Part shown: positions 1 to 64,000 of the stretch, in pieces | How the letters are laid out: every line of letters begins with the position of its first letter | Position numbering within the stretch: position 1 is the first letter of the stretch | Assembly (NCBI GenBank): GCA_946699065.1 | Contig: CAMPDV010001293.1 | Span: forward strand, 62,001 to 126,000 | Source: Loxodes magnus | Lineage: Eukaryota; Ciliophora; Karyorelictea; Loxodida; Loxodidae | DNA length: 64,000 bases | Direction: 5' to 3' | Program-made: the position numbers and the translations under genes | Notes under the pieces: generated by a model | Databases searched by the model: none | Told to the model about the DNA's origin: nothing | The model's input: the letters and a program-made list of their open reading frames with translations, nothing else

Positions 1-289
1 CTTTAAAATTCCAAGATTTATCATGAAGAATAAAATTTATAAATAATTTACAATCTTATTTTAGATAGTTTTAGAAGTATGCTATTTATTGATTTTATTT
101 ACATTTTTATGCTATAGCTAATTATCATATTAACATAAATCATTTCTATAACTTTCTAAATTTACCCAGCAGTATATCATTTTCCAATTTACTATAGTTG
201 CATATTTAAAAAATTAACAGAGACTCGCCAATACTTGCTTGTAGAGTTAAATTTAAGATCTATAAGTTTTAAAATATGATCATATGTAA

Positions 290-978
290 GAATATTAGGA
301 TAAATTTAATGGAAGATTAGGTATTTTGAAGCAATTGAGGAAAATAACTTAGAAGATTAATACAACTATATTCTGCAAATTTCTCTATCATAATGCTAAT
401 CAAGTTCTTGGATAAGCTTGCTAAAATATTAACTAATATAAACTTCCTTGAAGGATAATAAATAACTTTAATGCTGCCAAACAAGAACAAATAGATTATT
501 AAAAGGCGTTAATATAGCAGGGAAGAGTAAATTAAGAAGTAATATAACTAACATAAGAAAAAAACAAAATTTTTTATAGATATAAACTTAATTACTGATA
601 ATATAAGTAAAAATAGAATAAAAAAGAATAAAAAAGAGAATTAAGGAATTAGTCTCCTTAAAAATATTTAAATAAGCAATAAAACTTTTAAAACAGAAGA
701 AAAAAACTATTTGCATGCGGATCAAGAAGGATTTGCTTAATTTATTAATAATTGGAAAAGCAATGTTTTCTTTAAACGTAAGATTATTGATGAAGAACTA
801 AAAACAGTAATTTAAAGGATTTATAATATTTTCAAAAGTTGTATCTTTGTAAAAGAATAATAAGCTTCTTATTTGTAAGGATTAAATCTTATTAGTTTTA
901 AAGAAATTTAGGAAGTCATAAATGGACTAGCTAATAATAAATCATCTGGAGCAGATGTCATAAAAAAAGCTTATTGAA
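290..978 (+). mobile_element. Fragment of a LINE: endonuclease-RT linker and start of RT domain
   Basis: With TAA/TAG as Gln, the plus strand from about 700 to 977 reads as one frame. It ends in a typical start of the non-LTR reverse transcriptase fingers: FKEIQEVINGLANNKSSGAD, which matches the EIKEII...GKAAG block of the complete element at 13640-17562. The part before it (about 290-700) has the Q/N/K-rich look of the linker in the complete elements. The element stops abruptly at about 978, just before an oppositely oriented LINE begins at 1009, so the active-site half of the RT is absent. It is a broken copy and cannot be functional. No terminal repeats or target-site duplication were seen. 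Confidence is good for the RT block and lower for the left edge. Confidence 0.55.
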
Positions 979-1008
979 TAAGCTAATAAGGAATTTCATC
1001 TTGTGTTA

Positions 1009-4000
1009 TAAATTTAAACTAAAAGAGTTTTTTGACGTCTTTAATTGCAAGAATTGCTTCTTTCAATTATAGACTTTAGTAAATGTTTTTTAAATTGTTT
1101 TCTAATTCTGCTTACATCTCATCATTTTTCTTTAATTAGTTCTTCTTTCTATTCATCTTTAGCTTCTTCTTTTTTTGCTTTCTCCAGTTCTAGAATCTCA
1201 AGTCTCCTTGTCATTAGCTTCTTTTGAAATATTTTGATCTATAAGTCTAAATACTCCAATTCAGACCTTGAAAATGAGTTTATATATTCTTGATCGTATA
1301 ATATAAGGCGCCTTAAGTCATAATTCCCGATCTTTTGCTATAATAAATTCATTATATTAGAATAGTACACACATTTAAAGATATGCTCGAAAATCTCACT
1401 CTCCACACATAAAATAGGGATTATCAATAGGATAATGATGATCTTATAGATCCTTACGAAAATTAGTTTAGATCTAAGTCTATATTTACTGATAATTTCT
1501 CATCTATATATTTGTTTAATTTAGTATAAGTATTTGTGGAAATTGTTAAAGATTACCAAATTATTCAGAATATACTTTAGCTATTTTAATTTTCATAAAT
1601 TTTTTAGTAGCTACTTTGTAGAAATATTGTTGTATTTTTCTATTATATATTTAGTAAAAGTTTTAAGATTGATATTATTATATTAATTATGCAGATCGAT
1701 ATTATAAAGGTCTGATAATTGCTACACTTAATCGTAGTATTGAAATCCTTTTTTCCATATATTAATGAAAAGAGAACCTGTTGTTGATCTATGAAAATCA
1801 ATTCTTTCTTATTTCATTTTATGGTATAATCTGAAGAATTTTATAGCCATAATGTGCTTAAAAGGTAATCAATTCAGGTCTATATAATATGATTCATTAA
1901 ACGTTGAAGTTGCTAATTAAAAAGCTTTTCTTGAAATTAATCTCATGCTTGATTCTATTCTGTTCAAAATTCCAGTTACTCCTTTTTGAATACTTCATGG
2001 TACTAAGTCTCCTCCATATTCTGCTTTAGGTAATGTAAAAAATCTACATAAAGTTTTAAAATGTCAAGGAGTTACATTCCTATATCTCATCAGTTAAAAA
2101 GCAGCTTTCTTCATTGCAGCTATATATTTAAATGCAACTTCTTTGCAATGGGGATTTAAGTTCTTCTTCTAATGTAGAATAACTCCTAAATATGTTACTT
2201 GTTCTTTTTAAGCAATTGGTTAATTTCCTAATTATAAATTTAAAATTTATTATTTCTGATTCTTCTTTAGAAATTAGATGCATTCGGATTTGGTAACATT
2301 TATCTTTAAATGTGTTCATGCAAAAACTTTATTTGCTTCATTTATTAAATTCTACATCTACTTTGCAGATTTGGAAAGAAGAATAAGATCATCTGCCTAT
2401 CCTCTACAAGCAAAGCTAATATTTGAATCCTGACATTTAAATCCCAATTAGGTACTTTTAATTTCAAAATATCTAATTACTATGTCATAATACAACAATG
2501 CTAAAACTGATCCATGAGAACTTCCTTAGATAATTCCATTGTTGTATTATAAATTTCTGGTGTTCTTTCCATCTATGATAAATGAAGAATTTAGGTTTTT
2601 GCAAAATGATTCTAAGGCTGTTATTATTCCAAGTGGTAGTTTAACTCTCTTAAGTTAATCAAACAAGAGTATTCTTTCTATTGAGTCAAACATTTTTTCA
2701 ACGTCTATAATGTTGCTATCAATTTAGTCTTACCTTTAGCACATTTCCAATAGTTATCAATTATTTGTTATATTATTCAAATTTATTAAGTTGTTTATCT
2801 GTTTTTCATAAATCCCATTTATGAAGGGTGAATCAAATTTCTCTAATAAATAAGACAGTATAGTCTTTTTGTTAAAGCTTTATCATATAGTTTTAGAATA
2901 GTATTAATAAGAGAAATAGGTCTTCAGTTTTTCCAATCGTCATCTTTATTTCCTTTTTTAAATATTGGAATTATCACCGATATATTTAATTCCTAAGGGA
3001 TTCTTCCAAGTCGTAGCATATAATTCATAAAAAAATGATGAATTATTAGCAAATATTATCCACCATATTTCAGAAATTCACCTTTTATTTTGTCTGGACC
3101 AGCTGCTTTTCCATTCGGAGATTCTTTTATAATTTCTTATATTTCTTGTATGGTAAAAAGATCAAATCCTTATAAATACGAGAGTGGATAATCTTTAATT
3201 TCTTAAATATTATCGTATATTTTATCTATTTTTTAATTACTAAAACTTATCTATTATTGAATTAGATTAGAACGCTTGTTAAAAACACAATTTTCCCATG
3301 ATTCAATGAATTAATTTTTGATTTTTAATTAAAGTTCATAGTATTTCTCTTCATAGGATTTAGAATTTTCTTAGCTTGTAAAAACATTTCCTTAGAATCT
3401 TCATTAAGAAGTAGAAATTTCTTTTTGCTATATTTTTTTAAAATTTTCATAGATTATACTTGAAGTATTTCCAAAATGTTTTGCTGCCTCATGAAGATTA
3501 TTTGCTTGTTAGTTATTTTTCCAAATTTGATGTAAGAGTCCTTATATTCTGAGTTAGCTCTTTTTGCCTCTATGTATTTCTTTGTGAGATCTCGAGGAAG
3601 TTTGTTATAATTTGAGTCTGGAATAAACGAACCTAATATTTAATCAGTATTGTCTTAAATATTACTTTTGATATATTCATATTAATCTTCAAGATTATCT
3701 TAATCTATTTAATAGAATTATAGTAAGTTTGTAAGAAAGATTCTTAATATTTTTGACTATCTGCTGTATCTTATAACCTGTTTATTTTATATTTTCTCTG
3801 AGTTATCTTTTCCCAATAGACTATAGAAAAATTGATAAAGTCGACAGTGATTGGAATATGATAAGAAAATAAACTATTATTATGAGCAGTGAAATTTGCA
3901 AACTAATTAACGTTCAAATGGTTGTTTATAATGATATAATCATTGATATGTTTTTCCTGTTCCTTTGTGAATATATGTATTAATGTTGCTTCATTCACTA

Positions 4001-5397
4001 TCTCAAGATCGTTTTATAATAAAAATTCTAATAGCCTAATTGTATTATCATAAGTATTTTCAGGTTATCATCGAAACCTTATAAAAGAGTATTGAAATCT
4101 CCCATTAGTATATGTGGATTATCATTATATAAATTCAGCAATGTATTTAGTTGTTCATAAGCTAAATTTTTAACATCTTAACTTTTTCCATTATCAGGCA
4201 TGTAACAAGACGTGATTAAAATATTATCCAGTTTAATTGTTATGAATCTATTTATTTCTTTTTCAACTTATATATGTATTTCTGTATTATTAAATTCTTC
4301 TCCTACAATTAAGCATACACCTCCTCCTTTTCCTGAGTTCTTAAAATATGTTTTAAATCCATTTATCAATATTGGAGGAAAGTCATCTTTTTATCAGGTT
4401 TCGTTTATTGATAAAATATCTATACTGTTATCTCTGATAAATTCTTCAATATTCAAGCACTTGCTCGCTATTCCATTAATATTTATATGTCCCATCTTTA
4501 TTTTTTAAATTTATTAGTCCTTTCTAATTTTTTCCGAACCCGCAGGTAGACCACTTTCGTAAATGCAAATGCTTTTCTATCCTTATTGGTTAATCTAAAT
4601 ATGTACTAATCTTTTTCCATACTCAGGATGCTAATGAAAATATTGAATCAAAATATATATTACTTACGTCGTATATTTTTTAAGTAGCTTTCTATCTATA
4701 TCAATTTTACTTTTCACACTATCACATGTACCTTATTCTAAATCTTAAGTAACCGTGACATATCTACCTTATATATTGTACATTTCGTATTATGGACGTC
4801 TTCAAGTTTCAGATTTAATAAATTTTTAAAGTTATAGACTAGTCAGATTGAAATAACATATTATTTAATCGCACTCTTTTTTATTATTATGTTTACTCAT
4901 ACGTTTTGCTGGTGGAATTGTTTTATCTTCTTCTTCATGTTTCCTTTTAAGAATATTAAGATTAATATTGGAAGATAAGGTTTAATTCTGATAAATAGCA
5001 TCGATCGAATCTGTTTAGTTTTATTAATCTTTTTTTAATCTTTTAGTAGAATAATTAAATATATCTGTTTTCAAATTTTAATTAAGTTTTTAAAACTCTT
5101 CTATTTTTATCTCAAGTGTCTACATATTTTGGGTACTTTAAATGAATTTTAAGTTGAGTTAGTGATATTAATGCTATAGTAAAACAAAATCTTCATCTGG
5201 CAATTTTATTTGACAGTATTAGTTATTATGTTATGTTATAATAGTATTAGTTGATGCTTCCTATTAATTATTTTAAGTTTACATTAACTTGTCTTGCTTG
5301 ATTATATTTTTTTGAGTAAATTTTTGACACAAAAAAGCTGTTTATTATTTATTTATATTATCTCTTTAGATAATACTATCCTTTGTTAAATATTTCC
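1009..5397 (-). mobile_element. LINE B, near full-length non-LTR retrotransposon, ORF1-endonuclease-RT
   Basis: Read on the minus strand from about 5125: an ORF1 region, then an AP-type endonuclease (about 4500-3850; INET followed by TGA, then GGGVC, SCYMPDN and MGDFN motifs), a linker, the RT (about 3150-2350; NGKAAGPD, RPISL, IDVEKMFDSIER and an ADDLILL motif whose preceding Trp has decayed) and a C-terminal Cys/His region near 1400. ORF1 runs into the endonuclease without a break if TGA is Trp. Breaks seen: a one-base shift in a run of four A near 4057 (also in the second copy) and a one-base loss near 2709 that the second copy lacks. Homology to the second copy (38203-41294) stops at 4107; the 5' 1.3 kb is unique to this copy. 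No clear target-site duplication. It resembles the Tetrahymena REP class of germline LINEs in general build; that is comparison from memory, not a search. Confidence 0.75.
4505..5125 (-). CDS. LINE B ORF1 region (coiled coil, nuclear-localisation-like basic patch)
   Basis: The start chosen is the ATG read from 5125 on the minus strand. The frame opens with a heptad-like stretch (LEIKIEEFQKLNQNLK), then a basic patch KRKHEEEDKTIPPAKRMSK that looks like a bipartite nuclear localisation signal. It continues past GRYVTVTQDL without a sense break into the endonuclease at about 4500. ORF1 proteins of LINEs bind the element RNA and form the particle. No intact CCHC knuckle is visible here, unlike the other ORF1 copies in the window. 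The absence of a separating stop suggests a single polyprotein. Function is inferred from position and build. Confidence 0.5.
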
Positions 5398-5839
5398 ATA
5401 TAATTCTGGATTTCCAAGTGGTTAATGTTCGTCGTATCAATCATATTTCTCACTTTCACTCATTGTAATTATTTCACTTTTTTACTTTTTAGAGAATTTT
5501 CCTGTTTAAATGTTTTGTTAAAAGTTCTGTTATTTCTTAGAAGCCATTTTATATATATGATAATAATTCTTAAAACCTTATATGTTAAATATCTTAAAGA
5601 GAAAAATGTAAATTTTTTATATAAGAAATAAATTGAAAAGTTTATAAGTTATAAGTCTAAATAAAATTTTTAATATCTTTTATATTTTTAAATATTTGGT
5701 TTATTCTATTATCTTATAAATAAAATAACCAAAAGCTTAAGATAATTTAAATAATATAAAAATATATTATTTATTATTAAAAACTATAAAAATAAATTAA
5801 TAGATAAGTTTTTAAAAGTTATAACAGTTTTTTAAATAT

Positions 5840-6148
5840 GATACAATTTCTTTTTATTCTAATAATTAAAAAAATAATTGACTAAAATAGTATTTTAGTA
5901 TTAGTTTGAATTAAATTAATAAAATAAATAACTAATAAGTGTTCTAAATTAAACTATTTAAAATTTAGTTTCTTTTAATAGCTTAAATAAGATTATGCTA
6001 GTAAAAGGTTTTATTTTAATATATGCTATCATTATTATTTATTTTTCATTATCTAATTAAATCTTAATTAATATTTGGAATATTCAAAATATATAATCCT
6101 TTTTTAACTTCTTATTAATTTGTAACAATTCTAAATTTAATAAATTAA
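5840..6148. repeat. 5' flank of P1, shared in the same orientation with the right flank region of P3's 3' side
   Basis: The run TTTTAGTATTAGTTTGA followed by AAGTGTTCTAAAT and an AATAAGATTAT stretch recurs at 21226-21304 plus 22236-22440, where an ORF1 element has been inserted in the middle. Both copies are on the plus strand although the neighbouring P genes point in opposite directions. The 5398-5840 part is AT-rich with nothing recognised. Confidence 0.7.
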
Positions 6149-7357
6149 ATGGGTGGAAGCGGATCGAATGAGGAATACTAAAAAGAAGAACAAGAAGTTT
6201 AAAAGTAAATTGAAACAATCAATCCAGACACTCAAACTCTAGAAAAGTTATCTTAGTTAAAAACTTTAAATAAAGTTCTTTTTTAAAAGCCTTATTCATG
6301 TAAGAAGCATTATGACTTTTTACAGCATCCTTCTTAGAAAAGCACTTCCAATTTTAATATGGATCTCTATCGTGATTTTACATTCAACATAATTGGAACA
6401 CCTTAGGGAAGCAGTTCCTTATTTGATCTATATCTTCATCATGATTTAACATTCGACTTAATTGGATTTAGAATTATTGAATAATAAAATAACTCTTAGG
6501 AATAGCACTTTCATTTTGTAGGAGTGTATAGTCAATAAGATAACTTAATTCACTTCTTTATAGGACTTCAAGCAGCTTATATAAAAGAGAAGTAAACTAT
6601 TCCTACTTCATGAAGTGAAAGTAACTTCAAATGATCATCTTCAGTGATAAAAAGTGAAAGGAAGGTAATGGGATGCATTGGATATATACGTGAGTAAGAG
6701 AATGATATTATAAATTAAAAAGCAGTATTCAGTTAAGTACTAAAGAAAAATAATTCTCTTAAGTTTTTATTTACTTGGGATTAGTTAAGATAGCAGTAAT
6801 CCTAGAAAAGTAAACTTTCTAAAATTCCATTCTTTTTAGCAAAGTATGACATAGTATCGAATCTTAGAAATAGTGATGATTATGCATGGATGGAACATAT
6901 TAATAAAAAAGGTTTATTTGAAGAAGAAGGATATGTATTTTCAAGCACTAGAGGAGCTACTGCTGAAAAGTTGATTTATTATCTTAATAAAGAAAAGCCA
7001 TTATCAGGTATTAGAATTTTATCTCCACCTTAAAAAGGTTACAAATAAAAAGGATAGAAATTAGTAAGAAATATTTAGAAAAATTTAGGAACATAATGCT
7101 TATATTAGACGTAATAAGAAATCAGGAAGAAGAAGCCAGATTTTGATATAAGCAAAGCAAAGTTTTTTAAATATAGGGACATAAAAAACTGTAAAGAGGT
7201 AGGCTATTGAATGTTTATTAACGAAATATAAACCGCTATACTTGAATATGAAAATAAAAAATATTTATATGCCTATTTATCCTTTTTAGCAGCTATGAAT
7301 AGTGATTGTACTGGAGATGAAGATGAAGTGCTTATCTTTAAGTAGCTTGATTAATGA
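6149..7357 (+). CDS. Family P protein, copy P1 (402 residues, unknown function)
   Basis: The 1209-bp frame is intact from ATG to TGA if TAA/TAG are Gln and the three internal TGA codons (6611, 6632, 7208; residues 155, 162, 354) are Trp. Two of these, in the context ESNFK-W-SSS, are TGA in all four paralogs of the window. The protein begins MGGSGSNEEY, which would allow N-myristoylation, then Q/E-rich sequence, FHFVGVYS, LQAAY, LKKNNSLKFLF, SDDYAWMEHINKKGLF, GYVFSSTRG and PLSGIRILSPPQKGYK. No signal peptide or membrane segment is evident. P1 carries an extra, diverged internal repeat of about 21 residues (DLYRDFTFNIIG / DLYLHHDLTFDLIG near 6362 and 6425) that P3 lacks. All copies end in Gln-Leu-Asp-Gln then TGA, which supports this TGA as the real end. 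No known domain was recognised. Confidence 0.75.
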
Positions 7358-7897
7358 ATAAATAGAAATTTTCTAATTCAAACTTAAATAATTTCTAAAA
7401 TATTATTTATCTTTTTTATACATTTAAAAGTAAAACTGATTATTTAAACAAGGAAATATCTATTTCTTACAATCTTTAGTTTTCATTTTCGATCAATAAA
7501 GTTTAAAATTTTTATTTTTTGTGAGATAAAATTAAACAAAATGATTAAATCATTTTTATTATTCAATTTATAAAATAATTTCAATAAAACCTTGAGAATG
7601 ATTCAGGTCTTCGTAATTTAGAGTATTCAGACAAATTATTTATTTAGATGCTTTATTAATTTGCTGCTGCATGGATAATAGCTATTAATTAATTATAAGA
7701 AACTTAATAAATAAAAGTGCTTATTTATAACATAATAGAAATACTTTGAACTATTTTATTCGTTTTAGATTATAACTAAATAAACATTTAACGATCATTA
7801 AATTTCAGTATTATAAATCTTAGTTTTATTTATCAAATTTAAATCATTCTATTTGGATTAATTTAGAAATTTTAAAGATGCTTTCTCAACAAATCTT
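7358..7897. other. AT-rich 3' flank of P1
   Basis: No gene recognised. The part from about 7590 (TTGAGAATGATTCAGG and following) matches 24366-24600, which lies upstream of P3, in the same strand orientation. Confidence 0.5.
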
Positions 7898-8200
7898 GAA
7901 AAAATTAATATCTCATGACTAAGTCTACATAAATTAACAGTTTACTTCTCATAAATAAAGGAATTTAGACCTTCAAATTAAAATTTTTCATAATAATATT
8001 CTAAAAAATAATTTAAATAATAGAAAAAAAACAAACAATTAATTTAATAACCTAAAAAATAAAAAGAAAGCAAAGAAGAAATAGTGAATGAAAGAGCAAT
8101 GCTTGAACTTCATGAACATATTTAAAATGAATTATCGAATTAACATCAGTAATTTTGTTTCAATAACATTTTCATTAAAGTTATTTCTTCTGAACATATC
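7898..8200 (+). mobile_element. 5'-truncated copy of LINE A (3' end only)
   Basis: Matches the last ~300 bp of LINE A at about 17255-17562: shared CTACATAAA, CTTCTCATAA, CAGTAATTT and a final CATT(T/A)ACATTTT-CATTAAAG block. LINEs often insert as 5'-truncated copies, and this is what is seen. It is diverged by many substitutions, so it is old. It lies just after P1 and is present in both copies of the large repeat (46497-46800). Confidence 0.7.
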
Positions 8201-9590
8201 CAATTATTTGACTTCTAAAATCTAGTTGGGATATTATGATTTAAGAACATAATGGTCTTTTATAACTTTGCAAATAAAATATTTTTTAAAGCTATAATAC
8301 CTTTTAAATCTATATTTATATCTATGAAAATGAAAGTTATAATTTCTGAAATAGAGTTAAGCATACTTCTGTTAATTAAGTTTGAAATTTAAACTAAATT
8401 TATCTATATTAAGACTAAATAATGATTTAGTCTTTAAATCCTATCAATATAAGTTATTGCTTATTAATGAAATTAAACTTTGTGGAATCTTAGTCTAAGA
8501 AGTTATTTATAATGCTAATAAATATTTTAAGAAGCAGTTTATCTATAGGAATCATACAGATTATCATATTAAGCATATATAGAAATCTTATTTTAATGTT
8601 CTCATAGAATATTATATTTCATACCTTGCTATTTAATCATTTATAAGTGCCTTTTAATCTTTTTCAGCTTTTTAGATTACTTCTTAGTGCTTTAAATGTT
8701 TGAACTAATAATTTATCATATATAAATAGCTTAATTTCCTTAACCTCTTTTCTACTTAAATTGTAATAAAATGACTATTTTAAAACTTAAATAGATATTG
8801 CTTATGTTATATGAAGAACTAAGAATATTTTAATAAGTAAGAAAGAAATAACTTTGTACATTTAAAAATAGAAAAGCTTATTAAAGTAATAAATTTATGC
8901 TTAATACTTCTCATATGATATATACAGTTAGTTTTATAATTTTTAACTTTATATTTCTATTAATTCAAGTATAGATTGCTTCAGTATCTTTTTATTATTT
9001 TTAAGATTGATGTATTTTATACAAATATCAGCTAAACAGTAAAGAAGTTAAACATTTAAATTCTTATTAGTATAGAAATAACTAAAGATGCTTTTCTTAA
9101 TTTTTTATATTAAAACTAAATAATTTATTACAGTTAGCAAGTATAGTTATTTACTAGAGCTATTTAGAACTATTTTCGCTTTTATATAAATACTTATTTT
9201 AGAAATTATTAACTAAAGTAAAGATATACTTATGTGATAAATAGCCATCATTTTTATTCTTACAAGCTTAGTTTCTTCTAAAGAAAAAGTCTTTATCAAA
9301 TTAATTTTGTTATGGAATGCAAATATTTTAGCTTTATAACCAAATTATTAGAGATCATCTATAACAGTAGGGAATATGATATTATAATCATTTTTATTAG
9401 CATACCAATAATAAGATCACCATTATCAAAAAAGTTTATTTTAACAAAAAATGTATTAAATTCGAATTTGCTTGGATCTTCACTGTCAAAGAGTCTTGAT
9501 TGTTTAAGATTAATTTTAGATATTTTTACCTATAAATCAAATTTTAATTTATTAGTTACATTTTAAATATAAGAAGCTTATTTCCTGGCT
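8201..9590. repeat. AT-rich flank repeat, matches 24600-25640
   Basis: Begins with CTAAAATCTAGTTGGGATAT, present at about 8215 and 24607 on the same strand, and continues collinear through the ATCAGCTAAACAGTAA block (9027 / 25301) to the AAATACTTTA/AAATATTTTA region. No coding frame with recognisable motifs. These collinear flanks surround P genes of opposite orientation. Confidence 0.65.
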
Positions 9591-9599
9591 TGAAATATT

Positions 9600-9880
9600 A
9601 TTTCCTGTAAAGCAAACCTTCTTATGTTCAATATATTTTAAATATATCTTACTATTATTTCATTATTATTCTCTTTATTTTTATTGAAATTGGTAGTAAT
9701 TTCGTACTATGCCCTGATTGCTTGCAGTATCAGCATATCGTTTCTCTTCGTTAGAAAATATCTTTTATTGGAAGTTATTGCTCTATTTTTATTGGATCAT
9801 TGACTTTTGGAATTGTTATTACTTGCAGTTACTAGTATTTTAAATTTCCCTTACAATATTCTTTTTTTTAATTCTTCCTT
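9600..9880 (-). pseudogene. LINE ORF1 fragment with CCHC zinc knuckle
   Basis: On the minus strand the frame reads VNDPIKIEQQLPIKDIFQRR, then ETIC-W-YCKQSGHST, where W is TGA. The Cys-x2-Cys-x4-His spacing is that of retroelement zinc knuckles; the last Cys is missing (Leu-Leu instead). The Asp-Pro-x-x-(Ile/Val)-Glu motif about 20 residues before the knuckle is shared with the ORF1 proteins at 18801 and 21370. Codons for the knuckle lie at 9709-9735. Nucleic-acid binding is the known role of such knuckles. A second copy is near 48200-48480. Confidence 0.6.
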
Positions 9881-10135
9881 AAAATCGCTAAAAGGACGGG
9901 TTTAGAGCTAATAATATTTCAAAATTAGTTTTCAGATTTAAAAAATTTCATAGAGTTCATAAAATCTTAAGTTCATTAATAAAGATTTTTAATAACTTTT
10001 GTTTTTTTAAATCTACAACTAAAGAAGGAAAAGATCGATGGCAACATCCTGATCAGAGTTATTTGGTTTCTTTGCAGATATTTATTTCTTTGGAGTCACT
10101 TTTTTATATGAAAATAAATAATATATAAATATGAT
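9881..10135. other. No gene recognised
   Basis: AT-rich stretch between the ORF1 fragment and the GC-rich structured repeat; probably the 5' remnant of the same ORF1 element. Confidence 0.3.
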
Positions 10136-10515
10136 CATAGAGTACGTAGCACCTCGTTGGCGCGTAGCTCTTTCAATGTTAATATTAAAAAAGTGTTCTC
10201 ATATTTCTTGTTGTCATTCTATTCGTCCAATGAGTCATATCAACTTCTCTAAATGGGGAATCTGCTTATTAAAATTTTTTCTTGTGGCTTGAACCAAATG
10301 CTCCAGTCTTCTTGAATAAGATCCAAATAAGAATTAATAATTAAATCATTGCCAGGTCTGTCACTTAAACATACTGCTAGTGAACACTCTCGGTAAGTTA
10401 GGCTTATCTCTTCAGAGCTTGTCCATCCTTTTTCTGGTGACATTTAGTACGAGATTACCCTCAATGCATTATACACTACACCAAATTACTTACTAGTTCT
10501 CACGAATGCGGCTGA
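10136..10515 (-). repeat. GC-rich structured repeat, about 385 bp (copy 2 of the family)
   Basis: In the minus direction it starts GTCAGCCGCATTCGTGAG, has the shared block CTAGTAAGTAAT / GGTGTAGTGTAT / ATGCATTGAG, CCTAACTTACC and CACTAGCAGTATG, and ends in a hairpin-like block GAGCTACGCGCCAACGAGG / TGCTACGTACTC at 10170-10140. It aligns end to end with 41428-41826 on the plus strand. Its GC content is far above its surroundings. A frame starting with Met-Ser-Pro or Met-Pro-Pro is open in some copies, but small indels between copies break codon phase, so I favour a non-coding SINE-like element or a structured 5' region of a LINE. Confidence 0.65.
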
Positions 10516-10648
10516 CATATATATTTTATATTATAATAAAGTAAATTTTAAGCATAAATTAAAGTTGTAGTGTGCTGTATAAAAAGGAATGCTAATATGA
10601 TAGTATCACAGATTAGGAATAATAATTAATATTTATATAATTAAAAAG

Positions 10649-10948
10649 ATGGTAGAAGCTGAGGCTGATTCTCTGATAAAACCTTCTAGTTTTATGGATA
10701 AGGTAAAGTTCCTATTGCAGAGAAGATCCCTAGCTGAGTCAATTTTAGCAAGTGAATAAAATCTTTCTTGCCGTCCACTCTTACTAGCGGTTGAAGCCAA
10801 TCGTTCCATTGGAACTCTCTGACCTAATTTTATTGAATTAAGCAACGCAGCATCCTCATTAATGTGTCAAGAGAGTGTTCTTGTCGTATAGTTGGAAAGG
10901 AGTTTTCAGTTCCTTGAAAGAGAAATTTTTAAGTTTATGAATGAATGA
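10649..10948 (+). CDS. Small hypothetical protein, 99 residues (doubtful)
   Basis: ATG to TGA frame with one internal TGA (10820, context IGTL-W-PNFIE). It reads MVEAEADSLIKPSSFMDK and later LLLAVEANRSIGTL. Base composition is richer in GC than the neighbourhood. The copy at 49257 has three amino-acid changes (E to G, V to A, C to R) and is otherwise the same. The opposite strand is also open with comparable changes, so coding strand and coding status are uncertain. No family recognised. Confidence 0.33.
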
Positions 10949-10969
10949 ATGAATTAATTAATTTATGTG

Positions 10970-11294
10970 ATTTCACCATTGATAGGTTGACCACAAATTA
11001 AGATAGAACCAAAAGTAAGAGTATTCTTGTAAATTATCTTATCTGACCAGAATCTTCTCATTTTCTTCCATTTATTCTAATTCTTCTTCCAATAGATTCA
11101 TTATACCCTGATCTGAATAATTAGAGTCAATCTCCATCATTAGATCTTTTTAAAGCAGTAGAATTCGATTCTCTATCTATTGCTTTTCTAACTCTTTCAT
11201 TTGTCTTTAGATAGCTAAGCTATCTGTTAGTCTTTTCTTAGCGCATCGCAAGTTCCTTTCCACATTTTCTTAGAATTGTTATGTAGCTGTTAAA
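10970..11294 (-). CDS. Coiled-coil protein fragment (possible ORF1 coil)
   Basis: The minus strand gives a clean frame of about 108 codons rich in Leu, Glu, Lys and Gln in heptad-like order (QRQMKELEKQQIENRILLLQ, then MNLLEEELEQMEENEKILV). It starts from a region without a clear ATG near 11294. It could be the coil domain of an ORF1 protein or part of an unrelated gene. The same sequence is at 49571-49905. Confidence 0.45.
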
Positions 11295-11772
11295 TAAAGT
11301 TTTTTATAATAATTAATAAATATTTGTATAAACAATAATTAAAGTTTGCTTTATATCTTAACTAAGTTGCAATACCTTTAATAACTTAAATATTTATTAG
11401 TTGAAACTATATTAATTAAGTTATATACCCACTAATTTTTACTTATTTTTACTTATCTCTTAAGCTTTCTTAGTTAATTTTCAAATATTTAATTACTCTC
11501 CATTTTTCAATAAATATATAAAAAGTTTTAAATTTTTGATGTAAAATAATTAAATATAACTAAAATATTTTCGTATTATTAGCAAATACTCTTTCAAATA
11601 ATGTGAAAAATAAGTAACCTCAACTTTATTTTAAACAAGATTGGAAAAAATGAAGCTTCAAGAGTTAATTATTTAGTTATTTGATATTTACCTTTAATTT
11701 AGTTAAGAAACATCAAATATAATTTTATTTTTCTTATATAAATTATATTAAGTTTAATTTTCCTTTCTTAGT
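11295..11772. repeat. 3' flank of P2, matches 25900-26330
   Basis: AT-rich. AATAATGTGAAAAAT, CAAGATTGGAAAAAATGAAG and TTATATTAAGTTTAATTTTC occur in both. No gene seen. Confidence 0.65.
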
Positions 11773-12890
11773 TCATTAATCTAGCTAGTGAAAAAGGAGA
11801 ATTTCTTGAATGTCTCCTTCACTATCCCTAAACATAGCACTATTATAGTAACTGTAATAGAAGAAATATTTTTTATTTTCATATTCAAATATAGCAGTTT
11901 ATGTTTAATAATTATAATTAAGCATGCCTCCTTCACTGCAGTTTTCAATATCATTATATTTAAAGAATTTTGCTTTATTTATATCAAAATCTGGTTACTT
12001 TTTTTTAATTTCTTCTTTCGTCTTTTCTAAACATTAAGATCCTAATAATGTTTAAACATTTCTTTTCGCTTTTTTCCAGATTATTTGTAGTCTTTTTAAG
12101 GTGGAGATAAGATTTTAATACCTGATAATGGTTTTTCTTTGTTAAGATAATAAATCAACTTTTCATTTGTTACTCCTCTAGTGCTTGAAAATACATATCC
12201 TTCTTCTTCAAATAAACCTTTTTTATTAATATGTTCCATCTATGCATAATCATCACTATTTTTAAGATTCGATACTATATCATACTTTGATAAAAAGAAT
12301 GGAATTTAAGAAAGTTTACTTTTTCAGGCTTACTACTATCTTAACTGATTCCATGCAAATAAAAACTTAAGAGAGTTATTTTTCTTTAGTACTTAAGTAA
12401 ATATTTTCTTTGATTAAATAATTTCATTTTATGGTTCATTTATAAATCCAAAGACTCCTATTATTTTTCTTTCGTTTTGCATCATTGATGATGATCATTT
12501 GAAGTTGCTTTCTCTTCATAAAATAGGATTTGTTTATTTCTATTCTTTATAAGCTGCTTGAAGTCATAAAAAGAAGTGAATTAAATCTTCTTAGTGGCTA
12601 TATACTCCTACAAAATGAAAATGCTATATTTATAGTCTATTTTCATTATCATAAAAACTAAGTCCAATTAAGTCGAATGTTAAATTACGTTGAAGATATA
12701 AATTACACATAAATTCATTTTGCACGCAATCATAATGACTTGAACATGACAAAGGCTTAGAAAAGGGAACTTTATTTAAAGCTTTTAACTTAAATAGCTT
12801 TTCTTATGTTTGAACATCTGGATCAACTGGTTAAAATTGTCTATTAAGTTCTTAATTTTAATATTCTTCGTTAGAGCCACTTGGTCCCAT
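11773..12890 (-). pseudogene. Family P protein, copy P2 (frameshifted)
   Basis: Starts MGPSGSNEEYQ at 12890 and ends with the shared Gln-Leu-Asp-Gln-TGA at 11773. The span (1118 bp) is not a multiple of three. The phase is lost near the poly-T run around 12000-12010 (minus-strand poly-A) before the C-terminal PDFDI-like block. Conserved TGA codons as in P1, plus one at FF-L-TGA-LQAAY where P1 has Gly. The stretch EHINKKGLFEEEGYVFSSTRG is nearly identical to P1 and unlike the second copy of P2 (50381-51501), which points to gene conversion. Confidence 0.65.
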
Positions 12891-13639
12891 TTAATTTAAA
12901 AGTTTTAAATAGTTCCATTTAAATAAATAAAAGTTATAAAAGCAATTATAAAATTAAGTCTTTTAATTAAATATGAAATAAGATGATTATGAAGTCTTAA
13001 CGTAATAAGTGCAAGATACTAACTAAAGCTATTATAATCTTCCTAATCTACTTTATTCTAATTCATAATTAAATGCATGCTAATATGACCATAAATATCA
13101 TTAAAGATATTTAACCATTTCCTTTAAAAGTAAATTACTTTTATCTTTAAGAAAAGGAGTTAAATCTTTTCTAATAAAATTAGTAGTTTTAATATATTTA
13201 AAAGGAGAAAGTTAAAGTTAAACTTACACTCTAAAATAATTTATTATAACTAAATACAAAAACTAAATAAATATAGCATCTAAAAATAAAATAGTATGCT
13301 GGATAAAATCTAAATGTATCTTAAGCAAATAATTCCTTTAGTATATTATTTTAAGCTAATAACATTTTAAGAAACTTAAAATATATAAAGAGACTTTAAA
13401 TCAATTTAGATTTAGGAAAGTTCAAATATAATTTATAGAATATGGCTATACACTTTTACCATCAAACTATATATCTTATGCCTTATATATTATTGTTTAA
13501 TTTCATAAAGATGATAACATATAAGAGCAAAAGCTATAGGAACTTTATTTTAAATTAAAATTAATTCTTAGTTAAAAAATATTAATCAGAAAGTATTTAG
13601 ATATTTATTTTAATATTATATCTATTTTCATTTAATTAA
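12891..13639. repeat. 5' flank of P2, matches 27453-28190
   Basis: AT-rich and non-coding as far as seen. GAAATAAGATGATT and a CTATATATCNTATGNNTTATATATTATT block (13468 and 28028) are shared with the region upstream of P4, so gene and flank were copied together. Confidence 0.65.
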
Positions 13640-16600
13640 ATCTCATTAAAAATATGTTGGAACACAGAAAGGAATTATTTCTCCCTCCAAGGAAGTAGAG
13701 CCCGAATCGAATCAGGACCACAAAGAGTAAAAAAAGCTACAGTAAATTAATAACGATGAAATGACGCCAACTTTGAAGGAGAAACTGAGAAAATAAGCGA
13801 AGTCCATTTTAAATCAGGCAGCCACGGAGTTTAAACCTTCTGATCAAATGAATATGGACTAGTTCATCAAAGTCGTTCCAAACCTTCATGAAGGGGTTAA
13901 ACATCTCCGAAAAGAGAACACTAAGCTGACGGAATTGATAAAAAATGTGCTCCAAGAAACTTTGGATTTGAGAATAACTTACTAGGAAAGGAAGATTGAC
14001 ATCTTATAAAAATAACAATGAGAATAGCTCAGCAGTTAAGCTTCTAGTTAGAAAAAAAATTAGAAGCAGAATTAAAAAATAGAATCTTAATTTTAGAGCT
14101 AAAATAAGAAATACCAAGCTAACAGTTTCTTTAATATAGCAATTAATGAAACGCATGCTAAGTAATAATTTGTACCTATTATAGTACATGGATTTCGGAC
14201 CTACTATAGAAATGCTAACGGGCGAGGAGGTGTCTGTATCATGGCTAAAGAGAAACTAACACAACTCAAATAGTTTAAGAGGCAGATGGAGAGGCCTAGC
14301 TGAGATTCTGCACAATAAAACTTGACGATATACTCTTTACTTCATGCTACATGCCAGACAACAACAAAACAACAGATATGAAAGATGAAGCCTATAAATT
14401 CTCAATGAAGTATCTAATGCGTTTCCCCATAATACTCATATCTTCCTTGGTGACTTTAATGCACTACTAGAAGACTTTGGTAGTAATTCTCTAAACAACT
14501 ACGATAATACATCCCGATTAAAATAGTTTATTCAACAGAATGATTTGTAGATTATGAATGACCCTATAGCAAATACATTCATTCATAGAGCTAATCAATA
14601 ATATTAATGTAATGATTACATTTTGGCAACCCAACACTTGAATATTGATTAATTTAACAATTTCTAGGCTCACTATGACAAGCTAATCACTGATTATATT
14701 CCTATATCTGTGACTCTTGCTTACAATGCAATCACAAATGTTCCAAGATAATAACCATTACTCTATAATATTGATAAGCTACTTGATCCAATGGACAGAT
14801 AAAATTACTAAAATTAATTTTAAGGTAGTTTTTCGTGTTTTTTGACTATGGCATCAGATAACTTAGACTCATAATATAGTTTCATCACGAACTTACTTTA
14901 GAATAGACCAATGAACACAATATGAGTAGTTAAAAAAAATACTAATTACAGCAAACTGCCTCGAAATATCACTTTGAAGTATATAGCTGCTTAAAGAGCA
15001 AATTAGGAGTATAAGAAATTGATGCTTATACAAGGAAGAATTAACTAAACAGTAACTGAAACTCATTCTGTAGCCAGAAAATTAAAAAATATATATATGC
15101 GATCTTATTGAAAATAGAAAAAGGTTCAGGCTACAGGTAAATTTCTCAAACTAAATGGAAATCAACGAACGATGTTCTGTCAGGCTAAAAAGATAATAAA
15201 CCCTAAAATAAGGAATTAAATGAATTTTAATGAAGAACTTAGTAACTCCTTTATTGATAACTGAGAAACCTTTGTGTTAAACAAACATTAAAATGTAAAA
15301 TTGGAACAACTTATTTTAGTAAACGGTAAATAGATCTCATTTATAGAAATCCTTAACTTATCAATTATCTATCTTCTCACTTTGAAAATTTTGAACTTTG
15401 AAAATTTTAAGAAATTAAAGAAATTATTAAACATATTCCAAATGGCAAGGCAGCTGGACTAAATGGAATAAAGGGTGAACTCATCAAGTATGCTGGAGAA
15501 GAGTTACAATAAATAATTCACTGTTTTATCAATAATATGATGCAACTTTAATAAATTCCATACAAGCTGAATACCTCCATTATCATTTCTATTTTCAGGA
15601 AAGGTAATAAGAGTGATTGGAAAAACTGAAAACCAATTTCCCTTATGAATACTATATTGAAGATCTATGACAAGGCTTTAACAGAAAGGACTTATAAAAT
15701 TCTTTAAGAATGAAACTTCATACATCCTGCATAAATGGGATTTCTCAAGAAGAGACAAACAGCCCACTAAATATGATAATTGTAGCAGATAATTGACCTC
15801 TATTAGAGTGAAGGGAAAGGCTAAACAGGGATGCTTGCTACTCTTATTGATGTTGAGAAGATGTTTGATAGTATTGAGAGAAGAAAACTCTTTCAACATC
15901 TTAGGAGAATAAAAATACCTCTGGGATTGATACTGGCACTAGAGTCTTTCTACAGTAACCTGAATTCCTCTTTTCTAATCGATGGGTAAACAACTTGACG
16001 ACTTCATTACAACAATAGAGTTATGCAAGGGAGTTCACATGGTCCTGTACTCTCCCTCCTATATTATGATATAGTAATCAGACATCTATAGGAAAGAAAT
16101 ACACTTCTAGGTATCAATCTGCACAATATGAACTTTGTTTGCAGAGTGTGGGCAGATGACCTTATACTCCTTTTTTGTTCTGCTTAAAGGATGTAATAAC
16201 TTATAGATTAATGCAACAGAGTTTTTCAGTGAATTTTTCTGTAAATAAATACTAGTAAATGTGAAGCAATACAATTTGTTAAAAAAAGAAGAGCTAAAAA
16301 AATCGAATCAAATTTGAAACTGGAAGGTAAACATATCAAATAGAAGTCAAGTGACGTACTTTGGAGTCATAATACAAGAAAATGATCTTTTGATCAATCA
16401 CTGTAAATATAGAATTTAAACATATTTAGAATCGCTAAAGAAATGCATTTATACTCTCAGCCGATACAAGAATGTTACTCCCTTACACTTTAAAATGCTT
16501 TGTCGCATGTTTACGATGCCTAAGGCTGAATACGGTGGAGAATTGGTTCCTTGAACTATAATGAGAGGTTCATAAACTATGAAAGAGAAGATAAGCAAAA

Positions 16601-17562
16601 GTATGCGTATAATTGCGAGGAAGGCTTTACAGTCGCCTATCTCTGTCTTTAATGAGTCTTGTTACATAGACTTTAATTGACTCCCTTTTGAGCATATTAT
16701 GGCTAGTCGCTTTTTCCGTTTCTACTTTAAAATACAGAAAGAAGCTAAGACTTATCCGGAATCTGATATAGGAAAACTCTTTGAATGCAATTGAAACTAA
16801 AAATCTTTGTACTTTTAGTAAGTTAAAAGGATATTTTAATATTACGGAATTAGCAACGACGACTAAACCATGATTTCTAATTAACTTTCTTTTGAGAATC
16901 TTATTGAAGAAAAAAAAGAAACAAATTATATTAAGAAGCAACTATACGATATAGAGACATGCCCACTGCACAAATATTTAGAGAGCAACTTGGAGGACTT
17001 TTGAAATTTCCTGAAATAAATTACAGTAAACTAAACAAGGAATATAAAAAAGAAATCATCTAAGTCTTTAAATTAAGAACTAATTCTTACAGTTTTCAAT
17101 ATGACTTACATATGCGTCGTTATCCTATAAAAAATTACCTCTGTAAATGTGATGGAAAAGACACGTTTAGACATATCTTCGAATGTGTCTACTATTAGGA
17201 CATAGTTAGAAATATCTCTGATAAATTTCCTGGAAAAAACTTGGAAAAACTAGTAACTTACAATTAACTCTACATAAACTAGCAGTTCACTTCTCATAAG
17301 TAAATTGATGCAGATCTTCAGATAAAAATTTTTCATAAGAATCTACGAAAAAAAGAATTGAAATTGTAGAACGAAACACAAATAATTGATTGGAGCTAAA
17401 GAAGAATAATAAGAAAGCACAAGAAACAACGGGGAAAAATTGAAGATGGAAAGAACGATGCTTGAACTTTTAGAACATAATTAAAATGAGTTATCTGATT
17501 TATATCAGTGACTTCATTTCATTAACATTTTTATTAAAGTGCTTTCTTTTTTAATATAGCAA
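13640..17562 (+). mobile_element. LINE A, near full-length non-LTR retrotransposon (copy 1)
   Basis: Domains in order: ORF1 coil (13761-14020), endonuclease remnant and C-terminal half (about 14110-14720; GGVC, SCYMPDN, FLGDFNALLEDFG, CNDYILATQH), linker (14720-15400), RT (15405-16300), thumb/C-terminal part and a Cys-x-Cys...His-x4-Cys motif (CKCDGKDTFRHIFEC, about 17150-17195), ending near 17562. The 3' end is defined by comparison with the truncated copy at 7898-8200. The ORF1 coil joins directly to INET of the endonuclease, so the ORF1 knuckle and the first part of the endonuclease appear deleted. LINEs move by target-primed reverse transcription. The 5' edge follows the P2 flank closely. 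Confidence 0.82.
13761..17465 (+). pseudogene. LINE A polyprotein ORF1-endonuclease-RT (few frameshifts)
   Basis: The first in-frame ATG of the ORF1 section (MTPTLKEKLRKQAKSILNQ) is at 13761; homologous sequence extends upstream of it. Frame breaks lie near 14318, near 14402 (T run) and near 15311 (one base missing compared with 53921-53930 of the second copy). RT signatures: IPNGKAAGLNGIKGELIKYA, KN-W-KPISL, HPAQMGFLKKRQTAHQI, LIDVEKMFDSIERRKL, MQGSSHGPVLSLL, VWADDLILLF, INTSKCE. Nine in-frame TGA codons fall where Trp is expected or tolerated, against at least two TGG. Reverse transcriptase catalytic Asp pair of the ADD motif is intact. It was recently active or is only lightly decayed. Confidence 0.75.
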
Positions 17563-18100
17563 AATGGAAATAGAGCAAAGAGAAATAAAATAAATTCAAA
17601 TATTAAATTTCTAAAAAGGAGAAAAACAGCTACTATTGTCTTAAAACAGGACATATATAAGTAAAGTTAAAATTTTTAAAACTTAAAAATGCAATATTTT
17701 AAGAAATTTAAGCAAGAATAAGAAAAAATATATTGCAATATGGATGGAGAAATATACAGAATAAAAATGAAATAAATAAACAATAAGACTGATGTTAACA
17801 AGACCTGGAGGTAGAAGAAATTAGGGACCAGAGCAAATGGAGTGAACTTACGAATTTACTTTAAGTAAAAGATGTGTGATTGGCTGCTAATTAACTATAA
17901 GAAATAATAATTCGGATTAAATCTTAAAATATTATACTCCATATGAAAAGAATCGAAATATTTAAGAACAAGATAATGCAATAAAAGAAAAATATAAAAT
18001 AAGAAAGGTAAAAAATAAATAAGGGAAAATTAAACAAGGCATGCTAATAAATAAATCTGAAAGATATCAGTAATTTCTTGTTTATATGATTGAATGATTA
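17563..18100 (+). mobile_element. 5'-truncated LINE fragment of a third lineage (C-terminal part)
   Basis: The frame carries YYCLKTGHI (a Cys/His remnant), then EEIRDQSKWSELTNLL and LQEIIIRIKSQNIILHMK. This has the same order and charge pattern as the end of LINE A (DADLQIKIFHKNL) and LINE B (LDLQIKIFQKKL). It lies directly behind LINE A. No ATG or full domain. Identification rests on weak similarity and position. Confidence 0.4.
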
Positions 18101-18800
18101 TGACTTAGGGTATAAAATATAACTATCTAAATAAAATTTTTCAAATTATTCATTTGTGTCTATAGCTATTTATAGAAATCCTATAATTATTTTTTGTATA
18201 GTTTGCTATAAATACACAAAAGCTTTTTCAAAAGAAAATATTTTTTCTCTATAAAACCTTTATATTTAATAAGAACTTTGTAACTAAATTTTTGATTATA
18301 CTTTTTATTTATATTTCAAAAAGATAAAATTAATTTAAAATTTATGTATTGCACTTATAAAGAAACAGGTAAAATATGGAAAATGTTGAATAAATAGGAT
18401 AGGATAAAATAAATGATTACAAATATATACAATTAATATTAATTAATAAAGTTAAATATTATTTAATGAAAGAGAATAAAAGAAAAATAAGGAAAATAAA
18501 ATTACATATAGTATATAAAAATATTGTACAATAAATAAATTAAAAAATAATTTTAATTATAATTCTGAAAGAGCTTTATGCTATAAAAGAAAGAATCTAG
18601 TTCATTTTTTAGATTAGTAGAATGTGAAATTTGTATATAAAAAGTAGAAGTAAAATTTGTATAATTTTATAGTTCCTAGATATTGCTTTATATTTATTAA
18701 CTTTTAAATAGAAATTACCATAAAATTAGAATTAATTTAAATAATATTCAAAAGATATGTTAATATGAAAAAATGTAAAATTATATTATATATATTAAAA
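18101..18800. other. AT-rich spacer, nothing recognised
   Basis: About 80% or more A+T by eye, with no motif-bearing frame in any direction. Confidence 0.5.
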
Positions 18801-19539
18801 ATGGAACCTAAAATATAACAATCTCCAAACTAGACAAATAAAATATAATAACAAATATAGATTGATCTTTAACATCTACAAAAAGAAAACCTTAAACTCT
18901 AGCAGATACTCTAAGAACTTTTAAACAAAGTTTGTATTCTAATCTAGCAAGTTGATTAACTTAAACAGGAAAACACTGGATTAAAATAAGATATCGTAAG
19001 TAGACCTTCTGATCGGCAAATATACTCATTAATCCAGCAGATTGAAGAAAAATTACAAAGAATAAATTATGGAAAGAATCAGGAACTGTAAAATAAGAAA
19101 AACTATGATCCCATGGATGTAGAGACAGAGAAAGAAGAACTAAATTAAGCATTAGTTTGTACATAAAAAAGACCGATAATAAGGTGCTGATACTGAAAGA
19201 AGCAAGGCCACAAGGTAAGAAACTGTTGGAATTTTTAGAAAAAGAAAAAAAGAAGAACGAAAGGCATGAAATAAAATATTTAAAAAATACCGCACAAAAG
19301 AAGCAAAATTATATAGAAGAAAAGAACAATAAATCATCCAAGCAATACTTCTAATACTAATGGAAGCAAGAGAACGGAATAAAAGACAATATGGATTTGA
19401 TGTAGAAAGCTTATGTCTGCAAGTCTTAGTGAAAACAGGGGAAAGCGAGAAATAATTAAAATCTACTCTTAAGAAGAAGATTTCTGATAAGAAAATCTTT
19501 ACAAACTCTAATTTTGTGATTAATTAAAAAAAAGTAAAA
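18801..19539 (+). CDS. LINE ORF1-type protein with coiled coil and degenerate CCHC knuckle
   Basis: The ATG at 18801 opens a frame with a long heptad-like coil (IQIDLQHLQKENLKLQQIL, then VDQLKQENTGLKQDI). Next come YDPMDVETEKEEL (the Asp-Pro-x-x-Val-Glu motif of these ORF1 proteins) and a knuckle IIRC-W-Y-(TGA)-KKQGHKVRNC. The knuckle position that should be the second Cys is TGA, whereas the related fragment at 9709-9735 has TGC there, so this knuckle looks mutated. The 3' end runs into the 5-bp microsatellite. Single-stranded nucleic-acid binding is the usual role. The end is uncertain because no clear stop is present before the repeat. Identical in the second copy (57413 onward). Confidence 0.6.
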
Positions 19540-19555
19540 TCACTTTAATAAATTA

Positions 19556-19772
19556 TATAATGTTATATTATATTATATTATATTATATTATATTATATTA
19601 TATTATATTATATTATATTATATTATATTATATTATATTATATTATATTATATTATATTATATTATATTATATTATATTATATTATATTATATTATATTA
19701 TATTATATTATATTATATAATGTTATATTATATTATATTATATTATATTATATTATATTATATTATATTATA
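19556..19772. repeat. ATATT microsatellite, about 43 units
   Basis: Tandem 5-bp repeat (TTATA/ATATT) with two ATGTT variant units at 19560 and 19720. The distance between the variants is 160 bp here and 155 bp in the second copy, so one unit differs. Any open frame in it (Ile-Leu-Tyr-Tyr-Ile) is an artefact. Confidence 0.98.
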
Positions 19773-20009
19773 AATTTCAAGATTTAACAGTTATTATTAA
19801 TTTTTTCTTAACTATCTCTTTTAATTCAGATTTTTGAAATTTATTAATATAAAAATTATTAAAAGATTAAAGTTTTAAAAATATAATAGTTATTTTCTAT
19901 TATAAGAAATAATTTTAACTTTATTGTATTTTATTATTATGAAAAATTATTTAATTAAGATATATAATATTTTTAGATTTAAATTCTTTAAATATATATA
20001 TAAATAAAA
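19773..20009. other. AT-rich spacer, nothing recognised
   Basis: No coding or structural signal seen. Confidence 0.4.
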
Positions 20010-21005
20010 TATATTTGGTGTTTTCCAGGGATTTTTATTCAGTTCTCACTATCCTGTATTGAATGGAAGTTTAATAAAAAGTTTAATATAATTCTTTATT
20101 TTCAAATCTTGCATAAATTTCATGGCGATTAGTTTTATTTTAGTTTTATAGCATTTCTTTTTCCTATAGTTTATTCCTAAATCAAATAGATAAAATTTTT
20201 CATATATGTCTCTACTACTCCTCCAGTGTTATGTTTTAATTTTTATTATTTGTACTGATCGTTTTTTGGGTGCTAATTTTTGAATGCTTAAAACTTCTAA
20301 CATCTTTTGTGATGATGTTACGTCAATCTAATATAAAAACATTGCTTTTTTCTTTTTCTGACTTTAAATCTGAATATCTTCTATTTCTATTCAGACAGAT
20401 TAGATTTACTATTCTAGCTTTGTTAGTAGTTTTTGAAGATATTTTAACTTATTTCTTAAAGGTCATTTTTAATAATTTTTTTCTATTTCTTAAAATATTC
20501 AAGACAAAAAATTAAATGTTTAACGTTCTTAGAGGTATTTCAACTTCTTTCCCGCCAGCCTCTAGATTGCTATAGAGGCAAAATATAAAAGTTCCAAAAT
20601 GTCTATTATTCTTTTCAATACATGTAGTCACTGCGAAGTCTTAAGAAAATAAATTTTTTAACTTTAAAAATCTTTATCAAAGAACCGCGAGCCATTGAGG
20701 TGCTACACGCTTTCTAGTTTAATCAATTTATTATTTATCTTTATTCAGCTTTTTGACCTCTTCCTGAGGTTCAGCACCACTTTTATCAGCTAATCAAAGC
20801 TTATTTACTTTTCTGTAATTTAATTTGAGATTTCCTAGTGCTCAATATTTTCTGCCTATTTCTTAGGTTTCTCTTCAAAGTTTGGAGACTCGATTTGATG
20901 GGCGACCTTTTTGTTGCTCTCTTCTTGGTCCCAACTCCTGTCTTCTTGAAGCCGCAAAAATTTGGTGAAAATCCTGACATCGTTTTGTTCTTAAAATATT
21001 AGATA
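20010..21005 (-). mobile_element. Old, decayed ORF1-only element
   Basis: Minus-strand fragments EEKPKKQ, HQEISN and FDQLIKVVLNL line up with EEKPRKQ, YQEISK and MEQLVKVVLNL of the better preserved element at 21305-22235. The far end (CCAGGGATTTTTATTCAG near 20028) resembles that element's 3' end (CGAGGATTTTCACCTCTTCA). It is diverged and broken. The second copy (58617-59614) has one extra A near 59574. Confidence 0.55.
20684..20722 (+). repeat. Isolated hairpin block of the GC-rich structured repeat
   Basis: AACCGCGAGCCATTGAGGTG / CTACACGCTTTCTAG corresponds to the 3' block of the structured repeat (compare 41786-41823). The rest of the element is absent. It directly abuts the coil of the decayed ORF1 copy. 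Confidence 0.5.
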
Positions 21006-21290
21006 AATCTTTCTCTTGTTCTTCTGTTTTAAATTTTCTTGTAAGTTTAATATAACTTTAAATAGCTTCTACAAAGTAAATAATTAAGTCGTTCTGATAC
21101 TTGCTAATCCAAAACAGACTTGATCTATTAAAAAAGGATTTAGTGAATTAAATTAGTTTCTGTTTTTTAGAACTTGAATATAAATGCTTATTAAATTATT
21201 TAATTGTAAAATAATAAAAGAATATTGACTGAAATAGTATTTTAGTATTAGTTTGACAAATAGAGTTAAATTAATAAAATAAATAACTAA

Positions 21291-21304
21291 TAAGTGTTCT
21301 AAAT
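21291..21304 (+). repeat. Target-site duplication, left copy
   Basis: TAAGTGTTCTAAAT, identical to 22236-22249. The uninterrupted site occurs at about 5937-5950. Confidence 0.88.
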
Positions 21305-22235
21305 AATAATAAGGTAAATTAAGTTTAGCAGTTTTCGAGGATTTTCACCTCTTCATACTGGACACCAGATTGCTCCAGTGTTAAAAATAAAGTTTTAGAT
21401 GTCTCTACTCCTCTCTCCTCCCATTACTCTCGTCATTTCCGGATCTAACCTTATTTCTAATTAAATTTTCTCTTGTAAATGTATCCTTATTCATTTAAGT
21501 ATAACCTTTCTCTTATTTGTCTCTACTACATTTGTTTTTTCTTCCTCTACTGTGCTTGCATGGTTCTTTATTTATTCCAGTACTACGTCTTGAAATTTTG
21601 GAATTCCTTGCAGCGTCTTCATAAGTGTTCTGTCGAATTGCAGTAGTAACATTTCTTCACTACTTTTTGGAGTTTAACCTTAGTCTTCTTATTGGTCTCT
21701 TCAATCATCATTGGATCTCCCCTTTGTTCAACTAATTTCTTTTCTGGTATTTCCAGTCTAATACTCATATCAGATTGTTTATGAAGCTAATTTTAGGATT
21801 AACTACTCTGGTCTTAAGATATGTTTCAGAAAGCGCTTAGTTCTCTTTCTTAGGACATAAGTCTAGATTATATTCCTTCCACTAGGTTGAGTTTTTCCAT
21901 CAGTTTCTCATTGTCTTTTCTCAGTTTCCTAACCTCTTCCTGGAGATTTAGTACCACTTTGACGAGCTGTTCCATGCTCATCTGGTCAGAAGGATTAAAC
22001 TTTGAGATCTCCTGGTACAGAGCAGACTTCATCTGCTTTCTGGGCTTCTCTTCTGAGGTTGGAGTTATCTCATGTGCTGTCTTCTGAGCTTGTTTCTGTT
22101 CCTCTTCAGGTTGTTAGAATTAAGAAAAAGGTTAGGATTAAGGGTAAGAAGACTATCCAAGATTGGATTCAGGTTTCCTCTCCAACTTTTTGGAGGTGTG
22201 TAGAAACCTCTTTTGAATCCTTGGATTGTTTTATT
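21305..22235 (-). mobile_element. ORF1-only (half-LINE) element with perfect 14-bp target-site duplication
   Basis: 931 bp inserted into a sequence that exists uninterrupted upstream of P1. It encodes only an ORF1-type protein and no endonuclease or RT. The 3' end in the minus direction carries GAGGTGAAAATCCTC, a short hairpin. The structure is like mammalian HAL1 (LINE-1 ORF1-only) elements in principle; it presumably moves with enzymes supplied by full LINEs. The comparison is from general knowledge; the boundaries come from the duplication. Confidence 0.8.
21370..22210 (-). CDS. ORF1 protein with coiled coil and intact CCHC zinc knuckle
   Basis: Minus-strand frame without shifts: a Gln-rich N-terminus, ITPTSEEKPRKQMKSALYQE, NPSDQMSMEQLVKVVLNLQE, a coil (VRKLRKDNEKLMEKLNLVE), DPMMIEE, then KKCYYCNSTEHL-W-RRCKEF with correct Cys-x2-Cys-x4-His-x4-Cys spacing. 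TGA codes the residues in LSAF-W-NIS and EHL-W-RRC. The first ATG in frame lies inside KQM-K, so translation may start upstream at a non-obvious site. LINE A ORF1 (MTPTLKEKLRKQ..., PSDQMNMDQFIKVV) is a clear relative. Expected role: RNA-binding chaperone of retrotransposition. Confidence 0.72.
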
Positions 22236-22249
22236 TAAGTGTTCTAAAT
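22236..22249 (+). repeat. Target-site duplication, right copy
   Basis: TAAGTGTTCTAAAT, see 21291-21304. Confidence 0.88.
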
Positions 22250-22423
22250 TAAAGTATTTCTAATTTATATTAAATAAGATTATATTATTAAGCAGCTTTA
22301 TTTTCATATTTCTTATCAATATTACTCATATTTCATTATCAAACTAATCATTTTTCCATATACAACTAAAGCTGTAACTAATATATTATTTCCTTTTTTA
22401 AATACTCACTTTACTTAATTTAG

Positions 22424-23060
22424 AAATTCAACTTACAAAACAACTATATTGAAGCTAAAAGAGCTAATTAAATATATAAGCAAACTCATACTTAATTTGG
22501 GACAATCAATTAATAAGCCTTCATAATAAAGCCAGCTATCTATGCAAAAAGTTTTAAAACTATCTGCTAAAATTTAAGAAAAATAAAGAAAAAATTAATT
22601 CTTCTCAATGAAAATCATAAAGATATGTTTCAATAGCTAATAATTATTTACCCTAGACAAAAAAGATAAATTAATTGTAACCAAGAGAAATAAGAAAATT
22701 TTGTTGATTCATGAGAAAATTTAGTGTTTAGCAAATATTTAAACTTGAAATAATAATAGATTTATTTTGGCAACCAAAGAATAAATTAAATATATACAAA
22801 TAATTAAGAAATTCTTACCTAACCATTATCATACTTATAAGGTTTTGAAATGGAACTATTTAAAATAGAAAAGAAGGAATAATCAGAAAATGTATAGATA
22901 AGAAATGCTGTTGAAGAGGAAGTGATGTATGAAACTTTTAAATTTAAATGTCTTTAATTGGAAGAAGAAACTCTTACAATTAAAGATGTCCAATAATCCT
23001 TTTAGTTTAAATATTAATATTAAAATGCATAATAAATAGATAAATTTACTTTTAAGTAAT
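22424..23060 (+). mobile_element. LINE fragment: endonuclease-RT linker only
   Basis: One plus-strand frame of about 210 codons. NYIEAKRANQIYKQ matches YIAAQRANQEYKK of LINE A, and ENFVDS-W-ENLVFSKYLN matches SFIDN-W-ETFVLNKH, with TGA for the Trp in both. It ends MELFKIEKKEQSENVQIRNA and EEEVMYETFKFKCLQLEEE before the RT would begin. Both ends are cut. Copy 2 is at 61032-61670. Confidence 0.6.
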
Positions 23061-23088
23061 ATATTTTAGTTTAGTTTAGTTTCTTACT

Positions 23089-24228
23089 TCATTAATCTAG
23101 CTACTTAAAGATGAATATATCTTCTCTGAATCCGCTGTCATCTCTATACAAAGCTCCAGAAGAATACATATAGGCATATAAATATTTTTTATTTTCATAT
23201 TCAAATATAGCAGTTTATTCTTCGTAAGTAAGACTTCAAAAACAACCTTCGCTAATTTCTTTAATATTACTATATTTGAAAAATTTTATTTTGCTCATAT
23301 CACAATTTGGCTTCCTCACTTTTATTCCATTTTCCGTCTATTATAAGCATCATGTTCCTAAATTTTCTTAAATATTTCTTTATAGTTTTTTCCCTTTTTA
23401 TTCGTAGCCTTTTTAAGGTGGAGATAAAATTCTAATACCTGATAATGGTTTTTCTTAGTTAAGATAATAAATCAACTTTTCAGTTGTAACTCCTCTATTG
23501 CTTGAAAATACATATCCTTCATTTTCATTATCAGTATATTCGTAAACATGTTCTAATCATGCATAATCATCACTATTTTTAAGATTCGATACTATATCAT
23601 ACTTTGCTAAAAAGAATGGAATTTAAGAAAGTTTGCTTTTCTAGGATTACTACTATCTTAACTAATCCCAAGCAAATAAAAACTTAAGAGAGTTATTTTT
23701 CTTTAGTACTTAAGTGAATACTCCTTTAGTATATATAATATCATTCTCTTGTTCACGTATCAATCCAACGCATCCCATTACCTTCCTTTCACTTTTTGTC
23801 GCTGAAGATGATCATTTGAAGTTACTTTCACTTCATGAAGTAGGAATAGTTTACTTCTCTTTTATATAAGCTGCTTGAAGTCCTATAAAGAAGTGAATTA
23901 AGTTATCTTATTAACTATACACTCCTACAAAATGAAAGTGCTATTCCTATTAGTTATTTTTTTATTCAATAATTCTAAATCCAATTAAGTCGAAAGTTAA
24001 ATCCCGATGAAGATATAGATCAAACAAAGAAGTGCTTTTTGAAGAAGGAGTTTGTAAGTAATCATAATGCTTCTTACATGAATAAGGCTTTTAAAAAAGT
24101 ACTTTATTTAAAGTTCTTAACTAAGATAACTTTTCTTGGATTTAAGCATCAGGATTTATTGTTTCAATTTACTTTTAAACTTCTTGTTTCTCTTTTTCGT
24201 ATTCCTCAATCGACCCACTTTCTTCCAT
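23089..24228 (-). CDS. Family P protein, copy P3 (379 residues)
   Basis: The frame of 1140 bp is a multiple of three and needs only TGA=Trp. It starts MEESGSIEEYEKEKQEV (loses the Met-Gly start of P1/P2, so no myristoylation site) and ends in the shared Gln-Leu-Asp-Gln-TGA. It keeps ESNFK-W-SSS with both TGA codons, YDIVSNLKNSDDYA and EYENKKYLYAY. The 60-bp extra repeat of P1 is absent. Its orientation is opposite to P1 although the outer flanks are collinear on the same strand. P3 and its second copy (61698-62837) have the same length. Confidence 0.7.
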
Positions 24229-25640
24229 TTTATAAAATTTAGAAGCGTTACAATAATAAGAGTTGCAAAAACTACTATGAAGTTTAATTATTCTATCGAA
24301 GTTTAATGTTGCAACTGTTTTTTAGAGATTTAATAAAGGAAAAAAGTGTTTAATTAATAATTTCTTGAGAATGATTAAAGTCTTAAAAATTGAGAATATT
24401 CAGACTAATTATTTATCTTAGATACTTCAATCATTCTCTTATGCATTATTTAGGATATGAATTTATTATTGAAAAGAACATTAATAAAGGTTTTTATTTT
24501 AATATGATAGAAACATTTTAGACTCTTTATTCGTTTAAGATATAACTGAATAAAATATTGTAGATCATTAAATTTAAGTATTATATCATTAATTTTATTA
24601 ATTTAAGTATTTTACCTCTAAAATCTAGTTGGGATATTATGATTTAAGAACATAATGGTCTTTTAGAAGTTTGCTAAGCAAATATTTTTTAAAGCTATAT
24701 TTATATGCATGAAAATGAAAGTTGTAATTTCTGAAATAAAATAAAAAATGGTTCTGTTAATTAAGTTTGAAATATAATTAAATATATCTATATTAAGTTA
24801 TAATTATAAGACTTAAAATCCTATCAATGAAGTTATTGTTATTAATAATAAAATTAAAATTTGTTAATTTTTAGTCTAAGAATTTATTTATAATGCTAAT
24901 AAATATTTAAGAAACAATTTATAGGAATCATACAGTTTATCATAATAAGAATATATAAAAAGCTTATTTTCATGTTCTCATAGATATATTATTGTCCATA
25001 TCTACTATTTATTCATTTATAAGTTCCTTTTAATCTTTTTTTAGCTTTTTAGATTCTCAGTATTTTAATTGCTTTAACTAGCAATTTATCATATATAAAT
25101 AACTTAGTTTCCTTAGTTCCCTATTTAAAGTGAATTGGAATAAAGAGATAACTTTATATATTTAAAAATAGAATAACTAGAGCCATAAATTTAGATTTAA
25201 TGCTTCTCATATGATATATAGAGTTAGTTTTAATTTATATTTCTATTAATTCAAATATATATTACTTAAATATCATCTTATAATTGAAATATCAGCTAAA
25301 CAGTAAGGATTTAAAGATTTAAATTCTTATTAATATAGAAATAATTAAAGATGCTTAATTAAAAACTAATTTATTTATTTTTCTTCTTCATTACAATTAA
25401 TAGATATAGTTATAACTACAGTTATTTAGAACTATTTTCGCTTTTTTATAAATACCAGTTTTAGGGAAAAATTAGCTTGGAATAAATATTTCTATGGTGA
25501 TATGGTAATTATAAATGTTTTAATTAGATTAGTTTCTTCTAAAGAAAAAAGGCTTAAATTAATTAATTTAGTTATGGAATTGAAATACTTTACTTTATAA
25601 GCAAATACTTAAGGATATATATATTAGTATTAAAACATAT
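24229..25640. repeat. 5' side of P3: flank repeat collinear with 7590-9400
   Basis: Includes TTGAGAATGATTAAAG (24366), CTAAAATCTAGTTGGGATAT (24607), GATATATAGAGTTAG and CAGCTAAACAGTAAGG, all in the order found downstream of P1. About 40 bp just before the P3 start (CTTATTATTGTAACNCTTCTAAAT in the minus direction) resembles the P1 leader, so that part turned with the gene. No gene recognised otherwise. Confidence 0.62.
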
Positions 25641-26330
25641 TAAATAGACATATAGATAAAATTTATCTTCTTTTCAGCTTTTAAATATAAATCTTTAGCA
25701 ACTACCTTGACTATCTTCTTAGATAATACTTCCAAGTTATTTTATTTTATTTAAATTAATTCTTTTATCTTTAATTTACCCTAACCTATCTTAATGCTAA
25801 AATTTAAACAAAAAAACCCGGGAAAGTGTAGATAAACAAAGGATAATCATTTAGCAAAGAAAGACTGAGACAAGTTAGATTAGAAGCTAAGATAGAATAA
25901 AATAAACTTAGTTTATATTTTTATCTTAACTAGTTCCAGTTCCTTTAATGACATATCATATTTATTAATTTAAGCCATTTTAAAACATATTTAGGCTTAT
26001 TTTTCTTTTTTTGCTTATCTTATAGCTTTCTAGTCATTTTCCCTTTCCATTTTTCAATAAATATTTTGAAAATTTGAATTTTATTTTAAAGTTAAATAAT
26101 TAAAGAGTGTGACTCTAATATTTTTGTATTATTAGCAACTATCCTTTCAAATAATGTGAAAAATTAGCAACCTCAATTTTATTTAAGCAAGATTGGAAAA
26201 AATGAAGCTGTTGGAGTGAAATATTTAATACTTTTATATTTGCCTTTATTTTTAAATTAATGTAGAAATATCAAATATAATTTTATTTTGCTTATATAAA
26301 TTATATTAAGTTTAATTTTCCGTTCTTAGT
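25641..26330. repeat. 3' flank of P4, matches 11400-11772
   Basis: AT-rich and non-coding as seen; see the entry at 11295. One GC-rich hexamer CCCGGG at about 25817 stands alone. Confidence 0.55.
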
Positions 26331-27452
26331 TCATTAGTCTAGCTAATTAAAAACGAGTAACTCATACCAACTTCCTTCACTATCCCTAAACATAGCACTC
26401 ACACATAATATTTAATAATAGAAATATTTCTTATTTTCATATTCAAGTATAGCATTTTATGCTTTGTAAGTATAACTAAACATGCCTTCTTCACTGCAGT
26501 TTTCAATATCACTATATTTAAAAAACTTTGCTTTGCTTATATCAAAATCAGGCTTCTTTTTCTTTATCTATTTTTCTGTCTTTTCTAAGCAATATGTTCC
26601 TAAATGTTCATAAACATTTCTTTTTCGCTTTTTTCCAGTTTTCTTGTAGCCTTTTTAAGGTGGAGATAAAATTTTTATACCTGATAATGGTTTTTCTTAA
26701 TTAAGATAATAAATCAACTTTTCAGTTGTTACTCCTCTATTGCTTGAAAATACATATCCTTCATCTAATGTGTCAGAAGTTATGCAAACATGTTCTAATC
26801 ATGCATAGTCATCACTATTTTTAAGATTTGATACTATATCATACTTTGCTAAAAAGAATGGAATTTTAGAAAGTTTACTTTTTTAGGCTTACTATTATCT
26901 TAACTGATTCCAAGTAAATAAAAACTTAAGAGAGTTATTTTATTTTAGTACTTAAGTAAATATTTGCTTAGACTAAAAAATTTCATTATCATTCTCTCGT
27001 ATAAATCCAAAGACTCCTATTATTTTTCTTTCGTTTTGCATCATTGATGATGATCATTTGAAGTTGCTTTCTCTTCATAAAATATGATTTGTTTATTTCT
27101 ATTCTATATAAGCTGCTTGAAGTCATAAAAAGAAGTGAATTAAATCTTCTTAGTGGCTATATACTCCTACAAAATGAAAATGCTATATTTATAAATCACT
27201 TTCTTCTTTATAAACTCTAAAGCCAATTAAATCGAAAGTTAAATCACAATGAAGATATAAATTACACATAAATTCGTTTTGCACGCAATCTTAATGACTT
27301 GAGCATGACAAAGGCTTAGTAAAAGCAATTTTATTTAAATTTTTTAACTTAGATGGTTTTTCTTAGGTTTGAGCATCTGCATTAACTGGTTAAAATTACC
27401 TTTTAAGTTCTTAATTTTCTTTTTCATAATCTGAGGATTGACTTGCACCCAA
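26331..27452 (-). pseudogene. Family P protein, copy P4 (start codon lost)
   Basis: A 1122-bp frame in phase throughout, ending Gln-Leu-Asp-Gln-TGA. The position of the family start reads TTG instead of ATG (TTG-GGT-GCA-AGT, giving LGASQSSDYE). Either it uses a later start or it is dead. C-terminal block KPDFDISKAKFFKYSDIENC is well kept, with EEGMFSYTY where P1 and P3 have a TGA-containing version. TGA at FF-L-W-LQAAY as in P2. P4 lies outside the matched part of the second copy, which ends with the window. Confidence 0.6.
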
Positions 27453-28200
27453 TTTATTAAAAAATTTGAAGCTTTACAAATAAGCAACTAAAAGTTATTA
27501 AAAACAATTATAAAACTAAGCTTTCTAATTTTAATTAAACATGAAATAAGATGATTGAAACATAACTGTAATAGTTAATTGAATCTAAAATAAAACCACT
27601 ATCATTATTAAAAGCTACTAAAAGCATAATAAAGTTAATGCTAATATAACCATAAATATCTTTAAGATGCTTAATCATTTGCTTTAAAATTTATTTATTT
27701 AACCGATTGAAAATGAAATTAATTCTTATTAAATAAAATGAATTTGTAGTAGTATTTCAAAATTGAAATAGTTAAATTAAATCTTAATTTTCAAAGCCAT
27801 TTCTTATAGCTAAATACTAAGATAAATAAATAAATGCGTAAAAAATAATTTTTATTGTGAAATAAAACCAAAAATATTTCTTTACTTAATCAAATTTTTA
27901 TTAGATTATTTTAATTTTATGAAAAATGAATAAACTTAGAAAAGAATAAAGAAACTTTATTTCAATTTAATTTTAAGAAATTTCAAATATTATTTATAAA
28001 GCATGGCTATATACTTTTACTATTAAACTATATATCCTATGATTTATATATTATTTTTTTATTTGATAAAGATGATAAAATGTAAGACCAAAGTTTTAGG
28101 AACTTTATTGTAAATTAAAATTTATTATTTCTTAGTTAAAAAATATTAATCATAAATTGTTTAGACTTATCTTTTAATATCATATCCATCTTCAATTTAT
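27453..28200. repeat. 5' flank of P4, matches 12891-13639
   Basis: AT-rich; here no LINE follows, so the match ends near 28190 where LINE A begins in the other copy. Confidence 0.6.
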
Positions 28201-28299
28201 GTAGACTCATTTAGTTTCCTTTATAGATTTATACTTTTTTACCTTTTTTATTCTTTTTGCTTTAGTAACAGTTTTAGCTTTTATTTTTTTCAATTTATA

Positions 28300-30068
28300 T
28301 CTTCACTTTTTTACAATTTTCTTTATTTTGCTAAATTTATAAATAGTTATGAAATAGAATAACTTAGCTAGAATTGATAATTTTAAGATTTATTAATTTT
28401 TAAATCAATCTTTATCTCATAAAAATTAATTCTTGTAAAGCTACTCATTAAATTTATCAACTTTTATTACTTTTGAGACTTAAATATAACTTTGATAGCT
28501 TAATTATACCTCATTTATTTCTAAGCTCTTTTACACTCCAATTATTGTTTTTGAACAAACACTTTATAAAAATATAGGTAGCATAAAATATATATTAAAC
28601 TTATTGATGAATCTATACTTATCAAAGCTTCACTTTAAATATAGGATACTTTTTATGAAAAATACAATAATAAGTATCCAATAGCATCCAACTTCATTAT
28701 TTGTAGCTTTTTGATTTAGATACTTTAGCCTATATTAACTTTTTCCAGCATAACTAAATCAAATTCTAAGCTTATATTTATACAATATTAGGATCTCATA
28801 GCCCTATTAGATATAAATAGAGCAGTCCTAACAGTTTGCTAATAATTTTAATTACACTTATATATCTTAATAATGAAGATTAAAGCTGAAGTTATAAGTA
28901 GGATTAATAACTTAATAGCAGTTAATTATTTAAAATAGATATTAACCATATATTTTTAAGCTTAGCTATTATAATAGATTAATTAGATGTAGCAGTATAA
29001 AGTTTGCACCATGGATAAACTAGACTCTAATACTTTTGAGGCTATACATTATATATATTTCTATTTTATTCATTTTAGGTTTAGTTTTATAACTTTAATG
29101 CTTGAAATATTAATAGTGGAAGAATTAAGATATCTTTACAATGTATTTATAAAAGTATATTCTTGAGATAATTTTGATTTTAATAGTTAGATTATTCTAA
29201 TTGCTTCTAGTCTTTGGGAAAACTAATTATAAAGTTTTATTATTTTAATTTAATCAAAATATCATTAGATATAATTGACAGTAGAGCTTATCTTTTCAAT
29301 TTTAGAGGTAAATCTCTTAATTGCTGGTAGTTGGGTATATATCTATTATAAAACTATCTGTTTTATCCTTTAATATATTTATCTTCTTCTCATAAGGTAA
29401 TTTATAATAATACACATTATTTTCTTTGCGGGTAAGTACTGCTGAGTAGAAATACGAAAATATTATGCTTTTATTTTATAACTAAAAAATAAGTAAGAAT
29501 CTAAATATTTTAATCTTAAAGTTTTAAAGCTAAGCATTAGCTTTAAAATAATCTTAATTAATTAATAGATGCAAATATTATAGTTTCATAGTTTCCTGTC
29601 TTGATAAAATAACACTCTCTTTTAGTATTTTGTTGATTTATTTGAATAAGTTCTCTAAATAATTTTGATCAAATAAAGATCTGCTCTTTAATGCATATCT
29701 TCTTTGTTAAGCTTTTAAATGATTGAAATATCCTGTTTTCTTGTTTTTCATGCATTTAATAGGTTTCTTATCTTTTACTTTTCTTCTTTAGTAAATAAAA
29801 ATGATAAAGTGCATATTTTCTCACTTAAGTTAGTATTATAATACTCTATTTTCTTTTTACATGTTCAATTTCTTTTATTTCCTCTTTTTTCTCTGTTACT
29901 TTGCTTATTCTCCAATCTTTTTAGCTTGATAAACTTTTAAGAGTTATAATAAACAGTTAAATTCTAATTTGGAATATAAACTTTAAAATAGGAAAGTTTG
30001 ATTATAGCAACTAATGAATATAAGGGATGTAAAGGATAAATTAGTTAAGTGTTAAAATAATATTGACT
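28300..30068 (+). other. Possible 5' extension of the coiled-coil gene or a separate gene
   Basis: One plus-strand frame, the same as exon 1 of the next gene, reads protein-like from about 28350 onward. Examples are FDLDTLAYINFF, SHSPIRYKQSSPN, FQSLGKLIIKF and IDSRAYLFNFRGKSLNC. TGA occurs at plausible Trp sites and TGG also occurs. Because no frame has dedicated stops, this cannot be decided from openness. No early in-frame ATG was seen, the first clear one being near 29687. No family recognised. Confidence 0.35.
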
Positions 30069-32584
30069 ATGTATTATGTCTATATAGCATAGTAGAATAT
30101 TACAATAATCACTAAATACTAAAGCAAAGATAAATAATTATTAGGAAAACCAAAACAATTGCTATGGTATCATTTAGTTCAAATACTTAAAATTATAAAA
30201 TTTCCTTTCTGGAATCTGTGCTAATGAAGTAGTAAAACAACACTTTCTTATTGCTTAAGATTTATTATAACGAATTTAGAGGAAAGTCTTAAATATACTT
30301 ATCTTTATAATAATCCGTTATTTCATAGTATCAACCAAATACCTATTAAAAAAGTTAAAGATTTAGGTAAAATGGATCAAAAAGAACAAAAGTATATAGT
30401 GATAGATTTTTAGTTGCCCCTTATTCAAGAAAATTAAGTTAATTTATTCCAGAATTATATATAAACATCAGATAACCTAAATTTAAATCAGTTTAAAAAG
30501 AAATTTCCTTTGCTTAAAAATCCAGTAACCGATTATCTATAAATATCTAGATATTCTTAAACTTTAATTAAACTAAATTAAAAATTTAACTAATATTGTG
30601 CTTATGATTGTAGGATTAATAACTTCACTATTTCAAAGGTAAAATTCTAAATTTTTATTTCTCTTTTAGTATTTATTCCAATATAGTTTTTGTTAGATTT
30701 TTGATGAATTAAATGCTTATTTTTTGAACAATTATGCTAATATTTAACTTAAGTCTCCTAATAGTAGATATCACACATAATTACTTAGAGTTCCTTTTTC
30801 TTCTTCATTAAGACCAGTTAATTTAATTTTTTTCGCTACTCTTTAGGTAAAAAGCCTAATTTATCCTTCCACAACCTTATCATTTCTCTATTAATGACCT
30901 TGATTCTATATATCTTAACTTAATCTCTTCAATCCTCAGATTTATATCACTCTGACTTCCATTAAACTAGCTTAAAAGCATATCTAGATACTTTTATCAA
31001 TCACTTGCTTCAATTAAACAAAATTAAAATGACCTTTATTATCCTTAAAAGCATGCTACCCAAGCCTTGTCTCTTAGAGAAAGCAATATAAAAACGCCTA
31101 GGACTTAATAAACTTGCTAGTAGCTGGGAATCGATCCCAGCGATTTAGAAATTAAGTAAGAAAAAGATTTTGGAGATGAGAATATACATCTTGAGTTAAG
31201 GAAGATGCGCTATGAGAATTACTCGAAGCAGCTGAAAAATGATAGGAAGAAAGTGCTGAAGTATAAATTAACTAATTTTGATCCCTCAAAGAAGATCAAA
31301 ATTTCAATAGGCGACAGAGCTTTGATGGGGATTTAATCCACAAGAGAGTTAGTTAAAAGTAATAAACTTGAAAAATCGTACAGTGCATTAACCCCTCATG
31401 AGATATATTTGACTTAGAGCACAGTATTAGCCGACGATACTTATAAATAGAAGAGAGAGTTTGAGTTAATTTTATAAAAACAGTAATTTAAGAAGGAAAA
31501 TGACTAAAGAACATTGTGGAAGGAAAATAAGATTAAATAAGCGGAGCAAAGAAAGGAATAAGAGTTGAAGAAAAAAGTGGAGAGCTAAATGGAAAAAAAC
31601 AAGAAAATTTAGCTAAAGGTTTAGTAATTTCAGCAGGAAAAGTTGAACTACTAAAAGAAACTAGCTCAGAAGATGAAAAATTAGTTGAAAGGAGTTCAAG
31701 AAAGAGAATAGAAACTGAATTAAGAAAAAAGAAGAATCCTTTAATAGAGAGAGAATATTGCCAGATTTAAAAGAGAAGAAATTATTAAGCACAGATAAGA
31801 CATAGAACAAATAGAGCAGCAAAAAGTATCCTAAATGTTAACCTATTTTGAGAAAAAGTTCGAAGAGAGCGATAATTTGAAGTCTCAGAAACTTCATGAG
31901 ACTTAAAGCAAAGCAAATTCGCAAATGTAACACATAAGTCCTAATAACAAAAAACAACTAGAAGTAATGCTTGAAGAATAGAACAGATAATTGCTGGAGA
32001 AAATTTTGGAAAAATAAAAGAAAGCTCACAGCAATCGAGAGGAAATAGAGAACAAAATAAAGCAACAGCTTTAAGAAAGCTGAAAAAAATAATTTGATAA
32101 GCTTGAAAAGGCTAAAATCAAAAGAAGAAAGGAAGAGAAGCTTGAATCGTAAGAATTAAATTTAGCTAAAGGCGAAAGTAGTTGGAGCAGTAGCTTAATT
32201 AGAGTAACAGCTAACTTGCTAAGAAAAATGAGATCTTTTAGTACTAACAAATGATGAAGCAAGAAAAGGCAAGAATAAAAGAAGAATATTAAAAAAAAGT
32301 AATCAATCGAACCTTTAAGCTTAAAGTAAGCGATTTTATATTAGGAAGCTAAGAAAATGAACTTCTTCGAAAAAATGAGATAGTAAAATGAAAAAATTAA
32401 GCAACTTAAAGAAAATCAGGAACTCTCAATCTAAATTAAGAGGTAACTTCATAAATCAACATATAGAGATCATATAATGCAATAAAAAATTAAGAAAGAG
32501 AAGCTTAACTCCTTTATAATGTTAATGGAACAAAAACCTGATTCAAGAATAGTTTTAAAGTAAAAGCTAAATAAAGATAGTTGA
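30069..32584 (+). CDS. Large coiled-coil protein with two tiny introns (unknown family)
   Basis: Exon 1 30069-30638 (start uncertain; another in-frame ATG is at 30372), intron 30639-30669 (31 nt, GTAAAA...TTTTAG), exon 2 30670-30789, intron 30790-30817 (28 nt, GTTCCT...ACCAG), exon 3 from 30818. Removing both introns keeps one phase. The N-terminal part is Q/N/L-rich. From about 31180 to 32090 there is a very charged helical region (ELRKMRYENYSKQLKNDRKK, TLWKENKIKQAEQRKEQELK, EEIIKHRQDIEQIEQQKVSQ) typical of long coiled coils, as in cytoskeletal or ciliary proteins; that role is inference. Phase changes occur near 32170 and at an A8 run near 32294; the end at TGA 32582-32584 is tentative. The gene is convergent with the kelch gene that ends at 32765. 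Confidence 0.65.
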
Positions 32585-32764
32585 AAAATATCTAGAAAAA
32601 ATTATAGCCTAGATATACCAAGGAAGAAGTAGAATGATTTCAGAATAAATATTTTGATATTTTTTCTTTTAATTAAAGTTAATTGTCCTTCTATTGGCTA
32701 AAGTTAGCAATACAACTTAAAATTAATTTAATTTAAATTAAATTAAATAAAAGTGTTAAAAATA

Positions 32765-34183
32765 TTACACCAAGTCCCACTAATACTTTTCTAAGTTCAT
32801 TTTAAATAACACTCTACATCCATCCTTCATCTTATAGAAAAAGTTTCATATAAAGCCATCATGGATTAAAGGTTGATTAATAACAGCATCTGATTATCGA
32901 AAAGGTAGAATCTCGTTTACTTCTTATAGACTTAGATTTAACACACATCCTCTCTTAATTGCCTAGTCTTCACAGTCATATCCTCCAAACACCATTATAT
33001 TTGTATGTTCATTTTGTTTTCCATGCAAATTTACTCCATAAGGAAAATTTAGTCTTGAAAAAATCAGCTGAGCTTAGCAGAGTCTTGTCAGCAACCCTGC
33101 CACCTACTATATAAATTAATTAAAGTTCTGGACGAACTACGGCGCATGAAGAATCTCTTATTTCTGGTATATCGCTAATAAAAGTTCAGTTTTCATTGGC
33201 AAAATTATATGCCTCATATTTCTAAGTGCAAATCTTCATTTTTTCCAAAAAAAAACGAAAACTTTTTTCTGGAAATAAGCCAAGCTATGGTTGATCCTTC
33301 CAACTAGCATGTTTTTTAGTGGTATAAATACTAAATCCATTTCTTTCCTAGTCTAGTGAAGGACATATGTATCTCCCACAGCATTTTTCTACTCGATATT
33401 CTTTCCTCCACATATAAAAATTCTCCCTTCTGGTATTAAAATTGACTTTACCAGCATGTTGATAACAATTGGAATTAAAGTCATGAAGGAGTTTTAATTC
33501 TAAAGGTCATATTAAAAGACGTTTTAAGTATTAAAATCACAGAAATGAATAATTCTTTTCCAGTCATCAGATATAGTTTCACTAAGCTTCAACTCTGCTT
33601 TAACGATCTAGGAAAAATTGTTTACTATATTCTTATCAACTTTGAAAAAGGAATTCAACTGGTATTGCTAGAATACTTAGTTTGGTTCTATTTATAATAC
33701 ACTTAAGGCTGAAAGTTTATTATCTTACGCTTACAAAATATGCTCACAGTCTTCTTTCTATTTCTCAGTAATTTGCAATATTTCTTCTGTTTAATTCGTT
33801 ATTTGCTACTACAGATTTAACTGAAGTTAGTCCAGAGTTGATTAAAACTAACTGAATTAATCAGTTAGGGATTGCTACAGCTATTCAGTTTTCTAGTCAA
33901 TATTCTAGTTTAGCTAGGTCAGATATTGGTATTAATTTTCTAGTAGGTTTTTATCTAAGTACTACTCAATATCCTTAATCTAATGCTCCAGCATTCTATA
34001 AGCTACTTCTATCTATTGATAGAAATTATTCCTATGATCTTAAGGGCAAACTCCGCTACACAAGAACTCATAGCAATCCAAGCAGAAAAAATCGCATTTT
34101 TGCTGTTAATGTATCTCACATAAAATTTCCTCTTATGTCTCTGAAATTGTAGACCTTTATTACTATTCATTAAAAATCAACAT
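32765..34183 (-). CDS. B-box zinc finger / coiled-coil / kelch-repeat protein
   Basis: The start is the ATG read from 34183 (MLIFNEQQQRS). A B-box-like Cys/His cluster follows: ILCEIHQQQKCDFFCLDCYE then CSGVCPQDHRNN. Next is a coil (about residues 55-200), then kelch blades: GRIFICGGKN, INHSLAYFQKKVFVF, KYEAYNFANEN-W-TFI (TGA at the blade Trp), LIYIVGGRVADKTLL, NIMVFGGYD. Proteins of this build are TRIM-like adaptors; substrate unknown. Two phase shifts sit in homopolymers (T9 in the coding strand near 33245-33253, and a T6 run near 33060), which may be sequencing indels. The last blade ends YQWDLV followed by TAA at 32765; taking TAA as stop here would need an ambiguous code, otherwise the frame runs on antisense to the neighbour. 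Confidence 0.72.
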
Positions 34184-34249
34184 CAATCAAGTTTATTATT
34201 TAAATATCACTTTGATTTATTACTTTTAAGAGAATGCTACAAACTAAAG

Positions 34250-35850
34250 AATTATGAAGGGACTCAAATATAGGTTAGAATATGACTTATTTGCAGTCTG
34301 TCAGGCAATATTGATGAGAGAGGTTTCGGTGGAAACTTTAGTATCAAAAATTAAGATAAGAGAAAAATAAAAAAATTGCGTGCAATAAAACTAAGTTTTG
34401 TCAGGATTTAAGTTGGTTAAAAAGGAAAAAAATAGCATTTAGATGAAGCTTGCTTAATAATGAATCTTCAAGTTCGTTGCTTAATTAAATTAACTTCAAG
34501 GTATAGAAAAACTTTTAAGACTGAAGAAGAAAAAAATATTGGTAAAGGTGAAAAATGGTTAATAGGAATACAGAGATTAAGCACTTAAAATTATGAAATA
34601 TAAAAGAAAATTTGGACATTTGTAAGATAGGCTACTAAATTACATAAGCCCTACGAAGTAAATAATATCAAAAAGCAAAGAAAAAGGTTAGGCGTTAATA
34701 TTAACTGATGACAATTAAAAGTAAAAAATATTAGGAAAAAAGCTTGCAATAAATATTATGGAAATTTTAAAACGTAAAATTCTTATCTTTAGCCCGCTGT
34801 CTTAGAATAATGGGAGAGTTTAATTTCTCCTCCTATATAATGCTTAAGAAATCTAAGATATGAAATAAAAGTCAAGCATTATATTTATTATAGCAGAACA
34901 AGGAGTAATATCAAGTTTCCTACTTTCATTTTTTCTACTTAAAAGTTATAAGAATGAATACCCCTGTTCAGCTTTATAATTTTTGTTCTTTGGTTTGAAT
35001 AAAAGCAACGAAAGTCTTCATATAAATGAATATCTTCTTAATGTCTCAGCTATTTATAATAATTGTACCAATTAAATACTCTGAACATCCTATTTTGTAT
35101 TTTTCCTTCAAAACTAAAATTCATTTCAGGTTCAAATTTAGATCTTTACCACAAGGATTTTTTTACTGCTAGTTAGATTTGATTCCATTTGATAAAAGAA
35201 TAGCCAACTATTTAGATACAACCTATTCAAATCTCAATTATAGCCTTCTTTTTTAGCCTTTTCAAGTATCTTCAATCTATCAAAAAGTAATAATCAAAGT
35301 CAGAAAGTGCCTCTTACTTAATAAAAAAGAGAGACAATTGAGAGCTAATACTCTTATATTTATTTGAGTTTCGTAACTTCGAGCTAAAAGGTTATACTAT
35401 TAATAAGGAAATCGATATATAATCTAACTGTAAGCTTCTTAATTAATTAAGCTAATAAAGTAAAATTATTATCTCGTTATTTGCCTAGAAAAGCATCAGA
35501 ATCATTTTCTTTAAAAAATTAGAAAAGCCTGAAGTTGAGCTAATATAATAGAATACGTTAATAAAGAAAAGACATATTGACTTTAAAGTAAGTAAGGAAG
35601 AGAATTTATGAACTGTAATTTTCTAAAAAATTATTTCAACAGCAAACTTTTAAAAAGAAAATCCCTAAATAAGATAATAATTAGCTTAAATTTTATTAAG
35701 GATAATTCTTAAATTTACAATAAATATAAAAAGTAAAGAGCTCTAGAAATTTGAGACTTAAAAATAAAGCAAACATATATTGTAATATTAAAATTTGGAC
35801 TAGTAAGCAAAAAAAATTATTTTGACAAACTATAAAAGTTAATAAAAAAT
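34250..35850 (+). CDS. Probable coding region, unrecognised protein
   Basis: The plus strand reads protein-like over about 1.6 kb, with basic and Q-rich segments near both ends (TSRYRKTFKTEEEKNIGKGE and AVLEQWESLISPP in one frame at 34500-34830; KLLSRYLPRKASESFSLKNQ and KQVRKRIYELQFSKKLFQQQ in another at 35460-35660). At least two frames look possible in the first half, so the exact frame and any introns are not settled. It would converge with the kelch gene that ends near 35880. No domain recognised. Confidence 0.4.
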
Positions 35851-35879
35851 AGCTATATAACTATTAAAATATTTTACAA

Positions 35880-36660
35880 CCTTTACTTAAATTATCCAGT
35901 TTTAATAAAATGAATGTTATAGTTACTACTTACTCTTTTACTCCTACACTTTTTTCCATTCTTTTGCGCTCCTATCGTCAAATACATATATCACATTTTA
36001 TTCTTGATGTTATGATGAATACATATACACTTTTCCTGCACATCCTATTCCATTATACCAAAATCATTAGCCTTAATTTGGAAATGCTTCTCCTAACCTA
36101 TTATATTGCTTTAAGTCATATAAAAATGTTCCTTTTAGTCAATTTTTATTATCAATTATTTATATTGCATTTTACTCTTTTCTAATCTAACAAGATACGA
36201 AGCACGCATTCTGTGGCAATTTTTCTTCACTTAAGTTCCACTCATTTCTCATATTATCATATATACAAACTTCTTTTAAGGCATTGAAATTATTACTATA
36301 ACCTCCCATCGTATATAATTTATCCTATACATAGCTAGATCCATTTGAATACATCTCAAATGGGTGATTTTTTATTTCTCTACCCTTGTTACTTTGGCTG
36401 TTTCATATCTCACACTTATTGAAGTTTTTCTTAGCATATCCATTGAAACCATTCACTATATATACTATATTACTACTGTCTGATGTAATTGATGTTAAGG
36501 CTCTTGGATATTATAAATTGGCTGTAGATATTACATTGTATGAATCTATTGCAGTTATTGTAAAATAGTGAGAAGTATTTGAATTACCCCTCTTGCTGCT
36601 GTTTTTTAATTATATGCCTTGTTTTTCTTATATCTTCTATTACAGATTTAAAGCAACTGT
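35880..36660 (-). CDS. Kelch-repeat protein (second kelch gene, N-terminus uncertain)
   Basis: Minus-strand frame without shifts over about 220 codons. Kelch signatures: YPRALTSITSDSSNIVYIVN, DKLYTMGGYSNN, VCIYDNMRNEWNLSEEKLP, CAGKVYMYSS, NVIYVFDDRSAKEWKKVQ. TGA occurs at EI-W-NSQS, NKN-W-LKG and GQ-W-FWYN. The upstream start was not found; coding potential fades above about 36650. It lies about 1.7 kb upstream of the B-box/kelch gene on the same strand and may be a paralog. Kelch propellers mediate protein binding. Confidence 0.6.
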
Positions 36661-38202
36661 TCTGCTAAACTAATTTGTTTAAGAGTATAAATAAAGAAAA
36701 TAGATAAAGAAACTGATCTTAGTATATTTTTAAGTGAATTTTAGAATTTTATTATTTTTATGATCTAAAAAGAGTAAAATGTTGGAATAACTAATTTTAG
36801 TAGAATGATAAAGCTATTAGATATGATAGATATTTTATGTTGCTTATCAACCACTTATAATGCATAGAAACTTAAAGCTAATATTTTATTATATTGAAAT
36901 CTTTTTCTTTTACTTTTACTTTATTTTAAGCTTTATCTTTTCAAATTACATTTCAATCTATTTCCTCTTTATTATTACTTCCTCTTTCTCTTATATTAAT
37001 TTCAAATAATCGTCATTTATAGAAAATCTTTGCAGTGAAGTGTGTAAAATTTCTAGCAAGCATTGCAACTTATTTAACCCAATAAGCATAAAAATATGTT
37101 TGCAAGGTAAGAAAGTTGTTATAGCATTAGTTAAGTTATAATTATTAAAGCAGAATTAACATTCTAGAATGTTTTGTCTTTATTATAATTGAATGTGATG
37201 AAGTAGTTTAAATATAGCATTATATCATTCTTGATAAAAATGAAAATATTAGCATGATAATTACTGAAGTCTAGAATATTTGGTATAAATCTATTTCTTA
37301 ATAAAAGTAAATATCTAGAAGTTATATTTAAAAGCTTTAAAGTATTAAAAATAAACTTAGTAATCTATTAATTAAAATTTACTTTCTAGTCATTATTTTT
37401 ACTTAAAAATACCCATTTTTTATTATTATGAATAACTTAAATTTACCCTTATCTAAATAAACATTTATATTCATTCTTTATCTTATTGCTCTTTTTATTT
37501 TATTTTTTACTTTCTCAATGACAATACTTTGTTTATTTTTGCAGCTTAATTTTTAAAGCAAAGCTAAAAAATTAAAAAATAAATGTTTACTTTTTAAAAT
37601 AGCTTTTCAATTATTTGAGAAAGACAGAAAGATGATTATTAATGAAAAAAGATAAAAATTAATAAAAAATGGATAAATGATTGTTTATTTTTAGAATTGT
37701 AAAATAAGAAGAAAAGAAAATACTTTCAAAATTATATAAAAAGGATGAAGATAAAGCATAATAACTTGCTATAAAGTTAATATTTTATAAAGAGAAACTA
37801 AAATTAGATAAATATAAAGAAATAGTTTAAAAATTAAATTGGATTTATTTTACTTATAAGCTTTATCATCTTATATTGATAGCTAACGTCTTTTATCTAT
37901 ATTTGTTTTGATACTAATATTAGTCTTAGTTTTATCATGTTATTATGCCTTGGTCAGCAGAACTAGTAGAAAATCCAGTGCAATGTAAATTTTATTGCAA
38001 GTATTCTTACACTAGATGGTACCACGGATTTTAATAATATCATAAGATTTTTTTTTGCTCAATTCAAGTTTCCAAAAATTGGGTATTATGAATTAAATTC
38101 TTGTTTTCAGATTTTAATTAATTTAGAAAATTTTATAAGCTTGACTATTTAAATATAGCCAAGGATCTTTTAAGTTATGATAGTTAAATTTTTAAATTAA
38201 AT
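36661..38202. other. AT-rich intergenic region
   Basis: No gene recognised apart from the partial structured repeat at 37945-38035. The region ends where the second copy of LINE B begins. Confidence 0.5.
37945..38035 (+). repeat. GC-rich structured repeat, 5' part only
   Basis: GGTCAGCAGAACTAGTAG, CCAGTGCAATG, ATTGCAAGTATTC and CACTAGATGGTACCACGGA align with 41435-41518. The stem TGCAAT/ATTGCA is kept in place of TGCAGT/ACTGCA in the other copy, a paired change. Confidence 0.6.
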
Positions 38203-41200
38203 TAAATTTAAACTAAAAGAGTTTTTTGACGTCTTTAATTGCAAGAATTGCTTCTTTCAATTATAGACTTTAGTAAATGTTTTTAATTGTTTTCTAATCT
38301 TGCTTACATTTCATCATTTTTCTTTAATTAGTTCTTCTTTCTAATTATCTTTAGCTTCTTACTTTTTAGCTTTCTCCAGTTCTAGAATCTCAAGTCTCCT
38401 TGTCATTAGCTTCTTTTGAAATATTTTGATCTATAAGTCTAAATACTCCAATTTAGACCTTGAAAATGAGTTTATATATTCTTGATCGTATAATATAAGG
38501 CGCCTTAAGTCATAATTCCCGATCTTTTGCTATAATCAATTCATTATATTAGAATAGTACACACATTTAAAGATATGCTCGAAAATCTCACTCTCCACAC
38601 ATACAATAGGGATTATCAATAGGATAATGATGATCTTATAGATCCTTACGAAAATTAGTTTAGATCTAAGTCTATATTTACTGATAATTTCTCATCTATA
38701 TATTTGTTATATTTAGTATAAGTATTTGTGGAAATTGCTAAAGATTACCAAATTATTCAGAATATACTTTAGCTATTTTCATTTTCATAAATTTTTTAGT
38801 AGCTACTTTATAGAAATATTGTTGTTTTTTTCTATTATATATTTAGTAAAAGTTTTAAGATTGGTATTATTCTATTAATTATGTAGATCGATATTATAAA
38901 GGTCTGATAATTGCTACTCTTAATCGTAGTATTGAAATCCTTTTTTCCATATATTAATGAAAAGAGAACCTGTTGTTGATCTATGAAAATCAATTCTTTC
39001 TTATTTCATTTTATAGTAGAATCTGAAGAATTTTATAGCCATAATGTGCTTAAAAGGTAATCAATTCAGGTCTATATAATATGATTCATTAAATGTTGAA
39101 GTTGCTAATTAAAAAGCTTTTCTTGAAATTAATCTCATGCTTAATTCAATTCTGTTCAGAACTCTAATAACTCCTTTTTGTATACTTCATGATACTAAGT
39201 CTCCTCCATATTTTGCTTTAGGTAATGTAAAAAATCTACATAAAGTTTTAAAATGTCAAGGAATTACGTTCTTATATCTCATCAGTTAAAAAGCAGCTTT
39301 CTTCATTGCAGCTATAGATTTGAATACAACTTCTTTGCAATGGGGATTCAAATTCTTCTACTGGTGTAGAATAACTCCTAAATATGTTACTTGTTCTTTT
39401 TAAGCAATTGGTTAATTTCCTAATAATAAATTTAAAATTTATTATTTCTAATTCTTCTTTAGAAATTAGATGTATTCAGATTTGGTTACATTGATCTTTA
39501 AATGTGTTCATGCAAAAACTTTATCTGTTTCATTTATTAAATTCTACATCTACTTTGCAGATTTGGAATGAAGAATAAGATCATCTGCCTATCCTCTACA
39601 AGCAAAGCTAATATTTGAATCCTGACATTTAAATCCCAATTAGGTACTTTTAATTTCAAAATATCTAATTACTATGTCATAATACAACAATGCTAAAACT
39701 GATCCATGAGAATTTCCTTAGATAATTTCATTGTTGTATTATAAATTTCTGGTGTTCTTTCCATCTATGATAAATGAAGAATTTAGGTTTTTGTAAAATG
39801 ATTCTAAGGCTGTTATTATTCCAAGTGGTAGTTTAACTCTCTTAAGTTAATCGAACAAAAATCTTCTTTCTATTGAGTCAAACATTTTTTAAACATCTAT
39901 CAATGTTAATATCAATTTAGTCTTACCTTTAGCACATTTCCAATAGTTATCAATTATTTGTTATATTATTCAAATTTATTAAGTTGTTTATCTGTTTTTC
40001 ATAAATCCCATTTATGAAGGGTGAATCAAATTTCTCTAATAAATAAGACAGTATAGTCTTTTTGTTAAAGCTTTATCATATAGTTTTAGAATACTATTAA
40101 TAAGAGAAATAGGTCTTCAGTTTTTCCAATCGTCATCTTTATTTCCTTTTTTAAATATTGGAATTATCACCGATATATTTAATTCCTAAGGGATTCTTCC
40201 AAGTCGTAGCATATAATTCATAAAAAAATGATGAATTATTAGCAAATATTATCCACCATATTTCAGAAATTCACCTTTTATTTTGTCTGGACCAACTGCT
40301 TTTCCATTCGGAGATTCTTTTATAATTTTTATATTTCTTGTATGGTAAAAAGATCAAATCCTTATAAATACGAGAGTGGATAATCTTTAATTTCTTAAAT
40401 ATTATCGTATATTTTATCTATTTTTTAATTACTAAAACTTATCTATTATTGAATTAGATTAGAACGCTTGTTAAAAACACAATTTTCCCATGATTCAATG
40501 AATTAATTTTTGATTTTTAATTAAAGTTCATAGTATTTCTCTTCATAGGATTTAGAATTTTCTTAGCTTGTAAAAACATTTCCTTAGAATCTTCATTAAG
40601 AAGTAGAAATTTCTTTTTGCTATATTTTTTTAAAATTTTCATAGATTATACTTGAAGTATTTCCAAAATGTTTTGCTGCCTCATGAAGATTATTTACTTG
40701 TTAGTTATTTTTCCAAATTTGATGTAAGAGTCCTTATATTCTGAGTTAGCTCTTTTTGCCTCTATGTATTTCTTTGTGAGATCTCGAGGAAGTTTGTTAT
40801 AATTTGAGTCTGGAATAAACGAACCTAATATTTAATCAGTATTGTCTTAAATATTACTTTTGATATATTCATATTAATCTTCAAGATTATCTTAATCTAT
40901 TTAATAGAATTATAGTAAGTTTGTAAGAAAGATTCTTAATATTTTTGCCTATCTATTGCATCTTATAACCTGTTTATTTTATATTTTCTCTGAGTTATCT
41001 TTCCCCAATAGACTATAGAAAAATTGATAAAGTCGACAGTGATTGGAATATGATCAGAAAATAAACTATTATTATGAGCAGTGAAATTTGCAAACTAATT
41101 AACGTTCAAATGGTTGTTTATAATGATATAATCATTGATATGTTTTTCCTGTTCCTTTGTGAATATATGTATTAATGTTGCTTCATTCACTATCTCAAGA

Positions 41201-41294
41201 TCGTTTTATAATAAAAATTCTAATAGCCTAATGGTATTATCATAAGTATTTTCAGGTTATCATCGAAACCTTATAAAAGAGTATTGAATCTCCC
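38203..41294 (-). mobile_element. LINE B copy 2, 5' part missing
   Basis: About 97-98% identical to 1009-4107. It breaks off inside the endonuclease domain at 41294. The RT frame around IDV-x-KMFDSIER is in phase here (copy 1 lost a base). The endonuclease N-terminal half and ORF1 are absent, so this copy is dead. Confidence 0.85.
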
Positions 41295-41427
41295 ATATTT
41301 TAAATAATTTTTTATTAAGAAGTTTACTTTCCTACAGTTATTTTATTTAATATTAGAATTAAGAAAATTAAAGCATTTGAGCAATTTTATTTAATTATTA
41401 ATCATTATTATATTATAAAATGGATGT

Positions 41428-41826
41428 AGGCCGCGCCAGACAAATTAGTAGGTAATCTGGTGCAGTGTATACTGCATTGCGAGTAAACTCGCACTAGATG
41501 CCACCATGGAGAAGGGGGGATAAGCTCCGTTGAGACATACCTAACTTACCCCGAGAGTTCTCTCTAGCAGTATAAAAGTTTGACTGACGGGCCTTCTAAT
41601 TACCGACTTAATAACTAATTCTTATTTGGACCTATTTCAAGAAAGCTGAATCATTTGACTCAAGATTTAAGAATAAATTTTAATAAGAAGATTTTCAATT
41701 TGGAGAAGCTGACATGAATCATCAGACCTCTAGATTTTAACAAGAAAAATGAGAAAATTTTTTTAAATATTAAATATTAATATTGAAAGAGCTGCGCGCC
41801 AATGAGGTGGTTCGCGCTCTATAATA
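41428..41826 (+). repeat. GC-rich structured repeat, full copy 1 of the family
   Basis: Several perfect or near-perfect stems in a row: CCAGA/TCTGG, TGCAGT-GTAT-ACTGCA, TGCGAG-TAAA-CTCGCA, GGAG/CTCC, and a terminal block AGAGCTGCGCGCC / GGTGGTTCGCGCTCT. GC content is well above the genome background. Other copies are at 10136-10515, 48735-49118 (both minus), with partial copies at 37945, 43753 and 20684. The stems and dispersed copies suggest a SINE or a structured LINE 5' region. No convincing Pol III A and B boxes were found. Confidence 0.7.
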
Positions 41827-41910
41827 ATTTTTATTTGTTATATATTTATTTAATCAATTTTAGTTTTAGCCCCATTTAAGATTAAATATAATTAATAATT
41901 TCCTATTTAG

Positions 41911-42190
41911 ATGGAAATTAAAGATTTATATTTTATATTAACTAGTCTAGTTTCTATTCTAGGTGCTCAATCTTTAATCTTTATTATTTTAATTATTGTT
42001 GTAGCTTTTATATTTTTAGTCCAGTGATTATGTAAAAGAATCCTGAGATTATTATCCTTTATCTTATTAGAATGGTTATTCAATTAAATTAGATTATTGT
42101 TTTTCAGGTATTAGCTAAATTAGGTTTGGTATTTCTTAGATATAATTTTATTTATTACATACTATAAAATATATATTCGAAAATAAATTT
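41911..42190 (+). CDS. Possible small membrane protein
   Basis: The ATG at 41911 begins MEIKDLYFILTSLVSILGAQ followed by a strongly hydrophobic stretch (LIFIILIIVVAFIFLVQ), TGA read as Trp, then CKRILRLL. One clear transmembrane helix and a basic after-segment. In such AT-rich DNA hydrophobic frames arise by chance, and the end is undefined. Confidence 0.25.
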
Positions 42191-43084
42191 ATTAATAATT
42201 TTCCTCTTTTATTAATAATATAAAAGTAAATATTTTAATATAAATAATAACTATTTTGCTTAATCATTATCAAAAAGAAGTAGTTCTAAATGGTTATAAA
42301 TAAACTAAAACAGTAAAAAATAATAATAACTTACTAATTTTGTACGCTTATTATAAGTTTATTTATAATTTAATCACAATAATATTTTCTTTATTTTATA
42401 CATATAGCAATTAAAATAAAATACTTAATTAATTTAATAAAAAAGATAAATTAAAAATTAATTTAAGCTATTTACTTATTTGAATAGAATATAAATAAAA
42501 TCGTATAAAATATTTATAAATAATTAAGTTTATTAAATAAATTAAAATAAACTTGAGACTTATAATAAAAGAAAAAGCAATAGTATATTAAAATCTTAAT
42601 CGTATAATAATTTAGAAAATGTTTAAGAATTTATAAATTAATAATAAAAAAACCATAGATATTTAATATGAAAAAATGGATATGTAAAAGTTAAAATTTA
42701 ATGAACTAAATAATTTATGAAATTTTGAAAACTTATCCTATTCTAAATTTTTTAATTTTTTATATAAATCAAATTAAACAAAGAAAGAACTTAAAATTTA
42801 ATTTAAAAATTCAAAATAATATAAATTAAAAGTTGATTGAAAATAATACCATTAGAAACTATCTTTTTCTATTTTGTATAAATATTTATAGATAAGATAG
42901 TTAAAATAAAAATAAATTGTACTTAAAATTAAAAAGAATATAAATATTAATACTTAAATAAAAAAGATGATAAATGATATAAGAACTAAAAAGGATTTAA
43001 ATAAAATTTATAATTATTAAAAATATCTAATTATTATGTTGCAAAATTTAAATTTAAAAGCATAAAATATAATATAAAAATTAA
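42191..43084. other. AT-rich region, nothing recognised
   Basis: Above 80% A+T by eye; no motif-bearing frame. Confidence 0.45.
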
Positions 43085-43558
43085 TTAAAGTTAAAGTTAA
43101 AAAGCTTTGCTAAAGCCTTAGTAGTCAGTCATCTGACCTATTCTATCAGCTTGTCTCCATTATTTTGTCTTGAATTTCTACTAGGCTTAGTTAGGCGGTG
43201 TAGCATTTCATTAGCGCACCATTCTTTAATATTTTGAATAGTTTTCATCTTGCATGTAGCATTCCTAATTATTTCTCCAAGGATTAAGATTTGAATTAAA
43301 GAATTTTTTTCTATAAATTTTTCCGCTTTATGTTGGATATATCCTAAATAGTTTTCTAAAAATATCTTATTTATTTTTTCTTTAAATTTCGCTTAGTTAG
43401 TAGCAGTATTTTCATTGGTGTTATTTATTGCACACGTAGCATTTTATTCTTCTTTTAAACTATTATTCCTGCGTCACTTATTTAATTTAAATTTACTACT
43501 TATTTTAAATAAACGTTTACTGTTTATTTTAATTTGAGGCTTCATTTTCTATTTCCAT
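43085..43558 (-). pseudogene. LINE ORF1 of another lineage with zinc knuckle
   Basis: Starts MEIENEASNQNKQQTFIQN at 43558. A knuckle KCYVCNKQHQ-W-KYC follows (Cys-x2-Cys-x3-His-x4-Cys, one residue shorter than usual), with TGA at the same Trp two residues after His as in the element at 21370. After it, YPTQSGKIYRKKFF resembles NEQGYIYKRKFN of that element. No coil is seen upstream. A second open frame on the same strand was considered and rejected. Confidence 0.55.
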
Positions 43559-43631
43559 AGGATCTGATTAATTCTGTTAAAACGAAAATGGTGTTACCTG
43601 AATTTATTATTAAATTCGAGTATTCTAAAAT

Positions 43632-43750
43632 TATATCAGTATTGAACATTTTTATCAGTACTGAATAATTATACCAGTATTGAACAAGGTTTATCAGTAT
43701 CTGATAATTTTATCAGTAACAAACATTCTTGTCAATATGAAACATTTTTT
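43632..43750. repeat. Degenerate tandem repeat, period about 20 bp, six units
   Basis: Units of the type TATCAGTATTGAACATTTT vary at several positions. The period is not a multiple of three, so it is not coding. It lies between the ORF1 start and the hairpin block, i.e. in the 5' region of that element. Confidence 0.7.
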
Positions 43751-43752
43751 TA

Positions 43753-43793
43753 AGAGCTGTGCACCAACGAGAATGCTACGCGCTCTATAATCA
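43753..43793 (+). repeat. Isolated hairpin block of the GC-rich structured repeat
   Basis: AGAGCTGTGCACCAACGAG / AATGCTACGCGCTCT, flanked by AT-rich DNA; the rest of the element is missing. Confidence 0.6.
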
Positions 43794-44746
43794 AATTTAT
43801 TTATTTATTTATAAATTTATAGAATTCTTTGTTCCAATTTGTTTTCTATTTCTTATGATTATTAATATTGTTTCTCAAGTAAAGACGTTATTAGTTTTTC
43901 TAATTTTTAAACTTTATCAGTGAGGTATCTATTTTTGAAAAAAACTCTTTTAATGACTTAGATAATATTTTTATTCGAGTTTGTGTCGGAAGTTTTTATA
44001 ATTCTGGATTTCCAAGTGGTTAATGTTCGTCGTATCAATCATATTTCTCACTTTCACTCATTGTAATTATTTCACTTTTTTACTTTTTAGAGAATTTTCC
44101 TGTTTAAATGTTTTGTTAAAAGTTCTGTTATTTCTTAGAAGCCATTTTATATATATGATAATAATTCTTAAAACCTTATATGTTAAATATCTTAAAGAGA
44201 AAAATGTAAATTTTTTATATAAGAAATAAATTGAAAAGTTTATAAGTTATAAGTCTAAATAAAATTTTTAATATCTTTTATATTTTTAAATATTTGGTTT
44301 ATTCTATTATCTTATAAATAAAATAACCAAAAGCTTAAGATAATTTAAATAATATAAAAATATATTATTTATTATTAAAAACTATAAAAATAAATTAATA
44401 GATAAGTTTTTAAAAGTTATAACAGTTTTTTAAATATGATACAATTTCTTTTTATTCTAATAATTAAAAAAATAATTGACTAAAATAGTATTTTAGTATT
44501 AGTTTGAATTAAATTAATAAAATAAATAACTAATAAGTGTTCTAAATTAAACTATTTAAAATTTAGTTTCTTTTAATAGCTTAAATAAGATTATGCTAGT
44601 AAAAGGTTTTATTTTAATATATGCTATCATTATTATTTATTTTTCATTATCTAATTAAATCTTAATTAATATTTGGAATATTCAAAATATATAATCCTTT
44701 TTTAACTTCTTATTAATTTGTAACAATTCTAAATTTAATAAATTAA

Positions 44747-45955
44747 ATGGGTGGAAGCGGATCGAATGAGGAATACTAAAAAGAAGAACAAGAAGTTTAA
44801 AAGTAAATTGAAACAATCAATCCAGACACTCAAACTCTAGAAAAGTTATCTTAGTTAAAAACTTTAAATAAAGTTCTTTTTTAAAAGCCTTATTCATGTA
44901 AGAAGCATTATGACTTTTTGCAGCATCCTTCTTAGAAAAGCACTTCCAATTTTAATATGGATCTCTATCGTGATTTTACATTCAACATAATTGGAACACC
45001 TTAGGGAAGCAGTTCCTTATTTGATCTATATCTTCATCATGATTTAACATTCGACTTAATTGGATTTAGAATTATTGAATAATAAAATAACTCTTAGGAA
45101 TAGCACTTTCATTTTGTAGGAGTGTATAGTCAATAAGATAACTTAATTCACTTCTTTATAGGACTTCAAGCAGCTTATATAAAAGAGAAGTAAACTATTC
45201 CTACTTCATGAAGTGAAAGTAACTTCAAATGATCATCTTCAGTGATAAAAAGTGAAAGGAAGGTAATGGGATGCATTGGATATATACGTGAGTAAGAGAA
45301 TGATATTATAAATTAAAAAGCAGTATTCAGTTAAGTACTAAAGAAAAATAATTCTCTTAAGTTTTTATTTACTTGGGATTAGTTAAGATAGCAGTAATCC
45401 TAGAAAAGTAAACTTTCTAAAATTCCATTCTTTTTAGCAAAGTATGACATAGTATCGAATCTTAGAAATAGTGATGATTATGCATGGATGGAACATATTA
45501 ATAAAAAAGGTTTATTTGAAGAAGAAGGATATGTATTTTCAAGCACTAGAGGAGCTACTGCTGAAAAGTTGATTTATTATCTTAATAAAGAAAAGCCATT
45601 ATCAGGTATTAGAATTTTATCTCCACCTTAAAAAGGTTACAAATAAAAAGGATAGAAATTAGTAAGAAATATTTAGAAAAATTTAGGAACATAATGCTTA
45701 TATTAGACGTAATAAGAAATCAGGAAGAAGAAGCCAGATTTTGATATAAGCAAAGCAAAGTTTTTTAAATATAGGGACATAAAAAACTGTAAAGAGGTAG
45801 GCTATTGAATATTTATTAACGAAATATAAACCGCTATACTTGAATATGAAAATAAAAAATATTTATATGCCTATTTATCCTTTTTAGCAGCTATGAATAG
45901 TGATTGTACTGGAGATGAAGATGAAGTGCTTATCTTTAAGTAGCTTGATTAATGA
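44747..45955 (+). CDS. Family P protein, copy P1 in the second repeat
   Basis: Same 402-codon frame as 6149-7357, with few substitutions (for example one changing the residue before QHPSQ from Leu TTA to Leu TTG-like context). All three internal TGA codons are kept. The persistence of an unbroken frame in both copies argues for function or very recent duplication. Confidence 0.72.
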
Positions 45956-46496
45956 ATAAATAGAAATTTTCTAATTCAAACTTAAATAATTTCTAAAATA
46001 TTATTTATCTTTTTTATAAATTTAAAAGTAAAACTGATTATTTAAACAAGGAAATATCTATTTCTTACAATCTTTAGTTTTCATTTTCGATCAATAAAGT
46101 TTAAAATTTTTATTTTTTGTGAGATAAAATTAAACAAAATGATTAAATCATTTTTATTATTCAATTTATAAAACAATTTCAATAAAACCTTGAGAATGAT
46201 TCAGGTCTTCGTAATTTAGATTATTCAGACAAATTATTTATTTAGATGCTTTATTAATTTGCTGCTGCATGGATAATAGCTATTAATTAATTATAAGAAA
46301 CTTAATAAATAAAAGTGCTTATTTATAACATAATAGAAATACTTTGAACTATTTTATTCGTTTTAGATTATAACTAAATAAACATTTAACGATCATTAAA
46401 TTTCAGTATTATAAATCTTAGTTTTATTTATCAAATTTAAATCATTCTATTTGGACTAATTTAGAAATTTTAAAGATGCTTTCTCAACAAATCTTG

Positions 46497-46800
46497 AAAA
46501 AATTAATATCTCATGACTAAGTCTACATAAATTAACAGTTTACTTCTCATAAATAAAGGAATTTAGACCTTCAAATTAAAATTTTTCATAATAATATTCT
46601 AAAAAATAATTTAAAAAATAGAAAAAAAACAAACAATTAATTTAATAACCTAAAAAATAAAAAGAAAGCAAAGATGAAATAGTGAATTAAAGAGCAATGC
46701 TTGAACTTCATGAACATATTTAAAATGAATTATCGAATTAACATCAGTAATTTTGTTTCAATAACATTTTCATTAAAGTTATTTCTTCTGAACATATCCA
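46497..46800 (+). mobile_element. 5'-truncated LINE A copy in the second repeat
   Basis: Counterpart of 7898-8200. Confidence 0.7.
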
Positions 46801-48199
46801 ATTATTTGACTTCTAAAATCTAGTTGGGATATTATGATTTAAGAACATAATGGTCTTTTATAACTTTGCAAATAAAATATTTTTTAAAGCTATAATACCT
46901 TTTAAATCTATATTTATATCTATGAAAATGAAAGTTATAATTTCTGAAATAGAGTTAAGCATACTTCTGTTAATTAAGTTTGAAATTTAAACTAAATTTA
47001 TCTATATTAAGACTAAATAATGATTTAGTCTTTAAATCCTATCAATATAAGTTATTGCTTATTAATGAAATTAAACTTTGTGGAATCTTAGTCTAAGAAG
47101 TTATTTATAATGCTAATAAATATTTTAAGAAGCAGTTTATCTATAGGAATCATACAGATTATCATATTAAGCATATATAGAAATCTTATTTTAATGTTCT
47201 CATAGAATATTATATTTCATACCTTGCTATTTAATCATTTATAAGTGCCTTTTAATCTTTTTCAGCTTTTTAGATTACTTCTTAGTGCTTTAAATGTTTG
47301 AACTAATAATTTATCATATATAAATAGCTTAATTTCCTTAACCTCTTTTCTACTTAAATTGTAATAAAATGACTATTTTAAAACTTAAATAGATATTGCT
47401 TATGTTATATGAAGAACTAAGAATATTTTAATAAGTAAGAAAGAAATAACTTTGTACATTTAAAAATAGAAAAGCTTATTAAAGTAATAAATTTATGCTT
47501 AATACTTCTCATATGATATATACAGTTAGTTTTATAATTTTTAACTTTATATTTCTATTAATTCAAGTATAGATTGCTTCAGTATCTTTTTATTATTTTT
47601 AAGATTGATGTATTTTATACAAATATCAGCTAAACAGTAAAGAAGTTAAACATTTAAATTCTTATTAGTATAGAAATAACTAAAGATGCTTTTCTTAATT
47701 TTTTATATTAAAACTAAATAATTTATTACAGTTAGCAAGTATAGTTATTTACTAGAGCTATTTAGAACTATTTTCGCTTTTATATAAATACTTATTTTAG
47801 AAATTATTAACTAAAGTAAAGATATACTTATGTGATAAATAGCCATCATTTTTATTCTTACAAGCTTAGTTTCTTCTAAAGAAAAAGTCTTTAATAAATT
47901 AATTTTGTTATGGAAAGCAAATATTTTAGCTTTATAACCAAATTATTAGAGATCATCTATTAACTGTAGGGAATATGATATTATAATCATTTTTATTAAC
48001 ATACCAATAATAAGATCACCATTATCAAAAAAGTTTATTTTAACAAAAAATGTATAAAATTCGAATTTGCTTGGATCTTCACTGTCAAAGAGTCTTGATT
48101 GTTTAAGATTAATTTTAGATATTTTTTCCTATAAATCAAATTTTAATTTATTAGTTACATTTTAAATATAAGAAGCTTCTTTCCTGGCTTGAAATATTA

Positions 48200-48480
48200 T
48201 TTCCTGTAAAGCAAACCTTCTTATGTTCAATATATTTTAAATATATCTTACTATTATTTCATTATTATTCTCTTTATTTTTATTGAAATTGGTAGCAATT
48301 TCGTACTATACCCTGATTGCTTGCAGTATCAGCATATCGTTTCTCTTTGTTAGAAAATATCTTTTATTGGAAGTTATTGCTCTATTTTTATTGGATCATT
48401 GACTTTTGGAATTGTTATTACTTACAGTTACTAGTATTTTAAATTTCCCTTACAATATTCTTTTTTTAATTCTTCCTTAA
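48200..48480 (-). pseudogene. ORF1 knuckle fragment in the second repeat
   Basis: Counterpart of 9600-9880; the knuckle Cys-W(TGA)-Tyr-Cys...His is unchanged. Confidence 0.58.
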
Positions 48481-48734
48481 AATCGCTAAAAGGACGGATT
48501 TAGAGCTAATAATATTTCAAAATTAGTTTTCAGATTTAAAAAATTTCATAGAGTTCATAAAATCTTAAGTTCATTAATAAAGATTTTTAATAACTTTTGT
48601 TTTTTTAAATCTACAACTAAAGAAGGAAAAGATCGATGGCAACATCCTGATCAGAGTTATTTGGCTTTTTTGCAGAGATTTATTTCTTTGGAGTCACTTT
48701 TTTATATGAAAATAAATAATATATAAATATGATC

Positions 48735-49118
48735 ATAGAGTACGTAGCACCTCGTTGGCGCGTAGCTCTTTCAATGTTAATATTAAAAAAGTGTTCTCAT
48801 ATTTCTTATTGTCATTCTATTCGTCCAATGATTCATATCAACTTCTCTAAATGGGGAATCTTCTTATTAAACATTTTTCTTGAGGCTTGAACCAAATGCT
48901 CCAGTCTTCTTGAATAAGATCCAAATAAGAATTAATAATTAAATCATTGCCAGGTCTGTCACTCAAACATACTGCTAGTGAACACTCTCGGTAAGTTAGG
49001 CTTATCTCTTCAGAGCTTGTCCACCCTTCTCCGTGGTGGCATATAGTACGAGATTACTCGCAATGCATTTTACACTACACCAAATTACTTACTAGTTCTC
49101 ACGAATGCGGCTGACATA
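48735..49118 (-). repeat. GC-rich structured repeat, copy in the second large repeat
   Basis: Counterpart of 10136-10515 but with more differences than the surroundings (for instance GCGAG-TAAT-CTCGT restores a stem that is broken in the 10-kb copy, and ATGCCACCACGG replaces ATGTCACCAGAA). This copy is closer to the 41428 element at these sites. Confidence 0.65.
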
Positions 49119-49256
49119 TATATTTTATATACTTATAATGATAATAAAGTAAATTTTAAGCATAAATTAAAGTTGCAGTGTGTTGTATAAAAAGGAATGC
49201 TAATATGATAGTATCACAGATTAGGAATAATAATTAATATTTATATAATTAAAAAG

Positions 49257-49556
49257 ATGGTAGGAGCTGAGGCTGATTCTCTGATAAAACCTTCTAGTTT
49301 TATGGATAAGGCCAAGTTCCTATTGCAGAGAAGATCCCTAGCTGAGTCAATTTTAGCAAGTGAATAAAATCTTTCTTGCCGTCCACTCTTACTAGCGGTT
49401 GAAGCCAATCGTTCCATTGGAACTCTCTGACCTAATTTTATTGAATTAAGCAACGCAGCATCCTCATTAATGCGTCAAGAGAGTGTTCTTGTCGTATAGT
49501 TGGAAAGAAGTTTTCAGTTCCTTGAAAGAGAAATTTTTACGTTTATGAATGAATGA
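49257..49556 (+). CDS. Small hypothetical protein in the second repeat (doubtful)
   Basis: Counterpart of 10649-10948: MVGAEADSLIKPSSFMDK. Same length, three amino-acid differences. Confidence 0.3.
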
Positions 49557-49570
49557 ATTAATTAATTTAT

Positions 49571-49905
49571 GTGGTTTCACCATTGATAGGTTGACCACAA
49601 ATTAAGATAGAACCAAAAGTAAGAGTATTCTTGTAAATTATCTTATCTGACCAGAATCTTCTCATTTTCTTCCATTTATTCTAATTCTTCTTCCAATAGA
49701 TTCATTATACCCTGATCTGAATAATTAGAGTCAATCTCCATCATTAGATCTTTTTAAAGCAGTAGAATTCGATTCTCTATCTATTGCTTTTCTAACTCTT
49801 TCATTTGTCTTTAGATAGCTAAGCTATCTGTTAGTCTTTTCTTAGCGCATCGCAAGTTCCTTTCCACATTTTCTTAGAATTGTTATGTAGCTGTTAAATA
49901 AAGTT
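49571..49905 (-). CDS. Coiled-coil fragment in the second repeat
   Basis: Counterpart of 10970-11294, essentially unchanged. Confidence 0.42.
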
Positions 49906-50380
49906 TTTATTTATAATAATTAATTAATATTTGTATAAACAATAATTAAAGTTTGCTTTATATCTTAACTAAGATGCAATACCTTTAATAGCATATATAT
50001 TTATTAGTTGAAACTATATTAATTAAGTTATATACCCACTAATTTTTACTTATTTCTTGCTTATCTCTTAAGCTTTCTTAGTTAATTTTCAAATATTTAA
50101 TTACTCTCCATTTTTCAATAAATATATAAAAAGTTTTAAATTTTTGATGTAAAATAATTAAATATAACTAAAATATTTTCGTATTATTAGCAAATACTCT
50201 TTCAAATAATGTGAAAAATAAGCAACCTCAACTTTATTTTAAACAAGATTGGAAAAAATGAAGCTTCAAGAGTTAATTATTTAGTTATTTGATATTTACC
50301 TTAAATTTAGTTAAGAAACATCAAATATAATTTTATTTTTCTTATATAAATTATATTAAGTTTAATTTTCCTTTCTTAGT

Positions 50381-51501
50381 TCATTAATCTAGCTAGTGAA
50401 AAAGGAGAATTTCTTGAATGTCTCCTTCACTATCCCTAAACATAGCACTATTATAGTAACTGTAATAGAAGAAATATTTTTTATTTTCATATTCAAGTAT
50501 AGCAGTTTATGTTTAATAATTATAATTAAACATGCCTCCTTCACTGCAGTTTTCAATATCATTATATTTAAAGAATTTTGCTTTATTTATATCAAAATCT
50601 GGTTTCTTTTTTTTTTATTTCTTCTTTCGCCTTTTCTAAACATTAAGATCCTAATAATGCTTAAACATTTCTTTTTCGCTTTTTTCCCTTTTTATTCGTA
50701 GTCTTTTTAAGGTGGAGATAAGATTTTAATACCTGATAATGGTTTTTCTTTGTTAAGATAATAAATCAACTTTTCATTTGTTACTCATCTAGTGCTTGAA
50801 AATACATATCCTTCATTTTCATATTAAGGATTTTCGTAAACATGTTCTATTCATGCATAATCATCACAATTTTTAAGATTCGATACTATATCATACTTTG
50901 ATAAAAAGAATGGAATTTAAGAAAGTTTACTTTTTCAGGCTTACTACTATCTTAACTGATTCCATGCAAATAAAAACTTAAGAGAGTTATTTTTCTTTAG
51001 TACTTAAGTAAATATTTTCTTTGATTAAATAATTTCATTTTATGGTTCATTTATAAATCCAAAGACTCCTATTATTTTTCTTTCGTTTTGCATCATTGAT
51101 GATGATCATTTGAAGTTGCTTTCTCTTCATAAAATAGGATTTGTTTATTTCTATTCTTTATAAGCTGCTTGAAGTCATAAAAAGAAGTGAATTAAATCTT
51201 CTTAGTGGCTATATACTCCTACAAAATGAAAATGCTATATTTATAGTCTATTTTCATTATCATAAAAACTAAGTCCAATTAAGTCGAATGTTAAATCACG
51301 TTGAAGATATAAATTACACATAAATTCATTTTGCACGCAATCATAATGACTTGAACATGACAAAGGCTTAGAAAAGGGAACTTTATTTAAAGCTTTTAAC
51401 TTAAATAGCTTTTCTTATGTTTGAACATCTGGATCAACTGGTTAAAATTGTCTATTAAGTTCTTAATTTTAATATTCTTCGTTAGAGCCACTTGGTCCCA
51501 T
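50381..51501 (-). pseudogene. Family P protein, copy P2 in the second repeat, with conversion patch
   Basis: The span of 1121 bp is out of phase, as in copy 1, by an indel in the A/T run before the C-terminal block. Between about 50812 and 50857 the sequence differs completely from copy 1 and resembles P3/P4 (ACATGTTC, CTTCATTTTCAT) while both sides match copy 1. The T-rich part near 50685-50700 (CCCTTTTTATTCGTAG) also follows P3. Confidence 0.65.
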
Positions 51502-52249
51502 TTAATTTAAAAGTTTTAAATAGTTCCATTTAAATAAATAAAAGTTATAAAAGCAATTATAAAATTAAGTCTTTTAATTAAATATGAAATAAGATGATTA
51601 TGAAGTCTTAACGTAATAAGTGCAAGATACTAACTAAAGCTATTATAATCTTCCTAATCTACTTTATTCTAATTCATAATTAAATGCATGCTAATATGAC
51701 CATAAATATCATTAAAGATATTTAACCATTTCCTTTAAAAGTAAATTACTTTTATCTTTAAGAAAAGGAGTTAAATATTTTCTAATAAAATTAGTAGTTT
51801 TAATATATTTAAAAGGAGAAAGTTAAAGTTAAACTTACACTCTAAAATAATTTATTATAACTAAATACAAAAACTAAATAAATATAGCATCTAAAAATAA
51901 AATAGTATGCTGGATAAAATCTAAATGTATCTTAAGCAAATAATTCCTTTAGTATATTATTTTAAGCTAATAACATTTTAAGAAACTTAAAATATATAAA
52001 GAGGCTTTAAATCAATTTAGATTTAGGAAAGTTCAAATATAATTTATAGAATATGGCTATACACTTTTACCATCAAACTATATATCTTATGCCTTATATA
52101 TTATTGTTTAATTTCATAAAGATGATAACATATAAGAGCAAAAGCTATAGGAACTTTATTTTAAATTAAAATTAATTCTTAGTTAAAAAATATTAATCAG
52201 AAAGTATTTAGATATTTATTTTAATATTATATCTATTTTCATTTAATTA

Positions 52250-55200
52250 AATCTCATTAAAAATATGTTGGAACACAGAAAGGAATTATTTCTCCCTCCA
52301 AGGAAGTAGAGCCCGAATCGAATCAGGACCACAAAGAGTAAAAAAAGCTACAGTAAATTAATAACGATGAAATGACGCCAACTTTGAAGGAGAAACTGAG
52401 AAAATAAGCGAAGTCCATTTTAAATCAGGCAGCCACGGAGTTTAAACCTTCTGATCAAATGAATATGGACTAGTTCATCAAAGTCGTTCCAAACCTTCAT
52501 GAAGGGGTTAAACATCTCCGAAAAGAGAACACTAAGCTGACGGAATTGATAAAAAATGTGCTCCAAGAAACTTTGGATTTGAGAATAACTTACTAGGAAA
52601 GGAAGATTGACATCTTATAAAAATAACAATGAGAATAGCTCAGCAGTTAAGCTTCTAGTTAGAAAAAAAATTAGAAGCAGAATTAAAAAATAGAATCTTA
52701 ATTTTAGAGCTAAAATAAGAAATACCAAGCTAACAGTTTCTTTAATATAGCAATTAATGAAACGCATGCTAAGTAATAATTTGTACCTATTATAGTACAT
52801 GGATTTCGGACCTACTATAGAAATGCTAACGGGCGAGGAGGTGTCTGTATCATGGCTAAAGAGAAACTAACACAACTCAAATAGTTTAAGAGGCAGATGG
52901 AGAGGCCTAGCTGAGATTCTGCACAATAAAACTTGACGATATACTCTTTACTTCATGCTACATGCCAGACAACAACAAAACAACAGATATGAAAGATGAA
53001 GCCTATAAATTCTCAATGAAGTATCTAATGCGTTTCCCCATAATACTCATATCTTCCTTGGTGACTTTAATGCACTACTAGAAGACTTTGGTAGTAATTC
53101 TCTAAACAACTACGATAATACATCCCGATTAAAATAGTTTATTCAACAGAATGATTTGTAGATTATGAATGACCCTATAGCAAATACATTCATTCATAGA
53201 GCTAATCAATAATATTAATGTAATGATTACATTTTGGCAACCCAACACTTGAATATTGATTAATTTAACAATTTCTAGGCTCACTATGACAAGCTAATCA
53301 CTGATTATATTCCTATATCTGTGACTCTTGCTTACAATGCAATCACAAATGTTCCAAGATAATAACCATTACTCTATAATATTGATAAGCTACTTGATCC
53401 AATGGACAGATAAAATTACTAAAATTAATTTTAAGGTAGTTTTTCGTGTTTTTTGACTATGGCATCAGATAACTTAGACTCATAATATAGTTTCATCACG
53501 AACTTACTTTAGAATAGACCAATGAACACAATATGAGTAGTTAAAAAAAATACTAATTACAGCAAACTGCCTCGAAATATCACTTTGAAGTATATAGCTG
53601 CTTAAAGAGCAAATTAGGAGTATAAGAAATTGATGCTTATACAAGGAAGAATTAACTAAACAGTAACTGAAACTCATTCTGTAGCCAGAAAATTAAAAAA
53701 TATATATATGCGATCTTATTGAAAATAGAAAAAGGTTCAGGCTACAGGTAAATTTCTCAAACTAAATGGAAATCAACGAACGATGTTCTGTCAGGCTAAA
53801 AAGATAATAAACCCTAAAATAAGGAATTAAATGAATTTTAATGAAGAACTTAGTAACTCCTTTATTGATAACTGAGAAACCTTTGTGTTAAACAAACATT
53901 AAAATGTAAAATTGGAACAACTTAATTTTAGTAAACGGTAAATAGATCTCATTTATAGAAATCCTTAACTTATCAATTATCTATCTTCTCACTTTGAAAA
54001 TTTTGAACTTTGAAAATTTTAAGAAATTAAAGAAATTATTAAACATATTCCAAATGGCAAGGCAGCTGGACTAAATGGAATAAAGGGTGAACTCATCAAG
54101 TATGCTGGAGAAGAGTTACAATAAATAATTCACTGTTTTATCAATAATATGATGCAACTTTAATAAATTCCATACAAGCTGAATACCTCCATTATCATTT
54201 CTATTTTCAGGAAAGGTAATAAGAGTGATTGGAAAAACTGAAAACCAATTTCCCTTATGAATACTATATTGAAGATCTATGACAAGGCTTTAACAGAAAG
54301 GACTTATAAAATTCTTTAAGAATGAAACTTCATACATCCTGCATAAATGGGATTTCTCAAGAAGAGACAAACAGCCCACTAAATATGATAATTGTAGCAG
54401 ATAATTGACCTCTATTAGAGTGAAGGGAAAGGCTAAACAGGGATGCTTGCTACTCTTATTGATGTTGAGAAGATGTTTGATAGTATTGAGAGAAGAAAAC
54501 TCTTTCAACATCTTAGGAGAATAAAAATACCTCTGGGATTGATACTGGCACTAGAGTCTTTCTACAGTAACCTGAATTCCTCTTTTCTAATCGATGGGTA
54601 AACAACTTGACGACTTCATTACAACAATAGAGTTATGCAAGGGAGTTCACATGGTCCTGTACTCTCCCTCCTATATTATGATATAGTAATCAGACATCTA
54701 TAGGAAAGAAATACACTTCTAGGTATCAATCTGCACAATATGAACTTTGTTTGCAGAGTGTGGGCAGATGACCTTATACTCCTTTTTTGTTCTGCTTAAA
54801 GGATGTAATAACTTATAGATTAATGCAACAGAGTTTTTCAGTGAATTTTTCTGTAAATAAATACTAGTAAATGTGAAGCAATACAATTTGTTAAAAAAAG
54901 AAGAGCTAAAAAAATCGAATCAAATTTGAAACTGGAAGGTAAACATATCAAATAGAAGTCAAGTGACGTACTTTGGAGTCATAATACAAGAAAATGATCT
55001 TTTGATCAATCACTGTAAATATAGAATTTAAACATATTTAGAATCGCTAAAGAAATGCATTTATACTCTCAGCCGATACAAGAATGTTACTCCCTTACAC
55101 TTTAAAATGCTTTGTCGCATGTTTACGATGCCTAAGGCTGAATACGGTGGAGAATTGGTTCCTTGAACTATAATGAGAGGTTCATAAACTATGAAAGAGA

Positions 55201-56174
55201 AGATAAGCAAAAGTATGCGTATAATTGCGAGGAAGGCTTTACAGTCGCCTATCTCTGTCTTTAATGAGTCTTGTTACATAGACTTTAATTGACTCCCTTT
55301 TGAGCATATTATGGCTAGTCGCTTTTTCCGTTTCTACTTTAAAATACAGAAAGAAGCTAAGACTTATCCGGAATCTGATATAGGAAAACTCTTTGAATGC
55401 AATTGAAACTAAAAATCTTTGTACTTTTAGTAAGTTAAAAGGATATTTTAATATTACGGAATTAGCAACGACGACTAAACCATGATTTCTAATTAACTTT
55501 CTTTTGAGAATCTTATTGAAGAAAAAAAAGAAACAAATTATATTAAGAAGCAACTATACGATATAGAGACATGCCCACTGCACAAATATTTAGAGAGCAA
55601 CTTGGAGGACTTTTGAAATTTCCTGAAATAAATTACAGTAAACTAAACAAGGAATATAAAAAAGAAATCATCTAAGTCTTTAAATTAAGAACTAATTCTT
55701 ACAGTTTTCAATATGACTTACATATGCGTCGTTATCCTATAAAAAATTACCTCTGTAAATGTGATGGAAAAGACACGTTTAGACATATCTTCGAATGTGT
55801 CTACTATTAGGACATAGTTAGAAATATCTCTGATAAATTTCCTGGAAAAAACTTGGAAAAACTAGTAACTTACAATTAACTCTACATAAACTAGCAGTTC
55901 ACTTCTCATAAGTAAATTGATGCAGATCTTCAGATAAAAATTTTTCATAAGAATCTACGAAAAAAAGAATTGAAATTGTAGAACGAAACACAAATAATTG
56001 ATTGGAGCTAAAGAAGAATAATAAGAAAGCACAAGAAACAACGGGGAAAAATTGAAGATGGAAAGAACGATGCTTGAACTTTTAGAACATAATTAAAATG
56101 AGTTATCTGATTTATATCAGTGACTTCATTTCATTAACATTTTTATTAAAGTGCTTTCTTTTTTAATATAGCAA
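52250..56174 (+). mobile_element. LINE A, second copy
   Basis: Counterpart of 13640-17562. It carries one extra A near 53926 (CTTAATTTTAG against CTTATTTTAG), which puts endonuclease C-terminal half, linker and RT into a single frame of more than 600 codons. So this copy is the better guide to the intact protein. Confidence 0.85.
52372..56077 (+). pseudogene. LINE A polyprotein, second copy (less damaged)
   Basis: ORF1 coil from the ATG at 52372; phase breaks remain near 52930 and 53013 as in copy 1. From about 53020 to 54920 one frame covers FLGDFNALLEDFG, linker, FEL-W-KFQEIKEII and the whole RT palm with VWADDLILLF. TGA:Trp sites are identical to copy 1. The C-terminal Cys/His motif is at about 55760-55805, with the end at TGA 56075-56077. 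Confidence 0.75.
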
Positions 56175-57412
56175 AATGGAAATAGAGCAAAGAGAAATAA
56201 AATAAATTCAAATATTAAATTTCTAAAAAGGAGAAAAACAGCTACTATTGTCTTAAAACAGGACATATATAAGTAAAGTTAAAATTTTTAAAACTTAAAA
56301 ATGCAATATTTTAAGAAATTTAAGCAAGAATAAGAAAAAATATATTGCAATATGGATGGAGAAATATACAGAATAAAAATGAAATAAATAAACAATAAGA
56401 CTGATGTTAACAAGACCTGGAGGTAGAAGAAATTAGGGACCAGAGCAAATGGAGTGAACTTACGAATTTACTTTAAGTAAAAGATGTGTGATTGGCTGCT
56501 AATTAACTATAAGAAATAATAATTCGGATTAAATCTTAAAATATTATACTCCATATGAAAAGAATCGAAATATTTAAGAACAAGATAATGCAATAAAAGA
56601 AAAATATAAAATAAGAAAGGTAAAAAATAAATAAGGGAAAATTAAACAAGGCATGCTAATAAATAAATCTGAAAGATATCAGTAATTTCTTGTTTATATG
56701 ATTGAATGATTATGACTTAGGGTATAAAATATAACTATCTAAATAAAATTTTTCAAATTATTCATTTGTGTCTATAGCTATTTATAGAAATCCTATAATT
56801 ATTTTTTGTATAGTTTGCTATAAATACACAAAAGCTTTTTCAAAAGAAAATATTTTTTCTCTATAAAACCTTTATATTTAATAAGAACTTTGTAACTAAA
56901 TTTTTGATTATACTTTTTATTTATATTTCAAAAAGATAAAATTAATTTAAAATTTATGTATTGCACTTATAAAGAAACAGGTAAAATATGGAAAATGTTG
57001 AATAAATAGGATAGGATAAAATAAATGATTACAAATATATACAATTAATATTAATTAATAAAGTTAAATATTATTTAATGAAAGAGAATAAAAGAAAAAT
57101 AAGGAAAATAAAATTACATATAGTATATAAAAATATTGTACAATAAATAAATTAAAAAATAATTTTAATTATAATTCTGAAAGAGCTTTATGCTATAAAA
57201 GAAAGAATCTAGTTCATTTTTTAGATTAGTAGAATGTGAAATTTGTATATAAAAAGTAGAAGTAAAATTTGTATAATTTTATAGTTCCTAGATATTGCTT
57301 TATATTTATTAACTTTTAAATAGAAATTACCATAAAATTAGAATTAATTTAAATAATATTCAAAAGATATGTTAATATGAAAAAATGTAAAATTATATTA
57401 TATATATTAAAA

Positions 57413-58151
57413 ATGGAACCTAAAATATAACAATCTCCAAACTAGACAAATAAAATATAATAACAAATATAGATTGATCTTTAACATCTACAAAAAGAAA
57501 ACCTTAAACTCTAGCAGATACTCTAAGAACTTTTAAACAAAGTTTGTATTCTAATCTAGCAAGTTGATTAACTTAAACAGGAAAACACTGGATTAAAATA
57601 AGATATCGTAAGTAGACCTTCTGATCGGCAAATATACTCATTAATCCAGCAGATTGAAGAAAAATTACAAAGAATAAATTATGGAAAGAATCAGGAACTG
57701 TAAAATAAGAAAAACTATGATCCCATGGATGTAGAGACAGAGAAAGAAGAACTAAATTAAGCATTAGTTTGTACATAAAAAAGACCGATAATAAGGTGCT
57801 GATACTGAAAGAAGCAAGGCCACAAGGTAAGAAACTGTTGGAATTTTTAGAAAAAGAAAAAAAGAAGAACGAAAGGCATGAAATAAAATATTTAAAAAAT
57901 ACCGCACAAAAGAAGCAAAATTATATAGAAGAAAAGAACAATAAATCATCCAAGCAATACTTCTAATACTAATGGAAGCAAGAGAACGGAATAAAAGACA
58001 ATATGGATTTGATGTAGAAAGCTTATGTCTGCAAGTCTTAGTGAAAACAGGGGAAAGCGAGAAATAATTAAAATCTACTCTTAAGAAGAAGATTTCTGAT
58101 AAGAAAATCTTTACAAACTCTAATTTTGTGATTAATTAAAAAAAAGTAAAA
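57413..58151 (+). CDS. LINE ORF1-type protein in the second repeat
   Basis: Counterpart of 18801-19539, identical as far as compared, including the two TGA codons of the knuckle. Confidence 0.58.
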
Positions 58152-58167
58152 TCACTTTAATAAATTA

Positions 58168-58379
58168 TATAATGTTATATTATATTATATTATATTATAT
58201 TATATTATATTATATTATATTATATTATATTATATTATATTATATTATATTATATTATATTATATTATATTATATTATATTATATTATATTATATTATAT
58301 TATATTATATTATATTATATTATATAATGTTATATTATATTATATTATATTATATTATATTATATTATATTATATTATA
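58168..58379. repeat. ATATT microsatellite in the second repeat
   Basis: One unit shorter than copy 1 (155 bp between the ATGTT variants at 58172 and 58327). Confidence 0.97.
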
Positions 58380-59912
58380 AATTTCAAGATTTAACAGTTA
58401 TTATTAATTTTTTCTTAACTATCTCTTTTAATTCAGATTTTTGAAATTTATTAATATAAAAATTATTAAAAGATTAAAGTTTTAAAAATATAATAGTTAT
58501 TTTCTATTATAAGAAATAATTTTAACTTTATTGTATTTTATTATTATGAAAAATTATTTAATTAAGATATATAATATTTTTAGATTTAAATTCTTTAAAT
58601 ATATATATAAATAAAATATATTTGGTGTTTTCCAGGGATTTTTATTCAGTTCTCACTATCCTGTATTGAATGGAAGTTTAATAAAAAGTTTAATATAATT
58701 CTTTATTTTCAAATCTTGCATAAATTTCATGGCGATTAGTTTTATTTTAGTTTTATAGCATTTCTTTTTCCTATAGTTTATTCCTAAATCAAATAGATAA
58801 AATTTTTCATATATGTCTCTACTACTCCTCCAGTGTTATGTTTTAATTTTTATTATTTGTACTGATCGTTTTTTGGGTGCTAATTTTTGAATGCTTAAAA
58901 CTTCTAACATCTTTTGTGATGATGTTACGTCAATCTAATATAAAAACATTGCTTTTTTCTTTTTCTGACTTTAAATCTGAATATCTTCTATTTCTATTCA
59001 GACAGATTAGATTTACTATTCTAGCTTTGTTAGTAGTTTTTGAAGATATTTTAACTTATTTCTTAAAGGTCATTTTTAATAATTTTTTTCTATTTCTTAA
59101 AATATTCAAGACAAAAAATTAAATGTTTAACGTTCTTAGAGGTATTTCAACTTCTTTCCCGCCAGCCTCTAGATTGCTATAGAGGCAAAATATAAAAGTT
59201 CCAAAATGTCTATTATTCTTTTCAATACATGTAGTCACTGCGAAGTCTTAAGAAAATAAATTTTTTAACTTTAAAAATCTTTATCAAAGAACCGCGAGCC
59301 ATTGAGGTGCTACACGCTTTCTAGTTTAATCAATTTATTATTTATCTTTATTCAGCTTTTTGACCTCTTCCTGAGGTTCAGCACCACTTTTATCAGCTAA
59401 TCAAAGCTTATTTACTTTTCTGTAATTTAATTTGAGATTTCCTAGTGCTCAATATTTTCTGCCTATTTCTTAGGTTTCTCTTCAAAGTTTGGAGACTCGA
59501 TTTGATGGGCGACCTTTTTGTTGCTCTCTTCTTGGTCCCAACTCCTGTCTTCTTGAAGCCGCAAAAATTTGGTGAAAAATCCTGACATCGTTTTGTTCTT
59601 AAAATATTAGATAAATCTTTCTCTTGTTCTTCTGTTTTAAATTTTCTTGTAAGTTTAATATAACTTTAAATAGCTTCTACAAAGTAAATAATTAAGTCGT
59701 TCTGATACTTGCTAATCCAAAACAGACTTGATCTATTAAAAAAGGATTTAGTGAATTAAATTAGTTTCTGTTTTTTAGAACTTGAATATAAATGCTTATT
59801 AAATTATTTAATTGTAAAATAATAAAAGAATATTGACTGAAATAGTATTTTAGTATTAGTTTGACAAATAGAGTTAAATTAATAAAATAAATAACTAATA
59901 AGTGTTCTAAAT

Positions 59913-60843
59913 AATAATAAGGTAAATTAAGTTTAGCAGTTTTCGAGGATTTTCACCTCTTCATACTGGACACCAGATTGCTCCAGTGTTAAAAATAAAG
60001 TTTTAGATGTCTCTACTCCTCTCTCCTCCCATTACTCTCGTCATTTCCGGATCTAACCTTATTTCTAATTAAATTTTCTCTTGTAAATGTATCCTTATTC
60101 ATTTAAGTATAACCTTTCTCTTATTTGTCTCTACTACATTTGTTTTTTCTTCCTCTACTGTGCTTGCATGGTTCTTTATTTATTCCAGTACTACGTCTTG
60201 AAATTTTGGAATTCCTTGCAGCGTCTTCATAAGTGTTCTGTCGAATTGCAGTAGTAACATTTCTTCACTACTTTTTGGAGTTTAACCTTAGTCTTCTTAT
60301 TGGTCTCTTCAATCATCATTGGATCTCCCCTTTGTTCAACTAATTTCTTTTCTGGTATTTCCAGTCTAATACTCATATCAGATTGTTTATGAAGCTAATT
60401 TTAGGATTAACTACTCTGGTCTTAAGATATGTTTCAGAAAGCGCTTAGTTCTCTTTCTTAGGACATAAGTCTAGATTATATTCCTTCCACTAGGTTGAGT
60501 TTTTCCATCAGTTTCTCATTGTCTTTTCTCAGTTTCCTAACCTCTTCCTGGAGATTTAGTACCACTTTGACGAGCTGTTCCATGCTCATCTGGTCAGAAG
60601 GATTAAACTTTGAGATCTCCTGGTACAGAGCAGACTTCATCTGCTTTCTGGGCTTCTCTTCTGAGGTTGGAGTTATCTCATGTGCTGTCTTCTGAGCTTG
60701 TTTCTGTTCCTCTTCAGGTTGTTAGAATTAAGAAAAAGGTTAGGATTAAGGGTAAGAAGACTATCCAAGATTGGATTCAGGTTTCCTCTCCAACTTTTTG
60801 GAGGTGTGTAGAAACCTCTTTTGAATCCTTGGATTGTTTTATT
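59913..60843 (-). mobile_element. ORF1-only (half-LINE) element in the second repeat
   Basis: Counterpart of 21305-22235 with the same 14-bp duplications at 59899-59912 and 60844-60857. It therefore inserted before the large duplication. Confidence 0.8.
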
Positions 60844-61031
60844 TAAGTGTTCTAAATTAAAGTATTTCTAATTTATATTAAATAAGATTATATTATTAAG
60901 CAGCTTTATTTTCATATTTCTTATCAATATTACTCATATTTCATTATCAAACTAATCATTTTTCCATATACAACTAAAGCTGTAACTAATATATTATTTC
61001 CTTTTTTAAATACTCACTTTACTTAATTTAG

Positions 61032-61670
61032 AAATTCAACTTACAAAACAACTATATTGAAGCTAAAAGAGCTAATTAAATATATAAGCAAACTCATACT
61101 TAATTTGGGACAATCAATTAATAAGCCTTCATAATAAAGCCAGCTATCTATGCAAAAAGTTTTAAAACTATCTGCTAAAATTTAAGAAAAATAAAGAAAA
61201 AATTAATTCTTCTCAATGAAAATCATAAAGATATGTTTCAATAGCTAATAATTATTTACCCTAGACAAAAAAGATAAATTAATTGTAACCAAGAGAAATA
61301 AGAAAATTTTGTTGATTCATGAGAAAATTTAGTGTTTAGCAAATATTTAAACTTGAAAATAATAATAGATTTATTTTGGCAACCAAAGAATAAATTAAAT
61401 ATATACAAATAATTAAGAAATTCTTACCTAACCATTATCATACTTATAAGGTTTTGAAATGGAACTATTTAAAATAGAAAAGAAGGAATAATCAGAAAAT
61501 GTATAGATAAGAAATGCTGTTGAAGAGGAAGTGATGTATGAAACTTTTAAATTTAAATGTCTTTAATTGGAAGAAGAAACTCTTACAATTAAAGATGTCC
61601 AATAATCCTTTTAGTTTAAATATTAATATTAAAATGCATAATAAATAGATAAATTTACTTTTAAGTAATA
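61032..61670 (+). mobile_element. LINE linker fragment in the second repeat
   Basis: Counterpart of 22424-23060, with one extra A near 61358. Confidence 0.55.
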
Positions 61671-61697
61671 TATTTTAGTTTAGTTTAGTTTCTTACT

Positions 61698-62837
61698 TCA
61701 TTAATCTAGCTACTTAAAGATGAATATATCTTCTCTGAATCCGCTGTCATCTCTATACAAAGCTCCAGAAGAATACATATAGGCATATAAATATTTTTTA
61801 TTTTCATATTCAAATATAGCAGTTTATTCTTCGTAAGTAAGACTTCAAAAACAACCTTCGCTAATTTCTTTAATATTACTATATTTGAAAAATTTTATTT
61901 TGCTCATATCACAATTTGGCTTCCTCACTTTTATTCCATTTTCCGTCTATTATAAGCATCATGTTCCTAAATTTTCTTAAATATTTCTTTATAGTTTTTT
62001 CCCTTTTTATTCGTAGCCTTTTTAAGGTGGAGATAAAATTCTAATACCTGATAATGGTTTTTCTTAGTTAAGATAATAAATCAACTTTTCAGTTGTAACT
62101 CCTCTATTGCTTGAAAATACATATCCTTCATTTTCATTATCAGTATATTCGTAAACATGTTCTAATCATGCATAATCATCACTATTTTTAAGATTCGATA
62201 CTATATCATACTTTGCTAAAAAGAATGGAATTTAAGAAAGTTTGCTTTTCTAGGATTACTACTATCTTAACTAATCCCAAGCAAATAAAAACTTAAGAGA
62301 GTTATTTTTCTTTAGTACTTAAGTGAATACTCCTTTAGTATATATAATATCATTCTCTTGTTCACGTATCAATCCAACGCATCCCATTACCTTCCTTTCA
62401 CTTTTTGTCGCTGAAGATGATCATTTGAAGTTACTTTCACTTCATGAAGTAGGAATAGTTTACTTCTCTTTTATATAAGCTGCTTGAAGTCCTATAAAGA
62501 AGTGAATTAAGTTATCTTATTAACTATACACTCCTACAAAATGAAAGTGCTATTCCTATTAGTTATTTTTTTATTCAATAATTCTAAATCCAATTAAGTC
62601 GAAAGTTAAATCCCGATGAAGATATAGATCAAACAAAGAAGTGCTTTTTGAAGAAGGAGTTTGTAAGTAATCATAATGCTTCTTACATGAATAAGGCTTT
62701 TAAAAAAGTACTTTATTTAAAGTTCTTAACTAAGATAACTTTTCTTGGATTTAAGCATCAGGATTTATTGTTTCAATTTACTTTTAAACTTCTTGTTTCT
62801 CTTTTTCGTATTCCTCAATCGACCCACTTTCTTCCAT
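61698..62837 (-). CDS. Family P protein, copy P3 in the second repeat
   Basis: Counterpart of 23089-24228, the same 1140-bp frame in phase. Confidence 0.7.
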
Positions 62838-64000
62838 TTTATAAAATTTAGAAGCGTTACAATAATAAGAGTTGCAAAAACTACTATGAAGTTTAATTAT
62901 TCTATCGAAGTTTAATGTTGCAACTGTTTTTTAGAGATTTAATAAAGGAAAAAAGTGTTTAATTAATAATTTCTTGAGAATGATTAAAGTCTTAAAAATT
63001 GAGAATATTCAGACTAATTATTTATCTTAGATACTTCAATCATTCTCTTATGCATTATTTAGGATATGAATTTATTATTGAAAAGAACATTAATAAAGGT
63101 TTTTATTTTAATATGATAGAAACATTTTAGACTCTTTATTCGTTTAAGATATAACTGAATAAAATATTGTAGATCATTAAATTTAAGTATTATATCATTA
63201 ATTTTATTAATTTAAGTATTTTACCTCTAAAATCTAGTTGGGATATTATGATTTAAGAACATAATGGTCTTTTAGAAGTTTGCTAAGCAAATATTTTTTA
63301 AAGCTATATTTATATGCATGAAAATGAAAGTTGTAATTTCTGAAATAAAATAAAAAATGGTTCTGTTAATTAAGTTTGAAATATAATTAAATATATCTAT
63401 ATTAAGTTATAATTATAAGACTTAAAATCCTATCAATGAAGTTATTGTTATTAATAATAAAATTAAAATTTGTTAATTTTTAGTCTAAGAATTTATTTAT
63501 AATGCTAATAAATATTTAAGAAACAATTTATAGGAATCATACAGTTTATCATAATAAGAATATATAAAAAAGCTTATTTTCATGTTCTCATAGATATATT
63601 ATTGTCCATATCTACTATTTATTCATTTATAAGTTCCTTTTAATCTTTTTTTAGCTTTTTAGATTCTCAGTATTTTAATTGCTTTAACTAGCAATTTATC
63701 ATATATAAATAACTTAGTTTCCTTAGTTCCCTATTTAAAGTGAATTGGAATAAAGAGATAACTTTATATATTTAAAAATAGAATAACTAGAGCCATAAAT
63801 TTAGATTTAATGCTTCTCATATGATATATAGAGTTAGTTTTAATTTATATTTCTATTAATTCAAATATATATTACTTAAATATCATCTTATAATTGAAAT
63901 ATCAGCTAAACAGTAAGGATTTAAAGATTTAAATTCTTATTAATATAGAAATAATTAAAGATGCTTAATTAAAAACTAATTTATTTATTTTTCTTCTTCA

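Follow-up and report, generated by a model that had tools for sequence, protein, structure and literature searches.

In-frame UGA codons in Loxodes magnus: tryptophan within genes and stop at gene ends, from a 64-kb stretch bearing retroelements and from the conserved gene Prp8

The stretch of probably macronuclear DNA of the karyorelict ciliate Loxodes magnus analyzed here (64,000 nucleotides, hereafter the window; C1293:62001-126000; GC content, 21 to 30% in 4-kb steps) carries two elements, LINE A (plus strand) and LINE B (minus strand), together with kelch-like repeats, zinc knuckles, and a repeated family without a clear frame (looked for as "family P"). LINE A and LINE B are probably degraded non-LTR retrotransposons written in the code of NCBI table 27. 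Positions 5399-25390 recur at 43997-64000 (a 20-kb stretch present twice; 99.4% identity), positions 1009-4105 match 38203-41296 (97.4% identity), and a short tandem repeat (about 105 bases, 95% identity) lies at 19546-19772 and 58158-58379. The 20-kb and 3-kb repeats may be artifacts of assembly or may stem from segmental duplication in the recent past.

A first-pass annotation had proposed that UGA encodes tryptophan, in addition to UAA and UAG encoding glutamine, and had cited seven TGAs in LINE A along with others in LINE B, a kelch repeat, and zinc knuckles. The sites are as follows, with the codons or residues found in the same alignment column of other LINE copies.

15402..16301, plus strand: reverse transcriptase stretch of LINE A, uninterrupted in code 27; five in-frame TGAs; RVT_1 94.6 bits with TGA read as Trp; other copies in the genome
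15262..15264, plus strand: TGA of IDN-W-ETF; Trp column (TGA 12, TGG 4 of 16 alignable; LINE B has TGG)
15399..15401, plus strand: TGA between EL and KFQE; Phe column (TTC 9, TTT 7 in 16/16 others), a mutation and not a Trp site
15627..15629, plus strand: TGA of N-W-KPISL; Trp column (TGA 15, TGG 4, TAA 1, CGA 1 of 21)
15711..15713, plus strand: TGA between QE and NFIHP; Arg column (Arg in 15/15 non-TGA copies; TGA in 6/21)
15774..15776, plus strand: TGA of QI-W-QLQQII; Trp column (TGA 14, TGG 4 of 18 in-frame copies; three copies locally out of frame)
15996..15998, plus strand: TGA between TT and RLHY; Arg column (Arg in 17/20 others; TGA private to LINE A and its identical duplicate)
16230..16232, plus strand: TGA of FQ-W-IFLQIN; ambiguous column (TGA 11, TGG 2, Glu 4, Leu 2, Gln 2 of 21)
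2777..2779, minus strand: LINE B TGA of QI-W, the same site as 15774 in LINE A
2924..2926, minus strand: LINE B TGA of N-W-RPISL, the same site as 15627 in LINE A
3296..3298, minus strand: LINE B TGG aligned with the LINE A TGA at 15262
4394..4396, minus strand: LINE B TGA of INET-W in the endonuclease
33186..33188, minus strand: TGA of NEN-W-TFI in a kelch-like repeat

The LINE A reverse transcriptase stretch was compared with the genome (705,730,643 bases in 7,843 contigs), where 131 copies were scored out of 10,868 candidates; excerpts of the published description of L. magnus give a macronuclear assembly of 706 Mbp and about 2,700 RVT_1 copies (PMC11441545). Columns of this stretch comprise LINE A and 20 other copies of the 131, and those of the two upstream sites comprise 15 upstream pieces and LINE B. 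The counts exclude the identical LINE A duplicate and, for L085, L086, and L087, columns 125-161, where these copies are not in frame. Copy L104 is not truly alignable at IDN-W-ETF, and its removal takes that count from TGA 13 and TGG 4 of 17 to the 12 and 4 given above. When the LINE A reverse transcriptase was searched against a protein database, one weak, unnamed match came back.

All seven LINE A TGAs exist, and their columns divide them: those at 15262, 15627, and 15774 occupy Trp columns, that at 16230 is ambiguous, and those at 15711, 15996, and 15399 stand at Arg, Arg, and Phe. TGAs of decayed retroelements are thus not all Trp codons, and with three of seven sites in Arg or Phe columns, a single dead copy alone is a poor witness for the genetic code. 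Some LINE TGAs are very probably inherited Trp codons and others later mutations of Arg and Phe codons. Across copies, 59 clean TGA cells were counted. The four strict Trp columns (73, 76, 125, and 252) contain 34 of them and the ambiguous column at 16230 contains 11; the other 14 are at non-Trp columns (10 at Arg, 2 at Cys, 2 at Gln). The strict columns hold 58% of the cells, or 76% with the ambiguous column, against 12 to 32% expected from mutation alone at a transition bias of 1 to 4 and 43% at a bias of 8; the cells are related, and the figures are a comparison and not a test.

Profile scores were compared with different residues placed at the TGAs. Tryptophan came out ahead by about 2 to 3.5 bits for the kelch and Exo_endo_phos families. 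At INET-W, Exo_endo_phos scored 33.0 bits with Trp, while X and eight alternative residues gave 29.1 to 30.8. The Exo_endo_phos_2 match leaves this site uncovered and gave 20.3 to 20.6 bits whatever the residue. With the kelch stretch, Kelch_4 reached 21.8 bits with Trp versus 19.2 to 19.7, and Kelch_1 reached 17.1 versus 13.3 to 13.6. The scored kelch stretch contains two TGAs, and its best Kelch_4 stretch (residues 47-76) misses residue 25 of NEN-W-TFI, so that the gain is one of the whole-protein score; a Kelch_6 stretch (13-35) spans residue 25 and ranks first among Kelch_6 matches with Trp only. RVT_1 showed no preference for Trp, with 95.2 bits for Gln, 95.1 for Tyr, 94.7 for Arg, 94.6 for Trp, 94.5 for Ser, 92.9 for X, 91.9 for Gly, 91.7 for Phe, 90.2 for Leu, and 89.3 for Cys; because two of the five TGAs in the stretch are at Arg columns, placing one residue at all of them is not a clean test. 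The LINE B and kelch TGAs named in the first-pass annotation are present. Its zinc knuckles were placed at 21370 and 43085, and an exact CX2CX4HX4C motif with TGA was found at neither position; one such knuckle occurs at 21651 and one in the duplicate at 60259 (both minus strand). Tryptophan is not a fixed residue at the TGA position of a zinc knuckle, and these motifs were therefore set aside.

The main evidence for the code is Prp8, and the support from LINE A is weaker than was first stated. The Prp8 family PROCN had one match in the genome, in a stretch with 5 TGA, 2 TAG, and 12 TAA codons. Over the 2,212 codons read, the gene has 18 in-frame TGAs and 44 TGGs, so that TGA in this conserved gene is far from confined to its end. 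With TGA read as X and the product aligned to human Prp8 (PDB), the 18 TGAs stand opposite Trp in 15 cases, Tyr in 2, and Asn in 1, as follows.

Codons 15, 49, 53, 133, 198, 530, 534, 620, 626, 650, 716, 1363, 1821, 1874, and 2069: opposite Trp
Codons 1986 and 2120: opposite Tyr
Codon 2138: opposite Asn, where conservation is poor

If Trp is taken to occur at 2.8%, the binomial probability of 15 or more of 18 by chance is about 4e-21. In a 612-codon stretch of the same gene, 16 of 22 UAR codons face human Gln (the rest being Ala twice, Leu, Glu, Asn, and Thr), and the proposed assignments of UGA to Trp and UAR to Gln are borne out. The terminal codon of Prp8 is TGA, and the last internal TGA lies 81 codons upstream (one gene).

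Use of TGA is uneven between genes. Among 13 tRNA-synthetase family matches, 12 had no TGA and 1 had two; the best three matches lie in TGA-free stretches, chosen as such, whose lengths are 1266, 948, and 1064 codons and whose TGG counts are 22, 19, and 24. Low UGA use is described in Condylostoma, Parduczia, and Blepharisma in excerpts of PMC4967479.

The eRF1 gene (contig C196, 19000-23500; 432 codons read) has four TGGs, no internal TGA, and TGA as its end. It appears to be duplicated on that contig, with a second match at C196:54613, about 35 kb away. Another eRF1-family match, on contig C2, is presumably Pelota, judged from its sequence, and was left unused. The C196 protein has AQNIKS and FLCENTF at the usual motif places, where (TAS)NIKS and YxCxxxF are usual (PMC12153298, in part). 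No weight was given to these motifs, since individual changes in eRF1 are reported not to map simply onto genetic codes in the relevant part of PMC4967479 (Cell, 2016).

Searches for a cognate tRNA-Trp(UCA) returned none: two UCA patterns run over the genome, as a pattern search only, yielded 0 tRNAs. The sole match of the first pattern was not a tRNA by ARAGORN; a further, wider pattern matched 242 places, 101 of them listed, and no tRNA was found at L044, L052, and L053 (two CTTCA matches and one CTCCA match). A human-type tRNA-Trp used as a DNA query had no match in the genome, and Rfam and ARAGORN run on the 64-kb window gave nothing. With the Rfam tRNA family, 63 of 42,786 candidates were scored, and the nine loci read all had tRNA-Lys, two of them also tRNA-Ala.

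Matches to tRNA-Trp(CCA) numbered 127, of which 100 were listed. Among the listed matches, the top pair of the anticodon stem (which we take to be pair 27-43 in standard numbering) is A/C in 48, T/C in 49, and T-A in 3, and is thus unpaired in 97 of 100. Most lie in two tandem arrays, whose anticodon stems read ATCGA/TCGAC or TTCGA/TCGAC.

C67:482315-491186: tRNA-Trp(CCA) tandem array, at least 48 copies among those listed, about 190 bases apart
C148:155456-168706: tRNA-Trp(CCA) tandem array, at least 49 copies among those listed, mostly about 241 bases apart

Genes for tRNA-Lys likewise occur in regular arrays, and such arrays are not peculiar to Trp. The three listed tRNA-Trp(CCA)-like genes with the fully paired T-A stem (L074, L116, and L117) are all on contig C110; two of them have an extra T-arm base (by eye), and L074 was accepted by ARAGORN. 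Excerpts of PMC13092985 describe a 4-bp anticodon stem in the tRNA-Trp(CCA) of Loxodes, Blepharisma, and Condylostoma, and reporters in which UGA readthrough was raised by the Blastocrithidia and Condylostoma forms of this tRNA. The published L. magnus article does not use the word "tRNA" in its main text.

We infer that the nuclear code of L. magnus is that of NCBI table 27, in which UAA and UAG encode Gln and UGA encodes Trp within genes and acts as stop at gene ends; we give a probability of roughly 0.96 to this code jointly with the following mechanism and the above reading of LINE A and LINE B. TGAs of conserved genes are found mostly at Trp positions, and two conserved genes terminate at TGA. 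UGA would be decoded by the abundant tRNA-Trp(CCA) with its unpaired top anticodon-stem pair, and a terminal UGA, being close to the end of the mRNA, would go to eRF1. Against this reading stand the LINE TGAs outside Trp columns, the three Prp8 TGAs opposite Tyr or Asn, the RVT_1 scores, and the absence of TGA from most of the tRNA-synthetase matches. It is a doubtful further suggestion that UGA reading has been secured via gene dosage, by two large arrays (A27/C43 and T27/C43) with at least 97 unpinned tRNA-Trp(CCA) genes, while the paired-stem form would persist in three copies, all on a single contig and two of them with the extra T-arm base. The assignment of UGA to Trp and of UAA and UAG to Gln is already known and in print for Loxodes magnus, where UGA is described as the sole stop that can also be Trp (PMC11441545, in part). 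Table 27 is the code with which to annotate the window; under the standard code or code 6, genes would be truncated at Trp codons.

A contrary reading takes UGA as a stop alone (code 6) and the in-frame TGAs as the decay of dead LINEs. LINE A and LINE B are indeed broken by frameshifts, TGA is absent from the reverse transcriptase stretch of copies L090 and L091, and mutation is the better reading of the three LINE A sites in Arg and Phe columns. Decay is nevertheless rejected as the main cause, and as a general explanation it is refuted by Prp8, which is not a retroelement and has 15 of its 18 in-frame TGAs opposite Trp. The excess of LINE TGA cells in Trp columns over mutation alone, among cells that are not independent, also speaks against it. 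So do near-identical repeated copies with in-frame TGAs in equal number: 50 of the 131 have the same make-up (4 TGA, 3 TAG, 9 TAA), and in L095, the one read of these 50, all four TGAs are in strict Trp columns. Code 6 with decay is accordingly very improbable. The Condylostoma code (table 28), where genes can also end at UAA or UAG, shares with table 27 the internal use of all three codons but is scarcely credible here, since the gene ends fit code 27 better (Prp8 and eRF1 both end in TGA, only two ends being read) and the published L. magnus code, as excerpted from PMC11441545, is table 27 with UGA as sole stop.

Compared with known systems, the code read here is like the karyorelict code of Loxodes and Parduczia (table 27) in UAR as Gln, internal UGA as Trp, and UGA at the two ends read, and no difference was found. 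The code of Condylostoma magnum (table 28) is alike in UAR as Gln and in UGA as Trp within genes; it differs in that UAA and UAG also end genes there, whereas the two L. magnus ends read are TGA. In Blastocrithidia, where the sections of PMC13092985 and PMC12153298 on this genus report no UCA tRNA identified, UAR encodes Glu and UAA is the stop, in contrast to L. magnus, with UAR as Gln and UGA at both ends read.
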